From Verrucomicrobiaceae bacterium (GTDB taxonomy: Bacteria; Verrucomicrobiota; Verrucomicrobiia; Opitutales; Intestinicryptomonadaceae): a DNA stretch of 64,000 nt. The stretch covers positions 1-64,000 of the forward strand of contig SUVO01000010.1 of assembly GCA_015061955.1 (NCBI GenBank), given 5' to 3'. Below the pieces are notes generated by a model that saw only the letters and a list, made by a program, of their open reading frames with translations, was not told the DNA's origin and searched no databases. The position numbers and the translations under genes were made by a program. Positions 1 through 64,000 of this stretch are shown here, piece after piece; within the stretch, counting starts at the first letter, position 1, and each line of letters begins with the position of its first letter.

Positions 1-87
1 GTTCCACAAGAAGAATTTGATTTATATGCAAAGAATGTAAAGTCATTCGATGATATACTTAAAATTTGCAGACAATATAAAGAATAA
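1..87 (+). CDS. C-terminal fragment of an unknown protein
   Basis: An open frame enters from the left edge and ends with TAA at 85-87, giving 28 residues ending in ICRQYKE. The tail is hydrophilic and probably helical. It converges on the next minus-strand gene and overlaps its 3' end by about 29 bases. Too little is present to name a family, and the frame could be fortuitous. Confidence 0.4.
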   Translation, partial: VPQEEFDLYAKNVKSFDDILKICRQYKE

Positions 88-505
88 CAAACCATTCTTT
101 CAACTTCATAAGCCAAAGTTTAAATTTTCCTGGTAAAGATTTTATTCTTTTATGGTATTCTTCGCTGATGTTGGCAGTAATTGTAGGACATTCGGATTTT
201 AAACTTGCTTCGTAATTTACAAAATCTGCTTTAGCGATTTGTTCATGAAGTTTCAAATGAACAGCCTTTGAAACCTGTATTTGAGCGGTTCCGACGCCAT
301 AGTAGTGATAAACGGGAAATAAATTGGAATCATAAATATGGTGCCATTCGTGGTCAGTATTTGTTGAACTTTTACCTACGAATTTATCATTCGTTAAAAG
401 TTCTTTGGCAATTGGCTCTTTTCGAGCCAACTGCTTTATTTTGTCCGAAAATGGATTACAAATATTCTTTGAATCCAAGCTTTGTTTAAATCGTCGCAAC
501 CTCAT
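59..505 (-). CDS. Small WHH-type HNH/EndoVII-like nuclease protein
   Basis: This 148-residue protein starts at the ATG at 505, one base after the TAA of the upstream gene, so translation is probably coupled. An upstream in-frame ATG exists but would lie inside the upstream gene. Residues 53-56 read E-W-H-H, followed about 20 residues later by Q-I-Q-V-S-K-x-V-H-L-K-L-H. That spacing matches the WHH subgroup of the HNH/Endonuclease VII fold, in which the paired histidines and a downstream histidine bind metal. These domains are commonly toxin or effector nucleases. No signal peptide is visible. The nuclease assignment is inferred from the motif alone. Its partner and its position next to CBASS suggest a role in defence or conflict. 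Confidence 0.55.
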   Translation of the reverse strand: MRLRRFKQSLDSKNICNPFSDKIKQLARKEPIAKELLTNDKFVGKSSTNTDHEWHHIYDSNLFPVYHYYGVGTAQIQVSKAVHLKLHEQIAKADFVNYEASLKSECPTITANISEEYHKRIKSLPGKFKLWLMKLKEWFVILYIVCKF

Positions 506-506
506 A

Positions 507-1832
507 TTACCACGCTCTTGTTTGAAAGAGTTCAACCTGTTCTGTTGCAAGGCTATCGATAACACCTTGTGCCCAAGTATCATTTTTTATCACGGACTTG
601 TGGCTGTCTAAAATTGCCAAGATTTTACCAGCTCCAAGCTCCGTAAATTTTCTTCGAAAATAAGTATTCTTCGAAAGTTGATTTTGGTACAAATCGTAGA
701 TTTGCTTCGCACAATCTTTAGTATGCTGCGAAAAATCTATAGGTGTTTTTATTCCGAAAAACAATCCGAGCAATGCTTGTGTAAGAACATGTTTGAATGG
801 GAATTTTTCTGCGAATTCAAACTTTGAACATCCAAAGATTTTAACGTATTGCATGTCGCTCTCAGGGTAAGCGAATGATACAAAATGCCATACGATATTT
901 TCTTCGGTAATCTCATTTACCAGCGGAAAATTTGCGACCAAGTCAGCAACGTATTCTTTGCTTCTATCAATAGATGCCATCGCCATAAATCGCGAAAGAA
1001 ATCTCTTGTAAACCTCTTCATTTTTATAAAGCTTAGTTACGAAACAACGTTGCTCTACATTTAAAGATTCTAAGATGCGATAGAAAACTGCAACCTTTGT
1101 ATCCTCAGGCGATACACCATCTAACAAGATTTTTTCCAAATCTGCGAAACTGCCATTATGAGTACCCATCCACGACATGACAAAATCCTTGTTTACTTTG
1201 AAAAATTGGCACCACTTGATTTGTTCATCAATCGATAAAACAGGAATGTATCGAAATTCAGATTTCAGCTTTTCTGGAGTTTTTATCAACTCAGGAAAGA
1301 ACTTGCAGTAATATCGCATTGATCGATTTGAAGGCAATCCAAACGGATATCGCTTCATAAATGCACGCAAGAAAATTGCTTTGTCTTCTTCCGGCAAAAC
1401 TGAATGTAGAATGCTTACAGATTCTTGATTGCTCTTTGCAAGATAATCAATTTCCTTGTGCGTAAGTTTTCTCCCAGCATTTGGGTACTTCCAAGATTTT
1501 ACTTTTGCGTTTGTGCCACATCCTATATTTAAGAGGAATTCGCTGAAAGATTTTGTTGCAAATTTCTTGTCCCTCATTTTGAAATAACGGTCGATATATT
1601 CTGAAAGAATTATCGCCGAACCTGTTTGCATACGCATTATTTTAGAAACAAAGAACAAATCTTCAACTTCGCATTCGTAAATTTTTTCACCATGTTTTTT
1701 GGTGGCTTCTTTTACGATGCGCGCAGCTTCTTTGAAAATTTCAAAGTTTGCATCGCTGAGTTCGAGTTCTTTGGCGGTGATTGCAGAATCACTCATTATC
1801 TTTTTTATTTTAATTATGTCTGATGACTTCAT
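507..1832 (-). CDS. Unknown 441-aa protein, partner of the WHH nuclease-like gene
   Basis: I do not recognise this protein. It is hydrophilic and apparently all-helical, with many Lys, Glu and Phe residues, and has no signal peptide, membrane segment, Walker motif or clear helix-turn-helix. The start is supported by AAAGGA a few bases upstream of the ATG at 1832. The gene is first in a two-gene unit with the small WHH nuclease-like protein and is separated from it by one base. Pairing with a small nuclease and divergence from CBASS make an immunity, targeting or sensor role conceivable, but this is speculation. Confidence 0.6.
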   Translation of the reverse strand: MKSSDIIKIKKIMSDSAITAKELELSDANFEIFKEAARIVKEATKKHGEKIYECEVEDLFFVSKIMRMQTGSAIILSEYIDRYFKMRDKKFATKSFSEFLLNIGCGTNAKVKSWKYPNAGRKLTHKEIDYLAKSNQESVSILHSVLPEEDKAIFLRAFMKRYPFGLPSNRSMRYYCKFFPELIKTPEKLKSEFRYIPVLSIDEQIKWCQFFKVNKDFVMSWMGTHNGSFADLEKILLDGVSPEDTKVAVFYRILESLNVEQRCFVTKLYKNEEVYKRFLSRFMAMASIDRSKEYVADLVANFPLVNEITEENIVWHFVSFAYPESDMQYVKIFGCSKFEFAEKFPFKHVLTQALLGLFFGIKTPIDFSQHTKDCAKQIYDLYQNQLSKNTYFRRKFTELGAGKILAILDSHKSVIKNDTWAQGVIDSLATEQVELFQTRAW

Positions 1833-1982
1833 TTTTGTCCTTTGGTTAATTGTTAAAAACTTTAGTTTGTAAGAGTTAAAATTTTCCTTTTGAAAAACTT
1901 TAAAACTCCCACGACATTAACCAAGAGGTCGAACTGCGTAGCAGTTAATTTGCGATTTAAATGTTTTTTTGAGAGAGGGGGT

Positions 1983-2002
1983 ATGTCACATATATGTGAC
2001 AT
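1983..2002. promoter_or_regulatory. Perfect 20-bp palindrome between divergent defence operons
   Basis: ATGTCACATATATGTGACAT is a perfect inverted repeat with no spacer. It is centred 154-160 bases from both flanking start codons, in the 323-base gap between the WHH unit and the CBASS cassette. The form is typical of an operator for a dimeric repressor. The half-site is TCACA/TGTGA in the opposite arrangement to a CRP site. No obvious regulator is encoded next to it. Confidence 0.55.
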
Positions 2003-2079
2003 TCTGTCTCAACTTATTTTATTTCACAACGTCGCATTATGCTGATATTTCTCTATTTTACTAGGGTCTCAAGTTGTAA

Positions 2080-2107
2080 TTCAAACTGGCATAAAAATTG
2101 CTATAGT
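2080..2107 (+). promoter_or_regulatory. Candidate promoter of the CBASS cassette
   Basis: TTCAAA and TATAGT are separated by 16 bases, with TATAGT about 49 bases upstream of the first CBASS start. The -10 is good and the -35 weak. It lies downstream of the 20-bp palindrome. Confidence 0.35.
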
Positions 2108-2155
2108 ATGAAGATGTAGAAGATAATTTTATATTAGAAAGGAATAAATTCGTTA

Positions 2156-3193
2156 ATGCGTTCAAAAAAGAATCAGATATTAATATCATTACATGGGATT
2201 AGAACAAGAGGAGTTTGGCAGAAGAAAATTACGCCTAGATTAACAGGCTTTAAACACTATCCATTGGATTATGGTTTTTTTTCTACCTTAAAATTTCTTA
2301 ATCCATTTTCACGAAAAAAAATGGTGGAGTGGTTTCGAGATGAATATAATAAAATTGTAGAAGAAAACCAAGGCATGATACCATCAATTGTAGCACATAG
2401 TTTTGGAACCTATATTGTAGCAGAAGCAATGAAATGCTATCAAGACATACATTTTGATAAGATTATTCTTGCTGGGTCTATTGTAAAAAACGATTTCAAT
2501 TTTGAAGAAGAATACAAAAAAAATAGATATACAAGTTTATTAAATTTTATTTGTAAACGTGATATATGGGTTAAACTTGCAGGACATATATATGGATTTG
2601 GGAATTCGGGAGTATATAATTTCTCAAATAGTAATAAAATAGATGTCGTCAAATATGAGAATATGGGACACTCTGATATGTTAGAAGACGATGTTTTTAG
2701 AAATAAAATGGTCCCATTCTTGCGAAAATTATCTTCCTATAATAATGGAGATTCCCCAATAAGAATTATTGATCAAATATCCACATATGACGTAGCTGTT
2801 TGGTCTGCTTTAACATATAAAGAACAGTTTGTTCAAAGATACATAACAGCTCTTGCTTCTGGTTATTTTTTTAATGATGAGAATGAACAAATCAATCAAC
2901 CTAAAAGATTGAATATTATAATTCCATCTTCACCAAGTGAGGCAAGTTCTAGTGCACGAATTATATATTTTAAAGATTATAATAAGATTTCCTTTAAAAT
3001 AAATAATGGTGACAGGAGGTCAGCTTTCTACGATAAAGGAGAATTATATGACATCCCAAGTATCATTGGGACCTCTGAAATCCTCTCTCTATATTCAAAC
3101 GAAGATGAAGCTAAAAATTTCATCCACCATTTCTCAGATGCACTACGCAATTTAACAAAAAATATTTCAAATATTGAAATAACAACAAAATAA
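2156..3193 (+). CDS. CBASS effector: alpha/beta hydrolase with STING-like C-terminal domain
   Basis: This 345-residue protein has two parts. Residues 1-190 form an alpha/beta hydrolase: HGIRTRG (13-19) is the oxyanion-hole region, AHSFGTY (80-86) carries the nucleophile Ser82, and GHSDML (171-176) carries a likely catalytic His172, with Asp136 a plausible third member. Residues 203-345 lack hydrolase motifs. They contain SGYFFN, KRLNIIIP, RRSAFYDKG, LYDIPS and a helical F-x(n)-L-x-x-L tail, in the order seen in STING cyclic-dinucleotide-binding domains. The gene is first in a cassette with a CD-NTase 14 bases downstream and an E2-like gene, so it is the effector by position. The hydrolase would act on a lipid or another ester once the second messenger binds. 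The hydrolase call is firm; the STING resemblance is by eye and needs structure prediction. Confidence 0.75.
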   Translation: MRSKKNQILISLHGIRTRGVWQKKITPRLTGFKHYPLDYGFFSTLKFLNPFSRKKMVEWFRDEYNKIVEENQGMIPSIVAHSFGTYIVAEAMKCYQDIHFDKIILAGSIVKNDFNFEEEYKKNRYTSLLNFICKRDIWVKLAGHIYGFGNSGVYNFSNSNKIDVVKYENMGHSDMLEDDVFRNKMVPFLRKLSSYNNGDSPIRIIDQISTYDVAVWSALTYKEQFVQRYITALASGYFFNDENEQINQPKRLNIIIPSSPSEASSSARIIYFKDYNKISFKINNGDRRSAFYDKGELYDIPSIIGTSEILSLYSNEDEAKNFIHHFSDALRNLTKNISNIEITTK

Positions 3194-3207
3194 AAAGGAG
3201 GAGATAA

Positions 3208-4260
3208 ATGCCTATATTTAATTACGATGGTCCAATAAAAAAATATTTTGAAGAAAAAATCAGAGTTTCAAACGAAGAACTTAAAAAACTGAAAGCACAT
3301 TGCGAGGCGAATGAAGATAGAATTATAAAAGAATTAAAGGATAATTATGATCTTTCTAGGAATTCTTTTGAAAATCAAGGTTCGTATGCAATGAAAACAT
3401 TGATTCAAGAAGATAATAATTCATACGATATTGATGATGCTCTTATTATAGATAATGATCTTCTAAAAGATGAGAATGGAATAGAGCTTTCTCCTAGTGA
3501 ATATAAAGATCTTGTGCTTAATGCTATTAACGATAAACGTTTCCGAAAAGAACCTCAAAAATTAAAAAACTGCGTAAGAGTGTATTACAACGAAGGTCAT
3601 CACGTGGATATAGCATGCATCAGAAAAAGATTTACTTTTTCGGGAAATGAAATTCTTGAATTAGCAAGCACCGATTGGAAACAAACTGATCCCAAAGAAA
3701 TAAATACTTGGTTTAATAAAAAAATAACCGATTTAAATGAAAACAACAAAGATAGTGGATCTCAACTAAGAAGGATGATCAGATATTTAAAAAAGTTTTC
3801 AAGAAGTAGAAAATCATGGAATATGCCTTGTGGCCTTATTTTAACAATGTTAGCTGTTGAAAATTTTGAATATTACAAGAGAGATGATGAATGCTTTTAT
3901 TGGTTATTAAAAAACATATTAAATCGCCTTTTAAACAATGGTCTTGTTGTTTATAACCTAGCTAATAAATCAGAAATTTTGACAAAAACCTCTTATGATG
4001 CGGATATGAAAGAATTTCGAGATAAATTGAATGAAACTTTTGAAAAAATATCTATGCTTGAAAAAGATAATTGTTCCGCGAAAGATGCAAGAGAAGCTTG
4101 GGAGTATGTTTTTAACACAAATGGATTCTTTAAGGCAGATGAAGATGACTTAAATGAAAAAATGAATATTATAACAAAAGGAACCGCGTGGACTTCTAGT
4201 TCAGGGATGATTGGATTAGTTGGATTAAAAAATATGCCTCATAAATTTTATGGCGAATAA
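3208..4260 (+). CDS. CBASS CD-NTase (DncV-like cyclic oligonucleotide synthase)
   Basis: This 350-residue nucleotidyltransferase makes the second messenger of an anti-phage CBASS system. It shows the cGAS/DncV signature: Gly-Ser at 58-59, Asp74-x-Asp76 in YDIDD, and a third acidic residue, Asp134, in HHVDIAC. The DIDD form and the long N-terminal helix resemble the DncV branch rather than CdnD or CdnE, but the clade was judged by eye. A strong ribosome site, AAGGAGG, lies just before the ATG. The gene follows the effector by 14 bases and overlaps the start of the E2-like gene by 11 bases, so all three are co-translated. The product cannot be read from sequence. Confidence 0.88.
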   Translation: MPIFNYDGPIKKYFEEKIRVSNEELKKLKAHCEANEDRIIKELKDNYDLSRNSFENQGSYAMKTLIQEDNNSYDIDDALIIDNDLLKDENGIELSPSEYKDLVLNAINDKRFRKEPQKLKNCVRVYYNEGHHVDIACIRKRFTFSGNEILELASTDWKQTDPKEINTWFNKKITDLNENNKDSGSQLRRMIRYLKKFSRSRKSWNMPCGLILTMLAVENFEYYKRDDECFYWLLKNILNRLLNNGLVVYNLANKSEILTKTSYDADMKEFRDKLNETFEKISMLEKDNCSAKDAREAWEYVFNTNGFFKADEDDLNEKMNIITKGTAWTSSSGMIGLVGLKNMPHKFYGE

Positions 4261-4675
4261 ATATTTTTTCGGAAAAAATAATTTTGAGAGAAGTGTTTTT
4301 TACCTCCAGAAAATTAGAATTAATAAACACTTTCCCAATTTTAATGTCACTCTAAAAAATAACAGATTAGTTTGCAATGGATATCTTAATCCAATCTCTG
4401 AAAACGAATCTTACCATGTTCGTATTAACTATAAGTTAAACAATGAACCTCAAGTTTGGATATTAGGATCTGATGAAATAAATAAATGTGCTAAACATAA
4501 ATATAAAGACGGATCTTTATGCTTATTTTATCCAAAGGAATTTAAATGGAAAAATTCTTGTAACATTCATGAAACGATAATACCCTGGATAGCAGAGTGG
4601 ATTGTTTGTTTTAAGTACTGGAAAAAGTATGGGGAATGGGGAGCACTAGAAGCTCCTCATAGGGAAAACAAGTAA
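4250..4675 (+). CDS. CBASS E2-like conjugating protein (short type II)
   Basis: This 141-residue protein has the compact bacterial E2 (ubiquitin-conjugating-like) layout of CBASS. His83 and Cys91 lie in KHKYKDGSLCLFYP, and residues 108-136 give the conserved ETIIPWIAEW, a Tyr-Trp pair and GEWGALEAPH. Cys91 is the expected catalytic thioester residue. No E1 (Cap2) or JAB peptidase (Cap3) gene follows, so this is the short type II arrangement with E2 only. Such proteins are thought to conjugate or prime the CD-NTase C-terminus. The start overlaps the cyclase gene by 11 bases. It is the last gene of the cassette. Confidence 0.8.
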   Translation: MANKYFFGKNNFERSVFYLQKIRINKHFPNFNVTLKNNRLVCNGYLNPISENESYHVRINYKLNNEPQVWILGSDEINKCAKHKYKDGSLCLFYPKEFKWKNSCNIHETIIPWIAEWIVCFKYWKKYGEWGALEAPHRENK

Positions 4676-4742
4676 TATCACTCTTGTAATCAAGTGTTAG
4701 ACAAAAAATAAGACCCCCGTTAAAGTGTCTATGTAAGGTCAA

Positions 4743-4779
4743 AAAAATCCTTATTTTTGAGCCAAAAACGAGGATTTTT
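4743..4779. terminator. Fold-back hairpin downstream of CBASS
   Basis: AAAAATCCT pairs with AGGATTTTT around an inner TTTTTG/CAAAAA stem. It can terminate transcription from either side and is the first strong candidate after the CBASS genes. Confidence 0.5.
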
Positions 4780-4829
4780 AGAAATTTTAGAAAACTTAAA
4801 ATGCAAACGCGTTAGACGAGATGTTTTCT

Positions 4830-4872
4830 GCACCAAAAAAATCGCAATCTGTAGGTTGCGATTTTTTTGTGC
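4830..4872. terminator. Bidirectional terminator
   Basis: GCAC plus an A-run and ATCGCAA pairs with TTGCGAT, a T-run and GTGC around an 8-base loop, with one bulge. The A and T tracts make it functional on both strands. Confidence 0.65.
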
Positions 4873-5000
4873 AAAGTAGGGACGAGAACCTTGGTTCGAC
4901 CACAAAAGTTGCTTGCAAGCTTTTCGTGGGAAGCTTTGCGAAGCAAAGACCCGAAGGGCGAGCCGAGCACCACCGTGCGAGCGAGCTCTATTCCTATTAG
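4873..5000. other. GC-richer non-coding island of nested small hairpins
   Basis: No credible ORF is present. The stretch is visibly richer in G and C than its neighbours. It contains stacked inverted repeats such as CCACAAAAG/CTTTTCGTGG and GCTTTGC/GCAAAG, followed by short GAGC/GCTC repeats. A GGTTCGA motif recalls a tRNA T-loop, but no cloverleaf can be assembled. It marks the right edge of the defence island. Confidence 0.35.
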
Positions 5001-5022
5001 TTAACCATTAGAAACGCCTAAC

Positions 5023-5574
5023 TTAGTTGTATGTTTTTTTTGTTTGTTGATTTAAAAGTTCGTATTGATTTCTTGCGGATATCCAAATTTGGCGTAGTCG
5101 TTCCCAATCGGGATATTCGCTCTTTTTATCAATATTCAGAAATTTTCTTTTTCTTAGCCCAAAATAATCAGTTATTACCCCAGTATATCCAATGGATGGA
5201 TTGTCTGTATCTGAACTATTAAGATATTTGTAATTCCAATTTTTATATGGAAATTTATTTTCTAATTTATACATTTTGCATGTGTAGGTTTGTGTTTTTT
5301 CATCGAAGTTACGTGGATAGAACCCCGATATCCAATAACCTTCTTTTGCCAATATGGTTGGTTTGCGAGGTATACAAACTTTTCCGTTTTTGTCTGTTGT
5401 ATCGAGGTAGCAGTAAATCCAGCATGCTATAACGCCTGTGCTTGTGTTTACGAGAACATCATCAATGGGTTTTCCTGTATCAGCATCTATAACAATTATT
5501 GTTTTTGTGCTATTGCATGCAGTTAATAAGCACGTACATACAACGAACATCAACTTTACCAAAAATCTACTCAC
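5023..5574 (-). CDS. Lipoprotein with carboxypeptidase-regulatory-like N-terminus
   Basis: A 183-residue exported lipoprotein. The signal peptide ends in the lipobox LTAC with Cys20 as the lipidated residue. After it comes IVIDADTGKPIDDVLV, typical of a carboxypeptidase-regulatory-like (transthyretin-like) beta domain at about residues 25-80. The rest is Tyr- and Asn-rich and not recognised. The gene stands alone on the minus strand and its function is unknown. Confidence 0.6.
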   Translation of the reverse strand: MSRFLVKLMFVVCTCLLTACNSTKTIIVIDADTGKPIDDVLVNTSTGVIACWIYCYLDTTDKNGKVCIPRKPTILAKEGYWISGFYPRNFDEKTQTYTCKMYKLENKFPYKNWNYKYLNSSDTDNPSIGYTGVITDYFGLRKRKFLNIDKKSEYPDWERLRQIWISARNQYELLNQQTKKTYN

Positions 5575-5666
5575 GATTTATACGATAGCAAACGATTTTC
5601 TTTGTGCAAGCTTTAAGTATTGTTGTTTATTGACAAAATAACTACAATTAATAGGCTAAATCGCAT

Positions 5667-5999
5667 ATGAAGAATTTGAGGACTTTTTTAGTTTTTGGCG
5701 TTTCGATATGCTTTTCTTGGATTCTTATGGGAGTCTTGTATTCAATGAAAGATTTTAGTAAATTCGATTTAGTTAAAGCTAGAGCGTGGATAACTTTATA
5801 TTTAGAAGAGTGCAAATTAGATAAGAAAAAAGAGATAAATTAAAAAATAGAAATTAATTTAGATAATTTCGACATAAGCAAAACAAAAACATCAAAGTTA
5901 AAATTTACAATACCCAAAGAGCAAATAAAGTCGATGTACGACATCGTGAATGATATTAAAAAACAAATAGAAAGACAACAAACTACGTCAGTAAAGTAG
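5667..5999 (+). pseudogene. Small membrane-anchored protein gene split by an in-frame TAA
   Basis: The ATG at 5667 opens 58 codons: one hydrophobic helix (about residues 7-26) then a charged segment ending KKKEIN, followed by TAA at 5841-5843. The same frame continues for 51 more codons with normal protein-like composition (LDNFDISKTK, FTIPKEQIKSMYDIVND) before TAG at 5997. A single nonsense change in a 110-codon gene explains this best. The upstream 58-aa protein could still be made. A TTGACA at 5630 is a possible -35 element. The function is unknown. Confidence 0.5.
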
Positions 6000-6129
6000 C
6001 ATTTTATATTGACAAGCAAATTAGAAAAATAATTACACGTTCACAAGTTTTTCCAATAAATTCATTTATATGAGGGGTTCTTTAGTGAAAAACAATAAAT
6101 AGAAGATTAATTTATATAGAAGGAAATAA

Positions 6130-6150
6130 ATGGCAAAAGGTATAATATGA
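6130..6150 (+). CDS. Six-codon upstream mini-ORF (MAKGII)
   Basis: An ATG at 6130 with the better ribosome site (AGAAGGAAAT) encodes only six residues. It ends in TGA overlapping the ATG of the next gene as ATGA. This would couple translation of the secreted protein downstream to a mini-ORF. It could be chance, but both signals are clear. Confidence 0.4.
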   Translation: MAKGII

Positions 6151-6824
6151 GTACTATAAAGAATCTATTATTTATATTATTTTTTAGTCTAAGTTTTTGT
6201 AAAGGATTTGGAGTAGAAAAAATAACAATATCCGAAACAAAAATAGGTACAAATATAGATATGACGATTTTTTTTCAACTTGTAGATATAAATATACAAC
6301 AAAAACGTAGAACTTATTTTGGAGTTAATGAATTTTCAATAGAAGAAAAGATAGCGAATATATGGTCTTCGCATATTAAAGATTTTATAAAATCAAATAG
6401 CATTGTTGGTATAAAATTTATGTCTATTGAGATGCGTGTTCCTTTTGCTTATTGTTTTATAGTATCGGATAAATCTATTTATAAATTATCTTTTAGGCAA
6501 AATGAAGATCAAGGAATCTTTTATTTGGAATCGCAGAAAAATGTATTGTTGAAAAATAAAAATAATTTTTTTCAGGAAATTAATAATCTTCAAAAAAGTT
6601 ATTTTACAATAGATACGGAACTTTGGCCTAATAGATTTAATTTAACAAGAGTTTTTTCCATGTTTCTTCGTATACCGATTAACGATAAATCGGAGTCGGA
6701 ATCACCTTTAACCAATTTTTACAAGATTGGGAAAAAACATAAGTATTGGGGAGCATATACGATAAGATATCCAGATAAAGAATTAGATGTTTTTCTTAAA
6801 CGTTTAGGTGATGGTTTTAAATGA
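6147..6824 (+). CDS. Secreted protein of unknown function
   Basis: This 225-residue protein has a cleavable signal peptide (hydrophobic residues 6-20, ending near GFG). The mature part is Lys-, Asn- and Phe-rich and probably mixed alpha/beta, with no recognised motif. Its start overlaps the stop of a six-codon mini-ORF as ATGA, and AAAGG also lies just upstream. It sits in an AT-rich stretch of small orphan exported proteins. Confidence 0.55.
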   Translation: MSTIKNLLFILFFSLSFCKGFGVEKITISETKIGTNIDMTIFFQLVDINIQQKRRTYFGVNEFSIEEKIANIWSSHIKDFIKSNSIVGIKFMSIEMRVPFAYCFIVSDKSIYKLSFRQNEDQGIFYLESQKNVLLKNKNNFFQEINNLQKSYFTIDTELWPNRFNLTRVFSMFLRIPINDKSESESPLTNFYKIGKKHKYWGAYTIRYPDKELDVFLKRLGDGFK

Positions 6825-6901
6825 TAATGTATTAATAGGCTTGCTATTTGCCTAATATAGATTAGACCATTTATCTATTGTCGGATTTTAAAGGATATGA
6901 T

Positions 6902-8737
6902 ATGAGAAATAATAAAATTTTAAGTATAATAGTGTCGTTGATGTTACCGGTTTTTTCTGCTTTTGCAGTAGAGAGTGTCGATATAATAAAAAAAACATCA
7001 GGAAAGGTTATCACAAAGGAAACTATACAGCTTAAAACTATTGACGATGGTGCAATGCGTTTAGTTATACCCAAAGACTCAATCGGTAAGAAAATTGATT
7101 GTATCGAGATTTTCCCGAGTTCTGCAAAGGCGAAAAAAGGCGATGATGGGTATTTTATTTTTGCTCGTGGCGAGTATATCAATTTTACTCGTGATAAATT
7201 CAATATAGTTCGTCCTCGAAGTGTAATGCCAATTTTTGGTGCGAAAGTTCCTCAAGAAACCTTTGTTGGTATTGCAAAAACTATGATTGGCGAATATTCT
7301 TTACACGCCTTTGCAAAAAAAGGTGTGTACAAAATGTTTATGCGTTTTCAACCAAAGAAAATTTGTGGAGGCATTTACGAAGATATTGTTGTTGATTTCT
7401 ATACGTTAACAGGTGACGATGCAAACTACTCTGGAATGGGACGAAAGTATCGTGAAATTCGTTTGCGTAATAAAGAAATTACTCCAATTCGCGAACGTAT
7501 AAAAACAAATAAGCATTTGGCTCAGTCTTGGGATAGAGTCCTTGCGCGCTTGGTTGTTTGTGGGGTAATGCCAACGCCAAAAAAAGATAATCTGTTTTTC
7601 AAAAAGTGTCAGCCAATTCAAGTAATGGCAACTTTCGACAAACAGAAAGAAATCATAAAAGCAATTAAAGACGCAGGTATAAAAGAAGCAACTTTGGTTC
7701 TTCCTGGTTGGCAACGTGGAGGTTTTAATGGAAATTGTCCTGATATATTTCCAATTCCGGAAGAATTTGGTGGTGAAGCAAAACTTCGTGAGCTTATCAA
7801 ATATGCAAACGATGAGGGGTATCCACTTACACCTAATGCCGACCATACTTGTGCATATTACAGTGCTAATATGTGGGACGAAGATTTTGTCAACAAACGT
7901 GCCGATGGTAGTTTGTGTAGTATGGGTATTTTTGGTGGTGGTAGAATGCACTACATTTGTCTGAAGCGTTCGTGGGAATTGTTCATAAAAAAACAAATGC
8001 ACCAAATAAAAGATTTGGGTTTTGATGGCTCGTATTATATTGATGTTTTTTCGGCTCGTCCACCAGATGCTTGCTACGATAAAAATCACTTTGCTACAAG
8101 GAAAGAAATTGCAAAAGTTCAAAACGAAATTCTTTCGTATGCACGCAAGTTGTTTGGTACTGCCTATTGCGAAGCAGGTTATGACCACTGTATTCAAAGC
8201 TTTGAGGGTGCAAATTATACTTCGGGTATGGATTACTCGCAAGAATATCGCTTGATAGAGCAAGGTAAACCTCGAATTTTTGATGGCATTTATCCACTTT
8301 GGGAGATAGTCTATCACGGTACGTTGTTGAGTACCCCAGGGCGTACAACTCAGAACAATGTTCTTGAATGTTTCTTCAAAAAAGACATCTACAAAGACGA
8401 TGCAGGTTATGACCCATGGCGACCATTACCAAAAGGTTGGCTTGAAAGCGAAAAATTCAAAAACAAAATGTTGCGTTTGGTTGAATGGGGAGCACGACCA
8501 GCTATCTACGATTTAACTATTGCTACTGTTCCTGAGTTAAAAGCTATATACGATTTTTACGAAGGCTACAAGCATTTGCAACTTGAGTTTATGGATTCAC
8601 ATGAAGAAGTGGCTAAAGGCGTTTTCTTGGTGAAATATAGCGATGGTTCAGAAATTGTTGTAAATTATAACGATACTCCGTACACGTATAAAAATCAGGT
8701 TGTCTCTTCAAAAAATTATAAACTTTTTAAACCATAG
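6902..8737 (+). CDS. Secreted TIM-barrel glycoside hydrolase-like protein (GH101/GH129/DUF5696-like), copy 1
   Basis: The start is the ATG at 6902, not an ATG 24 bases upstream, because a signal peptide begins there and AAAGGA precedes it. The 611-residue protein has an N-terminal beta domain (about 25-190) and a TIM-barrel-like core. YIDVFSARPPDACYD supplies a candidate nucleophile Asp, and YCEAGYDH about 40 residues later a candidate acid/base Glu. That Asp/Glu layout recalls GH101/GH129 (endo-/exo-alpha-GalNAc-ases), but the family is assigned by eye. The motif PLWEIVYHGTLL and the tail SKNYKLFKP are shared by three paralogues in this window. It is likely periplasmic or surface-exposed and acts on a glycan. 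A mutarotase-like lipoprotein follows. Confidence 0.65.
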   Translation: MRNNKILSIIVSLMLPVFSAFAVESVDIIKKTSGKVITKETIQLKTIDDGAMRLVIPKDSIGKKIDCIEIFPSSAKAKKGDDGYFIFARGEYINFTRDKFNIVRPRSVMPIFGAKVPQETFVGIAKTMIGEYSLHAFAKKGVYKMFMRFQPKKICGGIYEDIVVDFYTLTGDDANYSGMGRKYREIRLRNKEITPIRERIKTNKHLAQSWDRVLARLVVCGVMPTPKKDNLFFKKCQPIQVMATFDKQKEIIKAIKDAGIKEATLVLPGWQRGGFNGNCPDIFPIPEEFGGEAKLRELIKYANDEGYPLTPNADHTCAYYSANMWDEDFVNKRADGSLCSMGIFGGGRMHYICLKRSWELFIKKQMHQIKDLGFDGSYYIDVFSARPPDACYDKNHFATRKEIAKVQNEILSYARKLFGTAYCEAGYDHCIQSFEGANYTSGMDYSQEYRLIEQGKPRIFDGIYPLWEIVYHGTLLSTPGRTTQNNVLECFFKKDIYKDDAGYDPWRPLPKGWLESEKFKNKMLRLVEWGARPAIYDLTIATVPELKAIYDFYEGYKHLQLEFMDSHEEVAKGVFLVKYSDGSEIVVNYNDTPYTYKNQVVSSKNYKLFKP

Positions 8738-8757
8738 TTTTGTAATATAATATAAAA

Positions 8758-8800
8758 TAAAAAAGGCGTGCAATATGGTTGGTTGCGATGCCTTTTTTTT
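8758..8800 (+). terminator. Intrinsic terminator after hydrolase copy 1
   Basis: AAAAAAGGC..GCAA pairs with TTGC..GCC followed by eight T. It lies inside an in-frame extension upstream of the next gene, which argues that the next gene starts at 8839 rather than 8779. Confidence 0.65.
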
Positions 8801-8838
8801 ATTTACTATTGTTAGAAATTTTTGTAAGGTTAAATTCT

Positions 8839-9831
8839 ATGCAAAAATTAAAAGTAATATTAAATTCGTTGTTAATAGCGTCTGTTGGAGTGTTCGGCGT
8901 AGCATGTTCGCAGTCGAAACCTAAGATTGTAGAAAAAGACGGTGCAAAACTATATGAGTTCAACGCAGGGGATTCAAAATTTGTTATGAATCCAGAAGAA
9001 GGAGCTTTGCTTATGAAATGGGAAGTAAAGCGTGCTGATGGATCTGTTCGAAAAGTTTTACACTGGGACGAAAATAAAGTGCGTGGCGATATTACTAATG
9101 TCTTTGGTGGGGCTCCAATTTTCTTCCCATTCAGTGGTATATCGTTTGCCGATGGTAAGGCTAACATGTGGAAAACTCCTCGTGGCGAAGTTGTGCCAGT
9201 TCGTAAGTTTGGCTTTATCGACAATGGGAAGTTTGAAGTTGTAAAAGCTACAAATAACGAAATTGTTGTTCGTTTTATTCAGACAGAAGAAACAAAGAAA
9301 TCGTATCCATTTAAATACGAACTCACAGTACATTACAAGTTTTATCCAAAATCGTACACATTGGAAATGTATCTCGAAAATAAAGACGACATTGCATTAC
9401 CATGGGGGCCAGGGCATCATCCATTCATAGCGTTGCCATGGAATAAGGGAGAAACTCACGATGATTATCGCATTTGGGTCGATGCAAATCACGCTTGGAA
9501 TATCGACAATGCTAAAGGTAAATTGATTGATACTTTCTATGAAAAAGATAGTTGCTTGAATAATCCAAAAGTTTCGGGCAGATTGTACTCGAAGCTTTCA
9601 ACTCCAGTTGCAAAGATTGGTCCGAAGCATGGTAAAGATGATGTAACTATGATTATAGACGATGGTAAGGTTGATTATCGTCAGTGTTATGTTGTGTATG
9701 GCAAGCCTAATAAAACTCCGTATTGGGCGTTAGAGCCATGGGCAGTTCCACCACTTGCTGCTGGCAAAGATGCTCCAGTTGTTCCAGTAGGGGAAACAGG
9801 CAAATTTAAGGTTGAAATAAAAATTCCATAA
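8839..9831 (+). CDS. Aldose 1-epimerase/mutarotase-like lipoprotein
   Basis: The 330-residue form beginning MQKLKV carries a signal peptide with lipobox GVAC (Cys23), and AAGG stands upstream of this ATG. A longer frame from 8779 would read through a terminator. The mature protein has the galactose mutarotase-like beta-sandwich pattern: GGAPIFFPFSG, a central GPGHHPFIALPW (the HP pair typical of the active site) and the C-terminal WALEPWAVPP. It would interconvert anomers or bind free sugars released by the upstream hydrolase. The substrate is unknown. A strong terminator follows. Confidence 0.75.
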   Translation: MQKLKVILNSLLIASVGVFGVACSQSKPKIVEKDGAKLYEFNAGDSKFVMNPEEGALLMKWEVKRADGSVRKVLHWDENKVRGDITNVFGGAPIFFPFSGISFADGKANMWKTPRGEVVPVRKFGFIDNGKFEVVKATNNEIVVRFIQTEETKKSYPFKYELTVHYKFYPKSYTLEMYLENKDDIALPWGPGHHPFIALPWNKGETHDDYRIWVDANHAWNIDNAKGKLIDTFYEKDSCLNNPKVSGRLYSKLSTPVAKIGPKHGKDDVTMIIDDGKVDYRQCYVVYGKPNKTPYWALEPWAVPPLAAGKDAPVVPVGETGKFKVEIKIP

Positions 9832-9836
9832 AGTAT

Positions 9837-9867
9837 AAAAAACTCTCCATTTGTGGAGAGTTTTTTG
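9837..9867. terminator. Intrinsic terminator
   Basis: AAAAAACTCTCCA, a short loop and TGGAGAGTTTTTT form a perfect stem just after the mutarotase stop codon. It is symmetric and could act both ways. Confidence 0.8.
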
Positions 9868-9933
9868 TTGGGAACATGTAAGTAAATATCTTAAAATTTG
9901 TGATGGAATGTAAAAAATATCGCCTTTTTTTTA

Positions 9934-9963
9934 TTGACAAAAATATCTGGGGGGGGGTAATAC
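9934..9963 (+). promoter_or_regulatory. Promoter with a G9 tract in its spacer
   Basis: A consensus TTGACA (9934-9939) is followed by an 18-base spacer that ends in nine consecutive G (9949-9957), then TAATAC (9958-9963). Slippage in the G run would change the -35/-10 spacing, the known mechanism of phase-variable promoters. A second possible promoter, TTGTAT-N16-TATAAT (9986-10013), lies closer to the gene, so the G-tract promoter may not be the only one. Confidence 0.5.
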
Positions 9964-10032
9964 TTGAATAGTGTTCTGAAATTACTTGTATATAATCTTA
10001 AATTTGGTATAATCTAAACTGAAAGGTTTTTT

Positions 10033-13000
10033 ATGAAGCGTATAGTTTGTTTCTTGTTCGTTTTATCAGCTTTTATAAATTCAAGTATAGGCATGAGATG
10101 TATTAGTTTCATCACGCCATCCGATAATAGAATTCCCCATGAAGCCGTAGATTATCCGTTGTTGTTTTTGACGGGGCAAGTTGTTGCTAAAGATTACAAG
10201 AAAGCAGTTGCTCTCTTACAAGACATTCAGCAATGCGATTCTGCTAAGATTATTTTAGCATATTGTTATAAGCGTGGTTTAGGTGTAGAACAAAACAATT
10301 CTAAAGCCGAAGAATTGTTAAATAGCGTAAAAGATTCTTTGGCATTAGAACGAACTTTCTTCATTTTTAATTCAGGAGGAAGATATGGCGCATTCTTAAA
10401 TGATACAGCCTTTGCCATTGATATTATTGAACGTATTGAAACGTTAGGAGGCGATATTGCAAATTTAAGTAAGATATTGCGAATACAAGGAACTGATAAA
10501 AAATTAGCAAATGAGTCTTTTGCAAAATTAAGGAAAAATCCTGAAATATATGCAAAGCCTTTGGCAAATTATTACATAGAAACAAAACAATATTCTAAAT
10601 TAAAAAGTCTAATTGAAACCACAAAAAAAGATTTTTCTGATTTTATAATGCAGTTGTATTATATAGCTTTCATCGAGTATTCGCATGAAGTTGCAGAAAT
10701 TGCTTTAAAATTAGATAACAAAAATTCAGAAAATGGACTATTCTATCGCAGTTATTTCAACTATGTAGGTTTAGGATGTAAACAAAATAAAGAAGTTGCA
10801 AATAAGTATTTTCAACAGCTTTGCAAAAATAGCATCAATTTAAAGCATTGTTCTTTTTACTTAGAGAATTTGGCTTCTAAAGATTCTCTGACAGAAGATC
10901 AAAAAGAATACATATACAAATATGCAAAAGCTCTTAATGAAAATAAAGATTTTGTGTTGTTGTCGATGTGTTATTCAAATGGAATCGGTGTAGAGGTCGA
11001 TTATAGAAAAGCTATTGAAGGCTTTGGTTGTATTGAAAATTTGGAATTACCAGTGTTGCATCATGTGTTAAGAATTTGCGAAAGAATCAACATGCCTTTA
11101 AGAAACGATTTTATAAAAAAAATTCATGTACAAGTAATGCGTGAAATTATTGAGAAGAAACAAGATTTAAACACGCATATAAGTTTTTCGTTAATTTTTG
11201 CTTATGCCAATGGTTATGGGTGTACCAAAAATTATGAAAAGTCTTTGGAAGTGCTGAAAAAATTAGAATCATCTATACTTCCTACATTGAGAGAATATCC
11301 ATCCAGAAAAATAGAATTATATAAAGTTTACGTTTTACTTGAGTATTGTTATAAAAAAGGTTTGGGAACACCTATAAATAAAGCGTTGGCTTCAGAATAC
11401 AATAAAAAGCTTGTAGCTTTAGAACCAAAAATTGAATCTGATTTAATTTATGCTTTGAATCAAGTCATAGACTGCTTTTTATATGATCGTGATTCACTTA
11501 GGTTTTTATGCGATGATGCCGATGTGCGCCAGTATTACATGAACAAAATCGATACATATATAAAAAAATTTGAAATCGCAAAATTAAACGCCTTTGAACT
11601 CGATATACTAAAGCGTTTCGACAAAATAAATGATGAATTTAAATCAGCAAAAGGCGACAAACTCAAAAAAGAAAGCATCAAGAAAAAAGTAGCAGAAATC
11701 TTCAAAGAAGTAATTGCAAATAAATCGCCCAACATCGAAACTGTTGCTCTAAAATTGATGTTTGGCAAAAAGTATTCAATAGATGTGCGTGTTTCGTCGT
11801 TGCCTCATATTGTAAAGTGTGCCGAAACTTATGCTCCACACTTGCACAATTTTGTAATAGAATGTTATAAAAAGGGAAAAGGTACGCCTCTAATTTTTGA
11901 GCGTTGTGGGTATCATGCGTTTAAATATGCCATGACACTTGATAATGATCGTTCAATAGATTCTTTTATTGATTCCATAAATAATTATGGAAGTGCAAAT
12001 ATGTTAAATAAAATGGTTGAGGTTTTAGATGTTGCTCAGAAAAAGCATCCCGATGAAATTCGATTCAAAGCTTATAGAGCCAGATTGATGTCGATAAAAA
12101 CATCGCCCATTTACAATCCTAAAAAAGCCGAAGAAGAGTTTACAAAAATTTTGCCACAGATTAAAGATGTGCATTTGGGAGATTCAGCTTATTTGGGTGC
12201 ATCGAGGGGTATTGGTAATTTTTATACACTTGCATGGGGATATAAATTCTTAATGCAAATGGAAAATTTAAATGGAATGCTATTAAAAGCATCTCATTTT
12301 TATGAAGAATTAACACGTTCTTACATGTATGGTATTGGAGTTGCTAAAGATAATCAAAAAGCAATAGAATCTCATTTGAAATATATTAAATATAATTCTT
12401 ATCCAATCCCATATAGATGTTTCCTTATGTGGATATGGCTACGCAATATAGGCGATAGTCAAGGGTACTTAAAATGTATAGATACTTTTGTAAAAGAACA
12501 TGGCCACTCGTTTGATACTATGATGTGTTTGGGCATAGCTTATTGGGAAGGCTTTGGTGTTGAAAAAGATACTCAAAAAGCAAAAGAATATTTTAAAGAT
12601 GCAATGGCTAAATATGGTAAATATAATAGCCTTCTGTATTATATAAAGAATACAAAAAGTACGACGTCTTTTGGACTTCCAGAAGATGCAAGACGTGAAA
12701 TTATATCTATTGCAGAAACATCTAAGAAAATAAATGCTTACGTTTTAATGTTGGCTTATTACTATTTGGGCAATACAGAAAAAGCTCTCGAATATGCTCG
12801 CAAAGCTGATAACGACAAGTCTAAGCGTACAAAGAGGTCGAATGAAGTAGCTATTTTATTGAACGATTCTAACATAGAAAATCAGAAGAAAGCCCTTGAG
12901 ATTGCTAAAACAAGTAAGCGTTATTCATCTGCAATAGAATCGAAACTGTATTTGGCAAATTGTCTGTACGAGGGTAAATTTGTTGAGCAAAACAAAGCAG

Positions 13001-13440
13001 AGGCTTTCAAAATTGCATCTCAAGTAAACAAGCTTTATTTTGGCGATGGACTCCGTGGTATGGACGTGTTGTATGCTCGCCTTTGGTTGTGGCGTTATTA
13101 CTGGGAAAATGGCGACAAAAAAATGGCAGACAACATAAAAGCTCAAATCTTAAAATTTAAACTTATGTCGAATACACCTTCTATCCTTTGTGCGTTTGCA
13201 TTTAAAGATGATAGAAGTACATATTTAACAAGTTCTGTCGGCTTTAAGAAAAACGACGAATATGTAAAATATTGGCTCAATGTTGCCGAAAAAGAAGAAG
13301 CTTCTATGCCTCAATGGGCAGATATGACTCACATTTATTTGTACGATGCTTTTAAATTTAACGACTTACTAAAAGACGAGGCGTCGGCAGAACGCATTGC
13401 AAAATATATCGCTGAAAAATCGCAGAAATTAGAAGAATAA
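10033..13440 (+). CDS. Giant secreted Sel1/TPR-repeat protein
   Basis: An 1135-residue exported protein with an N-terminal signal peptide (residues 1-20). Most of the chain is helical repeats of the Sel1 type. Clear units read YCYKRGLGVEQNNSKAEELL, YSNGIGVEVDYRKAIEGF, YANGYGCTKNYEKSLEVL, YKKGLGTPINKA, YMYGIGVAKDNQKAIES and YWEGFGVEKDTQKAKEYF. Sel1 solenoids are protein-binding scaffolds and no catalytic domain is visible. The last 12 bases overlap the convergent porin gene. The promoter region holds a G9 tract, so expression may be phase variable. The binding partner is unknown. Confidence 0.8.
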   Translation: MKRIVCFLFVLSAFINSSIGMRCISFITPSDNRIPHEAVDYPLLFLTGQVVAKDYKKAVALLQDIQQCDSAKIILAYCYKRGLGVEQNNSKAEELLNSVKDSLALERTFFIFNSGGRYGAFLNDTAFAIDIIERIETLGGDIANLSKILRIQGTDKKLANESFAKLRKNPEIYAKPLANYYIETKQYSKLKSLIETTKKDFSDFIMQLYYIAFIEYSHEVAEIALKLDNKNSENGLFYRSYFNYVGLGCKQNKEVANKYFQQLCKNSINLKHCSFYLENLASKDSLTEDQKEYIYKYAKALNENKDFVLLSMCYSNGIGVEVDYRKAIEGFGCIENLELPVLHHVLRICERINMPLRNDFIKKIHVQVMREIIEKKQDLNTHISFSLIFAYANGYGCTKNYEKSLEVLKKLESSILPTLREYPSRKIELYKVYVLLEYCYKKGLGTPINKALASEYNKKLVALEPKIESDLIYALNQVIDCFLYDRDSLRFLCDDADVRQYYMNKIDTYIKKFEIAKLNAFELDILKRFDKINDEFKSAKGDKLKKESIKKKVAEIFKEVIANKSPNIETVALKLMFGKKYSIDVRVSSLPHIVKCAETYAPHLHNFVIECYKKGKGTPLIFERCGYHAFKYAMTLDNDRSIDSFIDSINNYGSANMLNKMVEVLDVAQKKHPDEIRFKAYRARLMSIKTSPIYNPKKAEEEFTKILPQIKDVHLGDSAYLGASRGIGNFYTLAWGYKFLMQMENLNGMLLKASHFYEELTRSYMYGIGVAKDNQKAIESHLKYIKYNSYPIPYRCFLMWIWLRNIGDSQGYLKCIDTFVKEHGHSFDTMMCLGIAYWEGFGVEKDTQKAKEYFKDAMAKYGKYNSLLYYIKNTKSTTSFGLPEDARREIISIAETSKKINAYVLMLAYYYLGNTEKALEYARKADNDKSKRTKRSNEVAILLNDSNIENQKKALEIAKTSKRYSSAIESKLYLANCLYEGKFVEQNKAEAFKIASQVNKLYFGDGLRGMDVLYARLWLWRYYWENGDKKMADNIKAQILKFKLMSNTPSILCAFAFKDDRSTYLTSSVGFKKNDEYVKYWLNVAEKEEASMPQWADMTHIYLYDAFKFNDLLKDEASAERIAKYIAEKSQKLEE

Positions 13441-14742
13441 CTGCATTTGCAAAATAAACATAAGCACATCACTCTTTCGGTCGTCTAAGCCCGATGGAGC
13501 GTCTCTGAAGCGTGCGTATTCTATGCCGAGCTGGTATTTTATATTGTTGCCTTGCAAGTACCAATTTGTACCAACATAGAAGCTATCTACTTTATTGTAA
13601 AGCCCTCCCATATTTTCAGCACAATACAACACACTACCTTCGTTTACACCACGACCATCGGTATTCATGTATGTATAGCGAAACAGTGGTTCAAGTTCTC
13701 CAAACGGGTTTATATCGAACTTATATGCAGTCAAGATATAATATGCCCAAGGCGATGCTCTTGGCGATTTTGTAGTATACAATGGATTTTCATCGTTGAG
13801 CGTTGCGCCATATTTTGCCGAAGCCAATACGAATTCAGATTGCAACGTGAATTTTGTATTGCTCCACCAAAAGTAAGGGTTTATCCCAACGCAATCGCCA
13901 TAATCACGAACTTTTGAGGGCAGTGTACTTCCACTAATTGCCGATACTACTCGCGATGAATAGCCGAAGTTTATCCCCCAACGAGTGTAGTCGTAATTGC
14001 CACCTCTATTGTAGCCCAATGTTGCAAAAACGGCAATTCCGTTTGCTCCGTCGAAATCTATTCTTTGTGGTTTTGAATTTACTATTTGAACTCTGTAAAT
14101 TATATTTTCGTTTTTGTGGTATCGTCCATGCCAAGAAACACCAGTATGGTATCCTGAAAAACCGAGTGTCGATGTGTATTTACGTTTTTCACCTGCACTA
14201 TAATTGTGGTCGCCATCGCCAAAATACATGTTGATTATTGATCGGTCGGGAGTCATAATGCGTGTGCCACTTTCAAATTCTTCCATACAGAAAAACATAG
14301 CTTCGTGTGCTACCCAAAAGCTACCTTTTAAATATTCGGTATCTACATCGTGTGTAAGTCGCATAGTATTGATTACCGAGCTACTTGGCAAATAGAGTGT
14401 CAACATATAACGTGTGTTTTCGGTAATATCTGCCAAGAATACTGGCACAATTCTACGCAATGCAAAGTTGCCCTTATCGAACGATACTCCATCATGGTCA
14501 TCTTGAATCATGTGCTGATAGCGAACATGCCAAAACTGTAAAAATCTAATTCGTTGAGCAGGCGACGAACTTACAACAGGAGCCGAAGCCAACTTCTTAG
14601 TGTCGATAGCTTCTTGTTCTGTGAGCACACCCTTTTCTACGAGGGAATCTAAAATTGCCGATGTATCGCTATTGCCATAGACTCTCACAACACTTACAGT
14701 TGTGAGTATTACAACGAGCAATAATTTTAGAAAATGTTTCAA
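13429..14742 (-). CDS. OprP/OprO-like outer-membrane porin
   Basis: This 437-residue protein has a signal peptide (residues 1-23) and a short helical segment AILDSLVEKGVLTEQEA, the SHOCT-like or coiled N-terminus usual in PVC phosphate-selective-porin-like proteins. The remainder is an alternating beta barrel. Typical motifs include LRRIVPVF, GYHTGVSWHGRY, LFRYTYMNTDGRG, and a C-terminal strand ending in Phe-Phe for BAM recognition. The substrate is uncertain; sugar acids or phosphate are possible. A paralogue lies at 55242-56510. Its 3' end overlaps the Sel1 gene by 12 bases. Confidence 0.8.
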   Translation of the reverse strand: MKHFLKLLLVVILTTVSVVRVYGNSDTSAILDSLVEKGVLTEQEAIDTKKLASAPVVSSSPAQRIRFLQFWHVRYQHMIQDDHDGVSFDKGNFALRRIVPVFLADITENTRYMLTLYLPSSSVINTMRLTHDVDTEYLKGSFWVAHEAMFFCMEEFESGTRIMTPDRSIINMYFGDGDHNYSAGEKRKYTSTLGFSGYHTGVSWHGRYHKNENIIYRVQIVNSKPQRIDFDGANGIAVFATLGYNRGGNYDYTRWGINFGYSSRVVSAISGSTLPSKVRDYGDCVGINPYFWWSNTKFTLQSEFVLASAKYGATLNDENPLYTTKSPRASPWAYYILTAYKFDINPFGELEPLFRYTYMNTDGRGVNEGSVLYCAENMGGLYNKVDSFYVGTNWYLQGNNIKYQLGIEYARFRDAPSGLDDRKSDVLMFILQMQLFF

Positions 14743-14768
14743 TTATTTTTAGTTTATAATAAATTGCA

Positions 14769-14795
14769 GAGGCGTTAAGAGTTTCTTAACGTCTC
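14769..14795 (-). terminator. Hairpin terminator after the oxidoreductase
   Basis: GAGGCGTTAAGA pairs with TCTTAACGTCTC with one G-T pair, between the porin start and the oxidoreductase stop. The T run is weak on the minus strand, so it may be only a processing hairpin. Confidence 0.4.
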
Positions 14796-14822
14796 CGCAT
14801 GTTAAAATTGTTTGATTGTGTT

Positions 14823-16238
14823 TTAGTACCAACCTTTTCGCATTGGTGGATTTATATATAAATCTGCCTTTGGTTCGCCTTTACACTTCATATTTTTGCA
14901 ATCCCAAACAATGTCTTTATTCAACTGCAAAGCAACATTACCAAGTTGTACTGTTTCCGTAAGTGGACCAGCAACAGAGAAGTCGGAATTGCATTTTTTT
15001 ACATTGCCCTTTATGCCTTCTACAAAGTTTAGACGATGATCAGTAGTCTTGTATTTTTTAGTACGTTCGTCAAGAATTGTTTTTAATTCGATTTCACGTT
15101 TTTTAGGTAGAAGTACAGGTCTGCCACGCAAGTGCATTACAGGTGAATATATAACGCCTTCAGTGCCAACTATGAACATACCATCGTTCGACAAGTGGCG
15201 ATACGTTCTCTTGGTATCAGTAAATTCTTTTGGCAATGGTGGTAAAAACGATTTATCGTAGCCAGCAGGGAAGTTGCCATATTCATCTGGTTGCATTACT
15301 CCACTATACCATGTAATTTTTAATGGCTTATTGAATTTACTTGTTGGGAAGTAATATTGTACTTCGTCTTGCAAAGGTACGCAAATAGATGTACCTCCAC
15401 GCTGACGCACTTTTACCGAGGTCGGAGCAGGTAGGTCGAAAGCTGTAATTGGAACATCAAGGATATGGCAACCAATATCGCCCAACGAACCACTGCCGAA
15501 TTTGAAAAATCTTCTCCAATTAAGAGGTACAATTTCATCGTAGTAATCAGAATATTCTGTAATATTTAACCACTTATCCCAATCGAGCGTTGGTGGAATT
15601 GGATCTGGTTTTGGCCAGAAATCCCAACCTTTTGGAGTCTGATTGCAACCTTTAATTGGTCGACAAGTCCATGCAAAAACTTCTTTTACTTCGCCTATTG
15701 CACCTGCATCGACCCACTCGCGAACGTAATCTATTCCATTTGCACTATGTACAAAGTTTCCCATTTGTGTTGCTATTCCAGCTTTAGTTGCAGCTTCGGT
15801 GAGAATACGAGTTTGTCCGATTGAATAGCACAATGGTTTTTCAACGTATGCTGGAACTTTATATTTCAGGGCAGTCATTGCTATTGAAAAGTGTGAGTTA
15901 TCGGGCGTTGATATTACAACACCATCGATTTTACCATCAAGCTTTTCAAACATTTCTCGATAATCAATAAATACCTGTGCGTTAGGTGCGTATTTTAACT
16001 GATTTTTTTTGCCATATTGGGTATCGACATCGCAAACGGCAACACATTGTTGTTTCAGCATATTCAAAAGAACATTCATGTTTTGTCCACCCATCAAGCC
16101 CGTGCCGATAAACGCAAGGCGAAGTGGATTTCTTTCGTGTTCTGGAATGTTTTTTGATGACTTTGCAATTATGTTTGGTGCAAAAGCTGTTGCTGTTGCA
16201 GTTAACGACATGTTTCTTAAGAAGTTTCTTCTGTTCAT
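14823..16238 (-). CDS. Tat-exported Gfo/Idh/MocA-family oxidoreductase
   Basis: A 471-residue NAD(P)-dependent sugar oxidoreductase. The N-terminus NRRNFLRN plus an Ala/Thr-rich hydrophobic stretch is a twin-arginine signal, so the folded, cofactor-loaded protein is exported to the periplasm. The Rossmann motif FIGTGLMGG lies near residue 45, and VEKPLCYS is the conserved Gfo/Idh EKP signature near residue 135. A C-terminal beta domain follows. It is the second gene after the TIM-barrel lipoprotein, with 21 bases between them. In PVC and Bacteroidetes genomes such pairs are linked to oxidation and epimerisation of sugars released from glycosides. The substrate is unknown. Confidence 0.85.
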   Translation of the reverse strand: MNRRNFLRNMSLTATATAFAPNIIAKSSKNIPEHERNPLRLAFIGTGLMGGQNMNVLLNMLKQQCVAVCDVDTQYGKKNQLKYAPNAQVFIDYREMFEKLDGKIDGVVISTPDNSHFSIAMTALKYKVPAYVEKPLCYSIGQTRILTEAATKAGIATQMGNFVHSANGIDYVREWVDAGAIGEVKEVFAWTCRPIKGCNQTPKGWDFWPKPDPIPPTLDWDKWLNITEYSDYYDEIVPLNWRRFFKFGSGSLGDIGCHILDVPITAFDLPAPTSVKVRQRGGTSICVPLQDEVQYYFPTSKFNKPLKITWYSGVMQPDEYGNFPAGYDKSFLPPLPKEFTDTKRTYRHLSNDGMFIVGTEGVIYSPVMHLRGRPVLLPKKREIELKTILDERTKKYKTTDHRLNFVEGIKGNVKKCNSDFSVAGPLTETVQLGNVALQLNKDIVWDCKNMKCKGEPKADLYINPPMRKGWY

Positions 16239-16259
16239 ATTGCTCTTTTATTATTTAAA

Positions 16260-17102
16260 TTAGTGGTTTCTAAGGTACTGAACACTCTTTTTCATTGCAG
16301 GTGTCGGATTATCTGAAACAGTTTCGTTTTCTAATACGAAGTATCCATCGAAGCCAATTTCATCGAGAGCTTTCAGTAATGCAGGTATATCCAAACAACC
16401 TTCGCCTATTGGAGCATCTGTTTTACCTTCGGCACCGAATTGTCTTGGATCTTTAAAGTGGAGTTGGATTATTTCGTCTTTTAAAAGTTTGTATCCTTTT
16501 ATGGCGTCGGTTTTTTCTCTTGCCCAGTGTCCGTTATCTACCAAGGCGCAGACGTTTTCGTAATCTTTTACACGCGACAACATACCTTCGGGCGTATTAT
16601 ATTTGTTATCCTTATTGTATTTAGCTGTGTGATGATGCACTGCAATTTTTACACCATATTCTTTTGCTTTTTTATCTATAAATGGAATGTCTTTGTAATT
16701 GCCCTCCCAAACAAAGATTTTTATACCCATATCTTTACAGAAACTTAGGTATTTGTCGGCATCTGAAGGTTTTTTGAAGCCAGAGCCAATTCCAAAAGCT
16801 ACTATTTCAACATTTGCATCGGTGAAGATTTTCTTCAAGTATGCACGCTGTTCGGCGTTTATATCTGGCGTTATTCTGACATTAGGATACTTTTTAAACT
16901 TTATTGTTTGCGACAACGCAACGCCTTCTACTCCCAATTGTTTTGCTTCGTTTACGACATCTTCTATGGTTGCAACTTTTCTGTATATGTATGAATGCAA
17001 CGCCAACTTCCTATGCTTTTTTGTTTTTTGTGTTGATGATGTACAACTGCATGTAAATATTAACGCTAAAATAAGTCCCCAAATGTATATATTTTTTTTC
17101 AT
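16260..17102 (-). CDS. Xylose-isomerase-like TIM-barrel lipoprotein (sugar epimerase/isomerase family)
   Basis: This 280-residue protein has a signal peptide ending in a lipobox-like FTCSC (Cys20). The mature part is an AP_endonuc_2/xylose-isomerase-like TIM barrel. Metal or substrate positions are suggested by VAFGIGSG, VWEGNY, VHHHTA, LVDNGHW, LHFKDP and the final VLENE. This family isomerises or epimerises sugars and keto-sugars, or cleaves 3-keto-glycosides. It is co-transcribed with the Gfo/Idh oxidoreductase. The exact reaction is unknown. Confidence 0.75.
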   Translation of the reverse strand: MKKNIYIWGLILALIFTCSCTSSTQKTKKHRKLALHSYIYRKVATIEDVVNEAKQLGVEGVALSQTIKFKKYPNVRITPDINAEQRAYLKKIFTDANVEIVAFGIGSGFKKPSDADKYLSFCKDMGIKIFVWEGNYKDIPFIDKKAKEYGVKIAVHHHTAKYNKDNKYNTPEGMLSRVKDYENVCALVDNGHWAREKTDAIKGYKLLKDEIIQLHFKDPRQFGAEGKTDAPIGEGCLDIPALLKALDEIGFDGYFVLENETVSDNPTPAMKKSVQYLRNH

Positions 17103-17238
17103 ATTTTTAATTATTGTTCATTGTTCTTTTTTTATAAACACTCTCAAGAAATGAATGTCTACGCTGAAATGATAAACATTCCTTTATACTTAATCAAGTA
17201 AGAAAAATATTACAAAACACGAAAATTATTACAACAAC

Positions 17239-18168
17239 TTATTTAATTTTCGATGGGGAAAACCCAAAATATTTTTTAAATGCCAACGCTAATGAATGGC
17301 TATCGAAATACCCAACTTTTCTTGCTGTTTGCGATAAACTATTGCCTTTTTTTAATTCTTCCACAACAACTTCCATACGCATTTCCAACAGATATTTTGA
17401 AAAAGTTTTACCGTAAATTTTTACAAACTCGGTATTGAGTTTATCTTTTTTTAAATTTGTATATTTTGTAGCTTTTTCTAAATTCCAATTTTCGCTCAAA
17501 TTAAATTTTATTTTATCGACTAATTTTTTTACAATATTGTGATTGTTTAATGTGTCTTGCGAAAATTCTAATGCTATCATTTTACTGATAGACTTTCCTA
17601 ACGCCAATATTAATTCGGCATCGGGCATCGAAGAGTACAATTGCTCTATGTACATTTTGCAAAGCTGAGTTATTTCTTGAGTACGTTGCGATTTTTTTAC
17701 TTTTATGTTATTGCCAAAGATTCCTTGCCAATAGGGTGTATTTTCTATTTCAAACCAAATAGCATTAACTCTTTTTGCCGACGTATCTATTGGAGTTTTT
17801 GGTGGAATTATATATACGCTCCCACTTTCGATATTAATTTTTTTTTGCGATGTAATTGTGTAATCTTTTACTTTACTACAAAATACTAGAAAAAAACAAT
17901 TACGTTTGCCTCGCGAAACATAATATTCCGAATTTCTACTGATAAAAGCACTATATCTTATCCCCAAATGCTCCAACAACCTCGCATACATAGATGGAGG
18001 TTGTTTTACATCGCTGTTTTTCAGAAATTTATCGGTATAATACGACGGAGCTTTACTGAGAAATATTTCTGTGCTTTCCTTTGGCCAAGTTTGTACCCAA
18101 TCAGGAGCCACAAATGAAAGATTTTCGTTTGAATAACTCCAATCTTCAGTCTTACCAGACCTTACCAT
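17239..18168 (-). CDS. AraC-family transcriptional regulator
   Basis: A 309-residue regulator with an N-terminal cupin-like sensing region (about 80-180) and a C-terminal AraC DNA-binding domain with two helix-turn-helix units (about 215-309). The latter ends SLSQTARKVGYFDSHSLALAFKKYFGFSPS. There is no Shine-Dalgarno before its ATG. The gene starts 9 bases after the stop of the TetR gene in the same frame, so it probably depends on translational coupling. A C11 tract in the TetR gene could change where TetR terminates. It may control the adjacent oxidoreductase, epimerase and glycan genes. Confidence 0.85.
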   Translation of the reverse strand: MVRSGKTEDWSYSNENLSFVAPDWVQTWPKESTEIFLSKAPSYYTDKFLKNSDVKQPPSMYARLLEHLGIRYSAFISRNSEYYVSRGKRNCFFLVFCSKVKDYTITSQKKINIESGSVYIIPPKTPIDTSAKRVNAIWFEIENTPYWQGIFGNNIKVKKSQRTQEITQLCKMYIEQLYSSMPDAELILALGKSISKMIALEFSQDTLNNHNIVKKLVDKIKFNLSENWNLEKATKYTNLKKDKLNTEFVKIYGKTFSKYLLEMRMEVVVEELKKGNSLSQTARKVGYFDSHSLALAFKKYFGFSPSKIK

Positions 18169-18177
18169 TTTGAGAAT

Positions 18178-18924
18178 TTATTTCTGAGTGCTGGGGGGGG
18201 GGGTACTAATTGCTACGTATGTCCACGATTCATCACCTTCAGGAATAGGTAAATTGAATACCTGACAAATACGTTTAGCGTAGCGAAGGGTCATACAATT
18301 AATGAAATCGCGTGTGATTTTCTTTTGTTGTATATGTGCTAACACAAAATGTTTTGCATACATAGTGTACAACACTATACCCCAAAAAGATTGAATTTCC
18401 CAAAAAATATCAGTTTCGCTTAAATTTGGATGTATTCTCTTTAATTTTTCAATGGCTTTAGTTTCGGAAGCTTCGCAATAAAGCATGAATTTATTGTTGA
18501 AATCCGGACCACCATCTCTGAGAACTGTCATTAATAAGCCACTTAAATATTTTATTTTCTTTTGTGGGTCAAACAATAGCGTGAGGATATTATTGATAGA
18601 ATCGTATATAGCTTGGCTGATAGCTTGTGGATTATTTTCATCAGCATCAACAATTGGGATAAACGCATCGCCAAACTTAGCTTTTTCTACAAAGTATTGG
18701 TAGACAATTGTTTGAAAGAAGTTTTTCTTAGATTTGAAGTGATATATAATTGCACTTGTTTTTACACCAGCAAGTTCTGCAATTTCGTTAATCGAGGCGT
18801 GGTAGTAGCCTTTTTGGGCAAACTCCTTAGCAGCAATTCTTATGAGTAAATCGCGCTTTCTTTCCCCTTGGACATTTCTTCTTTTTTTGGATTTTTTAAT
18901 GCTATTTATCATAATTGATGGCAA
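18178..18924 (-). CDS. TetR/AcrR-family regulator with a C11 tract at its 3' end
   Basis: A 248-residue regulator. Residues 22-70 give the TetR helix-turn-helix (LLIRIAAKEFAQKGYYHASINEIAELAG, then SAIIYHFKSKKNFF). The rest is the helical ligand-binding domain. The last codons run through eleven consecutive C on the coding strand (STPPPSTQK). Slippage by one or two bases would replace only the last few residues, but would move the stop onto the start of the downstream AraC gene. The ligand is unknown. Confidence 0.85.
   Translation of the reverse strand: MPSIMINSIKKSKKRRNVQGERKRDLLIRIAAKEFAQKGYYHASINEIAELAGVKTSAIIYHFKSKKNFFQTIVYQYFVEKAKFGDAFIPIVDADENNPQAISQAIYDSINNILTLLFDPQKKIKYLSGLLMTVLRDGGPDFNNKFMLYCEASETKAIEKLKRIHPNLSETDIFWEIQSFWGIVLYTMYAKHFVLAHIQQKKITRDFINCMTLRYAKRICQVFNLPIPEGDESWTYVAISTPPPSTQK
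18193..18203 (-). repeat. G11/C11 homopolymer in the TetR 3' end
   Basis: Eleven G on the plus strand read as C11 within the last codons of the TetR gene. It is the longest G/C homopolymer in the window, in an otherwise AT-rich sequence, and is a prime slippage site. Confidence 0.9.
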
Positions 18925-19200
18925 TTCTTGACCTAAAAAAATCTTTTTGCAAGAAAAATTTTTTCATAGTCGATTTTTTGTAATTAATTAATAATTAGAA
19001 TAATTATACTTGTTGTACTAATCTTCAAAATATATAAAAATGGACTTTTAAAATAAAAACTGACTGGTAAAAAAATAAAGCGAAATATTTTCGCCTTAAT
19101 TCTTTGTTTTTTGGGAGTTTATGGTTTTTTTCTTAAAAAGAGTATTTATATGTAATTTTTTTCTCTATAAAAATATTATATCAACTGTAAAATAATATTA
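18925..19200. other. AT-rich gap without a gene
   Basis: About 276 bases between the TetR start and the CobW stop. It contains TetR upstream sequence and a weak GCGAAATATTTTCGC fold near 19080. No ORF or RNA gene is seen. Confidence 0.5.
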
Positions 19201-20175
19201 TTAATATATACACTTTTTTAAACCTTCGCGAATTTCATTTTCATTTAAGTTTTCTCCAATGAAAATTAATGTATTTGTTCGTTGAGAATCTCCCCATGGT
19301 TCGCCAAGATCTACATAAATATTGTCGTGAACCCCCTGAAAGACAATTTTTCTATCGACATTTACAAAAGAAAGAACGCCTTTAGCTCTGTAAATATTAT
19401 CTCTATTTATAGCAACATATTCTTCGAGCCAATCTTTAAAAGACAAAAATGCGTAAGTGTCGGTTGTATTAATTGCCAAAGTTGTTATTTTATGTTGATG
19501 TGATTTTCCACCAACATGTGAATGCAACGCAAAACATCCACCAATAGCAGAAGAAACTTTAGATGTATCGAAACCACCTAAATTCATTATTGTCGAAGCA
19601 TCGGTTTGTGCGTAGGAGGCGTGTGTGTATTTAGCAGTGGGATTGATTGTTTTTAACAGTTTTGTGAGCTTTTCAAGATTATCGAAAGTTGAAAGATCGG
19701 TTTTATTTATAATAATGCTATCGGCAAACGCTACTTGCTCGCGAGCATGTCCATCGCCATCAAGGTGTGCTTCAAAGTTGAGAGCATCGACAACAGTAAC
19801 AATGCCATCTAACTTTAATTTTGTGCTTAATTCTGGATCAGACAATATTGCATTTGCCAACATCCCTGGATGGACAACACCAGTTGATTCTATTATTAGC
19901 CTATCGAAGTCTTGCGATTTTTCCAAAATCGAACGCATAACTTTTACAAATGCTCCACGAGTTTCGCAACATGTTCTGCCCAAAACTGTGTCTAATTTAG
20001 CTGGGGCGTATTCAGCAAGAAGTAAATCGTCGATAGGGGTATCGCCAAGTTCATTTTCTACAACAGCAATTCGCTTAGGATTTTCAAATGTAGAAAGAAT
20101 GCGTTTGAGCAACGTAGTTTTGCCCGAACCGAGAAAACCCGATATTATTGTAACTGGTAAGGGTGTATTTTGCAT
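19201..20175 (-). CDS. CobW/COG0523-family G3E GTPase (metallochaperone-like)
   Basis: The start is set at the ATG at 20175 (MQNTPLPVTIISGFLGSGKTT). An ATG 36 bases upstream adds a poor N-terminus. The 324-residue protein has Walker A GFLGSGKTT, VENELGDTPIDD, ESTGVVHP and NKTDL guanine-specificity motifs. The usual CxCC metal site is reduced to T-C-C-E. His-rich stretches (LHSHVGGKSHQHK) lie before the C-terminal CobW domain. These GTPases insert or supply metals such as Zn, Co or Ni. The target is not evident from its neighbours. Confidence 0.85.
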   Translation of the reverse strand: MQNTPLPVTIISGFLGSGKTTLLKRILSTFENPKRIAVVENELGDTPIDDLLLAEYAPAKLDTVLGRTCCETRGAFVKVMRSILEKSQDFDRLIIESTGVVHPGMLANAILSDPELSTKLKLDGIVTVVDALNFEAHLDGDGHAREQVAFADSIIINKTDLSTFDNLEKLTKLLKTINPTAKYTHASYAQTDASTIMNLGGFDTSKVSSAIGGCFALHSHVGGKSHQHKITTLAINTTDTYAFLSFKDWLEEYVAINRDNIYRAKGVLSFVNVDRKIVFQGVHDNIYVDLGEPWGDSQRTNTLIFIGENLNENEIREGLKKCIY

Positions 20176-20222
20176 AGATATAAGGCATGCAAAGTAGCGT
20201 AAAATAGTCAATTAAATATTGC

Positions 20223-21869
20223 TTATTTCAAACTTTTTAACTCAAGAGTAAATGTTATTGTACCATTGTTGGCAGTTTTTGATACCGTAGGAGTGCCTTT
20301 GTTATTATTATTGTGTATGGCTATCGCCAAGTTTGAAATAGGTTTATCTTTATATTTTTTTGGCAGATTATCAAAGTTATCGGTTCGTATAATCCAATCG
20401 AATTTACCCCTGCCAAAGAAAGAAGTTATATCGACATGATTTCCTATGTTAGACATTTTTATAATTCTAAATTCTGTTATTATTTCACTTTCTACCTTAT
20501 AGTAGTAAATCATACGCAGTTGAGCATACGATTGCTTATCGAGATAAGGTGTTGCTCGTATGAGTGCATAGGGTTTGTAATTTTTACCGTTTTTTATAAT
20601 TGTAAGAATGGGCGTTTTTTTGTTTTTCGATGTATCTAACAATGCTTCTGAATTACCGATAATGTAGTTTTTGTTATCGGGTTTTAAGGTAAGTTTAGCA
20701 GAATTTGCATTTTTGTTCAAATTGTTTGCTTGTTCTATAAGTTTTTTAGTAGCTATTGGTTGAGTTGCACCACAAAGTTTTGCAATTTCAGCCGAAGCCA
20801 TTAAGAAAGCTCCAATACCATAGAGTTGTGTTGTATCTTTAGAGAATTTATCTGGTGAGGCTCCTATGGGTTGAACGTATCCTACTGTATAGTTTTCGTC
20901 GACAACGCTTTTCAAACCTTGCCATGCTTTTGTTATAATCGATTTGTATGAATTATCTAATAAATTGTTGTTTATACCCCATGCTAAAGCATATGCTATG
21001 AATGCACTTGACGATGTTTCACCACCTTGATAGTGCAAATTGTCGGCAAGATTTACTCCCCAAAGACCATTTTTAAGTTGAGTTTTAGCAATAGCTTTTG
21101 CCATTTTTAAATACAAATCTTTATAGTAGGGGTACGATGGATTGTCTTTGGGCATGTCGTTTAAAATTAATGTTAAGCCACCAATCACCCAGCCGTTGCC
21201 ACGTCCCCAAAATATTTTTTTACCATTTGGCGATTTTTTGCCAATAAAACGAGTATCGCGATAAAACATGTTGTCTTGAGTGTCGAAAAGTAGATTGGTT
21301 GTCCACTTGTACTCTTTGTTCATGTAATCTAAGTATTTTTGTTCGCCAGTTGCAATGTACATTCGCAAGAATGTAATAGGCGCCATGTAAAGAGCGTCGC
21401 ACCAATTCCATGCACAAACTGGTGTTCTGCCAAAATGTTTCTTTAATGGAGCTTCTCCATTGTATGTGGAGGCATCGAGTATTATTTTGTCGAGTCCTTC
21501 TTTTACTTTGAGCATGCGTTCTTTTTTAGATGTATCTGCAAGATAAGTTGCTAACCATGCGTGCGATATAGCATAATCGTCGGCGTGGTATTTTCGTTTT
21601 CCGTTGTTCCATGCTACTGCATTGCCACAGTTTATGACTTCTGCCCAATATTTTGGCTCGCCCGATATTTTTGCCAATTCAATTAAACCATCGTAATATG
21701 GAGCTATGACCCAGTCGGTGAGAGAAAATGATACACGAGGTGTTGCTATATTGCTGTCGGCAACTTTTTTTGCTAAATCTATAATTTCATTTGATGAAAT
21801 ATGTTTGAGAGTTCCAAAAGTAGTTTGAAATACTAATAGTAGTGTAAGTATAAAAGAGAATTTTTTCAT
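20223..21869 (-). CDS. GH105 unsaturated glucuronyl/galacturonyl hydrolase
   Basis: A 548-residue exported enzyme (signal peptide 1-19). Residues 25-390 form the (alpha/alpha)6 barrel of GH105 (YteR/YesR-like), with CDALYMAP containing the likely catalytic Asp158, WGRGNGW at 221-227 and HYQGGETSSSAF. These enzymes remove delta-4,5-unsaturated uronic acid from oligosaccharides made by polysaccharide lyases, for example rhamnogalacturonan fragments. The extra C-terminal 140 residues look like a beta-sandwich, making the protein longer than minimal GH105 enzymes. No lyase is nearby. It is divergent from carB. Confidence 0.88.
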   Translation of the reverse strand: MKKFSFILTLLLVFQTTFGTLKHISSNEIIDLAKKVADSNIATPRVSFSLTDWVIAPYYDGLIELAKISGEPKYWAEVINCGNAVAWNNGKRKYHADDYAISHAWLATYLADTSKKERMLKVKEGLDKIILDASTYNGEAPLKKHFGRTPVCAWNWCDALYMAPITFLRMYIATGEQKYLDYMNKEYKWTTNLLFDTQDNMFYRDTRFIGKKSPNGKKIFWGRGNGWVIGGLTLILNDMPKDNPSYPYYKDLYLKMAKAIAKTQLKNGLWGVNLADNLHYQGGETSSSAFIAYALAWGINNNLLDNSYKSIITKAWQGLKSVVDENYTVGYVQPIGASPDKFSKDTTQLYGIGAFLMASAEIAKLCGATQPIATKKLIEQANNLNKNANSAKLTLKPDNKNYIIGNSEALLDTSKNKKTPILTIIKNGKNYKPYALIRATPYLDKQSYAQLRMIYYYKVESEIITEFRIIKMSNIGNHVDITSFFGRGKFDWIIRTDNFDNLPKKYKDKPISNLAIAIHNNNNKGTPTVSKTANNGTITFTLELKSLK

Positions 21870-21990
21870 GACTAATCGTATTAGTGATTTTATTTTGTAT
21901 GTAAAATAATTAATGAAAAAATGTTCATATTTGGATTTTTTTTCATTTTAAAGGGGTTGTATTAAAAAAAAAATCATATTTGGCTTGATT

Positions 21991-22018
21991 TTGAAAAAAA
22001 TAAGTTCAGAAATATAGT
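21991..22018 (+). promoter_or_regulatory. carB promoter; transcript probably leaderless
   Basis: TTGAAA, 16 bases, then TATAGT ending 7 bases before the carB ATG. Transcription would begin at or beside the A of ATG, and no Shine-Dalgarno is present. A direct repeat TCATATTTGG (21925 and 21974), 49 bases apart, lies upstream and could bind a regulator. Confidence 0.45.
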
Positions 22019-22024
22019 CTTAAT

Positions 22025-25000
22025 ATGGCAAAACGCACAGATATTAAGTCCATCTTAATTGTAGGTTCTGGACCTATCGTAATAGGACAGGCCTGCGAAT
22101 TTGATTATTCCGGCAGTCAAGCCTGTAAAGCTCTTAGAGAAGAAGGCTATAAAGTTATATTGGTAAATTCCAATCCTGCCACAATTATGACTGATCCGCA
22201 AATGGCGGACGTCACATACATCGAGCCACTCTCGCCCGAGATTCTCGAGAAGATTATAGCAAAGGAACGCCCCGACGCACTCTTGCCTACATTGGGTGGG
22301 CAAACTGGGTTGAATTTGTCGTTAGAATTGCACAAGAGAGGCATTCTTGATAAGTACGGCGTAGAGCTCATTGGTGCTGATGCTACAGCTATCGAAAAAG
22401 GCGAAGACCGTGAGATGTTCCGTCAGGCTATGATAAAGATTGGTCTTGATGTTCCACTCAGTATTGTAGTTCATTCGCTTGAAGAAGCGTTGGAGTGGGC
22501 TGATACACATAAGAAATATCCACTTATTATTCGCCCAAGCTTTACTCTTGGTGGTACCGGTGGTGGTATTGCTTATAATAGAGATGAATTTAAAAGAATG
22601 GCAGCTTTCGGTTTGAGTGCATCGCCAGCAACAGAGATTTTGATTGAGGAATCGTTGCTTGGTTGGAAAGAGCTTGAAATGGAAGTTATGCGAGATGTCA
22701 AAGACCAGTGCATAGCTATTTGTTCAATCGAAAACTTTGACCCAATGGGTGTTCATACAGGCGATTCGATTACAATAGCTCCTGCTTTAACGCTCACAAA
22801 TAAAGAATATCAGTTGATGCGTGATGCCTCTTTTGCAATTATTCGTGAAATTGGTGTTAAGTGTGGTGGTTCAAATATTCAGTTTGCGTTGAATCCAAAA
22901 GATGGCAGAATGATTATTATTGAAATGAATCCACGCGTGTCGCGTTCATCTGCGTTGGCTTCAAAGGCAACAGGTTTCCCAATTGCAAAAATTGCTGCAA
23001 AACTCTCGGTTGGCTATACACTCGACGAGCTTAAAAACGACATCACAAAAACTACAGTTGCAAGCTTCGAGCCTGCTATCGACTACGTTGTTGCTAAAGT
23101 ACCACGTTTTGCATTCGAAAAATTTGTAGGTTCTGATAGTACTCTGACAAGCTCTATGAAGAGTGTTGGAGAAGTAATGGCTATCGGTAGAAGCTTTAAG
23201 GAATGTTTGCAAAAGGCGTTGCGTTCGTTAGAAATAGGAGCTCGTGGCTTGGGCGGTGGTGGAAAATTTGGCGATTCCGATATAACAGATATGTCGGTGT
23301 TGAGCAAAAATTTGGTACGTCCGCATGCAGAAAGAATTTTCTATATTCGCTACGCTTTGTTGGCTGGAATGTCGCAAGAACAAATTAGCGAGCTTACAAA
23401 AATAGACCCATGGTTTATTCGTGAAGTTGCGGGTATTGTTGAAATCGAAAAAGAATTGGCATCGGCAGGTTTGTTGAATTTGAATAAAGACTTGCTCGAA
23501 CGTGCAAAGAAAGCAGGTTTTACCGATTTGCAAATTGCAACAATCTGCAATACAAAAATTCGCAATATTAAGAAATTGCGTGATGATTTTGGTATAAATA
23601 CAGTGTATCGCTTGGTTGATACTTGTGCATCGGAATACGAAGCTTATACTCCTTATTATTACTCTACATACGGAGTTGATAATGAGCTTAAACCTTCCGA
23701 TAAGAAAAAGATTATGATTATCGGTGGTGGTCCAAATAGAATTGGTCAGGGTATTGAGTTTGACTATTGCTGTGTTCATGCCTCGTTTGCACTTCGTGAA
23801 GCTGGTTATGAAACTATAATGGTAAATTCAAATCCAGAAACAGTTTCTACCGACTATGATACTTCGGATAAATTGTTCTTTGAACCTCTAACGCTTGAAG
23901 ATGTATTAGAAGTTTACAAACAAAATAAGTGCGATGGAGCTATTGTTCAGTTTGGTGGACAAACTCCGTTGAATTTGGCGAGTGAGCTTAAGGAAAATGG
24001 TGTAAATATTATTGGTACAACACCAGAATCTATCGATGCTGCCGAAGACCGTGAAATTTTCAAACGCATTCTCGATAAACTCAACTTGCGTCAGCCGGTA
24101 AATGCAACTGCAACAACACCAGAAGAAGCGTATAAGTTGGCTGGGCAGATTGGATTCCCAATATTGCTTCGTCCATCATTTGTTCTTGGTGGTAGAGGTA
24201 TGTTTATTGTCTATGGTATGGATGATATGAAAAAGGTTATCCGTGAAGCATTTGAGGCTGCCCCAGGTAAGCCTGTGTTGTTGGATAAATTCCTTGAAGA
24301 TGCTATCGAGCTTGACGTTGATGCTATCAGCGATGGTGAAACTACAGTAATTGGTGGTATGCTTGAGCATATTGAATACGCTGGTGTTCACTCAGGCGAT
24401 GCTGCAATGGTATTACCTCCACATACATTGCCAGAAAATATCCTCGATGAAGTTCGCAAAGCAACTTACGATTTAGCAAAAGAGCTTAAAGTTGTTGGCT
24501 TGATGAACATTCAGTTTGCGATAAAATCGGGTGATGTTTATATCTTGGAAGTAAATCCACGTGCCTCGCGTACAATTCCATTTACATCTAAGGCTATCGG
24601 TGTTCCGTTGGCAAAGCTTGCAGCTCGAGTAATGGCTGGTGAAAAGCTCAAAGATTTAGGTTTTACAAAAGAAGTAAAAATTCCATATATAGCAGTAAAA
24701 GAAAGTGTATTCCCATTTGTTCGCTTTAGTGGAGCAGCTATTATGTTGAGTCCGGAAATGCGTTCAACTGGTGAAGTAATGGGCTTAGATATGGATTTGG
24801 GTACAGCTTTTGCTAAAAGTCAAATTGCAGCTCAACCAGGATTGCCATCGTCGGGTAATGTGTTCTTGTCGGTAAAGGATCATGATAAGGCATTGGCAGT
24901 TGAAATTGCAACGTCGCTTGATAAACTTGGCTTCAAGATTTTCTCGACCGAAGGTACAGCAAAGTTGTTGCGAGAAAATGGTATTCCAGTAACTCGTACA

Positions 25001-25270
25001 TATAAGCTAAATGAAGGTGCGCGTCCGAATGTTGTGGATATGATAAAGAACGATGAAATGGCGTTGATTATCAATACACCGTCGGGTATGTATCCACGAA
25101 TGGATGAAAATCAAATACGACAGGAAGCTTTGTTGAAAAAAGTGTGTATGATAACAACAATCATGGGTGCGTATGCAGCTATAAAGGGTATCGAAGCAAT
25201 GCGTAATAAAGACTTGAGCGTGAAGTCGCTTCAAGAGTACATGACAATGTTAAACGAACAAAAGAAATAG
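22025..25270 (+). CDS. carB: Carbamoyl-phosphate synthase large chain
   Basis: A full-length 1081-residue CarB. It makes carbamoyl phosphate from bicarbonate, two ATP and ammonia for arginine and pyrimidines. Two ATP-grasp halves are intact: [20 protein letters not shown] opens the first, [19 protein letters not shown] opens the second near residue 560, and a C-terminal MGS-like regulatory domain begins near 950. Nothing looks damaged. It precedes carA by 4 bases, the reverse of the common carAB order. The glutaminase partner has lost its catalytic cysteine, so this subunit may depend on free ammonia. Confidence 0.97.
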
Positions 25271-25274
25271 TACT

Positions 25275-26411
25275 ATGAATACGGCAGTATTAGCATTTGA
25301 AGATGGTAGTGTTTACAGAGGCAAGGGTTTTGGTGCAACAGCTACGGCTCTTGGCGAAGTAGTTTTTAATACCTTGATGATGGGCTACGAAGAGGCTCTT
25401 ACAGAACCATCGAATTATAAAAACATATTGGTCATGACATTCGTTGAAATTGGTTGTTATGGAATCAATGAAGAAGACGGCGAAAGTGATGGCATAAAAG
25501 CTTCGGGCTTAGTAGTTGCTCAGGAATGCGAAGTTCCAAGTAATTGGCGTTGCAAAATGAGTCTGAACGATTATCTCGTAAAGAATAATGTACCAGCAAT
25601 TAGTGGCATTGATACTCGTGCAATAGCTAAGAAGCTCCGTTTGAACGGAACAATGAAAGCTTGTCTTTCAACTGAAGATATTTCTGATGAAGAAGCAGTT
25701 GCTCGTGCAAAGCAATGGCAAGGCATAGAAGGTGTCGATAGCGTTAAAGATGTAACTTGTAAAGAAGCTTATAGCTTTGAAAATAGTGGCGTAGATTTAA
25801 CCCCTTTTGCTATTGGTGGCGTTCATATCAATAATAAACCTCGCAAAACTCCACTTAAAAAGTGCGCAGTAATCGATTTTGGTGCGCCAAAGTCGCAGTT
25901 GAAAAGCTTGGCTTATAGTGGTTTCGATGCAACTGTGTTCCCAGCAAATGCAAGTGCTGAAGATGTTTTGGCATCAGGGGCGCAGTGCTTGTTCCTTTCG
26001 AGTGGAGCAGGTGATGCGTCGGCATTGGATTATGCACATAAAACAGTAGCAAAACTCGTTGAAAAATTGCCAACATTTGCAGTTGGTTTGGGGCATCAAG
26101 TTTTGGCAATAGCTTTAGGGGCAAAAACTTTGAAACTTAAGTTTGGTCATCATGGTGGTAATTATCCTGTGAAGAATCTTGAAAGTGGTAAAACTTCAAT
26201 TACTTCGCAAAATAATCTATTCTCGGTCGATGCAAAGTCAATAGAAGGTACAGATTTAGTTGTTACAGAAGTAAATTTAAACGATGATGCAGTAGCTGGT
26301 ATAAAGCATAAAAGTTTGCCAGTGTTCTCGGTTCAGTATCATCCAGAATCAGCTCCTGGGGCAACAGGTCAAGAGTATATTTTCGACAAATTCTACGATA
26401 TGGTAAAGTAG
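25275..26411 (+). CDS. carA: Carbamoyl-phosphate synthase small chain, glutaminase apparently inactive
   Basis: A 378-residue CarA homologue of normal length, translated 4 bases after carB. The N-terminal CPSase domain (1-150) and C-terminal class-I glutamine amidotransferase fold (195-378) are recognisable. The nucleophile elbow, usually ICLGHQ, reads VGLGHQ, so the catalytic Cys is Gly271 (codon GGT at 26085-26087). The usual SNGPGDP loop reads SSGAGDA, and QNH reads QNN. His356 and Glu358 of HPE are kept. Glutamine hydrolysis should be abolished, and the protein may remain as a structural or allosteric partner with ammonia as nitrogen donor. A terminator follows. Confidence 0.93.
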   Translation: MNTAVLAFEDGSVYRGKGFGATATALGEVVFNTLMMGYEEALTEPSNYKNILVMTFVEIGCYGINEEDGESDGIKASGLVVAQECEVPSNWRCKMSLNDYLVKNNVPAISGIDTRAIAKKLRLNGTMKACLSTEDISDEEAVARAKQWQGIEGVDSVKDVTCKEAYSFENSGVDLTPFAIGGVHINNKPRKTPLKKCAVIDFGAPKSQLKSLAYSGFDATVFPANASAEDVLASGAQCLFLSSGAGDASALDYAHKTVAKLVEKLPTFAVGLGHQVLAIALGAKTLKLKFGHHGGNYPVKNLESGKTSITSQNNLFSVDAKSIEGTDLVVTEVNLNDDAVAGIKHKSLPVFSVQYHPESAPGATGQEYIFDKFYDMVK

Positions 26412-26432
26412 TATTACAGTGTAAAATTTTAG

Positions 26433-26469
26433 ACAGACAACATCGTTTTGGTGTTGTCTGTTTTTTTTG
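26433..26469 (+). terminator. carBA terminator
   Basis: CAGACAACA pairs with TGTTGTCTG followed by eight or more T. A second copy of this terminator occurs at 33821-33853 behind a decayed carA fragment. Confidence 0.8.
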
Positions 26470-26614
26470 TGTTTGAGTTTTGAGTATTATTCAAAAATAA
26501 ACAAGGTTTTCCCAAATTGCACTTGACTAAATATGCTCAATTTGTAGGATTTTTTTGGTGATGTGGGGTTGTTTGGTGCAACTTCTATAACTTTAATGAT
26601 ATATAGAAAAAAGT

Positions 26615-28393
26615 ATGAAAAAAATAATAACAATAATATTTGCAACAATAATTGCGTCGGTTGCGTTTTCGCTCGAAACAGCAACTATAAGAATTACTAA
26701 AAAGGGTGGTGGTGTAATTGAAAATAAAGTAAATTTGCAAAAACAACCAGACGGCGCAATGCGTGTAAAGATACCCGTAAAAGATATAAAGGCAAATTAT
26801 CGCTTAATAGATGTAGTGGCAGATTGTGCGTATGCGAAAAAAGGCGATAAGGGGTTCTTTGTAATGGGTGATAGTTCGTATGGCGAGTTTATCTACGATA
26901 ATGGCGAATATTCGCCACATCATTGCCATATGCCTATATTTGGTATGAAAAGCCCAAACGGCACATTTGTTGGTATTGTAAAAGGTTTGCGTCATGAACA
27001 AATACAAGTTGTTCAGGCAAACAATGGTAAATACTCAACATTCTTTCGTTATAGATTTGATAGAACGTTTTTCGACCCATACGAAGATATAGTTGTAGAC
27101 TTCTATAAACTGCCCGATGATGCTGGATATAGCGAAATGGCAAAAGTGTATCGCGATTATCAACTAAAGCGTGGCGAAGTTAAGCTTTTGCGTGAGCGTG
27201 TAAAAAACAATCCAGCACTTGAGTATACAGCAAAGTCGATTTATGTTCGTGTAAAGCATTGTGCAAAAAATTCTCAATATAGTAATCCAGAGCATCACGC
27301 ACAGTCGGTTGAACGCGAAGCTCCACTTTCGGTTTGGTTTACTTTCGATGATATGAAAGATATCATGAAGCGTATAAAAGACTTGGGTATGAACGATGTT
27401 GAAGTGTGTTCGGTAGGTTGGACAATCAGAGGTCATGATGGTCGTCATCCACAGTATTTTCCAGTTGAACCAGCTATTGGTGGTGAGGAAAAATTCCGCG
27501 AAGCCATTAAATTTGGGAAAGATTTAGGTTTTCATGTAAACTGTCATATAAATCAAATGGCAATGTTCTATGTTTCTGATCGTTGGGACGCTAACGCAGT
27601 TGCCAAAAAATTTGATGGCGCTTTGTTTTTAGATTATTTTCAAGGTGGTGGTATGGCATTCCGTCCATGCTGGAAGCCTTTGTACGAACGTTGGGTAAAA
27701 GATGATTTCCCAAGAATGAAGAATTTGGGCTTAAATGGTATTATGCATGTTGATGTAACTTCGATGATTGATTCGTACGAATGTCATGACCCAATGCATA
27801 GAATTAACAAACAGCAGATGGCTGATTATATGAATAAGGTTAATGCGTATGCTCAAGAAATTTTTGGAGGCTTTGCATCGGAAGGTTGTACCGACCACGT
27901 TATTAAGCACTTAGACTTTGGTTTGTACTTGTGGGCATATCCTGCATGGTACGGACATTCAAAGCGTTTGGCAACAAGCTATGTACCATTCTGGCATTTG
28001 GTGTATCATGGTATTGTAATAAGTAATCCGTACTATTGCACTATTGACCCAACTTATGTAAAAGAATATGCACGTTCTGGACAACCTAAGGCATACGATT
28101 ATCTTGAAAATCCTACAAATCGTTGGTTGAAAGTAGTTGAGTATAACGGACGCCCAACGTTCTATTATCTCACATATAAAAATCTTGAACCTATGAAGCG
28201 CGCATACGATGAATATCAGAAATTGCGTTATTTACAGATGCAGTTGATGGAATATCATTCTGAAATTTCAAAAGGTGTTTTCTTAACACGTTATGAGTAT
28301 GGCGATGAAGTGGTAGTAAATTATACCGATAAGCCATACACATATAAAGGGCAGACTGTTTTGGCAAAGAATTACAAGTTGTTTAAAAAATAA
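26615..28393 (+). CDS. Secreted TIM-barrel glycoside hydrolase-like protein (GH101/GH129/DUF5696-like), copy 2
   Basis: A 592-residue exported protein (signal peptide 1-19). The N-terminal beta domain (to about 175) precedes a TIM-barrel-like core with MHVDVTSMID (candidate nucleophile Asp) and GFASEGCTDH (candidate acid/base Glu). The motif FWHLVYHGIVIS and the tail AKNYKLFKK match the other copies. An extended -10, TGATATATA, ends 9 bases before the ATG, so the mRNA leader is very short. It is convergent with and very similar to copy 3 (28631-30418), sharing a 101-bp identical block in inverted orientation. The substrate is probably an amino-sugar-containing glycan, by family analogy only. 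Confidence 0.65.
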   Translation: MKKIITIIFATIIASVAFSLETATIRITKKGGGVIENKVNLQKQPDGAMRVKIPVKDIKANYRLIDVVADCAYAKKGDKGFFVMGDSSYGEFIYDNGEYSPHHCHMPIFGMKSPNGTFVGIVKGLRHEQIQVVQANNGKYSTFFRYRFDRTFFDPYEDIVVDFYKLPDDAGYSEMAKVYRDYQLKRGEVKLLRERVKNNPALEYTAKSIYVRVKHCAKNSQYSNPEHHAQSVEREAPLSVWFTFDDMKDIMKRIKDLGMNDVEVCSVGWTIRGHDGRHPQYFPVEPAIGGEEKFREAIKFGKDLGFHVNCHINQMAMFYVSDRWDANAVAKKFDGALFLDYFQGGGMAFRPCWKPLYERWVKDDFPRMKNLGLNGIMHVDVTSMIDSYECHDPMHRINKQQMADYMNKVNAYAQEIFGGFASEGCTDHVIKHLDFGLYLWAYPAWYGHSKRLATSYVPFWHLVYHGIVISNPYYCTIDPTYVKEYARSGQPKAYDYLENPTNRWLKVVEYNGRPTFYYLTYKNLEPMKRAYDEYQKLRYLQMQLMEYHSEISKGVFLTRYEYGDEVVVNYTDKPYTYKGQTVLAKNYKLFKK

Positions 28394-28406
28394 TATCAAC
28401 CCTTGC

Positions 28407-28441
28407 AAAAAAAAGAACAGCTAACACTGTTCTTTTTTTTG
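28407..28441. terminator. Terminator after hydrolase copy 2
   Basis: An A-run with GAACAG pairs with CTGTTC and a T-run around CTAACA. It is symmetric. Confidence 0.75.
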
Positions 28442-28581
28442 TAGCATTAATATGAAATTTAAAGATGATATTGAAAAAATTACCCTATAATAGAAATTGT
28501 CCAATACTATTTTTACGCCACTTTTTCGAGAATGGACACCTTTATATTGAAGTGCAGTGGCTTTTCGGGTAATAGATAATA

Positions 28582-28614
28582 AAAAAAGACATACTTTTAG
28601 GTATGTCTTTTTTG
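28582..28614. terminator. Terminator after hydrolase copy 3
   Basis: AAAAAAGACATAC pairs with GTATGTCTTTTTT around a short loop, downstream of the minus-strand gene. It is symmetric. Confidence 0.75.
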
Positions 28615-28630
28615 TGATATAAATAAGATT

Positions 28631-30418
28631 TTAGTTAGCTTTTTTGAATAGTTTAAAGCCTTTTGCCGATACTTCTTGTCCCTTGTAGGTGAAAGGCTTA
28701 TCTGTATAATTTACTACCACTTCATCGCCAAACTCGTAGCGTGTGAGGAACACGTTTTTAGAAATCTCGCTATGATGTACCATTAGTTCCATTTGCAAGT
28801 GGCGTATTTTTTGGTAATCGTCGTACGCACGCTTCATAGGTTCGAGATTTTTATAATTTAAGTAGTAGAATGTTGGGCGTCCGTTATACTCAACTACTTT
28901 CAACCAACGATTTGTAGGATTTTCAAGATAATCGTACGCTTTGCGTTGATTTGAACCAACGTATTCTTTTTTATATGGGGCATCGATTGTTGTGTAATAT
29001 GGATTGCTAATAACAATACCATGATACACTAACTGCCAGAAAGGTACATATTTTGTTGCAAGGCGTTCTTTGTTATCTTCCCACACTGGATACGACCACA
29101 AATACAAACTGAAGTCTAAGTGTTTTATAACGTGGTCCATACCACCTTCCGATGCAAATCCACCAAAGACTTTGCGTGCGTATGCGTTTACTTTATTCAT
29201 ATATCTTGCCATTTGCTTTTTATTGAGCTTATGGCGAGGGTCGTGGCATTCATACGATGGTACTGCCGATGTCACATCGACATGCATAATACCATTCAAG
29301 CCTAAATTTTTCATTCTTACAAAGTCGTCTTTAACCCAAAGTTCGTAGAGGCGTTTCCAACATACACGGAATGCTCTGCCTGATGGTTGGAACGAATCGC
29401 TGACAAACGAGCCATTATATTTTTTTGCAACTTCGTTAGCGTCCCAACGATCAGAAACGTAGAACATTGCCATTTGATTGATATGGCAGTTTATCTGGTA
29501 GCCCATATCTTTACCTATTTGAATTGCTTCGCGGAACTTTTGTTCGCCACCAATAGCTGGTTCAACTGGGAAATATTGTGGATAACGTCCGTCTTGACCA
29601 CGTGTCGACCACCCAACCGAGCATACTTCAACATCGTTCATTCCCAAGCCCTTCATACGTTTCATAATATCTACCATATCATCGAATGTAAAACGCACGC
29701 CAAGTTTTGGTTCGGTTTCAGGTGTTTGCAAGTGATGTTTTGCATTGTTCGGATTTACATTCTTACCACAATGGCGAAGTCGTACATAAATTGATTTTGC
29801 TGTATACTCAAGTGCTGGATTATTTTTTACACGCTCACGCAAAAGCTTAACTTCGCCACGCTTTAGCTGATAATCACGATACACTTTTGCCATTTCGCTA
29901 TATCCGGCATCATCGGGCAGTTTATAGAAGTCTACAACTATATCTTCGTATGCCAAGAATTGTGTAGTATCGAATCTATAACGGAAGAATATCGAGTAAA
30001 CTCCGTTATCGGCACGCACAACTTGTATTTGTTCATGACGAAGACCTTTTGCAATGCCAACAAATGTGCCGTTAGGGCTTTTCATACCAAATATAGGCAT
30101 ATGGCAATGATGTGGCGAATATTCGCCATTATCGTAGATAAACTCGCCATACGAACTATCACCCATTACAAAGAAACCCTTGTCGCCTTTCTGAGCAAAT
30201 GCACAATCTGCAACAATGTCTATAAGTCGGTAATTTGGCTTAATATCTTTTACAGGAATTTTTACACGCAACCCACCATCTGGTTGAGGCGTTAGTGGAA
30301 CAACTTTTTCTATTACCTCTTTGGTCTTTTTTATGTAGAAGCGTAGTGTTACTGTTTCAAGTGCGAACGACACTGATGTCATTGCACTCAAAACGACTGC
30401 CAATAATAATTTTTTCAT
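28631..30418 (-). CDS. Secreted TIM-barrel glycoside hydrolase-like protein (GH101/GH129/DUF5696-like), copy 3
   Basis: A 595-residue exported protein (signal peptide 1-19), with AAAGGA 8-9 bases before its ATG. It has the same layout as copy 2, with MHVDVTSAVP and GFASEGGMDH carrying the putative catalytic Asp and Glu, and FWQLVYHGIVIS near the end. Amino-acid similarity to copy 2 is high over the full length. Stretches of near-identical DNA alternate with diverged ones, a mosaic expected from gene conversion between inverted paralogues. The function is inferred as a periplasmic or surface glycan hydrolase. Confidence 0.65.
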   Translation of the reverse strand: MKKLLLAVVLSAMTSVSFALETVTLRFYIKKTKEVIEKVVPLTPQPDGGLRVKIPVKDIKPNYRLIDIVADCAFAQKGDKGFFVMGDSSYGEFIYDNGEYSPHHCHMPIFGMKSPNGTFVGIAKGLRHEQIQVVRADNGVYSIFFRYRFDTTQFLAYEDIVVDFYKLPDDAGYSEMAKVYRDYQLKRGEVKLLRERVKNNPALEYTAKSIYVRLRHCGKNVNPNNAKHHLQTPETEPKLGVRFTFDDMVDIMKRMKGLGMNDVEVCSVGWSTRGQDGRYPQYFPVEPAIGGEQKFREAIQIGKDMGYQINCHINQMAMFYVSDRWDANEVAKKYNGSFVSDSFQPSGRAFRVCWKRLYELWVKDDFVRMKNLGLNGIMHVDVTSAVPSYECHDPRHKLNKKQMARYMNKVNAYARKVFGGFASEGGMDHVIKHLDFSLYLWSYPVWEDNKERLATKYVPFWQLVYHGIVISNPYYTTIDAPYKKEYVGSNQRKAYDYLENPTNRWLKVVEYNGRPTFYYLNYKNLEPMKRAYDDYQKIRHLQMELMVHHSEISKNVFLTRYEFGDEVVVNYTDKPFTYKGQEVSAKGFKLFKKAN

Positions 30419-30471
30419 AATGTATATTCCTTTTATATAGATATTTTGTCGTTGAAATTTTTAATCAAAAA

Positions 30472-30496
30472 AATGGTATTGAAGTACAATACCATT
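30472..30496 (-). terminator. Terminator of the PEP-CTERM gene
   Basis: AATGGTATTG pairs with CAATACCATT, followed by T-rich sequence on the minus strand. Confidence 0.7.
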
Positions 30497-30546
30497 CTTT
30501 ATTTTCAGATTATTAAATTGAAATGAACTGTCAAGCTTCTACTAAC

Positions 30547-31863
30547 TTATTTGCGCTTGCGATATGCAACAAAACTCAATGCCAATGCACCAAATATAAC
30601 TGCAAATGTAGCTGGCTCTGGAACTGCTGGTATATTTGCAGTTATATAACCAGTAGCTGAGTCCCAATACAATGCTGTGTTGCTATCGGCATTACCACTT
30701 TTTATACAGGAAATTTCATAGTTAGGGTCTAAGAACTTTTCATCAATATTTTGAAAACAAATCAATTCTTCTTCAAAATCGCTGATGTAAATTGTACCAA
30801 TTAATGCTGTACTCAAGCCATTAAGGTCTAAGCGATTACCATTTAATGTAATATAAAGCTTAGAGTTTGCGTTAGAATCAATATGTATATTGCCTAATGA
30901 ATTATCGGCGCCTAAAATGAGTTCTGCTGTAGATGGGGTACCTTCGTACTGACCAATTTCTAACGAGATGTTTTCTTGACCCATAATTGTGCCGTCGTCT
31001 TTCCTTATGCCAATTGCATTCGACGAATTCAATGTAAGTGTCGAATTTCTCATAATGAGTTTTTTATCGGCTTCATTTCCATAACGAAATAAAACAGAAT
31101 TTTCTTCTGAATCCTCAATGGTCATACTTACTCCGTTGCCAACTAAGTCCCAACGACCACCAAATAAAGTAGCTTTTGATGCTGTTTGACCTGTAATATA
31201 GTTTGTGCCATAAACATTCAATGAACCTGCACGTTTGAATACCAACTGACCAGCAATAGTAGAGCTAGCAAGGTGGTTTACTCCCGAACCATCAAACTTT
31301 AATTCTGCAACAGAACCACTTTCAATATCTAAAGAAACCTTGTTTGTTGTTGCTGTATTAGCACCTTCAAATTTTAATATACCATTATTTTTTACAATCC
31401 ACTTTGTTGAACCATGAGTGTAATGAGATTTACCCGACAACTGAATATCAAGTGTTACATTATCTACGGTAAAACCATTTACCATTAAACCAACAGATGT
31501 TGCTCTTTCGGTTGCTTGAATTGTGATGTCGGCCTCATTTGTTGAACCGATAAATTTTACACCATTTAAACCAAAGTAATTTCCACTACCCGATACAACA
31601 GCGTCAGAAACCAATTGTGTGCCTTTGTATGCACCTACATTTAGTGTCATTTTATCTATGTGGCGTGCTGATGTACGGTTGTGTGTGATTATAACACCAT
31701 CGGAGCCTACTGTATACTGACCACCAGCTTCTAAAACGCCTGTGTTTGTTCCATCTGTATTACCTGCAGATGTGAGTGGGGCTGCAGAAGATATCATATC
31801 TTCTGCAAAAGCAATGCTTGCGCTTGCAACTATGAGGGTTGTTAGTAAGGATATTTTTTTCAT
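30547..31863 (-). CDS. PEP-CTERM surface protein with beta-helix-like repeats
   Basis: This 438-residue exported protein has a signal peptide (1-20) and a C-terminal PEP-CTERM sorting signal: VPEPATF, a hydrophobic helix and the basic tail YRKRK. Exosortase would cleave this and anchor or release the protein at the surface. The middle is Gly-, Ser-, Thr- and Asn-rich with short beta-strand repeats, resembling autotransporter-like or beta-helix proteins. No exosortase is in the window. The minus-strand promoter holds a G9 tract, so expression may switch. The function is probably adhesion or matrix, and is unproven. Confidence 0.8.
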   Translation of the reverse strand: MKKISLLTTLIVASASIAFAEDMISSAAPLTSAGNTDGTNTGVLEAGGQYTVGSDGVIITHNRTSARHIDKMTLNVGAYKGTQLVSDAVVSGSGNYFGLNGVKFIGSTNEADITIQATERATSVGLMVNGFTVDNVTLDIQLSGKSHYTHGSTKWIVKNNGILKFEGANTATTNKVSLDIESGSVAELKFDGSGVNHLASSTIAGQLVFKRAGSLNVYGTNYITGQTASKATLFGGRWDLVGNGVSMTIEDSEENSVLFRYGNEADKKLIMRNSTLTLNSSNAIGIRKDDGTIMGQENISLEIGQYEGTPSTAELILGADNSLGNIHIDSNANSKLYITLNGNRLDLNGLSTALIGTIYISDFEEELICFQNIDEKFLDPNYEISCIKSGNADSNTALYWDSATGYITANIPAVPEPATFAVIFGALALSFVAYRKRK

Positions 31864-31904
31864 AAATTTTAAGTAGATAAAGTTTTATTATTATTTACCA
31901 TATT

Positions 31905-31935
31905 GTTGTACCCCCCCCCTATATGCAATTGTCAA
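31905..31935 (-). promoter_or_regulatory. Promoter with a G9 tract in its spacer (PEP-CTERM gene)
   Basis: Read on the minus strand: TTGACA (31935-31930), a 19-base spacer whose last nine bases are G (31919-31911), then TACAAC (31910-31905). It is the same layout as the promoter at 9934-9963. Loss of one or two G would give the optimal 17-18 base spacing. Confidence 0.5.
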
Positions 31936-31970
31936 GCTTTTTTTTTATTTTTTTAAAGGAAATTCTCTTG

Positions 31971-31997
31971 TTGACAATTTAATATATTTTATATTTT
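31971..31997 (+). promoter_or_regulatory. Candidate promoter of the first MGH1-like gene
   Basis: TTGACA at 31971 with TATTTT 15 bases downstream. A strong AGGAGG Shine-Dalgarno follows at 32008-32013. Confidence 0.4.
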
Positions 31998-32022
31998 ATT
32001 TTCGAGCAGGAGGCGTATTAAA

Positions 32023-33603
32023 ATGAATAAGATATTTTACACATTTGTATTTACAATTTCAGCGTATTTTTCGGCTAATGCAGACACATTAAATGACTAT
32101 GTTAATCAATTTAATAAAGACGATAACGAACTATATGTTCAACATATTCCGAATGTAAATTCCGAAGAGTTTTTGCGTAAAAATATTCCACTTTTTGAGT
32201 GTCCCGATAAAGACATAGAAAAAACTTACTACTTTCGTTGGTGGACATTTCGCAAGCACATAAAAAAGACTCCTGATGGTTTTGTTATTACAGAATTTTT
32301 GCCAGACGTAAGGTGGGCGGGTAAACACAATGCAATAGCGTGTCCGGCATGGCATCATTTTGTTGAAGGTAGATGGCTTGCCGACAAAACTTTTATTGCC
32401 GACTACTCTCGCTATTGGGTGGCTAATCCTGAAAATGCACGCAAATATAGTTTTTGGCAAGCTCATGCAAATTTAGAATACTACAAGGTATCACGCAACA
32501 TCGCATTGTTGAAAGAAATTTATCCGGCGTTAAAGGAGGATTTTTTTGCATGGGAGAAGGAGAAATTTCATGCTGATAAAGGTTTATTTTGGCAAAGCGA
32601 TAACCACGATGGCATGGAATTTTCAATATCTGGGCGACATTCAAAAACCAGATCGAATGCTTTGGGATATAGAGCTACTATAAATTCGTACATGTATGGA
32701 AATTGCATAGCGCTTTCTGAAATTGCAAAGCTTTTGGAAAATGCCAATGATGCTAAGTTCTTTGAAAATAGAGCGTTGCAAATAAAAAATGCAATCAACA
32801 CAAAGCTTTGGGATAATTCTGCTCGCTTTTATAAAGTGATTCCTTTTGAGACTTTGAAATTATCTGATGTTCGCGAGTTGCACGGTTATACGCCGTGGCT
32901 TTTCAATATTCCACCAGTAGAATATTCTGATGCATGGAAACAACTTACCGATACTAAAGGGTTTTCTGCAAAGTGGGGCTTAACCACTGCAGAGCAACGC
33001 CACCCAAATTTTCAAGTATCATATACTGGACACGAATGTCTTTGGGATGGTCCCGTTTGGCCATTTGCGACATCTATTACATTAGAAGCCCTTGCGAATT
33101 TTATAAATAATTATCCTGAATGCAGTTGGGCAGATAAGAATGTTTACTACAATACACTTAAAACTTACGCACGCTCGCACATTCGTACTTTGGAAAATGG
33201 TAAGAAAATTATGTGGATTGACGAAAATCAAGACCCATTTACTGGCGAGTGGATTGCACGCAAACGTATGATCAGTTCTGTAAATTCAAAGAATAAACAT
33301 TCTAAATATTTCATTAAAGAGCGTGGTAAAGATTACAATCACTCGCAATTTTGTAATCATGTAATTTCTGGGCTCATTGGCGTGCGTCCAACAATGCAGG
33401 GTTTCGAGTTTAAGCCATTAGTTCCAGATGATTGGCAATGGTTCTCTCTAAAAAATATAAAAATTGCCGATAAAAAAGTTGACATTATATTTGATAAAAC
33501 AGGATTAAAATATGGCAAAAAGGGTCTTCAAATTTTTGTGGATAACAAATTAGTTGTATTTTCAGAATCATTACAAAAAGCAAACGTAGATTTTACAAAA
33601 TAA
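32023..33603 (+). CDS. Secreted GH63/MGH1-like (alpha/alpha)6 glycoside hydrolase, copy A
   Basis: A 526-residue exported protein (signal peptide 1-20) preceded by AGGAGG. Its (alpha/alpha)6-barrel motifs resemble the GH63/mannosylglycerate-hydrolase-like clan: YYFRWWTFRKHI, the acidic NHDGMEFSISGR, ELHGYTPWLFNIP, WDGPVWPFATS (the WxGPxW signature) and RGKDYNHSQFCNHVISGLIG. A short beta tail follows. It probably trims a glycan in the periplasm or at the surface, and the specificity cannot be read. A close tandem paralogue lies at 33943, with a decayed carA piece between them. Confidence 0.75.
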   Translation: MNKIFYTFVFTISAYFSANADTLNDYVNQFNKDDNELYVQHIPNVNSEEFLRKNIPLFECPDKDIEKTYYFRWWTFRKHIKKTPDGFVITEFLPDVRWAGKHNAIACPAWHHFVEGRWLADKTFIADYSRYWVANPENARKYSFWQAHANLEYYKVSRNIALLKEIYPALKEDFFAWEKEKFHADKGLFWQSDNHDGMEFSISGRHSKTRSNALGYRATINSYMYGNCIALSEIAKLLENANDAKFFENRALQIKNAINTKLWDNSARFYKVIPFETLKLSDVRELHGYTPWLFNIPPVEYSDAWKQLTDTKGFSAKWGLTTAEQRHPNFQVSYTGHECLWDGPVWPFATSITLEALANFINNYPECSWADKNVYYNTLKTYARSHIRTLENGKKIMWIDENQDPFTGEWIARKRMISSVNSKNKHSKYFIKERGKDYNHSQFCNHVISGLIGVRPTMQGFEFKPLVPDDWQWFSLKNIKIADKKVDIIFDKTGLKYGKKGLQIFVDNKLVVFSESLQKANVDFTK

Positions 33604-33607
33604 TGTG

Positions 33608-33800
33608 ATGTCCCTAGTAATTGGCGTTGCAAAATGAGTCTCAATGATTTTTTGGTAAAAAATAAAATATACCAGCAATAAGTGGTATTGACACTAGAGC
33701 TATAACAAAAAACTTCGTTTGAATGGTGTGGTAAAAGCTTGTATTTCAACTGAAGATATTTCAGATGTGGAAGCGGTAAAGCGATATGGTAAAGTAAAAT
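33608..33800 (+). pseudogene. carA: Decayed carA fragment
   Basis: The DNA from about 33608 matches carA codons 87-143 (25531-25710), with shared runs such as AATTGGCGTTGCAAAATGAG and TTTCAACTGAAGATATTTC, plus frameshifting single-base changes. It then jumps to the carA 3' end (GATATGGTAAAGTA) and the carA-type terminator. It has no start, is interrupted by stops and lacks the middle of the gene. It is a relic of a second carA copy lying between the two MGH1-like paralogues. Confidence 0.85.
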
Positions 33801-33820
33801 TACAAAAATAAAATTTTGAA

Positions 33821-33853
33821 CAGACAACATCTCAAAATGTTGTCTGTTTTTTT
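33821..33853 (+). terminator. Terminator copied with the carA relic
   Basis: CAGACAACAT pairs with ATGTTGTCTG followed by seven T. It is a near copy of the carBA terminator at 26433-26469 and now serves the upstream hydrolase. Confidence 0.75.
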
Positions 33854-33942
33854 GTGTTTGTCGTCCACTATGTATATATTTTTCAAGTTTTTTTAAAATT
33901 TTTTATTGTTGATTATTTATTATATTTAGGTAGTCTTGAACT

Positions 33943-35505
33943 ATGGAAAGATTTTTTTATTGGGTGTCGTTAATCATCGTCGGGGCTTCGGCGAGTGCTG
34001 ATATATTGAATAACTATGTTGAACAATTCAACAAAGATGATAATGAATTATATGTTCAACACATTCCAAATTCAAAAGCTGAAGAGTTTTTGCGTAAAAA
34101 TATTTCGCTTTTTGAGTGTCCAGATAAAGATATAGAAAAAACTTACTACTTTCGCTGGTGGACATTTCGCAAGCACATAAAAAAGACTCCTGACGGTTTT
34201 GTAATTACAGAGTTTTTACCAAAAGTACCATGGTCTGGCAAGCACAACGCAATAGTATGTCCGGCATGGCATCATTTTGTCGAAGGCAGATGGCTCGATG
34301 ACAAAACTTTTATTGCCGACTACTCTCGCTATTGGGTGGCTAATCCTGAAAATGCACGCAAATATAGTTTTTGGCAAGCTCATGCAAATTTAGAATACTA
34401 TAAGGTTTCACGCAATATCGAATTACTGAAAAAAATTTATCCGGCGTTAAAGGAGGATTTTTTTGCATGGGAAAAAGAGAAATTTCATGCCGATAAAAAT
34501 TTATTTTGGCAAATCGATAGCCGCGATGGTATGGAGCTTTCAATATCGGGCAGATACGCAAAAAATGAATGGAATGCTAAGGGATACAGAGCTACAATAA
34601 ATTCGTATATGTATGGTAATTGCGTAGCTTTGGCAGAGATTGCAAAACTCTTAAATAACGAAGCAGATGCTAAGTTTTTTCAAAAACGTGCCTCGCAGAT
34701 AAAAGAAGCTATAAATACAAAACTTTGGGATAATTCTGCACGTTTCTACAAAGTAATTCCATTTGAATTGCAAAAGTTTTCGGATGTTCGCGAGTTGCAT
34801 GGTTATACGCCATGGCTTTTCAATATTCCACCAACAGAATATTCCGATGCATGGAAACAACTTACCGATACTAAAGGGTTTTCTGCAAAGTGGGGCTTAA
34901 CTACAGCAGAACAGCGACACCCAAATTTCCAGATATTGTACGCCAGACTTAGTAGGGGAAATTGTCGTTGGGACGGTCCTGTGTGGCCATTTGCTACATC
35001 TATTACATTAGAAGCATTGGCAAATTTTATAAATAATTATCCCGAATGCAGTTGGGCAAATAAAGATGTCTATTACGATGTTCTTAAAACATACGCGCGT
35101 TCACACGTTCATACTTTAGAAAATGGCAAAAAAGTTATGTGGATTGATGAAAATCAAGATCCATATTCAGGAGTTTGGGTTGCTCGCAAACGTATGATAG
35201 ATTTCAAAAGTAAAAATTACATAAAAGAACGAGGCAAGGATTACAACCACTCACAGTTTTGTAATCATATAATTTCTGGATTGATTGGAGTGCGTCCGAC
35301 AATGAATGGTTTCGAGTTCAAGCCATTAGTTCCAGATGATTGGCAATGGTTCTCTCTAAAAAATATAAAAATTGCCGATAAAAAAGTTGACATTATATTT
35401 GATAAAACAGGATTAAAGTATGGCAAAAAGGGTCTTCAAATTTTTGTGGATAACAATTTAGTTATATTTTCAGAATCATTACAAAAGGCGAATATAAAAT
35501 TGTAA
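33943..35505 (+). CDS. Secreted GH63/MGH1-like glycoside hydrolase, copy B
   Basis: A 520-residue tandem paralogue of the gene at 32023, with the same signature blocks (RWWTFRKHI, SRDGMELSISGR, WDGPVWPFATS, RGKDYNHSQFCNH) and a signal peptide. Main differences cluster around residues 340-350 (LYARLSRGN here) and in a short deletion near residue 435. The last roughly 155 coding bases are almost identical to copy A (four differences seen), while upstream parts differ far more, which suggests local gene conversion. The same reaction class with shifted specificity is likely. Confidence 0.75.
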   Translation: MERFFYWVSLIIVGASASADILNNYVEQFNKDDNELYVQHIPNSKAEEFLRKNISLFECPDKDIEKTYYFRWWTFRKHIKKTPDGFVITEFLPKVPWSGKHNAIVCPAWHHFVEGRWLDDKTFIADYSRYWVANPENARKYSFWQAHANLEYYKVSRNIELLKKIYPALKEDFFAWEKEKFHADKNLFWQIDSRDGMELSISGRYAKNEWNAKGYRATINSYMYGNCVALAEIAKLLNNEADAKFFQKRASQIKEAINTKLWDNSARFYKVIPFELQKFSDVRELHGYTPWLFNIPPTEYSDAWKQLTDTKGFSAKWGLTTAEQRHPNFQILYARLSRGNCRWDGPVWPFATSITLEALANFINNYPECSWANKDVYYDVLKTYARSHVHTLENGKKVMWIDENQDPYSGVWVARKRMIDFKSKNYIKERGKDYNHSQFCNHIISGLIGVRPTMNGFEFKPLVPDDWQWFSLKNIKIADKKVDIIFDKTGLKYGKKGLQIFVDNNLVIFSESLQKANIKL

Positions 35506-35540
35506 GAGAATTTATGCCTTTGGTGTTTTATTGATTTTTG

Positions 35541-35570
35541 TTGAATTTTTTTATATCTTGAATTTAATAA
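35541..35570 (+). promoter_or_regulatory. Promoter of the pyrophosphatase gene; probably leaderless
   Basis: TTGAAT, 18 bases, then TAATAA ending 7 bases before the ATG at 35577. There is no Shine-Dalgarno, so transcription would start at or next to the start codon. Confidence 0.4.
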
Positions 35571-35576
35571 TACACA

Positions 35577-37232
35577 ATGGATAAAACTTACATTTTAGGT
35601 CATAAAAATCCCGACGTAGATTCAATATGTTCGGCAATTTCTTATGCAAACTTTAAAAAGGCAATAGGTATAGATAATTGCATTGCTGGACGATGTGGCA
35701 ATTCTAATTTACGTATTGATAAAGTGCTTGCTCGTTTCAATACTCCGTTGCCAAAATTCGTAGGTGATATGCGTATGCGTGCTAAGGATATAATGAAAAC
35801 ACGCTTTACCAGTTTGCCAGTAAATGCTTCGTGTTTTGAGGTTATGGATGCTATTGATAAACACGACTTGCGTGCAATTCCTCTTGTAGATAATGACGGC
35901 AAGCTTTGTGGCGAGGTGTCGGTTTTCGATATGGGCGAGTTCTTTATGCCCAAAACAACTGATAATGTTAAGAGTTTTCGTCATTTAAAGGCTTCTCTGA
36001 ACGATGTAATAAAAACTATAAATGCAACGGCTCATTTAGTTTTTCGTCCCGATGAAATCGAAGATATGTACGTGCGTATTGGGGCAATGGAAGTTTCCAC
36101 TTTTGGAAAGTTTATAGAAACCGAAGATTCACGCCCAGAACAAAATTTGATTGTTGTTGGAGACCGTTTCGATATTCAAATAAAAGCAATTCAAATGGGT
36201 GTTCGTGGTTTGATTATTACTGGTGGATACGATATTGATGAGTCGGTTCTTGAAATGGCAAAGGCTAAGCAAGTAAGTATAATTTCTTGTAATTACGATT
36301 CAGCAACAACATCGTTATTGGTAAGGATGGCAACAAGTGCTCAAAAACTCATGCGTAAAGATGTTGCGTCTATTCCTCCCGATAAGCTTCTATCAAAAAT
36401 ATCAACTCGCACAAAAGAGCTAAACAAAATAATATTTGTGTGTTCGCCCGAAGGAGTTTTACAAGGTGTATTTTCAAGCGTCGATTTGCTCGATATTCAC
36501 AAGCCGAAGTTGATTTTGGTTGACCACAATGAACTTTCGCAAGCTGTTTTAGGTGCTAATGAAGCTGATATAATTGAGATTATAGACCACCACAGAATAG
36601 GTGCAGTAAGTACGTTGAATCCAATTTTATTTGTAAATAAGCCCGTAGGTTCAACATGTACGATAGTCAGCCAATTTTACGCTCGTGCAGGCATTGAACC
36701 CGACAAAAATACAGCAGGGCTTTTGCTCAGTGGTATTATTTGCGACACTTTGAATTTGAAAGGTCCGACATCAACTCCAGATGATTTTGAAGAAATTTCA
36801 CGCTTGCAAAAAATAGCAGGTGTTTCAGCCGATGAGCTTTCTGATTACATATTTGGTTCTACATCAATAATTGCTTCTACGCCTGCTGAAAACGTCATTA
36901 CAACCGACTGCAAGCATTACTCGGAAGATGGTATAGATTTTTCAATATCGCAAATAGAAGAACTCGATTTTTCATCGTTCAACAAAAATATTTCGGCATT
37001 GCGAGCATCGTTGGAAGCTTATCGCAAAGAACATAAACTTGCGTTTTCTGCCTTGTTTATAACTAATGTTCTTACGCAAGATTCTCTTTTGATGATTGCA
37101 GGCTCGCAAGATATTATAGAACATATCGGATACGTTAAAGACGCCGACAGAGATGTCTTTGAATTGCCAAAGATTGTAAGTCGTAAAAAACAGTTGGTGC
37201 CGTATTTGTTGTCTATAATTCACTCGCTTTAA
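35577..37232 (+). CDS. ppaC: Mn-dependent inorganic pyrophosphatase with CBS and DRTGG domains
   Basis: A 551-residue family II (DHH-superfamily) pyrophosphatase that hydrolyses PPi in the cytoplasm. The N-terminal GHKNPDVDSICSAI carries metal ligands. A regulatory insert follows with paired CBS domains split by a DRTGG domain (about 65-295), then VDHNELSQAV and the DHH motif IIDHHRIG near residue 340, and a C-terminal DHHA2 domain with SRKKQLVP. CBS inserts make these enzymes nucleotide-regulated. The gene is monocistronic and converges on the M3 peptidase, leaving seven bases between them. Confidence 0.92.
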   Translation: MDKTYILGHKNPDVDSICSAISYANFKKAIGIDNCIAGRCGNSNLRIDKVLARFNTPLPKFVGDMRMRAKDIMKTRFTSLPVNASCFEVMDAIDKHDLRAIPLVDNDGKLCGEVSVFDMGEFFMPKTTDNVKSFRHLKASLNDVIKTINATAHLVFRPDEIEDMYVRIGAMEVSTFGKFIETEDSRPEQNLIVVGDRFDIQIKAIQMGVRGLIITGGYDIDESVLEMAKAKQVSIISCNYDSATTSLLVRMATSAQKLMRKDVASIPPDKLLSKISTRTKELNKIIFVCSPEGVLQGVFSSVDLLDIHKPKLILVDHNELSQAVLGANEADIIEIIDHHRIGAVSTLNPILFVNKPVGSTCTIVSQFYARAGIEPDKNTAGLLLSGIICDTLNLKGPTSTPDDFEEISRLQKIAGVSADELSDYIFGSTSIIASTPAENVITTDCKHYSEDGIDFSISQIEELDFSSFNKNISALRASLEAYRKEHKLAFSALFITNVLTQDSLLMIAGSQDIIEHIGYVKDADRDVFELPKIVSRKKQLVPYLLSIIHSL

Positions 37233-37239
37233 ACGCTCT

Positions 37240-39240
37240 TTAAATAGAGCGTTCAACGAGTGGTTCTATACTTGGAGGTCTGCCCATAAAGTTTTCAAAT
37301 GCTTGTTCTGGTGGAACAGTTTTGCCAACACGCAATATTTTATCAACAAAGTCTGCCCCAGTTTTAGCATTCAGTAAACCTTCTTTTTGGAAACGAGTAA
37401 AGGCGTCGGCATCAAGTACTTCTGCCCACTTATACGAGTAGTATGCCGAAGCGTAACCACCACCAAATAAGTGTGTAAAACGTGGCAAAATTGTAGGTAC
37501 TGTCATATTGTAATTGTGTCGGTAGTCAGCAATAGAGGCTTGTGCAAGCTCTTCAATATCTGGCGCATCAATGAATTTTTGAGTTTGTGTGTGCATTAAC
37601 AAGTCGATTTTAGCAAACGACAACTGTCGCATACAAGCAGTTGCTCCAGCAAACTTCTGCGAACGCTTAAATTTTGCAAAAATATCTTCTGGGATTTTTT
37701 CACCTGTTTGCCAATGCTTTGCAAAAATGTCTAAACATTGTTTATCTAAGCACCAATTTTCCATAATTTGCGATGGCAATTCGACAAAGTCCCATGCTAC
37801 GTTTCGCAAAGACAATTCGTTTGCATCCATCAGCATAAAGTGAATTAAATGACCAAATTCGTGGAATAAAGTTGAGGCATCGTCATGCGACAACAATGCA
37901 GGCTTGTTGCCCGATGGTTCTGTTAAATTGCCTGCTATTACACCTAAGGCTACTGTTCCGTCTACTGCAGGCGAAAGTAAATTCATCCATGCTCCAGAAC
38001 GTTTTTGTTTGCGTGGAATAAAATCTGTATAAAATTTACCAATTAGTTTGCCTTGTTTATAGATGTTAAAAAGTTCTACACTTTCGTGCCATGCATTAGC
38101 GTTGTTGGAACATTTTTCTATTTTTAAACCAAAGAGTTTGTTTGCAATTTCAAACATTCCGTTTATTACGTTGTCAAACGGTAAGTAATCACGCAATTGT
38201 TCTGGATCGAAATCGTATTTTTGTTTGCGAAGTTTTTCGCTATAATATGTAGATTGCCAAGGTGTTATTGAATTACATCCAAGTGTTTTGGCAAAGTCTT
38301 CAAGCTCTTGCCATTCTTTTTTGAAAGTATCTACAAAGCGTGAATATAGACGTTCTATAAAATCGTTAGCATTATCGCCATTTTTTGCCATACGTCTCGA
38401 TAAGACGTAATCTGAGTAATTTTTGAACGACAATAATTTTGCTTTTTCATCACGCAATTCGAGAATTTCCTTTATGATTGGGCAATTGTCGAATTTTCCA
38501 GATGTTGCAATTTTAGATGATGCTTCCCACATTTGTTTGCGAAGTTCATCGTTTTGGGCATAGCTCATAAATGGTGCATACGATGGACGGTCGAGCGTGA
38601 AAATCCAACCTTGTAATCCACGTTCGTTAGCAGTTTTTGAAGCTATATCGATTGCATTTTGTGGCAGACCTGCAAGGTCGTTTTCATCAGTTATATGCAA
38701 GATGTATTCTTTGGTAGAATCGAGCTCGTTTTCTGAAAATTTTTGTCCTTTAAGCGATAAAGCTGTGTTTATTTCACGAAGACGTTTTTTCTGTTCAGGC
38801 GATAACAATGCACCTTCTTCTTGAAAATCTTTGAGCGTTTCTGCTAAGAGGATTTTTTCTTCGCCTTGTAAATTTTGCGCTTCTTGAGTTTCAGCGTAAG
38901 CCGATACTTTTGCGTATAGGGAATCGTCGAGCAATATTGAACTGAAGAAATCGCTAACTTCTGGCATTAAATCGTTCAATGCTTGGCGAAGTTCGGGCGA
39001 TGTCATCACGCTTTCGAGGTGATTTAGGTATGTCCAAGCTCTGTCTAAATTTACACATGCACGATCAAGCGCGCGAATTGTATTGTTGAAATTTAGATTT
39101 TCATTGGGTATATTTTTAATATTGTCTAAATTGTTGCGTGCTTCAACTAAAGCTGAACGAATGTCGGCTTGAGCTTTGTCGGCTGTCATTTCTTGCCAGT
39201 TTGGTGGCACTACTTTTTGTAAGAAACTTGTATTTTGCAT
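37240..39240 (-). CDS. prlC: M3-family oligopeptidase (oligopeptidase A-like)
   Basis: A 666-residue cytoplasmic zinc metallopeptidase that degrades short peptides, for example signal-peptide fragments. The zinc motif HEFGH lies at 460-464, with the third ligand Glu near 487 in DFVELPSQ. An N-terminal helical region (1-190) and the C-terminal GGYASAYYSYKWAEVLDADAF block are typical of M3A. The length fits the family. It has no signal peptide. Confidence 0.93.
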   Translation of the reverse strand: MQNTSFLQKVVPPNWQEMTADKAQADIRSALVEARNNLDNIKNIPNENLNFNNTIRALDRACVNLDRAWTYLNHLESVMTSPELRQALNDLMPEVSDFFSSILLDDSLYAKVSAYAETQEAQNLQGEEKILLAETLKDFQEEGALLSPEQKKRLREINTALSLKGQKFSENELDSTKEYILHITDENDLAGLPQNAIDIASKTANERGLQGWIFTLDRPSYAPFMSYAQNDELRKQMWEASSKIATSGKFDNCPIIKEILELRDEKAKLLSFKNYSDYVLSRRMAKNGDNANDFIERLYSRFVDTFKKEWQELEDFAKTLGCNSITPWQSTYYSEKLRKQKYDFDPEQLRDYLPFDNVINGMFEIANKLFGLKIEKCSNNANAWHESVELFNIYKQGKLIGKFYTDFIPRKQKRSGAWMNLLSPAVDGTVALGVIAGNLTEPSGNKPALLSHDDASTLFHEFGHLIHFMLMDANELSLRNVAWDFVELPSQIMENWCLDKQCLDIFAKHWQTGEKIPEDIFAKFKRSQKFAGATACMRQLSFAKIDLLMHTQTQKFIDAPDIEELAQASIADYRHNYNMTVPTILPRFTHLFGGGYASAYYSYKWAEVLDADAFTRFQKEGLLNAKTGADFVDKILRVGKTVPPEQAFENFMGRPPSIEPLVERSI

Positions 39241-39425
39241 AAAATTTTAATGAATTGTTTTTCTTTAAAGTTATTTTGTTTATTTTTATAGACACGTCAA
39301 TATTGAAGGTTATTCAATATTTTTTACTTTTATGTAAAAATATCTAATCAAATTGCTTATTTTTTGAAAAATTTATTGGCAATTTTTTAAAAAAGGTTAA
39401 ACTTTTATAGCAACATTTTTTTATT

Positions 39426-40205
39426 ATGGAAACCGATAAATTTATTATTGCAGGGCGCGAATTCACATCACGCTTGATTTTGGGAACGGGTAAGTTTGCA
39501 AGTCTTGAACAAATGAAGCAAACTCTTGCCGAAAGTGGTACATCTATCGTAACTGTGGCTCTTAAACGTGTCGACTTATCTGACGGAGCTACAATGGAAG
39601 ATATTTCAGACTTCCTCGACAGAGATAAATATATGATTTTACCAAATACATCGGGGGCATCATCGGCTGAAGAAGCAGTACGAATTGCTCGATTAGGGCG
39701 TGTTGCAGGCTTTGGAGATTTTGTTAAGTTGGAAATTCATCCAGATCCAAATTATCTTTTGCCAGACCCAATAGAAACTTTGCGTGCCACCGAGATATTG
39801 GCATCGGAAGGTTTCAATGTAATGCCATACATAAATGCAGATCCTGTTTTGGCATTGCGTTTACAAGAAGCTGGTGCAGTTGCTGTAATGCCGTTGGGGG
39901 CACCTATTGGAACTAACAGAGGCGTTGAAACTAGAGCTCAGATTGAGATAATTGTAGAACAAAGTAATGTTCCTGTTGTAGTAGATGCAGGGCTTGGTTT
40001 GCCTTCGCATGCTTCTGAAGCTATGGAAATTGGTGCTGACGCAGTTATGATTAACACTGCTGTTGCTATTGCTAAAGATACCGTTGCTATGGCTAAGGCT
40101 TTTTCTATGGCTGTTGATGCTGGCAGAATTGCATATTTAAATGCTCGTAGTCAGCGTTCATTTAAAGCTAGTCCAACTAGTCCACTTACTGCATTTTTAG
40201 ATTGA
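39426..40205 (+). CDS. thiG: Thiazole synthase
   Basis: A 259-residue ThiG that forms the thiazole phosphate of thiamine from deoxyxylulose 5-phosphate, ThiS-thiocarboxylate and dehydroglycine. Characteristic blocks are SRLILGTGKF, VTVALKRVD, FVKLEIHPDPNYLLPD (Schiff-base Lys) and VVDAGLGLPSHASEAMEIGADAV. It precedes thiH by 4 bases. ThiS, ThiF and ThiC are not in the window, and I see no TPP riboswitch in the 185-base upstream gap. Confidence 0.96.
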   Translation: METDKFIIAGREFTSRLILGTGKFASLEQMKQTLAESGTSIVTVALKRVDLSDGATMEDISDFLDRDKYMILPNTSGASSAEEAVRIARLGRVAGFGDFVKLEIHPDPNYLLPDPIETLRATEILASEGFNVMPYINADPVLALRLQEAGAVAVMPLGAPIGTNRGVETRAQIEIIVEQSNVPVVVDAGLGLPSHASEAMEIGADAVMINTAVAIAKDTVAMAKAFSMAVDAGRIAYLNARSQRSFKASPTSPLTAFLD

Positions 40206-40209
40206 TAAA

Positions 40210-41337
40210 ATGAAACAAACGTTTTTAGAGCATTTGCGTTCGCACGATTTGCATGGTTTGGCAAAATCGCTTTTAAATGCAACTTCAAAAGATGTAGAAA
40301 ATATTTTGGCAAAGGGTAAAGCCGATAATATAGAAGAATTTGCTGTGTTGCTTTCGCCTGCCGCTACTCCATATTTAGAAGATATGGCTGTGTTGTCGGC
40401 ATCGATAACCGAAAAATATTTTGGCAAGACAATGCGTTTATTCGCACCTCTATATGTGGGCAACGAATGCGTAAATAATTGTGTTTATTGTGGATTTGCA
40501 CGCAGACATAGTATAGAGCGCAGAACGTTGTCGTTAGAAGAGGTTGAAGCTGAAGTTCAAGCAATATACGATTTAGGTTTCAGAAATATTTTACTTGTTG
40601 CTGGCGAACATCCAAAGTTAGTTTCGTCGGGGTATATTGAAGAAGCTATCAAGATTGCCTTAAAGAAAATATCTTCGGTTTCTATTGAAATTGCCCCCTC
40701 AAAAGAAGAAGACTACAAGCGATATGTTGATTGTGGTTGCGAAGGGCTTACTGTATTTCAAGAAACTTACGATGAACAGGTGTATCCAATCCTTCATCCA
40801 TCGGGACCCAAGTCGGTTTATCAGTGGCGATTAGAAACCCCAGAGCGTGCTGCTAGGGCAGGTATGCGTAAGATTGGTTTAGGGCCATTGTTGGGGGTAA
40901 ACAACTGGTATTTTGAAGTTTTAGCAGTAGCTTTACATGCGCAGTTTTTGTTCAAAAATGCTTGGCGAAGCCAGATTTCAATAAGTTTACCTCGCATACG
41001 TCCGGCAACAAGTGGTTATGTTCCAAAACCCGAAAATATTCCAACTGATAGACAGCTTGTTCAAATTACTTGTGCTTTGAGAATTTTCTTGAGTCGTTTA
41101 GCGATAGTTGTATCGACACGCGAAAGCAGAAAAATGCGCGATGGTATGATGCGTATTGGTGTAACGCAAATGAGTGCCTTCAGCAGTACTCAACCTGGTG
41201 GTTATGCAAACAGAGACTCGAGTGGAGAGCAGTTTCATATTGATGATGGCAGAACTCCTAAAGAATTTGCCGAAGCTTTGCAGAAAATGGGTATCGAGCC
41301 TGTGTGGAAAGATTTTGATGCGTCGATAGTATCATAA
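40210..41337 (+). CDS. thiH: 2-iminoacetate synthase (radical SAM)
   Basis: A 375-residue ThiH that cleaves tyrosine to dehydroglycine for ThiG. The radical-SAM cluster motif C-x3-C-x2-C appears in NECVNNCVYCGF, followed by HPSGPKSVYQWRL, GLGPLLGV and SISLPRIRPA, which are typical of ThiH rather than related radical-SAM enzymes. It forms an operon with thiG. Its stop abuts the convergent hemW gene with no gap. Confidence 0.95.
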   Translation: MKQTFLEHLRSHDLHGLAKSLLNATSKDVENILAKGKADNIEEFAVLLSPAATPYLEDMAVLSASITEKYFGKTMRLFAPLYVGNECVNNCVYCGFARRHSIERRTLSLEEVEAEVQAIYDLGFRNILLVAGEHPKLVSSGYIEEAIKIALKKISSVSIEIAPSKEEDYKRYVDCGCEGLTVFQETYDEQVYPILHPSGPKSVYQWRLETPERAARAGMRKIGLGPLLGVNNWYFEVLAVALHAQFLFKNAWRSQISISLPRIRPATSGYVPKPENIPTDRQLVQITCALRIFLSRLAIVVSTRESRKMRDGMMRIGVTQMSAFSSTQPGGYANRDSSGEQFHIDDGRTPKEFAEALQKMGIEPVWKDFDASIVS

Positions 41338-42480
41338 TTAGGGCAGAAGCTCAACTGCAATACTGTCGGCATATAAGCGTCCTAATTTTGTGAGGGCTAT
41401 TTGATTATTTGTTATAGTTAACAGGTTTTCTTGCTCCAAATTTTTTAATGGCTGAATGTATTGTAGTGCATCGGCATTGGGAAAACGTTGGCATAGTTGG
41501 TTGAAATTGATGCCTTGGTTCATACGCAATCCAAAAATTAAGGCACTCGAGAACATTTCCTCGTCATCTAAAAGAACAATATCTTCTAAGTTTGGTGATT
41601 TATTTTGAATTCCATTTGCCCAAGTTTTTAACATAGGTGCATTGCGAAATCTACGTCCGTTAAATTGCGATGCTCCCGATGGTCCAAAGCCAATCCATTC
41701 TGCCATATGCCATGTAGAAAGATTATGTAGGCACTGTGCTTGTTGTGTACGTGCGTAATTTGATATCTCGTATTGCGTAAAACCAAATTCGGATAGGGTA
41801 TCCATTGTGGTTAAGAATAAATCGGCATCAAGAGAATTTTTCTCGAGATCGGCATCTGTTTTCAAGCCAGCACAAGCCGATGTTCCACTTTCAAATTCTA
41901 AGCAATATGCACTTATGTGATCGACAGGTGTTGCAACTGCACATTCAAGGTCTTTGCGAAAATCGTCTTCCGTTTGACCAGATGCTCCGAAGATTAAATC
42001 TAAAGAAAAATGTTGAAAATTACTTTCGCCAATTAAATCGATAGCTTTTAGAGTTTTTTCAAGTGAGTGCGCTCTACCTAAGTGTTGTAAGGTGGAATCG
42101 GAAAAACTTTGTACCCCGAGCGATATTCGTGTAACGCCAACACTCTTGAATGTAGCGAGCTTTTCTTGCGTTATTGTTGATGGTGAAACTTCGACAGTCC
42201 ACTCTTCTGTTGGCAACATATCTGTAAAGATTGTTGCTATTTCTTCAATTTGTTTTGGTGTTAAGATAGATGGCGTTCCTCCTCCCCAAAACATCGTGTT
42301 TACTGGCTTTACGTTGGTATTTTGGTTTTTGAAAAATTCTACTTCGTTGCGAAGAGTATCTATATAATATTGAATGTCGGAGTGGTTTGGTACTTTTTTG
42401 TAAAACCTACAATATCCACATGGTTTTGCACAGAATGGAACGTGTAAATATACTCCAAATTTTTCAAAAATATTTGCCAT
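41338..42480 (-). CDS. hemW: HemW-like radical-SAM heme chaperone
   Basis: The start is set at the ATG at 42480 (MANIFEKFGVYLHVPFC); the open frame extends 29 codons further, but with non-family sequence. The 380-residue protein has C-x3-C-x2-C in FCAKPCGYCRFY, then MFWGGGTPSIL, GVQSFSDSTLQHLGRAH and a C-terminal HemN_C-like domain. It matches HemW, the CPO-like heme chaperone, rather than true HemN, which has a longer N-terminus. It was long annotated as oxygen-independent coproporphyrinogen oxidase. Confidence 0.88.
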   Translation of the reverse strand: MANIFEKFGVYLHVPFCAKPCGYCRFYKKVPNHSDIQYYIDTLRNEVEFFKNQNTNVKPVNTMFWGGGTPSILTPKQIEEIATIFTDMLPTEEWTVEVSPSTITQEKLATFKSVGVTRISLGVQSFSDSTLQHLGRAHSLEKTLKAIDLIGESNFQHFSLDLIFGASGQTEDDFRKDLECAVATPVDHISAYCLEFESGTSACAGLKTDADLEKNSLDADLFLTTMDTLSEFGFTQYEISNYARTQQAQCLHNLSTWHMAEWIGFGPSGASQFNGRRFRNAPMLKTWANGIQNKSPNLEDIVLLDDEEMFSSALIFGLRMNQGINFNQLCQRFPNADALQYIQPLKNLEQENLLTITNNQIALTKLGRLYADSIAVELLP

Positions 42481-42615
42481 TTTTTTATAATAATTTGTAA
42501 AAAAAGTAATTCTATTGCAACGTATTTTTTTTATATAAAAATTCCGAGCAAATCTTTTTGCTTGCAATATAAATGTAAAACTAATAAAACGCTGGCAATT
42601 ATTAAATATATCATT

Positions 42616-43512
42616 ATGAACAAAGCAAAAAAAATATTATCTTTAGTTGTGGCTTTTTCAGCCTTCATTTTTGGAGGTTGCTCAAGTGTTCAGAATACAA
42701 CACCTGAATCTATGCCAGAAAATCCTTCGCGTACATACACTCTTTCGATGAAGGTAGACCTCAACGATGGTTCTGTTTCGTATGACTCTTTTAAACCACT
42801 TATCGTAATCGATGGTGCTGTGCATCCTATGAAGCACATTGGTGATGGTAATTATACATACGATTACGTTTTGCCTCGTGGTAGAAACAGTGCTAAATAT
42901 TACTTCCAATTTGAATACGACATCAATAAGATTGCTAGTGGTCGCCCAGCGCATTGTCAGTTGAAAAGCACAGAAGTTTATGAGTTCAAAACTCAATCTA
43001 AGTTTGTTGTAAGTATGGAAACAACACGTGGCAATGTCGGTTCTAAGATTACTTTGCTCGGTAAAGGTTTCACTGAAGACGACAAAATTCTTGTTGGTGG
43101 TGTAGAAGCTAAAACTGATTTTATTTCTGATACAACTTTGAATTTCACAATTCCAGCTTTGGAATCGAGAAAATCGTATCAAGTTGAGTTAGCTTCGGCT
43201 GATGGTAAAATAAAAATTGGCGATTTTAGAATTGATGACGCTGTTTTAGCTGTATCGCCTAATGAATTGAACTTACGCAGTGGCGATACTGCTGAATTAA
43301 CTTTCTACATCGGTTTCAGAGCTCCAGAACAAGGTTATGTTATCGATATTAAAACAAACATTCCTAGTTCGTTGATAATGGACGATGTTGTAGTTCCTGC
43401 TGGTAAAAAGAGCGTTACTGTTCCAATTAAAGCTGGTGCTAGAGGCAATGGTTTTATTTATGTAAACGGTTTCGGTTTTAAGGAAGTTGCTATTCCTTTA
43501 ACTGTTCGATAA
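42616..43512 (+). CDS. Lipoprotein with IPT/TIG-like immunoglobulin domain
   Basis: The start is at ATG 42616, where a signal peptide begins (MNKAKKILSLVV) and ends in lipobox FGGC (Cys22); the longer frame overlaps hemW upstream. The 298-residue protein is beta-rich. Residues about 137-210 form an IPT/TIG domain (TRGNVGSKITLLGKGFTEDD, then ALESRKSYQVEL), preceded by a beta domain and followed by an Ig-like C-terminus. It is probably periplasmic and binds a partner or a glycan. The specific function is unknown. A strong terminator follows. Confidence 0.7.
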   Translation: MNKAKKILSLVVAFSAFIFGGCSSVQNTTPESMPENPSRTYTLSMKVDLNDGSVSYDSFKPLIVIDGAVHPMKHIGDGNYTYDYVLPRGRNSAKYYFQFEYDINKIASGRPAHCQLKSTEVYEFKTQSKFVVSMETTRGNVGSKITLLGKGFTEDDKILVGGVEAKTDFISDTTLNFTIPALESRKSYQVELASADGKIKIGDFRIDDAVLAVSPNELNLRSGDTAELTFYIGFRAPEQGYVIDIKTNIPSSLIMDDVVVPAGKKSVTVPIKAGARGNGFIYVNGFGFKEVAIPLTVR

Positions 43513-43535
43513 TAAATTAAAATTTATTTTTCCTT

Positions 43536-43569
43536 AAAAAGAGAGTAGACTACTCTCTTTTTTTTTTTA
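43536..43569. terminator. Terminator after the IPT/TIG lipoprotein
   Basis: AAAAAGAGAGTA and TACTCTCTTTTT form a perfect stem around GAC, followed by a long T run. Confidence 0.8.
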
Positions 43570-43589
43570 GAATAAATATAAATTTTAAG

Positions 43590-43722
43590 AGTTTTCTCAA
43601 TTTTTGCTTGACATTGCTCAATTTTTTGAGAAAACTAAGTGCGTTATAATACGAAAGTATTGTAGTAATTTCTCATGTGTGTTGCACCGTATAGTTAAAA
43701 CTATACGGTGTCTTTATTTTTT
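43590..43722 (+). ncRNA. Possible short non-coding RNA or regulated leader
   Basis: An 11-bp inverted repeat AGTTTTCTCAA/TTGAGAAAACT (43590-43600 and 43626-43636) flanks a TTGACA. TATAAT at 43645-43650 is followed 35 bases later by a perfect hairpin CACCGTATAGTT/AACTATACGGTG and a T-rich run (43711-43722). A transcript of about 65 nt ending there is plausible, or this is the leader of the small membrane protein. The TTGACA is too far from TATAAT to be its -35. Confidence 0.35.
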
Positions 43723-43735
43723 TATTTATTAGGTC

Positions 43736-44005
43736 TTGATTTTTAAGGGCAAATGTGAAATATGTACTAAGTTATGCAAGATTTTATTTATATTGTTAGC
43801 TATTTTTATATTATTAGGGGGATTTTTTCTAGCGAAATGTCTTAAATATTTTTTTACACCTTTAGACGACTTATATTCGGATTTTAGGAATACAAAAGAT
43901 TACGGATACGAAAAATTTTTAAGAGAGCTTTGGTTTAAACGAATTGTTTATATAAGTTTAGCTGGCTTATTTTTAGGGATGGGTTTTTATAAAATGTTTT
44001 CATAG
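43736..44005 (+). CDS. Small membrane protein, TTG start
   Basis: An 89-residue hypothetical protein. The only in-frame start giving the full domain is TTG at 43736, with AGG just upstream. A Cys-rich head (KCEICTKLCK) precedes a transmembrane helix (about 14-33), and a second helix covers 71-87. It lies between two hairpins, one before and one after the gene. It is AT-rich, and the function is unknown. Confidence 0.45.
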   Translation: MIFKGKCEICTKLCKILFILLAIFILLGGFFLAKCLKYFFTPLDDLYSDFRNTKDYGYEKFLRELWFKRIVYISLAGLFLGMGFYKMFS

Positions 44006-44047
44006 ACACAAAAAAATCCTCGATAAAAATCGAGGATTTTTTTGTGT
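44006..44047. terminator. Bidirectional terminator
   Basis: ACACAAAAAAATCCTCGAT pairs perfectly with its complement around a 4-base loop. It serves the small membrane protein (plus) and the HPr gene (minus). Confidence 0.8.
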
Positions 44048-44058
44048 GTGGTTGTTTT

Positions 44059-44337
44059 TTATTCTTCGTCAAACTTACGCTCAAAGAGTTCAGTAATTTC
44101 TCTAAGCATATTTTCGGCATCATCACCTTCAGCAACAAATTTTATTTCAGACCCTTTGCCAGCAGCGAGCATCATCAAGCTCATGATACTTTTACCATTA
44201 ACTTGCTCTCCGTCTTTTTCAACGTACACACTTGTTCCCGAATAATTGTTTGATATGCGTACAATCATTGCCGCAGGACGAGCGTGTATTCCCATCTTGT
44301 TTTGAACTGTAAGTGTGCATGAAACTTTTTGTGCCAT
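44059..44337 (-). CDS. ptsH: HPr phosphocarrier protein
   Basis: Starting at the ATG at 44337 (MAQKVSC) this is a 92-residue HPr; four extra upstream codons are possible. The phosphorylated His18 sits in GIHARPA, and the regulatory Ser49 in GKSIMSLMML. HPr carries phosphate from Enzyme I to PTS permeases, or in PTS-poor bacteria acts in regulation through HPr kinase. No enzyme I or EIIA gene is adjacent here. It follows the FadL-like gene and is separated from it by a terminator. Confidence 0.93.
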   Translation of the reverse strand: MAQKVSCTLTVQNKMGIHARPAAMIVRISNNYSGTSVYVEKDGEQVNGKSIMSLMMLAAGKGSEIKFVAEGDDAENMLREITELFERKFDEE

Positions 44338-44414
44338 ATCTATTTCCATTTTTAATTTTTGAAAGTTTGGTATTGTGTTGAAAGTTTTAAATGCGTCAAG
44401 CGAAAAAATAAAAA

Positions 44415-44440
44415 AAATGCCGATTTAATTTCGGCATTTT
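44415..44440 (-). terminator. Terminator of the FadL-like gene
   Basis: AAAATGCCGA pairs with TCGGCATTTT, with flanking A and T tracts, between the FadL-like gene and HPr. Confidence 0.7.
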
Positions 44441-44486
44441 ATTAAAAATCATTTATTTGTATGTTCTATACTCGTTTTTTAAAGGC

Positions 44487-45761
44487 TTAGAATTTATAAC
44501 CAACTTGAGCGCCAATGACGTGTGCGCGACCTTCAAAGTAACCCTTTAATGTTGTTCCGTAGGCATTGCCATCGTGCATTCCAGGTTTGTCGGTAAAGTA
44601 AATAAATGTGTATGCCAAATCGAAGTTCCAATTTTCATACTTATAACCTAAACCAGTCGAGAACCATATACGATCGGTACATGGAATTCTTGCATAGCGA
44701 TGATAAGCATTCTTAATTGGGGTTTGGTCCCAAGCTGTACCAAAACGCAATACTAAATCGTCATTATCTAATGGATAGAAATGCATACCAACTGCTACAC
44801 GTGATGTATTGCGCCAGTCTTCATCTTGAGTTGAAACTAGACCTCCTGTTGCTGTGTTTTTAATTGTGAGATCTTCAAAGCTCGACCACATTGTATAGCA
44901 ATATTCTGCCATCAACGCTACTTTTTTCAAGTCGCCACGCAAACGCTGATACCAACCCAACGAGAACGAATGTGGCAAAGTTAGATCGGCTTCAACTGGA
45001 GCTATTGCCAAACCATTTAAGTGATTGCTACCTTTTACTCTATGGCTGATTTCACTTCTCCACTGGAAACCTATTCTACCATCTTCTGCATAATTGATTG
45101 TAAAACCAATATTACCACCTACTGCCCAACTATCGCCCGATACTTTAAATTCACCAGGGCCATACATAGGTATTGCTACATAGGGTACTGCTTGTGTAAG
45201 CTTTGCGTGTAACCATTGTACCGATATACCACCACTTATAGCGAGCCAATCGTTTACTTTATAAGAAACACTCGGATTGATATCAATGGTTGTCAAACGC
45301 GAATTTAACGCCATTTCTCTTCCAACCCATGCTTCGCCATAGTCTGTTTCCAAACCATATGGAGCTGATACTGAAAGCGAAAACAACAAGTTTTCTTCCA
45401 TTTGATGTACCAAATAGAAATTTGGTATTACACTTTCGCGACCAGCATTTCCACTTTTACCTGTTCTACCATTAACCGATGGATCGAGCGATTGTACCGA
45501 CTCTGCGACGAAGTCAAATTTAGATATAACACCAAATAGTGCAGTATCTAATTTTGTTTCTCCCTTTTTTAAACCAATATTGAATCCAGAAGATGGATTC
45601 CAAAATGCTGAAGTGGCATCAGCATTTGCGTTAACAGTGGCACCTGCGTTGGCATTGCCCATGTTAGATGCACCTTGTTCCAATGTCTGGAACCCTGCGC
45701 CCATTACAGATGTAGTATAAGCGCAAAACAGTGCGCTCAATGCAATAATTCTTTTTTTCAT
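44487..45761 (-). CDS. FadL/OmpP1/TodX-family outer-membrane transporter
   Basis: A 424-residue beta-barrel protein with a signal peptide ending before GAGFQTLEQGASNMGNANAG. That plug-like N-terminus and TSAFWNPSSGF (the NPA-like box) are typical of FadL relatives. Further motifs are FSLSVSAPYGLETDYG, SVSYKVNDWLAISGG and a C-terminal strand ending GYKF for BAM. The family imports long-chain fatty acids or other hydrophobic compounds across the outer membrane. The substrate is unknown. Confidence 0.88.
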   Translation of the reverse strand: MKKRIIALSALFCAYTTSVMGAGFQTLEQGASNMGNANAGATVNANADATSAFWNPSSGFNIGLKKGETKLDTALFGVISKFDFVAESVQSLDPSVNGRTGKSGNAGRESVIPNFYLVHQMEENLLFSLSVSAPYGLETDYGEAWVGREMALNSRLTTIDINPSVSYKVNDWLAISGGISVQWLHAKLTQAVPYVAIPMYGPGEFKVSGDSWAVGGNIGFTINYAEDGRIGFQWRSEISHRVKGSNHLNGLAIAPVEADLTLPHSFSLGWYQRLRGDLKKVALMAEYCYTMWSSFEDLTIKNTATGGLVSTQDEDWRNTSRVAVGMHFYPLDNDDLVLRFGTAWDQTPIKNAYHRYARIPCTDRIWFSTGLGYKYENWNFDLAYTFIYFTDKPGMHDGNAYGTTLKGYFEGRAHVIGAQVGYKF

Positions 45762-46027
45762 AACAGTTGAATATAAGATTTTGCGATTTCTTATAATAAA
45801 AAGAAATCAACCTCATTATTTCAGAATTTTAAAAAAAATAAAAGCTTTTTTTACAAAAATTTTCTCAACTATCTTTTATTCAATCTATATACCCATTCCT
45901 AAAAAACACAATTCTGATATTTTTTACTATATGCAAATTTTAATAAAATTTTCAGTTGAATTATTTTTTTGTCTTTGTTTGAATATTCGCTACAAAAATA
46001 GTATTTTAAGTTATAATTACTGAACAT

Positions 46028-47182
46028 ATGCATAATCTATTGCGATTTAGAATTGCCACATGCGCATTTTTTTTCATGCAGGGAATTATATTCTCTACAT
46101 GGACCACTCGCATTGCTGATGTTAGAACTATGTTAGGCTTATCCGAAGCCGATTTAGGAAGTATTCTGTTTGGGTTACCTCTCGGACAACTAATTACTAT
46201 GCCTGTTTCTGGATACTTAGTTTCTAAATTTACCAGCAAAAAATGTATTTTAGCTGGTTCATTGATGTATCCGTTAAGTCTTCTTCTTATAAATTCTGCA
46301 CAAGGATTATGGTCGCTATTTGCTTGTTTAGTATGTTTAGGTATTTGTGCAAACGTAAATAATATTGCTATAAATACGCAGGCTGTAAGTGTTCAAAACC
46401 TCGGCGAAAAAGCTATTATGGGAACATTTCACGGAACTTGGAGTTTAGGATGTTTTTGTGGTGGTTGGCTGACAATGCTACTTATGAAACTCAACATAGG
46501 TATAACTCAACACTTCTACCTAACTATATGTTATTCTCTCATTACTATTGCAATTTTTTGGTGGTTATTATTGGATTCCGACTCAAAAAAAGACGACTCT
46601 TCTTCTGATGATGGAAAAACCCGCGGTATGTTTTCTCCAACTCCTTTCATCTTGATGTTAGGCGTTGTTGCTTTCGGAAGTATGAGTTGCGAAGGTACTA
46701 TGTTCGACTGGAGCGTTATATATTTTAGAGACGTTGTAAAAACTCCAAACGACATCAGCAACTACGGATACATCGCTTTTATGTCTATGATGGCTTTAGG
46801 CAGATTTTTATCCGACATTTTTGTACGCCGATTTGGTCCTATTCGCGTTCTACAGCTAAGTGGTATAATCATTACTTCGGGTATGATATTAGCTGTTTTA
46901 CTACCACAAATATCTACTGCTGTATTAGGATTTTTCTTAGTTGGGTTAGGGGTTTCATCGGTTGTTCCTATTTGCTACAGTGCAACTGCAAAATCTCGAC
47001 GTATGCCCACAAGTGTTGCCATTGCTACTGTTTGTAGCATTGGATTTATTGGCTTTTTACTTGGACCACCTGTCATTGGTTTTATAGCCGATGCAACAAG
47101 TTTACGGGTATCTTTTGCACTGATGGCTTGTATAGGTTTACTTGTAACTATCATAGCTCCATTTCTTCGCATTCGCCTTTAA
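46028..47182 (+). CDS. MFS transporter (YbjJ-like)
   Basis: A 384-residue, roughly 12-helix major facilitator. The first half has STWTTRIADVRTMLGLSEADLG and PVSGYLVSKFTSKKC (the loop 2-3 motif A region). A charged cytoplasmic loop, SDSKKDDSSSDDGKTRG, separates the halves. The pattern is closest to YbjJ-type carriers, whose substrates are poorly known. TATAAT ends 10 bases before the ATG, so the leader is very short. The stop codon TAA overlaps the first bases of the large Y-shaped repeat downstream. Confidence 0.85.
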   Translation: MHNLLRFRIATCAFFFMQGIIFSTWTTRIADVRTMLGLSEADLGSILFGLPLGQLITMPVSGYLVSKFTSKKCILAGSLMYPLSLLLINSAQGLWSLFACLVCLGICANVNNIAINTQAVSVQNLGEKAIMGTFHGTWSLGCFCGGWLTMLLMKLNIGITQHFYLTICYSLITIAIFWWLLLDSDSKKDDSSSDDGKTRGMFSPTPFILMLGVVAFGSMSCEGTMFDWSVIYFRDVVKTPNDISNYGYIAFMSMMALGRFLSDIFVRRFGPIRVLQLSGIIITSGMILAVLLPQISTAVLGFFLVGLGVSSVVPICYSATAKSRRMPTSVAIATVCSIGFIGFLLGPPVIGFIADATSLRVSFALMACIGLLVTIIAPFLRIRL

Positions 47183-47620
47183 AACGTGTGTGGACGCACC
47201 ACGAGGGCGATATTTTTAATTATGATGATGAAAGGCAATTCTTTGGAATTGCCTTTTTTTGTATTAGTTTGCCCTCGTGGTGCTTGTAGCTAAAAACGCA
47301 CTTTTTCTTCGATTAGCGTACATAGTACGCCTACACTCGAAAAAGCACGTTTTTAGCAGACACCACACACGTTTTTTATTTCCCGTTCCTATGTTGGTCC
47401 TAATCAAAGGGCAATATTTTTAAATATAATGATAAAAGGCAATTCTCGGAATTGCCTTTTTTGTATTAGTTTGCCCTCGTGGTACTTGTAGCTAAAAACG
47501 CACGTTTTCTTCGATTAGCGTACATAGTACGCCTACACTCGTAAAAGCACGTTTTTAGCAGACACCACGCACGTTTTTTATTTCCCGTTCCTATGTTGGT
47601 CCTAATCAAAGGACAATATT
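47181..47620. repeat. Y-shaped nested-palindrome repeat array A
   Basis: The first unit (47181-47375) folds as a three-way junction. Outer stem A is AAAACGTGTGTGG with CCACACACGTTTT (47181-47193/47363-47375). Stem B is GCACCACGAGGGC with its complement (47196-47208/47271-47283) and encloses hairpin C, AAAGGCAATTC/GAATTGCCTTT. Stem D is GCTAAAAACG/CGTTTTTAGC (47289-47298/47348-47357) with inner GCGTAC/GTACGC. A second unit of about 203 bases follows in tandem, repeating C, right B, D, right A and the tail TTTCCCGTTCCTATGTTGG, but without left A and B arms. Hairpin C with its T run could also terminate the MFS transcript. Confidence 0.85.
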
Positions 47621-47682
47621 TTTCATCATCACTATATAAAAAATTCGCATACGCATTAGAACAAACATAGGTTGCAAGAAGT

Positions 47683-47921
47683 AAAACGTGCCAGGCACGT
47701 GCTTAGGACGTCGCTTTTGCGAGTTTTTTACCTGTTGGGCACCGAAGGTAATTGCTTTGCAATGTACCTTTGCCTAACTAAATTAGATTAGAAAAAGTGC
47801 GTTATAAGCTGTGAGGTGCCTCTGTTGCGATCCCTATATACAATAAGTGCATTCCTTGGAATGCTCTTACCATTATATAAAATAAATTATTCGCAATCGA
47901 GGCTCCGTCCTCGCACGTTTT
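47683..47921. repeat. Diverged Y-shaped fold before mutA
   Basis: An outer pair AAAACGTGC/GCACGTTTT (47683-47691/47913-47921) encloses hairpins GGTAATTGC/GCAATGTACC and GCATTCC/GGAATGC and a TTGCGA/TCGCAA stem. The logic is similar to array A but the sequence is different and the tail is absent. It holds no gene. Confidence 0.45.
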
Positions 47922-48054
47922 GGCACAAAAAAGCTTGACAACTTAGGACATTGGGGGGAAACTACTTGTTCTGGTATTCTCGAAGAGGTGTGTCTGCGTT
48001 GAAAAGGTTGCACTTTTTTGGGAAAATTTATTTTTTAACAAGGAAAAATCAAAT

Positions 48055-50115
48055 ATGAAAAGCGAAGAAAGATTGTTCTCGGAATTCAAGCCCGCAACAT
48101 ACGAGGAATGGTATGCAGAAGCTGTAAAGCTCCTCAAAGGTGCGCCGTTTGATAAGAAAATGTACACAAAAACTCCCGAGGGTATCACACTAAAGCCTAT
48201 TTACAATAGAGCTGATGTTGATTTTGAACCCTCTTTGCCTGGTTATGGCGACTACGTTCGTGGTACTAAAGTTGATGGCAACAAGGTTGAGCCATGGTTG
48301 GTATCGCAAGAATTGTCGGCTGGTACACCTTCGCAATTTAACAAGAAAATTTTAGAAGCTCTCAACAAGGGGCAGACTTCTATCGAAATAGTTCTCGATG
48401 ATGCTTCTGCTAATGCTGTTGATGCAGACAAGTCGGAAGTTTGTAAGGTTGGTAGAAAAGGTCTTTCAATCAGTTGTGCAGAGGACTTCAAAGTAGCTCT
48501 CAAGGGTGTTGAAACAGAATGTGTTGAAATTAACATTCACACACAATCAGCAGCTGCCGACATTTTAGCTGCACTTTGTGCTGCTAACGAAGGCAAGCAA
48601 CTCAAGGGTGGTATATACTTCGATCCAATGGGTGTTCTTGCTGCTAATGGCAAGCTCAATCGCTCGATGAAGTGTGCTTTTGATGAAATGGCAGAAATGG
48701 TTAAATTCTGCTCGAAGAACATGAAGAACTTTGGTGTAATTGGTGTTGATACAATGCCATATTCTTCGGCTGGTGCAAGTGCTGTTCAAGAATTGGCAGC
48801 AGCTATGGCAACAGCAGTTGCGTATATTCGTGCAATGCTCGAACGTGGTTTAGACATCAACGATGTTGCTCCGTTGGTACGTTTCCGTTTCTCATCTGGT
48901 TCTAATTTCTTCATGGAAATTGCAAAATTCCGTGCTGCAAGAACATTATGGGCAAAGGTTGTTGAACAATTTGGTGGTAACGAAGATGCTCGCAAGATTA
49001 AGATGAATGCCCGTACTGCTATTTACAACAAGACTATTTTCGACCCTTATGTAAATATGCTCCGTACAACAACTGAAGCATTCGCAGGTGTAATTGGTGG
49101 TGCCGACTCTATGACTGTTGGTGCATTTGATGAAATTATCAGAGATTCTGATGAATTCTCGGAACGTATTGCACGCAATCAGCAAGTTATCTTAGCTGAA
49201 GAATGTAATTTGGCTGATGTAGTTGACCCAGCTGGTGGTTCGTACTACGTTGAAATTCTCACAAAAGAAGTTGCACAAAAAACTTGGGAAACATTCGTAA
49301 AAATTGAAGAACAAGGTGGTATGTTAGATGCTCTCAAGGCTGGCTTTGTTCAAGACGAAATTGCTAAGGTTGCAGCCGACAAAAAGAAGATGATTGATGG
49401 TCGTCGTAATTCGGTAGTTGGTACAAACAACTATGCAAATCTCTCAGAAACACTTCTTGAAAAGGGCGAATGCAAGTGCAAAGCTGTGTTTGAAGAACGT
49501 TCGGCTGAAGTTGCAAAATTGGTTAAAGATGTTGCAGTTGCAGGTTCTTCAATGGAAGCTTTGATTGATGCAGCAAAACAAGGTGCTGGTATATCGGCAT
49601 TGCAAAAGGCTGTATGTAAGTGCAACGCTTCGGAAGAAGTTAAGGCTTTAGATATTCGCCGTGCAGTTGAGCATTTTGAAGCTATCCGTATGGCAAGTAT
49701 GGATTTCAAAGCAAAAACAGGTTCAGCTCCAAAGATTTTCTTGGCAACAATGGGACCATTAGTTCAGCACAAAATTCGTGCCGACTTTATTCGTGGTTTC
49801 TTTGAAGTTGGTGGCTTTGAAGTTGTATATCCAAATGGTTTTGCATCGGCTGACGAAGCTGCAAAGGCGTTTGCTGATAGTGGTTGCAAGTATGCAGTAA
49901 TTTGCTCGACCGACGATACATATCCAGAACTCGTTCCTGCAGTAACAAAGGCTATTAAGGCAGCAAAGGCCGACAGCGTTGTTTACATGGCAGGTATTCC
50001 AGCTGCTGACTTTGAAGCTTCTTATAAGGAAGCTGGCTTAGATGGTGCAGTAAATATTAAGAGCAATAACTACGAAACGCTCAAGGCAGTTCTCACTGAT
50101 CTTGGAGTTCTCTAA
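48055..50115 (+). CDS. mutA: Methylmalonyl-CoA mutase, small (non-catalytic) subunit
   Basis: A 686-residue MutA. The N-terminal TIM-barrel half resembles the catalytic subunit. The C-terminal flavodoxin-like domain (KIFLATMGPLVQHKIRADF) lacks the DxHxxG cobalamin motif, as expected for this subunit. With MutB it interconverts succinyl-CoA and R-methylmalonyl-CoA in propionate metabolism. A TTGACA (47935) followed by G6 lies upstream. AAGGA precedes the ATG. mutB follows after 18 bases. No cobalamin riboswitch is seen. Confidence 0.93.
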   Translation: MKSEERLFSEFKPATYEEWYAEAVKLLKGAPFDKKMYTKTPEGITLKPIYNRADVDFEPSLPGYGDYVRGTKVDGNKVEPWLVSQELSAGTPSQFNKKILEALNKGQTSIEIVLDDASANAVDADKSEVCKVGRKGLSISCAEDFKVALKGVETECVEINIHTQSAAADILAALCAANEGKQLKGGIYFDPMGVLAANGKLNRSMKCAFDEMAEMVKFCSKNMKNFGVIGVDTMPYSSAGASAVQELAAAMATAVAYIRAMLERGLDINDVAPLVRFRFSSGSNFFMEIAKFRAARTLWAKVVEQFGGNEDARKIKMNARTAIYNKTIFDPYVNMLRTTTEAFAGVIGGADSMTVGAFDEIIRDSDEFSERIARNQQVILAEECNLADVVDPAGGSYYVEILTKEVAQKTWETFVKIEEQGGMLDALKAGFVQDEIAKVAADKKKMIDGRRNSVVGTNNYANLSETLLEKGECKCKAVFEERSAEVAKLVKDVAVAGSSMEALIDAAKQGAGISALQKAVCKCNASEEVKALDIRRAVEHFEAIRMASMDFKAKTGSAPKIFLATMGPLVQHKIRADFIRGFFEVGGFEVVYPNGFASADEAAKAFADSGCKYAVICSTDDTYPELVPAVTKAIKAAKADSVVYMAGIPAADFEASYKEAGLDGAVNIKSNNYETLKAVLTDLGVL

Positions 50116-50133
50116 TAGGAAAGGAAATTTAAA

Positions 50134-52317
50134 ATGAGTAAAAATCCTGATTTCACAAAAGTTTTGTTCGATGCGCCAGAAGCAAAAGTATCACTTTCGC
50201 AGTGGCAGGCAGATATCGAAAAGAAAACTGGTAAAAAAATTGATGATTTGATGTCGGAAACGATGGAACAAATCAATGTAAAGCCTCTCTATACAAAGGC
50301 TGATTATGAAGGTATGGAACACCTCGACTTTACTGCAGGTATTGCTCCAAATCTTCGTGGTCCATATGCTACAATGTATGTTGTACGTCCTTGGACAGTT
50401 CGCCAGTATGCAGGTTTCTCGACAGCTGAAGAATCGAACGCATTCTATCGTCGTAATTTGGCTGCAGGTCAGAAGGGCTTGTCTATTGCATTCGACTTGG
50501 CTACACACCGTGGTTATGACTCTGACCACCAACGTGTTGTTGGCGACGTAGGTAAAGCTGGGGTAGCAGTTGACTCTATCTTAGATATGGAAGTGCTCTT
50601 CGACAAAATTCCACTTTCTCAGGTATCGGTTTCGATGACTATGAATGGTGCAGTTTTGCCAATTATGGCATTCTATATCGTTGCTGGTTTGGAACAAGGT
50701 GCAAAGCTTGAACAGCTTGCTGGTACAATCCAAAACGACATTCTTAAAGAATTTATGGTACGCAATACTTATATTTATCCACCAACTCCTTCTATGAAGA
50801 TTATTGGTGATATTTTTGCGTACACTTCAAAGAATATGCCAAAGTTCAACAGTATTTCAATTTCTGGCTATCACATGCAAGAAGCTGGTGCTACTGCAGA
50901 CTTGGAAATGGCATATACACTTGCTGACGGTCTTGAATACCTCCGCGAAGGTGAAAAAGCTGGCTTGAAAGTTGACCAGTTTGCACCACGTTTGTCGTTC
51001 TTCTGGGCAATTGGTAAGAACTACTTTATGGAAGTTGCAAAAATGCGTGCGGCTCGTATGCTCTGGGCAAAAATCGTTAATGGTTTTAATCCTAAGGATC
51101 CAAAGAGCTTGGCATTGCGTACACACTCGCAAACTTCAGGTTGGTCGCTCACAGAACAAGATCCATTCAACAACGTTGCAAGAACATGTATCGAAGCTAT
51201 GGGTGCTGGTTTGGGTCATACACAGAGCTTGCACACAAATGCTCTCGACGAAGCTATTGCATTGCCAACAGACTTCTCGGCTCGTATTGCTCGTAATACT
51301 CAGTTGTACTTGCAAGACGAAACTGGCATTTGCCGTGTAATCGACCCATGGGCTGGTTCGTACTATGTAGAAAGCCTCACAAATGCACTCGCACGCAGAG
51401 CTTGGAGCCATATCCAAGAAGTAGAAAACTACGGTGGTATGACAAAAGCTATCGAAGCTGGTTTGCCAAAACAACGTATCGAAGAAGCTTCGGCACGTCG
51501 TCAGGCAAGAATTGACGGTGGTATGGAAACTATCGCAGGTCTTACAAAGTATCGTCTCGATAAGGAACAGCCATTGGATATTCTTGATATCGATAATTCG
51601 GCTGTTCGTGAAGCTCAAGTTAAGAAGCTCGAAAAGCTCCGTGCAAATCGCGATAATACTAAGGTACGTCAAATTCTCGAAGAAATCACAAAGTGTGCTG
51701 AAACTGGCAATGGCAACTTGCTCGAATTGAGCGTTGAAGCTGCTAAGGCTCGTGCAAGCTTGGGTGAAATTTCTGACGCATGCGAAAAGGTATTTGGTCG
51801 TTATAAGGCAAATATCAATACAATCAGTGGCGTATATGCTAAAGAATTAACAAAAGATAAGGGTAATTTGCAAGCCGTGAGCGAAATTTCTGAATTGGTA
51901 AAGAAGTTTGAAGAACAAGAAGGTAGAAAACCACGTATTCTCATCGCAAAGATGGGTCAAGATGGTCACGACCGTGGTGCTAAGGTTGTTGCTACTGGTT
52001 ATGCTGACTTGGGCTATGATGTTGACGTTGGTCCTCTCTTCCAAACTCCTGAAGAAACAGCTAAAATGGCAGTTGAAAACGACGTACATATTATTGGTAT
52101 GAGCTCGTTGGCTGCTGGTCATAAGACTCTCTTGCCACAGTTGGCTGAAGAGCTCAAGAAGCTCGGTAGAGAAGATATTATGATTGTAGCTGGTGGTGTT
52201 ATCCCTGCACAAGACTATAAATTCTTGCTCGACAATGGCGCAGCTGCAATATTTGGTCCTGGTACTAAGATTGCTGATGCAGCTAAGAAGATGCTTGAAC
52301 TTCTCTTGGCAGAATAA
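50134..52317 (+). CDS. mutB: Methylmalonyl-CoA mutase, large (catalytic) subunit
   Basis: A 727-residue B12-dependent mutase. The substrate barrel includes [28 protein letters not shown], and the C-terminal cobalamin-binding domain has [14 protein letters not shown] with the lower axial His612. The length is standard for MutB. AAAGGAAAT precedes its start. Neither an epimerase nor a MeaB GTPase gene is adjacent. A terminator follows directly. Confidence 0.96.
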
Positions 52318-52342
52318 TTAAATTAAGTTTTAAGTTTGCTTT

Positions 52343-52370
52343 AAAGCCCGCGTTTGCGGGCTTTTTTTTG
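52343..52370 (+). terminator. mutAB terminator
   Basis: AAAGCCCGC, GTTT, GCGGGCTTT and a T run form a canonical intrinsic terminator. Confidence 0.9.
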
Positions 52371-52435
52371 TGTTAATTATTGTGGTTGAAAAAATATAAA
52401 AATTACTTATAGTTAGACCTTTATTTTTTATAAGT

Positions 52436-53740
52436 ATGCTAATGTTTTTAAGAAAGATAAGTTTAGTTTGGTACAATATATTTGCTTTTGTTTTTGGTGC
52501 AATATCAGGGGTAATGGTTGAATATTTTCTTGGCGATAATAAAGATATATTCAACGATATAATTGCAGTAGTTTCGCCCTTTGGAACGTTGCTTGTTGCT
52601 ATGTTGAAGACTATTGTTATACCAATAATATTCTTTTCGTTGGTGTCGGGAACATCAAGTTTGCCTCTTAAAAAATTTGGTAAGTTGGGTATAAAAGTTA
52701 TTTGCTTTTATATGATAACTTCGCTTATGGCTACAATATTTGGTATAATTGTGGCAAGTTGGTTTTCGCCAAGTGTGTCGGGGGTGTCGAACGAAGTTTC
52801 GCCTTTGTTGGCACAGGTAGAATCAATAAAGGCATCGGGGGGTGAAAATGTAAATCCCATAGTTAGTATGGTGTTAGGTGCTTTTGTTAATCCTTTTCAA
52901 GCATTGGCAGAGTCGAAATTTTTATCAATTATAGTGTTTGCAATATTGTTTGGTCTAGCTTCAAGAGCCGTTATGGAAAATGCAAAATCTATCGAGAGCG
53001 AATCGGTTGCAAAAATGTTGCAGGTTTTTGATGGTATAAACAAAGGCGTATTTAAAATGGTTGGGTGGTTTTTGTACTATTTCCCTATTGGTATATTTTC
53101 GTTGGCGTTTGTGAATTTTGCATCGTATGGAGTAGGTTTGGTAAATTCGTATGCAGAAATAGCAGGGTGTGTAATTTTGGGTATTTTGTTGATGTTGTTT
53201 TTTGTGTATCCAGCCATTATATTTGTTGTGTGTCGCGAAAATCCATATAAGATTATGTTGAAAATTCGCGAGCCCATTATAACAGCATTTGCTACACGTT
53301 CAAGTGCTGCAACATTACCCATTTCGTTGCGTTGTGCTGAGCAAAATCTAAAAATACGTTCCGAAGTTTCAAGTTTTTCGTTGTCGCTTGGAGCAACGGT
53401 TAATATGGACGGTGTTTGTTTACATTTGCCAGTGTTTGTTATTTTAGCCGCAAGTATGTTTGGTATAGATATATCTATGTATCAGATGTTTTTGGTTGTA
53501 TTGAGTGTAGTTTTTGCCTCGATTGGTGTAGGTGGTGTTCCTGGTGGAAGTATATTTTTATTATTTATGGTGTTAGATGTTTTGCATCTTTCACCCGAAC
53601 AAACATCTACAATAGTGGCTTTGGCGTTGGGTATAAATCCACTTTTAGATATGTTTGAAACTGCATGTAATGTGGCTGGCGATAACGTTGGTAATTATGT
53701 TGTTGCTAAAACATCAAATATGTTAGATAGCTATTCTTAG
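52436..53740 (+). CDS. Dicarboxylate/glutamate:cation symporter (DAACS/SDF family)
   Basis: A 434-residue inner-membrane symporter. Signature segments are SSAATLPISLRCAEQNL (HP1-TM7 region), SLGATVNMDGVCL (NMDG motif of TM7) and GVGGVPGGSIFLLFMVLDV (HP2). It imports C4-dicarboxylates or acidic/neutral amino acids with Na+ or H+. TATAAG lies just before the ATG, so translation may really start at the in-frame ATG at 52442. A dicarboxylate substrate would fit next to methylmalonyl-CoA mutase. Confidence 0.88.
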   Translation: MLMFLRKISLVWYNIFAFVFGAISGVMVEYFLGDNKDIFNDIIAVVSPFGTLLVAMLKTIVIPIIFFSLVSGTSSLPLKKFGKLGIKVICFYMITSLMATIFGIIVASWFSPSVSGVSNEVSPLLAQVESIKASGGENVNPIVSMVLGAFVNPFQALAESKFLSIIVFAILFGLASRAVMENAKSIESESVAKMLQVFDGINKGVFKMVGWFLYYFPIGIFSLAFVNFASYGVGLVNSYAEIAGCVILGILLMLFFVYPAIIFVVCRENPYKIMLKIREPIITAFATRSSAATLPISLRCAEQNLKIRSEVSSFSLSLGATVNMDGVCLHLPVFVILAASMFGIDISMYQMFLVVLSVVFASIGVGGVPGGSIFLLFMVLDVLHLSPEQTSTIVALALGINPLLDMFETACNVAGDNVGNYVVAKTSNMLDSYS

Positions 53741-53783
53741 TTTTGTGCGTTATAATTTTTAGTTATTAGCCGATTTTATCGGC

Positions 53784-55043
53784 ATGCACAAATTTTTTAC
53801 AGATATTTTCCCAAAGGGCTTTTGGGGGATTGATAGTAATACTGTAGCTATTGCGTTGATTTTGATTGTAGTAGTAGTTTCAACTTTTTTGGCTGTTCAT
53901 GGATTTAGGTTATTGTTAGTTTCGGTTTGTAGGCGAATTAAATTGCATAAGTACGAAACACAAACGCAAATTTTACAAAATCATCATGTTTTTAAACGAG
54001 CGTCGTCGTTAATTGCGCCAGTTTGTTTATTGTTTTTTGTGTCGTATATATTCCCCGACAATACAAGTTTATCTACGTTGTATGAAATAACAATAAAAGG
54101 TATTTTGTTGTATTTTTATGTAGTAGTGTGGTCGTTTTTAATAGCAGTGTTATCGGCAATAAACGATATAATATCGATTCGAAATAGAAAATCTATTAGA
54201 GGCTTTACGCAGATAATTCAGTTGTTGGTTTCGGTAGTTATTTTTATACTGGTAGTGTCGATGTTGTTAGATAAGTCGCCATTTAATATATTGGCAGGAT
54301 TAGGGGCGTCGGCTGCTGTTATGATGTTTGTGTTTAAGGATACTCTGTTGGGTTTTGTGGCATCGGTGCAGTTAACTGTAAACGATATGTTGCAAATTGG
54401 CGATTGGATTACTATGCCTCAGTATGGTGCTGATGGTGTAGTTATTGAAATTGGTCTTACAGCTGTTAAAGTTAGTAATTGGGATAACACAATAACAAAT
54501 GTTCCAACATACTCGTTAGTTAGCGATGCTTATCAAAATTGGCGTGGTATGAGCGATTCAGGTGGACGCAGAGTAAAGAGATCTATTTCAATAGATATGC
54601 AAAGCGTTAAGTTTTGCGATAATTCTATGCTTGAGCGATTTTCAAAAGTTGAATTGATTTCTGATTTTATTTCAAAAAAAATTGAAGAACAAGCCGACTT
54701 TATCAAAAAGTTTAATGTAAATACTAACGTTTTGTTAAACGGATTACCTCTTACTAATTTGGCTGTTTTTAGAGCCTATTTAGAACAATATTTGCAACAT
54801 AATCATAATGTTAATTTGAATATGACACACTTTGTGCGTCAGCTTCAACCAACAGAAAAAGGCGTGCCTATTGAATTATACTTTTTTACAACAACTGAAT
54901 GGATTCCGTATGAAAACGTACAATCAGAAATTTTCGACCACATAATAGCAGCAGTCAGAGAGTTCAATTTGCGAATTTTTCAAGATGAATCAGACTTTAA
55001 AACGGGTGAGGACGCACCACGTGGGCAATTTTTTAATTCATAA
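53784..55043 (+). CDS. MscS-family mechanosensitive channel (YbdG-like)
   Basis: A 419-residue channel with about five N-terminal helices, then the MscS pore region GLGASAAVMMFVFKDTLLGFVASVQLTVNDMLQIGDWITMP (about 170-210, quoted in two parts: pore helix to FKDTLLGF, then QIGDWI), followed by a cytoplasmic beta/alpha-beta cage. Length and layout fit YbdG/MscM-like channels that protect against mild osmotic down-shock. The last codons (KTGEDAPRGQFFNS) are encoded by the left arm of a Y-shaped repeat element that begins inside the gene. Confidence 0.87.
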   Translation: MHKFFTDIFPKGFWGIDSNTVAIALILIVVVVSTFLAVHGFRLLLVSVCRRIKLHKYETQTQILQNHHVFKRASSLIAPVCLLFFVSYIFPDNTSLSTLYEITIKGILLYFYVVVWSFLIAVLSAINDIISIRNRKSIRGFTQIIQLLVSVVIFILVVSMLLDKSPFNILAGLGASAAVMMFVFKDTLLGFVASVQLTVNDMLQIGDWITMPQYGADGVVIEIGLTAVKVSNWDNTITNVPTYSLVSDAYQNWRGMSDSGGRRVKRSISIDMQSVKFCDNSMLERFSKVELISDFISKKIEEQADFIKKFNVNTNVLLNGLPLTNLAVFRAYLEQYLQHNHNVNLNMTHFVRQLQPTEKGVPIELYFFTTTEWIPYENVQSEIFDHIIAAVREFNLRIFQDESDFKTGEDAPRGQFFNS

Positions 55044-55099
55044 TGGTAAAAGGCTATTCTTGGAATAGCCTTTTTGTATATAGTTTGTCCACGTGGTGC
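54997..55099. repeat. Y-shaped repeat element fused to the channel gene
   Basis: Stem B is GCACCACGTGGGCAA with TTGTCCACGTGGTGC (55014-55028/55085-55099, one G-T pair). Hairpin C is AAAAGGCTATTC/GAATAGCCTTTT (55048-55059/55063-55074). Architecture and loop match array A but both arms carry compensating changes. The left outer arm (AAAACGGGTGAGG) lies inside the channel ORF. The right outer arm and tail are missing or diverged. Confidence 0.8.
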
Positions 55100-55214
55100 T
55101 TGCGGTTAAAAGAACATTCCATGGCTTTGTTGCACATAGCAAAAAGTAAGAGCGAAAAGGTTGTTCAATTACCATTATCGCTTTAAGACTGAAAATTATC
55201 AAAATAAAATTTAG

Positions 55215-55243
55215 GCGTACAGGAACCCCTGTACGCTTTTTTT
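55215..55243. terminator. Terminator between channel and porin genes
   Basis: GCGTACAGG pairs with CCTGTACGC, followed by seven T. Confidence 0.8.
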
Positions 55244-56510
55244 AGAATAAAATTTGCATTTGAGCTCTTACTGCGTTTGAGGTAGAACGTTGCGATTGCA
55301 TGGAATCGGTAGGGGAATCTTCAAGTTGCCCCCATTCGTAGCCCATTTGGAATTTCAAATCATCACCAATTATGTGCCATTTAAAGCCTATGTATATACT
55401 TTGCCCCCAGTCGAATGTTGCTCCATTACTATCGGCATTGCGTATGCCATCGCTTGCTTTTATGCCTCTGCCGTCGGTATCTAACCACGAATAACGTAGC
55501 GTTGGGGCAACTTGTCCAAGTTCGCCAATATCGAAACGATATTCCAAGCCTACATTTACGCCCACTGGTGTTGAGCTATCTGTGTAATTATTTACTGCAT
55601 TCGACATTCTTGCTGTTAGAACTTCGGTCCACAAACTAAAGTTATCGTAGCGAGCTTTCAAATACGGATTAAATGCAATTATATCGCCGTTAACATTGCC
55701 TTTTGTACCAGCAGTATTTGTTGCGTTTGTATATGCAAAATTTAAGCCAACTTCAAATGAACTTTTGTTTTCAAATTTTTTTTCGTAAGCAACATTTCCA
55801 GCATAAAGCAAGCCTTCTTTGGCATATTCTGGAGCAGAGGCAGGATAATTATTATACGAATTCGTTATAGAAAAACCATATTTTAAACCATCAAATTCTT
55901 GTATTTTTCCTTGCCAAAAAACACCTGTATGACGTCCACCTATACCCAAGCGTCTGCCATTATTACCTTCTGAAAAAAATCTTGTTGCCAATGAACGTTC
56001 TGGTGTGAAAAGTTTAGAATTCGATATAGTTTCTTCTATATTAAACGCTATTTTTTTATAACCAATATCTACTGTTCCATTTAAAATATCGTATTGAAGT
56101 TTTTTTGATAAATGTGCAACATCTAAATAATTGTAGCCTTCGGAACTTCTGCACAGGTCGGTCACAATTTTTGCACTCCATCCAGATTCTAAATCGGCTT
56201 CCATGCCTAAGAATACTCTACGCAAAAGAAAATTATTTGTAGTATTTAAATTGCGAGAAACTCCTCCAACTGTTTCTGATGTATGAATATTTTGATATTG
56301 TACTTGAATTCTTCCGGAAAGTTTTACCGATTTTGTTGTTGATTGTTTAGCATCTACTACTGTAGCTTTTTTTGAAAGCTCGTCAGCTTCTTGACGCGAT
56401 ATCAACCCTTTACTTACAAGCAAATCTAAGGTAGCTTTATCTTGTGCATTTGCACTCAACAACACAAAAAAAGTACCAACCAACAGAATTTTTTTCAATA
56501 TACTACTCAT
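55242..56510 (-). CDS. OprP/OprO-like outer-membrane porin, second copy
   Basis: A 422-residue beta-barrel porin (signal peptide 1-22). The short N-terminal helix ATLDLLVSKGLISRQEADELSKKA parallels that of the porin at 13429-14742. The barrel shows LSGRIQVQYQ, LLRRVFLGMEADL, GGRHTGVFWQGKI, LRYSWLDTDGRGIKA and a terminal MQILF strand. It probably serves small anions or oligosaccharides, unproven. It is divergent from hydrolase copy 4. Confidence 0.82.
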   Translation of the reverse strand: MSSILKKILLVGTFFVLLSANAQDKATLDLLVSKGLISRQEADELSKKATVVDAKQSTTKSVKLSGRIQVQYQNIHTSETVGGVSRNLNTTNNFLLRRVFLGMEADLESGWSAKIVTDLCRSSEGYNYLDVAHLSKKLQYDILNGTVDIGYKKIAFNIEETISNSKLFTPERSLATRFFSEGNNGRRLGIGGRHTGVFWQGKIQEFDGLKYGFSITNSYNNYPASAPEYAKEGLLYAGNVAYEKKFENKSSFEVGLNFAYTNATNTAGTKGNVNGDIIAFNPYLKARYDNFSLWTEVLTARMSNAVNNYTDSSTPVGVNVGLEYRFDIGELGQVAPTLRYSWLDTDGRGIKASDGIRNADSNGATFDWGQSIYIGFKWHIIGDDLKFQMGYEWGQLEDSPTDSMQSQRSTSNAVRAQMQILF

Positions 56511-56681
56511 TTAAATTTTCTACAAGTTAGCATTTTTTTATATTAAGTCGATATTATTTTTTTTGAAAAAGATTATTAATTGGTATCTGTTTTAAAAAAA
56601 TGGTGTCTTAAAAAATCAATTGAATATACAAAAAAAACACTTATAATACGATGTGTATTTAATTTTAAACAGAATATTATT

Positions 56682-58586
56682 ATGAAAAAAATCGTATCAA
56701 CTATATTACTTGCCATGTGTGCAGGATCAATACTTCTCGCCGAAAAAGCAGAAGTACGCATGGTTTTAAAAGACGGCAAAAAACTCAATCCAGTTTCTAA
56801 AACAGTAGAACTTGAAAAAGTTTCTGCCGATAAATTCCGAATTGTTATTCCAAAAGAATCAATTCCAGAAAACGCAAAGTTTGTTGAGGTTATTCCAGAA
56901 TTTGCAAAAGCAAACAAGGGTGATGACGGCTACTGGATGCAAGCTCGTGGTACTTATGGTAAATTCGACAAAGATAACGGCTTCTATTCTAAAAATCGTC
57001 AGTTGATGCCTATCTATGCTGTTAAGAAGGGCGAGACTATGTTCTGGGGGCATGTTAAAACATGGCGCTTCGACTACGACTTTGTTGCTCGCGTACAAAA
57101 TGGCAAATACGAAGTATATCCACGCTTTAGAGTTGATGGCGTAAAAGAATATTTCCCACTCTACAACGATATCGTTATTGAATTTAACAAGCTTGAAGGC
57201 GACAAAGCTAACTACAACGAAGTTGCTAAAGCTTATCAGAAATTCCAGCTCGACAACAAAAAGGTTCGTACAATTAAAGATCGTGTAAAAGACTATCCTA
57301 TGCTCGATTACCTTTGCGAATCTATTGTTATCAGAATTCAAACACACTGTGCAAAGCCTATTTCCGACAAGAAAATCGACTTCACAAAAGAAACTGAATG
57401 GCCAATCGTTGTTCATATGCCTTTCGGCGTTTCTGAAGAATTTGTAAAAGCTATCAAAGACGCTGGCGTAGACAAGGCTACAATTGTTTCGGCTGGTTGG
57501 AACTATGGCGGTTATGACGGCAGAACACCTCAGCACTTGCCAGTAGAAGCTGCTGCCGGTGGCGAAGAAGCATACTTGCGTTTAGTAAAGAAAACACAAG
57601 ACTTGGGGTATCAATTTACTCTTCACGCAACTAACACCGATGGCTACACTGTTTCACCAAAATGGGACACAGACTGGGTTGGCAAAAAACGTGACGGAAG
57701 TCTTGTAGCTTTAGGATTATGGGCTGGTGGTAAATGCTACTTAGTATGTCAAAACTGCTCGTATCACAAGTGGGCTATCAGTGAAATTCACGAAATGGCA
57801 AAACTTGGTGCTAAAGGTCCTCACTACATCGACGTTTACTCAGCTACATATCCAAATCGCTGTGCCGACAAAAATCACCCAGCAACTCCAGAACAAATGG
57901 CTGAATACCAAAACAAGATTTTAGCTGAAAGTAAAAAGGTTTTCGGTGGAGCTTCTTCTGAATCTGGCTACGACCACGTTGCTGGAAATATCGACTACAT
58001 CAACTACATCGAACGCGACATCAAAAATATGTGGGACGGCAAACAAAACAAGCTCATCTCTGGCATTTATCCTCTTTGGGAGCTCGTTTACCACGGCATC
58101 ATTCTATACAACTCAGACCGTGCTACCCAAAACCACACTCGTGGTAAGTGCATGTACAAGCTCGAAAAGAGTGGTGACCCTCGCTGGATGGAAGGCGATG
58201 GTATATTAGATCCAAGAACTTCGCTCAAAATTGTTGAATTTGGTGGTCGCCCAATTTTCTACACTTACAAGTTTGCCGACGTACCACGCATCAAACGTGC
58301 TTGGGACGAATTCAAACCTGTTCGTCATCTTCAAAAAGAAATGATGGTTGGCCACGACACTATTGCTGACAATGTATTTATCACAAAATTTGGCGATGGT
58401 TCTCAAATCATAAGCAACTACAACAAAGAACCTTTCTCTTACAGCATTGGGTCTGAAAAGGTTGCCAAGAACATTCATGGCAAGGGTTCTACAAAAGCTA
58501 CAAAGAAGGTTGTTTATACAATCAATCCAATCAGCTACATTCTCATAAACCCAGATGGTTCGGTATTCACACCAAAGCCATTCTAA
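56682..58586 (+). CDS. Secreted TIM-barrel glycoside hydrolase-like protein (GH101/GH129/DUF5696-like), copy 4
   Basis: The start is placed at ATG 56682, where a signal peptide begins (MKKIVSTILLAMC); the frame is open 102 bases further up. The 634-residue protein shares the copy 1 layout. YIDVYSATYPNRCADKNH contributes a candidate nucleophile Asp and ASSESGYDH a candidate acid/base Glu; PLWELVYHGIIL is conserved. It is closer to copy 1 than to copies 2 and 3, and has an extra C-terminal stretch (ISYILINPDGSVF). Its codon use is richer in C-ending codons than that of its paralogues. A Y-shaped repeat begins at the stop codon. Confidence 0.65.
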   Translation: MKKIVSTILLAMCAGSILLAEKAEVRMVLKDGKKLNPVSKTVELEKVSADKFRIVIPKESIPENAKFVEVIPEFAKANKGDDGYWMQARGTYGKFDKDNGFYSKNRQLMPIYAVKKGETMFWGHVKTWRFDYDFVARVQNGKYEVYPRFRVDGVKEYFPLYNDIVIEFNKLEGDKANYNEVAKAYQKFQLDNKKVRTIKDRVKDYPMLDYLCESIVIRIQTHCAKPISDKKIDFTKETEWPIVVHMPFGVSEEFVKAIKDAGVDKATIVSAGWNYGGYDGRTPQHLPVEAAAGGEEAYLRLVKKTQDLGYQFTLHATNTDGYTVSPKWDTDWVGKKRDGSLVALGLWAGGKCYLVCQNCSYHKWAISEIHEMAKLGAKGPHYIDVYSATYPNRCADKNHPATPEQMAEYQNKILAESKKVFGGASSESGYDHVAGNIDYINYIERDIKNMWDGKQNKLISGIYPLWELVYHGIILYNSDRATQNHTRGKCMYKLEKSGDPRWMEGDGILDPRTSLKIVEFGGRPIFYTYKFADVPRIKRAWDEFKPVRHLQKEMMVGHDTIADNVFITKFGDGSQIISNYNKEPFSYSIGSEKVAKNIHGKGSTKATKKVVYTINPISYILINPDGSVFTPKPF

Positions 58587-59290
58587 AAAACGTGTGTGGA
58601 CACACCACTTTGCGAATAAGTATTTAAATAATGATAAAGTAGGCAATGAAATTGCCTACTTTTTTATTTAAATTCGCAAAGTGGTGCTTGTGGCTAAAAA
58701 CGCACTTTTTCTTCGATTAGCGTACATAGTACGCCTACACTTGAAAAAGCACGTTTTTAGCAGACACCACACACGTTTTTTATTTCCCGTTCCTGTGTTG
58801 GTCCTAATCTATTTTTATAGTAGTGGTAAAGTAGGCAATATCATTGCCTACTTTTTTTATTTAAATTCGCAAAGTGGCGCTTGCGGCTAAAAGAGCGTCT
58901 GCTCGGGTGGGCACTGCGTAGCACAGCTCCACCAACTCGCAAACATCTCTTTTAGCAGACACCACACACGTTTTTTTATTTCCCGTTCCTATGTTGGTTC
59001 TAATCTATTTTTATAGTAGTGGTAAAGTGGCAATTTTATTGCCTACTTTTTTATTTAAATTCGCAAAGTGGTGCTTGCGGCTAAAAGAGCGTCTGCTCGG
59101 GTGGGCAGTGCGTAGCACAGCTCCACCAACTCGCAAACATCTCTTTTAGCACACACCACACACGTTTTTTATTTCCCGTTCCTATGTTGGTTCTAATCTA
59201 TTTTTATAGTAGTAGTAAAGTGGCAATTTTATTGCCTACTTTTTTTATTTAAATTCGCAAAGTGGTGCTTATAGCTAAAAACGCACTTTT
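58585..59290. repeat. Y-shaped nested-palindrome repeat array B (about 3.5 units)
   Basis: Unit 1 has stem A AAAAACGTGTGTGG with its complement (58586-58599/58767-58780), stem B CACCACTTTGCGAA with TTCGCAAAGTGGTG (58603-58616/58673-58686), hairpin C AAAGTAGGCAAT/ATTGCCTACTTT, and the same D arm as array A. Units 2 and 3 repeat at 193-196 bases without left A/B arms and carry a different D arm that keeps GCTAAAAGAG/CTCTTTTAGC at its base. A partial last unit ends near 59290. The tail TTTCCCGTTCCTATGTTGG, with single-base variants, recurs three times. No ORF is present. Confidence 0.85.
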
Positions 59291-59372
59291 GCTCAATTTT
59301 TATGCAAAAAAATCTCGCAATATTTATAATTTTAGTTTTTTATGAAATTGAAAAATAGAAAGTACAATTTAA

Positions 59373-60152
59373 ATGGCAAAGGTTTTCGCAATAGCTAATC
59401 AAAAAGGTGGTGTTGGTAAAACAACCACTGCAGTAAACTTGGCAGCTGGCTTGGCTCGTCGAAAAAAACGTACAATTTTAATCGACATGGACCAACAGGC
59501 AAGTGCTACAAGTGCATTAGGATACGAAAAAACTGCGGGTAGCAGTTTGTATCAGGTTTTACATGGCGAGGGCTCTGCTCGTGAAAAACTAATTCAAACT
59601 CAACGCAAAAATCTTTGGTTGATTCCTTCTGAAACTGACTTATCTGCCATTGAAGTTGAATTGTCGGGTAGCGAAAATTATTTAGTTCGTTTGCGCGAAG
59701 CAATAGAACCTTTAAAATCTTCTGGCGAGTTTGATGCCATTGTTATTGATGCGCCTCCATCACTCGGTTTACTTTCTATGAATTCTCTTGCAGCTGCCGA
59801 TTATTTATTAATTGCATTGCAATGTGAGTATTTAGCTATGGAAGGCTTAGGGCAGATAATGAATGTTGTTGAACAATTAAAGCAAGCTGGTGTAAGTTCT
59901 TCGCTTGAAGTTGGTGGTGTAATTATGACCATGTACGACAGCAGAACAAATCTTTCAAAACAGGTTTTGAAGGAAGTTAAAAACTATATGAATGGTTTAG
60001 TTTTCAACACTTTAATTCCTAGAACTGTTCGTTTAGCTGAAGCTCCAAGTTTTGGAAAAACTATTTTTGAATACGCAAGATGGAACGAGGGCGCTTTTGC
60101 TTACGATAAACTTGCAAAAGAAGTAGACAAACGTTTTGGTCTTTCATCTTAA
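59373..60152 (+). CDS. parA: ParA/Soj-family ATPase
   Basis: A 259-residue chromosome-partitioning-type ATPase with deviant Walker A KGGVGKTTTAVNLAAGLA at the N-terminus, IDMDQQASAT, and VIDAPPSLGLLS (Walker B). The length fits chromosomal Soj proteins. No parB follows: rnc starts 2 bases after its stop. It may work with a distant ParB or another cargo. It sits just after repeat array B. Confidence 0.9.
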   Translation: MAKVFAIANQKGGVGKTTTAVNLAAGLARRKKRTILIDMDQQASATSALGYEKTAGSSLYQVLHGEGSAREKLIQTQRKNLWLIPSETDLSAIEVELSGSENYLVRLREAIEPLKSSGEFDAIVIDAPPSLGLLSMNSLAAADYLLIALQCEYLAMEGLGQIMNVVEQLKQAGVSSSLEVGGVIMTMYDSRTNLSKQVLKEVKNYMNGLVFNTLIPRTVRLAEAPSFGKTIFEYARWNEGAFAYDKLAKEVDKRFGLSS

Positions 60153-60154
60153 AG

Positions 60155-60970
60155 ATGATACGCAAATATATAAAACGAATATTAAAACCATCGGTTGCAA
60201 AGCGTGCTAAAGCTATGAAGCGTGCAAAAACTGCACGTGCCAATGTTCGTACTCAATTGCGCAAACGTAGGTTAGCTCCATTAGAAGATCAGTTAGGATA
60301 CATTTTTGAAGACAAGTCTATACTGATTGAAGCTTTGACGCATCCTGGTGTTATTGGTGTATCTAAAACAAAAGTTAGATCAAACCAGCGTCTTGAATTT
60401 TTAGGCGACTCTATATTACAATCTATAATTACTGACGTAGTTTTTAAAAAGTTCAATGATAGCGAAGAGGGCGAACTTACAAAAATTCGCATTGCTTTAA
60501 CTCAAGGTACTTTTCTGGCAGAGCTTTCCCGTAGTTTGGGTATTCCAAAATTTTTAAGTGTACCAAAAGGATCGGAAGAAATTCGCGAACAATCTACTGC
60601 AGCAGAAGATGCTTTTGAAGCTGTTGTTGGTGCAATTTATTTAGATTCATCGTTTGAAAAAGTGCGCGAAGTTGTGTTATCGTGGTACAGATTAAAGTTA
60701 GATGATATTCCAGATTTAATGATGTCGCAAAATCCTAAGGGTGCATTGCAAGAAATTGTGGCAAAAGATGGTGGCAAGGTTAAGTATGTGTTATTGTCGC
60801 AATCTGGTCCTGATCACAAAAAGGTTTTTGAGGTAGAAGTATTGATTAACGATGTTCCGTATGCACGAGCATCGTCTTCATCAAAAAAGAATGCCGAAGC
60901 TGGATCGGCAAAGATTGCTTTAAAAAAGTATCTTGATGATTTATCAAAAAATAAAAAATCTCAAGAGTAG
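60155..60970 (+). CDS. rnc: Ribonuclease III
   Basis: A 271-residue double-strand-specific endoribonuclease for rRNA and mRNA processing. A basic extension of about 40 residues (RKYIKRILKPSVAKRAKAMKR) precedes the catalytic domain. The signature is NQRLEFLGDSIL, and AAEDAFEAVVGAIYLD holds the second acidic pair. The C-terminal dsRNA-binding domain (about 195-262) ends SSSSKKNAEAGSAKIALKKY. It is cotranscribed with parA. The basic extension is unusual and could aid RNA binding. Confidence 0.95.
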   Translation: MIRKYIKRILKPSVAKRAKAMKRAKTARANVRTQLRKRRLAPLEDQLGYIFEDKSILIEALTHPGVIGVSKTKVRSNQRLEFLGDSILQSIITDVVFKKFNDSEEGELTKIRIALTQGTFLAELSRSLGIPKFLSVPKGSEEIREQSTAAEDAFEAVVGAIYLDSSFEKVREVVLSWYRLKLDDIPDLMMSQNPKGALQEIVAKDGGKVKYVLLSQSGPDHKKVFEVEVLINDVPYARASSSSKKNAEAGSAKIALKKYLDDLSKNKKSQE

Positions 60971-61028
60971 AATATCTTTTGCGAAAATGTTTTAATTTTT
61001 GTTTTGTTGGGTATCATAATATAAATAT

Positions 61029-64000
61029 ATGTTAGCTGTAACCGCAAATAAAGATTCATTGTTTTATCCAGATATTCCACAGTCGGCATGGGGGTGCGTG
61101 TGTTCGCAGTTTTGTGCCGAAAGTAATAAAAAGGTTTTAGTTTTTGTTTTTAATTCTACATCGGATTGCGACTTTTTTTACTCGAGAATTAAATATTTTT
61201 TAGAGTTTGCAAAATTAGATGTTCGTTTAAAAGTTTTACCAATCGAGTATTCTAAAAATTTGTCTGATGTTGCAACATTTGATAGTGTTTGTGAGCGAAC
61301 AGGTACATTAAATGCTCTTGCAGAAGCTGGCGATTTTAAACAAAAAACTATTGTTTTAACTTCGCCCGATGCTTTGTTTGCGCCTACCCACGAACCAATT
61401 GCTACCGAGCGTATTCAAGTTGAGGTTGGTAAAACATTCAATCGTGAAGACTTAGTAAAAAAACTTGTAGAATATGGTTATTACAACGAGGTGTTGTGCG
61501 AAAGTACTGGTCAGTTTGCCATTAGAGGTAGCGTTGTTGATGTGTATCCGATTGCTTCGCAATATCCAGTACGCATAGATTTTTTTGGAGATGAAATAGA
61601 AAGCATTAGAACATTCAATCCAAATACGCAGTTAGCAGATGGTAAAATTCAAAGTGTTCGTATTGACAAAGCACCATCTTCTATCGCGTTAGAGTCGAGT
61701 GGGTTTACTGCTCTTGATTATATAAAAACTCCAGCCGATTGGTTTTTATTTGAGCCTTCACAACTTTGGCAAAAGTTTTCAGATTTCTTTTTGTATGCTG
61801 AAAATGCACAAAGTACATCGGCTATGTTTGGAAAGCTTTTTGCACGTGTTGGCGACAGCTTTTGTGGAATTTCGTCTATTGGTACTGCTGGTAATATTTT
61901 TGCTGATTGTAAGCGTGAATATTTAAAGTTGGGTGATACATCGGTATATACATCGCAAAATTCAGATATTCAAGGTGTAGGTGTTGAACGTTTTGAGGCT
62001 GAAGTTGATTTGCGTGGTAATTTTATAAGCAAGATTGGGCAGTGGATTGACGATGGCATTGATGTTTTTATTGCTTCGGAAGGGAAGTCTGACGAAGATT
62101 TAACGCGCAAAGTTTTTGAAACCGAAGGTGTAAAATTCAAATGTAAATTTGTAAATGCAACTTTTGGTGAAGGTTTTATAATAGAGGATTTTTCACAAGC
62201 ATTTCGTCCACAATGGCTGAAATTATCAGCAAATGCTAAAGGTGTTGCTTTTGTAAGTTTACGCGATTTATTTGGTCGTAGAAATAAAACCGATTTACAA
62301 CCACGTCGCAGAATGTTGTCGGTAAAAGCTCAAGTGGATCAGCTTTTAGATTTTTCTGAATTGAGCAATGGCGACTATGTTGTTCATTTAGGGCATGGTG
62401 TTTGCAGGTATTGTGGTATAGAAAAACTTACCTTTGAAGGCAAACAGCAAGAAAGTATAAAACTTGAGTTTGAAGACAAAGCTTATTTGTTTGTACCTCT
62501 GCATAAGTCGTATTTGTTGAGTCGTTATATTGGGCTTGAAAAAACAGTTCCAAAGCTTGCTCGATTAGACTCTAAGTCGTGGATAAAAGTGCGCTCGGCT
62601 GCAGAACACGCAGCGTTAGACTATGCTTCGGAATTATTGCAAATGCAGTCTCGCAGAGAAATATCGCAAGGTTTTGCATTTCCTCCCGACAACGATTGGC
62701 AGAAGAGTTTTGAAGATTCTTTTCCTTTTGTGGAAACGCCCGACCAACTTAAAGCTATTGATGAAGTTAAAGCCGATATGTGTTCGACTCGACCAATGGA
62801 CAGACTTTTGTGTGCCGATGTTGGTTTTGGTAAAACCGAAATTGCAATGCGTGCGGCATTCAAGTGTGCAATTAGTGGTATGCAAGTTGCTGTAATTTGT
62901 CCTACAACTATTTTGTGTCAACAGCATTTTCGCAATTTCAAAGAGCGTATGGGGGGGTATCCTGTAATAGTTGAAATGCTTTCGCGTTTTCGTACAAAAA
63001 AAGAATGTCAAAAAATAAAACAACAGCTTGCTGAAGGTAAAATCGACATTGTTATAGGTACACATGCGTTGTTGTCGAACGATGTAAATTTTAAGAATTT
63101 AGGTTTGTTGGTTATCGACGAAGAACATAGGTTTGGTGTTAAACACAAAGAAAAATTAAAAATGCTACGCGAGGGTATAGATGTTCTTTGTATGAGTGCT
63201 ACACCAATTCCACGAACTCTCTATTTTGCTATGATGGGCGCACGAAAGATTAGTTTGATGGAAACTCCTCCCAAAAATAGATTTCCTGTTGAAACTTTTG
63301 TTCGCGACTATTCCGATGAAACTATAAAGCAGGCTATCCAAAAAGAAATAGACCGCGGTGGACAAGTTTTTTATCTGCATAATAGAGTAAAAACTATTGT
63401 GCAAACTGCCGATAAAATCAGGGCTATGTTCCCAAATTTACGCATAGGTGTCGGGCATGGGCAGATGAGTGAAAATGCTCTTGAAAAGTTAATGTCGGAG
63501 TTTGTTGATGGTAAATACGATGTTTTGGTATGTACAACTATCATAGAATCGGGTTTAGATATTCCAAATTGCAACACTATAATAGTTGAGGGTGCCGATA
63601 AATTTGGATTAGCTCAGTTGTATCAGTTGCGTGGCAGAGTAGGGCGATTTACCCGACGTGCTTATGCTTGGTTGCTTTTGCACAAACATGCACATATTGT
63701 TGAGGCTGCTCGAAAGCGTTTGAGTGCAATACGTCAGTACAATAAAGCTGGTGCTGGTTTTAGAATTGCAACTCGCGACCTCCAGTTGCGTGGATGTGGT
63801 AATTTGTTGGGCGCAAAACAAAGTGGTCATATAGCTGGTGTTGGGTTTGATTTATATTGTTCGTTGCTGAAGAAAAGCGTTGCTACTTTAAAGGGCGATA
63901 AAACAGCTTCTATTGTGCGTGCATCGGTAGAACTTGATTTTGTGAAACTTGGTGAGGCTGCCGATAACAGTGAAGCATCGTTATCTAATGCTAAAAATTA
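61029..64000 (+). CDS. mfd: Transcription-repair coupling factor (partial, C-terminus off the window)
   Basis: The ATG at 61029 opens 990 codons without a stop before the right edge. Mfd displaces stalled RNA polymerase and recruits UvrA. The N-terminal UvrB-homology region (GQFAIRGSVVDVYP, RIDFFGDEIESIRTF) is followed by a CarD-like RNA-polymerase-interaction domain (NGDYVVHLGHGVCRY). The translocase comes next, with CADVGFGKTEIAMRA (Walker A), VIDEEHRFGV (DEEH box) and LYQLRGRVGR (motif VI). The C-terminal regulatory domain lies mostly beyond 64000. A run of seven G at 62951-62957 is in frame. Confidence 0.96.
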   Translation, partial: MLAVTANKDSLFYPDIPQSAWGCVCSQFCAESNKKVLVFVFNSTSDCDFFYSRIKYFLEFAKLDVRLKVLPIEYSKNLSDVATFDSVCERTGTLNALAEAGDFKQKTIVLTSPDALFAPTHEPIATERIQVEVGKTFNREDLVKKLVEYGYYNEVLCESTGQFAIRGSVVDVYPIASQYPVRIDFFGDEIESIRTFNPNTQLADGKIQSVRIDKAPSSIALESSGFTALDYIKTPADWFLFEPSQLWQKFSDFFLYAENAQSTSAMFGKLFARVGDSFCGISSIGTAGNIFADCKREYLKLGDTSVYTSQNSDIQGVGVERFEAEVDLRGNFISKIGQWIDDGIDVFIASEGKSDEDLTRKVFETEGVKFKCKFVNATFGEGFIIEDFSQAFRPQWLKLSANAKGVAFVSLRDLFGRRNKTDLQPRRRMLSVKAQVDQLLDFSELSNGDYVVHLGHGVCRYCGIEKLTFEGKQQESIKLEFEDKAYLFVPLHKSYLLSRYIGLEKTVPKLARLDSKSWIKVRSAAEHAALDYASELLQMQSRREISQGFAFPPDNDWQKSFEDSFPFVETPDQLKAIDEVKADMCSTRPMDRLLCADVGFGKTEIAMRAAFKCAISGMQVAVICPTTILCQQHFRNFKERMGGYPVIVEMLSRFRTKKECQKIKQQLAEGKIDIVIGTHALLSNDVNFKNLGLLVIDEEHRFGVKHKEKLKMLREGIDVLCMSATPIPRTLYFAMMGARKISLMETPPKNRFPVETFVRDYSDETIKQAIQKEIDRGGQVFYLHNRVKTIVQTADKIRAMFPNLRIGVGHGQMSENALEKLMSEFVDGKYDVLVCTTIIESGLDIPNCNTIIVEGADKFGLAQLYQLRGRVGRFTRRAYAWLLLHKHAHIVEAARKRLSAIRQYNKAGAGFRIATRDLQLRGCGNLLGAKQSGHIAGVGFDLYCSLLKKSVATLKGDKTASIVRASVELDFVKLGEAADNSEASLSNAKN

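Follow-up and report, generated by a model that had tools for sequence, protein, structure and literature searches.

The question raised by this locus is whether a carbamoyl phosphate synthetase (CPSase) whose small subunit lacks the catalytic cysteine is still an enzyme in use and, if so, which nitrogen donor it draws on. The window, by which we mean the whole stretch of 64,000 nucleotides that was analyzed (positions 1 to 64,000 of contig SUVO01000010.1, from a Verrucomicrobiaceae bacterium), carries a carB-carA operon in which the CarA residue aligned with E. coli Cys269 is glycine. We refer to this CarA and to the CarB encoded with it as the Gly type, and to proteins of the usual kind as the Cys type or canonical. 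The features of the locus are the following.

22025 to 25270, forward strand: carB, the large synthase subunit of the Gly-type CPSase, 1081 aa (TIGR01369, 1504 bits)
25275 to 26411, forward strand: carA, the small subunit, 378 aa, with a putatively dead glutaminase site (TIGR01368; member of the Gly clade)
25998 to 26018, forward strand: oxyanion-hole loop SSGAGDA, canonically SNGPGDP (alignment; P242A fixed in the clade)
26085 to 26087, forward strand: GGT codon for Gly271, aligned to E. coli Cys269 (translation and alignment)
26208 to 26219, forward strand: glutamine-site loop QNNL, canonically QNHG (alignment; Gly313 lost throughout the clade)
26340 to 26348, forward strand: HPE, which holds the triad residues His353 and Glu355, kept in the window and changed in several other clade members
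26433 to 26468, forward strand: terminator-like hairpin followed by a T run, 3' of carA (read from the sequence)
33602 to 33860, forward strand: decayed remnant of a second copy of the Gly-type carA (internal piece, 3' end and terminator)

An initial annotation of the window had claimed that the GGT codon puts glycine in place of the catalytic cysteine, that SNGPGDP reads SSGAGDA and QNH reads QNN while HPE is intact, and that this carA is full length and coupled to a normal carB; all of these claims held. Translation and alignment to E. coli CarA place the glycine in a nucleophile elbow that reads PTFAVGLGHQ and confirm both altered loops and the unchanged HPE. To these we add the loss of Gly313 (E. 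coli numbering), a residue of the glutamine site that is leucine here; Asn240 and Pro242 are lost as well and Gln273 is kept. The start of carA lies 4 bases past the end of carB, and the CarB protein is full length, with both ATP-grasp sites and the residues of the allosteric domain present. Against TIGR01368 the window CarA scores 392.2 bits, above the curated cut-off of 307.35. The curated models name this protein glutamine-hydrolyzing because they score overall similarity and not the catalytic residue, and caution is needed with HMM annotation, which labels the Gly-type enzyme in this way.

Several observations were made on the surroundings of the operon. The carA remnant aligns with the gene in two stretches, one of 177 bases (80%) and one of 81 bases (81%), and has no intact frame; it sits between two tandem paralogous genes, and a hairpin at about 33.8 kb resembles the carA terminator. 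Nearby are four large genes that look secreted and form two pairs of close relatives (32023-33603 with 33943-35505, and 26615-28393 with 28631-30418), one pair tandem and the other inverted, which suggests local duplication around the operon. A similar short sequence of about 45 bases is found upstream of the Gly-type carB in 8 genomes (21984-22027 in the window), in which TTGAC or TTGAT precedes runs of A and T near the ATG; it may be a promoter common to these genomes whose leader is very short. No Rfam match that would point to an RNA regulator near the operon was found in positions 20000-36000 of the window.

To place the glycine among related proteins, CarA was searched in 54 whole genomes of the order and matches were obtained in 45. 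One genome of the same genus (G010, a single contig listed as 95% complete) gave zero matches to every query and was excluded, its sequence being probably unusable. Glycine occupies the Cys269 position in all 10 CarA proteins of a single clade, which come from 10 genomes of the window's own family and have the elbow VG[LF]G, or IGLG in G015. Cysteine is found there in 13 of 13 Cys-type CarA proteins of the family and in 22 of 22 compared from the other families of the order. When a collection of bacterial and archaeal genomes was scanned across bacterial phyla, 79 of 80 CarA loci had cysteine, and the one exception (L108, titled uncultured Opitutales bacterium) is a copy of a contig of the clade member G012. 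We also screened 373 genomes of the order with a DNA pattern for the Gly elbow, which matched carA in this family only, although the pattern misses variants such as those of G004, G012 and G015 and other cases may have been overlooked. In the CarA tree the ten Gly-type proteins form one group (support 98), nested among Opitutales CarA, with that of the window sister to that of G004 (support 99), and the CarB proteins linked to them also form one group (support 97). The loss of the cysteine and the existence of the clade are thus directly shown, and the check for the cysteine in orthologs that the initial annotation had advised finds that the relatives in the clade share the glycine. As a side observation, G017 has a piece of a Gly-type carB at a contig end and also a Cys-type pair of CarA and CarB that is divergent, its CarA being about 36-40% identical (L040, L106); this pair may be foreign or a contaminant.

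These data bear on the simplest objection, that the glycine is an artefact or belongs to a decaying gene, whether through sequencing error or as a pseudogene on its way out. The decayed carA piece in the window and the drifting glutaminase loops could be read in its favor. Against it, the same glycine is present in nine other genomes, which rules out sequencing error, and a pseudogene is ruled out by the open, full-length frames and by the strong purifying selection seen in CarB and in the N domain of CarA, so that this explanation is all but excluded.

What remains of the glutaminase site argues that glutamine is no longer hydrolyzed. Cys269 and His353 are both essential to glutamine hydrolysis in E. 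coli (PMC6245113). The catalytic cysteine of the elbow is absent throughout the Gly clade, Gly313 is lost in all of its members, His353 is replaced in 5 of 9 members and Glu355 in 2 of 9. The window CarA therefore lacks the defining catalytic feature of the glutamine-hydrolyzing family and should not be called a glutaminase; that it cannot hydrolyze glutamine is likely, and is inferred from sequence alone. One could propose that glutamine is still used, by means of another nucleophile or of hydrolysis mediated by water. The intact HPE and Gln273 of the window CarA speak for this, as some glutamine-site features do remain, and they are a counterpoint to dependence on ammonia; however, no other cysteine in the elbow replaces Cys269, and with the changes at the three other positions and the requirement for Cys269 and His353 in E. 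coli we consider residual glutamine use very unlikely.

The reading of the initial annotation has to be refined in one respect: the change goes back to a duplicated carB-carA pair that arose close to the family's base. Both a Cys-type and a Gly-type CarA are present in seven relatives (G005, G007, G008, G012, G013, G014 and G016), the two being 55-59% identical to each other inside one genome, and these seven also have a separate normal CarB. The canonical carA and carB are unlinked: carA adjoins rnhB or an HMGL-like gene, or lies between them, in most genomes read, and carB precedes a short conserved gene and sufC-sufB-sufD. The Gly-type pair has the order carB-carA wherever both genes share one contig. 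Fixed differences between the paralogs number 14 in CarA and 20 in CarB. The Gly clade thus derives from an old duplication of carA and carB and not from a change within the species of the window.

We then asked whether any other CPSase is available to the genome of the window (G000) and to its sister, G004. In each of the two, whole-genome searches found a single gene for the small subunit and a single gene for the large, which together are the Gly-type pair. For G000, PF00988 and PF02787 returned no second carA or carB, and the only extra carA DNA is the decayed piece at 33602-33860; the second intact carA that the initial annotation had named as its refutation was not found. Both are draft genomes (93% and 97% complete), which is a reservation; the places where the canonical genes usually lie were examined on contiguous sequence. 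In G004 the interval between rnhB and the HMGL-like gene holds a 738-codon gene and no canonical carA (L088), while in G000 rnhB (L090) and the HMGL-like gene (L089) are apart and carA is beside neither. The suf cluster has no carB upstream in either genome (L193, L194). Because these sites are present on contiguous sequence without carA or carB, gaps in the drafts are not the cause of the absence, which is a finding and not an inference. As G000 and G004 are sisters, a single loss event may explain both. In G015 only the Gly-type pair was found, with contigs that end too near the canonical sites to decide; dependence on the Gly-type form is clear for G000 and G004 only and remains a possibility for G015.

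The pathways that consume carbamoyl phosphate have been retained. Both G000 and G004 keep argC-J-B-D-F-G and pyrB-C, as judged by sequence and order, and for G000 curated models bore out the identity of argF, argG, pyrB and pyrC. Carbamate kinase was considered as another source of carbamoyl phosphate and rejected: in no genome of the family did a match exceed the curated cut-off, and in G000 and G004 nothing matched. With the arginine and pyrimidine genes kept, no carbamate kinase and a single CPSase, the Gly-type enzyme is the only candidate found that could supply both pathways.

The synthase subunit is under strong selection. In the seven species with both enzymes the Gly-linked CarB has a mean identity of 95.5%, versus 87.8% for the canonical CarB, and is the more conserved in 21 of 21 pairs; the window CarB is 91-93% identical to the Gly-linked CarB of its nearest relatives. 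Recent horizontal spread as the cause of this high identity was rejected because fourfold degenerate sites are saturated, about 0.6 of them being different in both CarB sets. The CarB residues examined at the ATP, ornithine and UMP sites and at the ammonia gate are all kept; in the window CarB each of them matches either E. coli or the family's canonical CarB. For CarA the two domains behave differently: in the Gly type the GATase domain is 77.4% identical and the N domain 82.7%, whereas in canonical CarA the order is reversed (77.8% and 73.4%, respectively). When near-invariant positions were defined from 36 Cys-type CarA proteins, 34 of 74 in the GATase domain were altered in at least one Gly-type CarA, versus 13 of 52 in the N domain. 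The purifying selection and the intact CarB sites are shown by these comparisons; the pattern is the one expected if the synthase works while the glutaminase site has fallen idle, an interpretation that rests on sequence. A different possibility is that the Gly-type CarAB has acquired a new job, as a regulatory pseudo-enzyme or as a ligase that takes a different amine or makes a different product. The fixed differences between the paralogs may be cited for it, but all catalytic and allosteric residues of CarB are kept and this is the only CPSase found in G000 and G004 while the arginine and pyrimidine genes remain, and we regard a new job as very unlikely.

The reading that we favor is that this is a selected, ammonia-dependent CPSase, a bacterial counterpart of vertebrate CPS I and the sole CPSase here. 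We hold it to be likely, with the use of ammonia inferred and no activity data available; the initial proposal of a shift to free ammonia is to this extent supported at the level of sequence, without an assay. Human CPS1, which has Ser294 in place of the cysteine, cannot use glutamine (PMC4655335), and by the same logic the Gly-type enzyme should be ammonia-dependent. It also fits that E. coli CarB makes carbamoyl phosphate from ammonia in vivo, going by the title of Rubino 1987 in the reference list of PMC6245113. Two points speak against the reading: the E. coli CPSase requires very high, probably unphysiological ammonia (PMC6245113), and we found no sequence features of CarB that point to a better affinity for ammonia. 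Gly293 and the CarB gate residues Cys232, Ala251 and Ala314 are kept in the Gly clade, and for this reason entry of ammonia through the old glutaminase site is conceivable. The same intact path would also serve a rival explanation, in which CarA is glutaminase-dead and CarB is fed not from bulk ammonia but by a partner that docks or increases the ammonia nearby, such as a separate glutaminase, glutamate dehydrogenase or a deaminase. The neighborhood of the operon in G008 (L104, 1926-14810), where the Gly-type carBA adjoins a NifA-like sigma-54 activator, the small and large subunits of glutamate synthase, a PII-like gene and amt, can be counted in favor of a partner. However, no conserved neighbor was present at the operon in the eight loci read, and a partner-fed CarB appears unlikely. 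Seen on its own, the G008 neighborhood may be a link to nitrogen supply, in one genome only.

The ammonium transporter offers some context for the ammonia-dependent reading. Amt (PF00909) is absent from 3 of 3 genomes in which only the Gly-type CarA was found (G000, G004 and G015) and present in 12 of 13 genomes with the family-type Cys CarA, G013 being the exception (Fisher p 0.007), a result that is statistically weak with two sisters among the three genomes. Across the family, PF00909 is absent from these four genomes and G017 and present in 13 other members. The loss of Amt nevertheless fits a high-ammonia habitat in which there is no need to scavenge ammonia. The ammonia-rich gut suggested initially has not been shown, the loss in Gly-only genomes being merely consistent with it, and a high cytoplasmic ammonia is likewise inferred.

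Comparison with known systems defines what is unusual in this enzyme, whose family and fold are evident from matches to HMMs and to PDB sequences. It shares with vertebrate CPS I an intact synthase, the retention of an inactive glutaminase domain and an origin as a specialized form beside a glutamine-dependent CPSase. Vertebrate CPS I is, in contrast, a single-chain, mitochondrial, NAG-activated and ureagenic enzyme, while the Gly-type enzyme has two bacterial subunits and a Cys to Gly change and is apparently the sole CPSase in G000. In human CPS1, moreover, the ancestral tunnel is closed by Gln318, which stands in place of Gly293 (PMC4655335), and the Gly clade keeps Gly293. Membership in the vertebrate CPS I/III lineage is not met, as there are two separate bacterial genes and a CarA nested among Opitutales CarA; functionally the Gly-type CarA would resemble the inactive domain of CPS I, an inference from sequence alone, but by descent it stands outside that lineage. 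With bacterial CarAB (CPS II; E. coli, TIGR01368/TIGR01369) it shares the sequence family, the subunit make-up and the catalytic and allosteric residues of CarB, but it lacks the Cys269 nucleophile, is altered in the oxyanion loop and at Gly313, and has the order carB-carA. Laboratory mutants of Cys269 in E. coli CarA (PDB 1c30/1c3o, with serine there) likewise lose the nucleophile in an otherwise intact CPSase; those were engineered, whereas the Gly-type CarA is natural, inherited across the family and accompanied by further changes in the site. The carbamate-kinase-like CPS of Pyrococcus (PMC6245113, PMC6022934) is another prokaryotic enzyme that turns free ammonia into carbamoyl phosphate, but its kinase fold is unrelated, and the window's family has no carbamate kinase match over the cut-off. 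The CPS III of Alcolapia fish (PMC7657897) is a separate shift toward ammonia within the CPS family, in which, unlike here, the triad is kept, one glutamine-binding residue is changed and glutamine is still usable. The open-access literature searched (subscription papers were not covered) yielded no description of a bacterial CarA that naturally lacks its cysteine.

In the scheme that we propose, carA and carB would have been duplicated in the ancestor of this Opitutales family and brought together as carB-carA. The duplicate CarA would then have lost Cys269, after which its glutaminase site drifted while the synthase subunit came under very strong purifying selection. CarB would take ammonia from the cytoplasm, which might enter via the old glutaminase site, rather than ammonia from glutamine bound by CarA, and CarA would be retained as a structural partner that keeps CarB and the ammonia tunnel in shape, a role that is also inferred. 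The relatives would run this enzyme alongside the normal glutamine-dependent one, and the lineage of G000 and G004 would have lost both normal genes, carA and carB, so that arginine and pyrimidine synthesis would rely on the ammonia-dependent form alone. A bolder reading, which we also consider likely in the absence of activity data, is that a naturally evolved bacterial CPS I began as a second isozyme and replaced the glutamine-dependent enzyme, coupled to the loss of the ammonium transporter.

Glutamine was given as the physiological donor for E. coli in a 2018 review, and the Gly lineage would be, on sequence grounds, a natural counter-example to glutamine as the donor. The stages are all visible in living species, with the normal enzyme alone, both enzymes, or the Gly-type enzyme alone. 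The family may thus provide a parallel to the shift that gave vertebrate CPS I, and a natural series in which to learn what CarB needs in order to use free ammonia and why a CarA that is dead for catalysis is kept.
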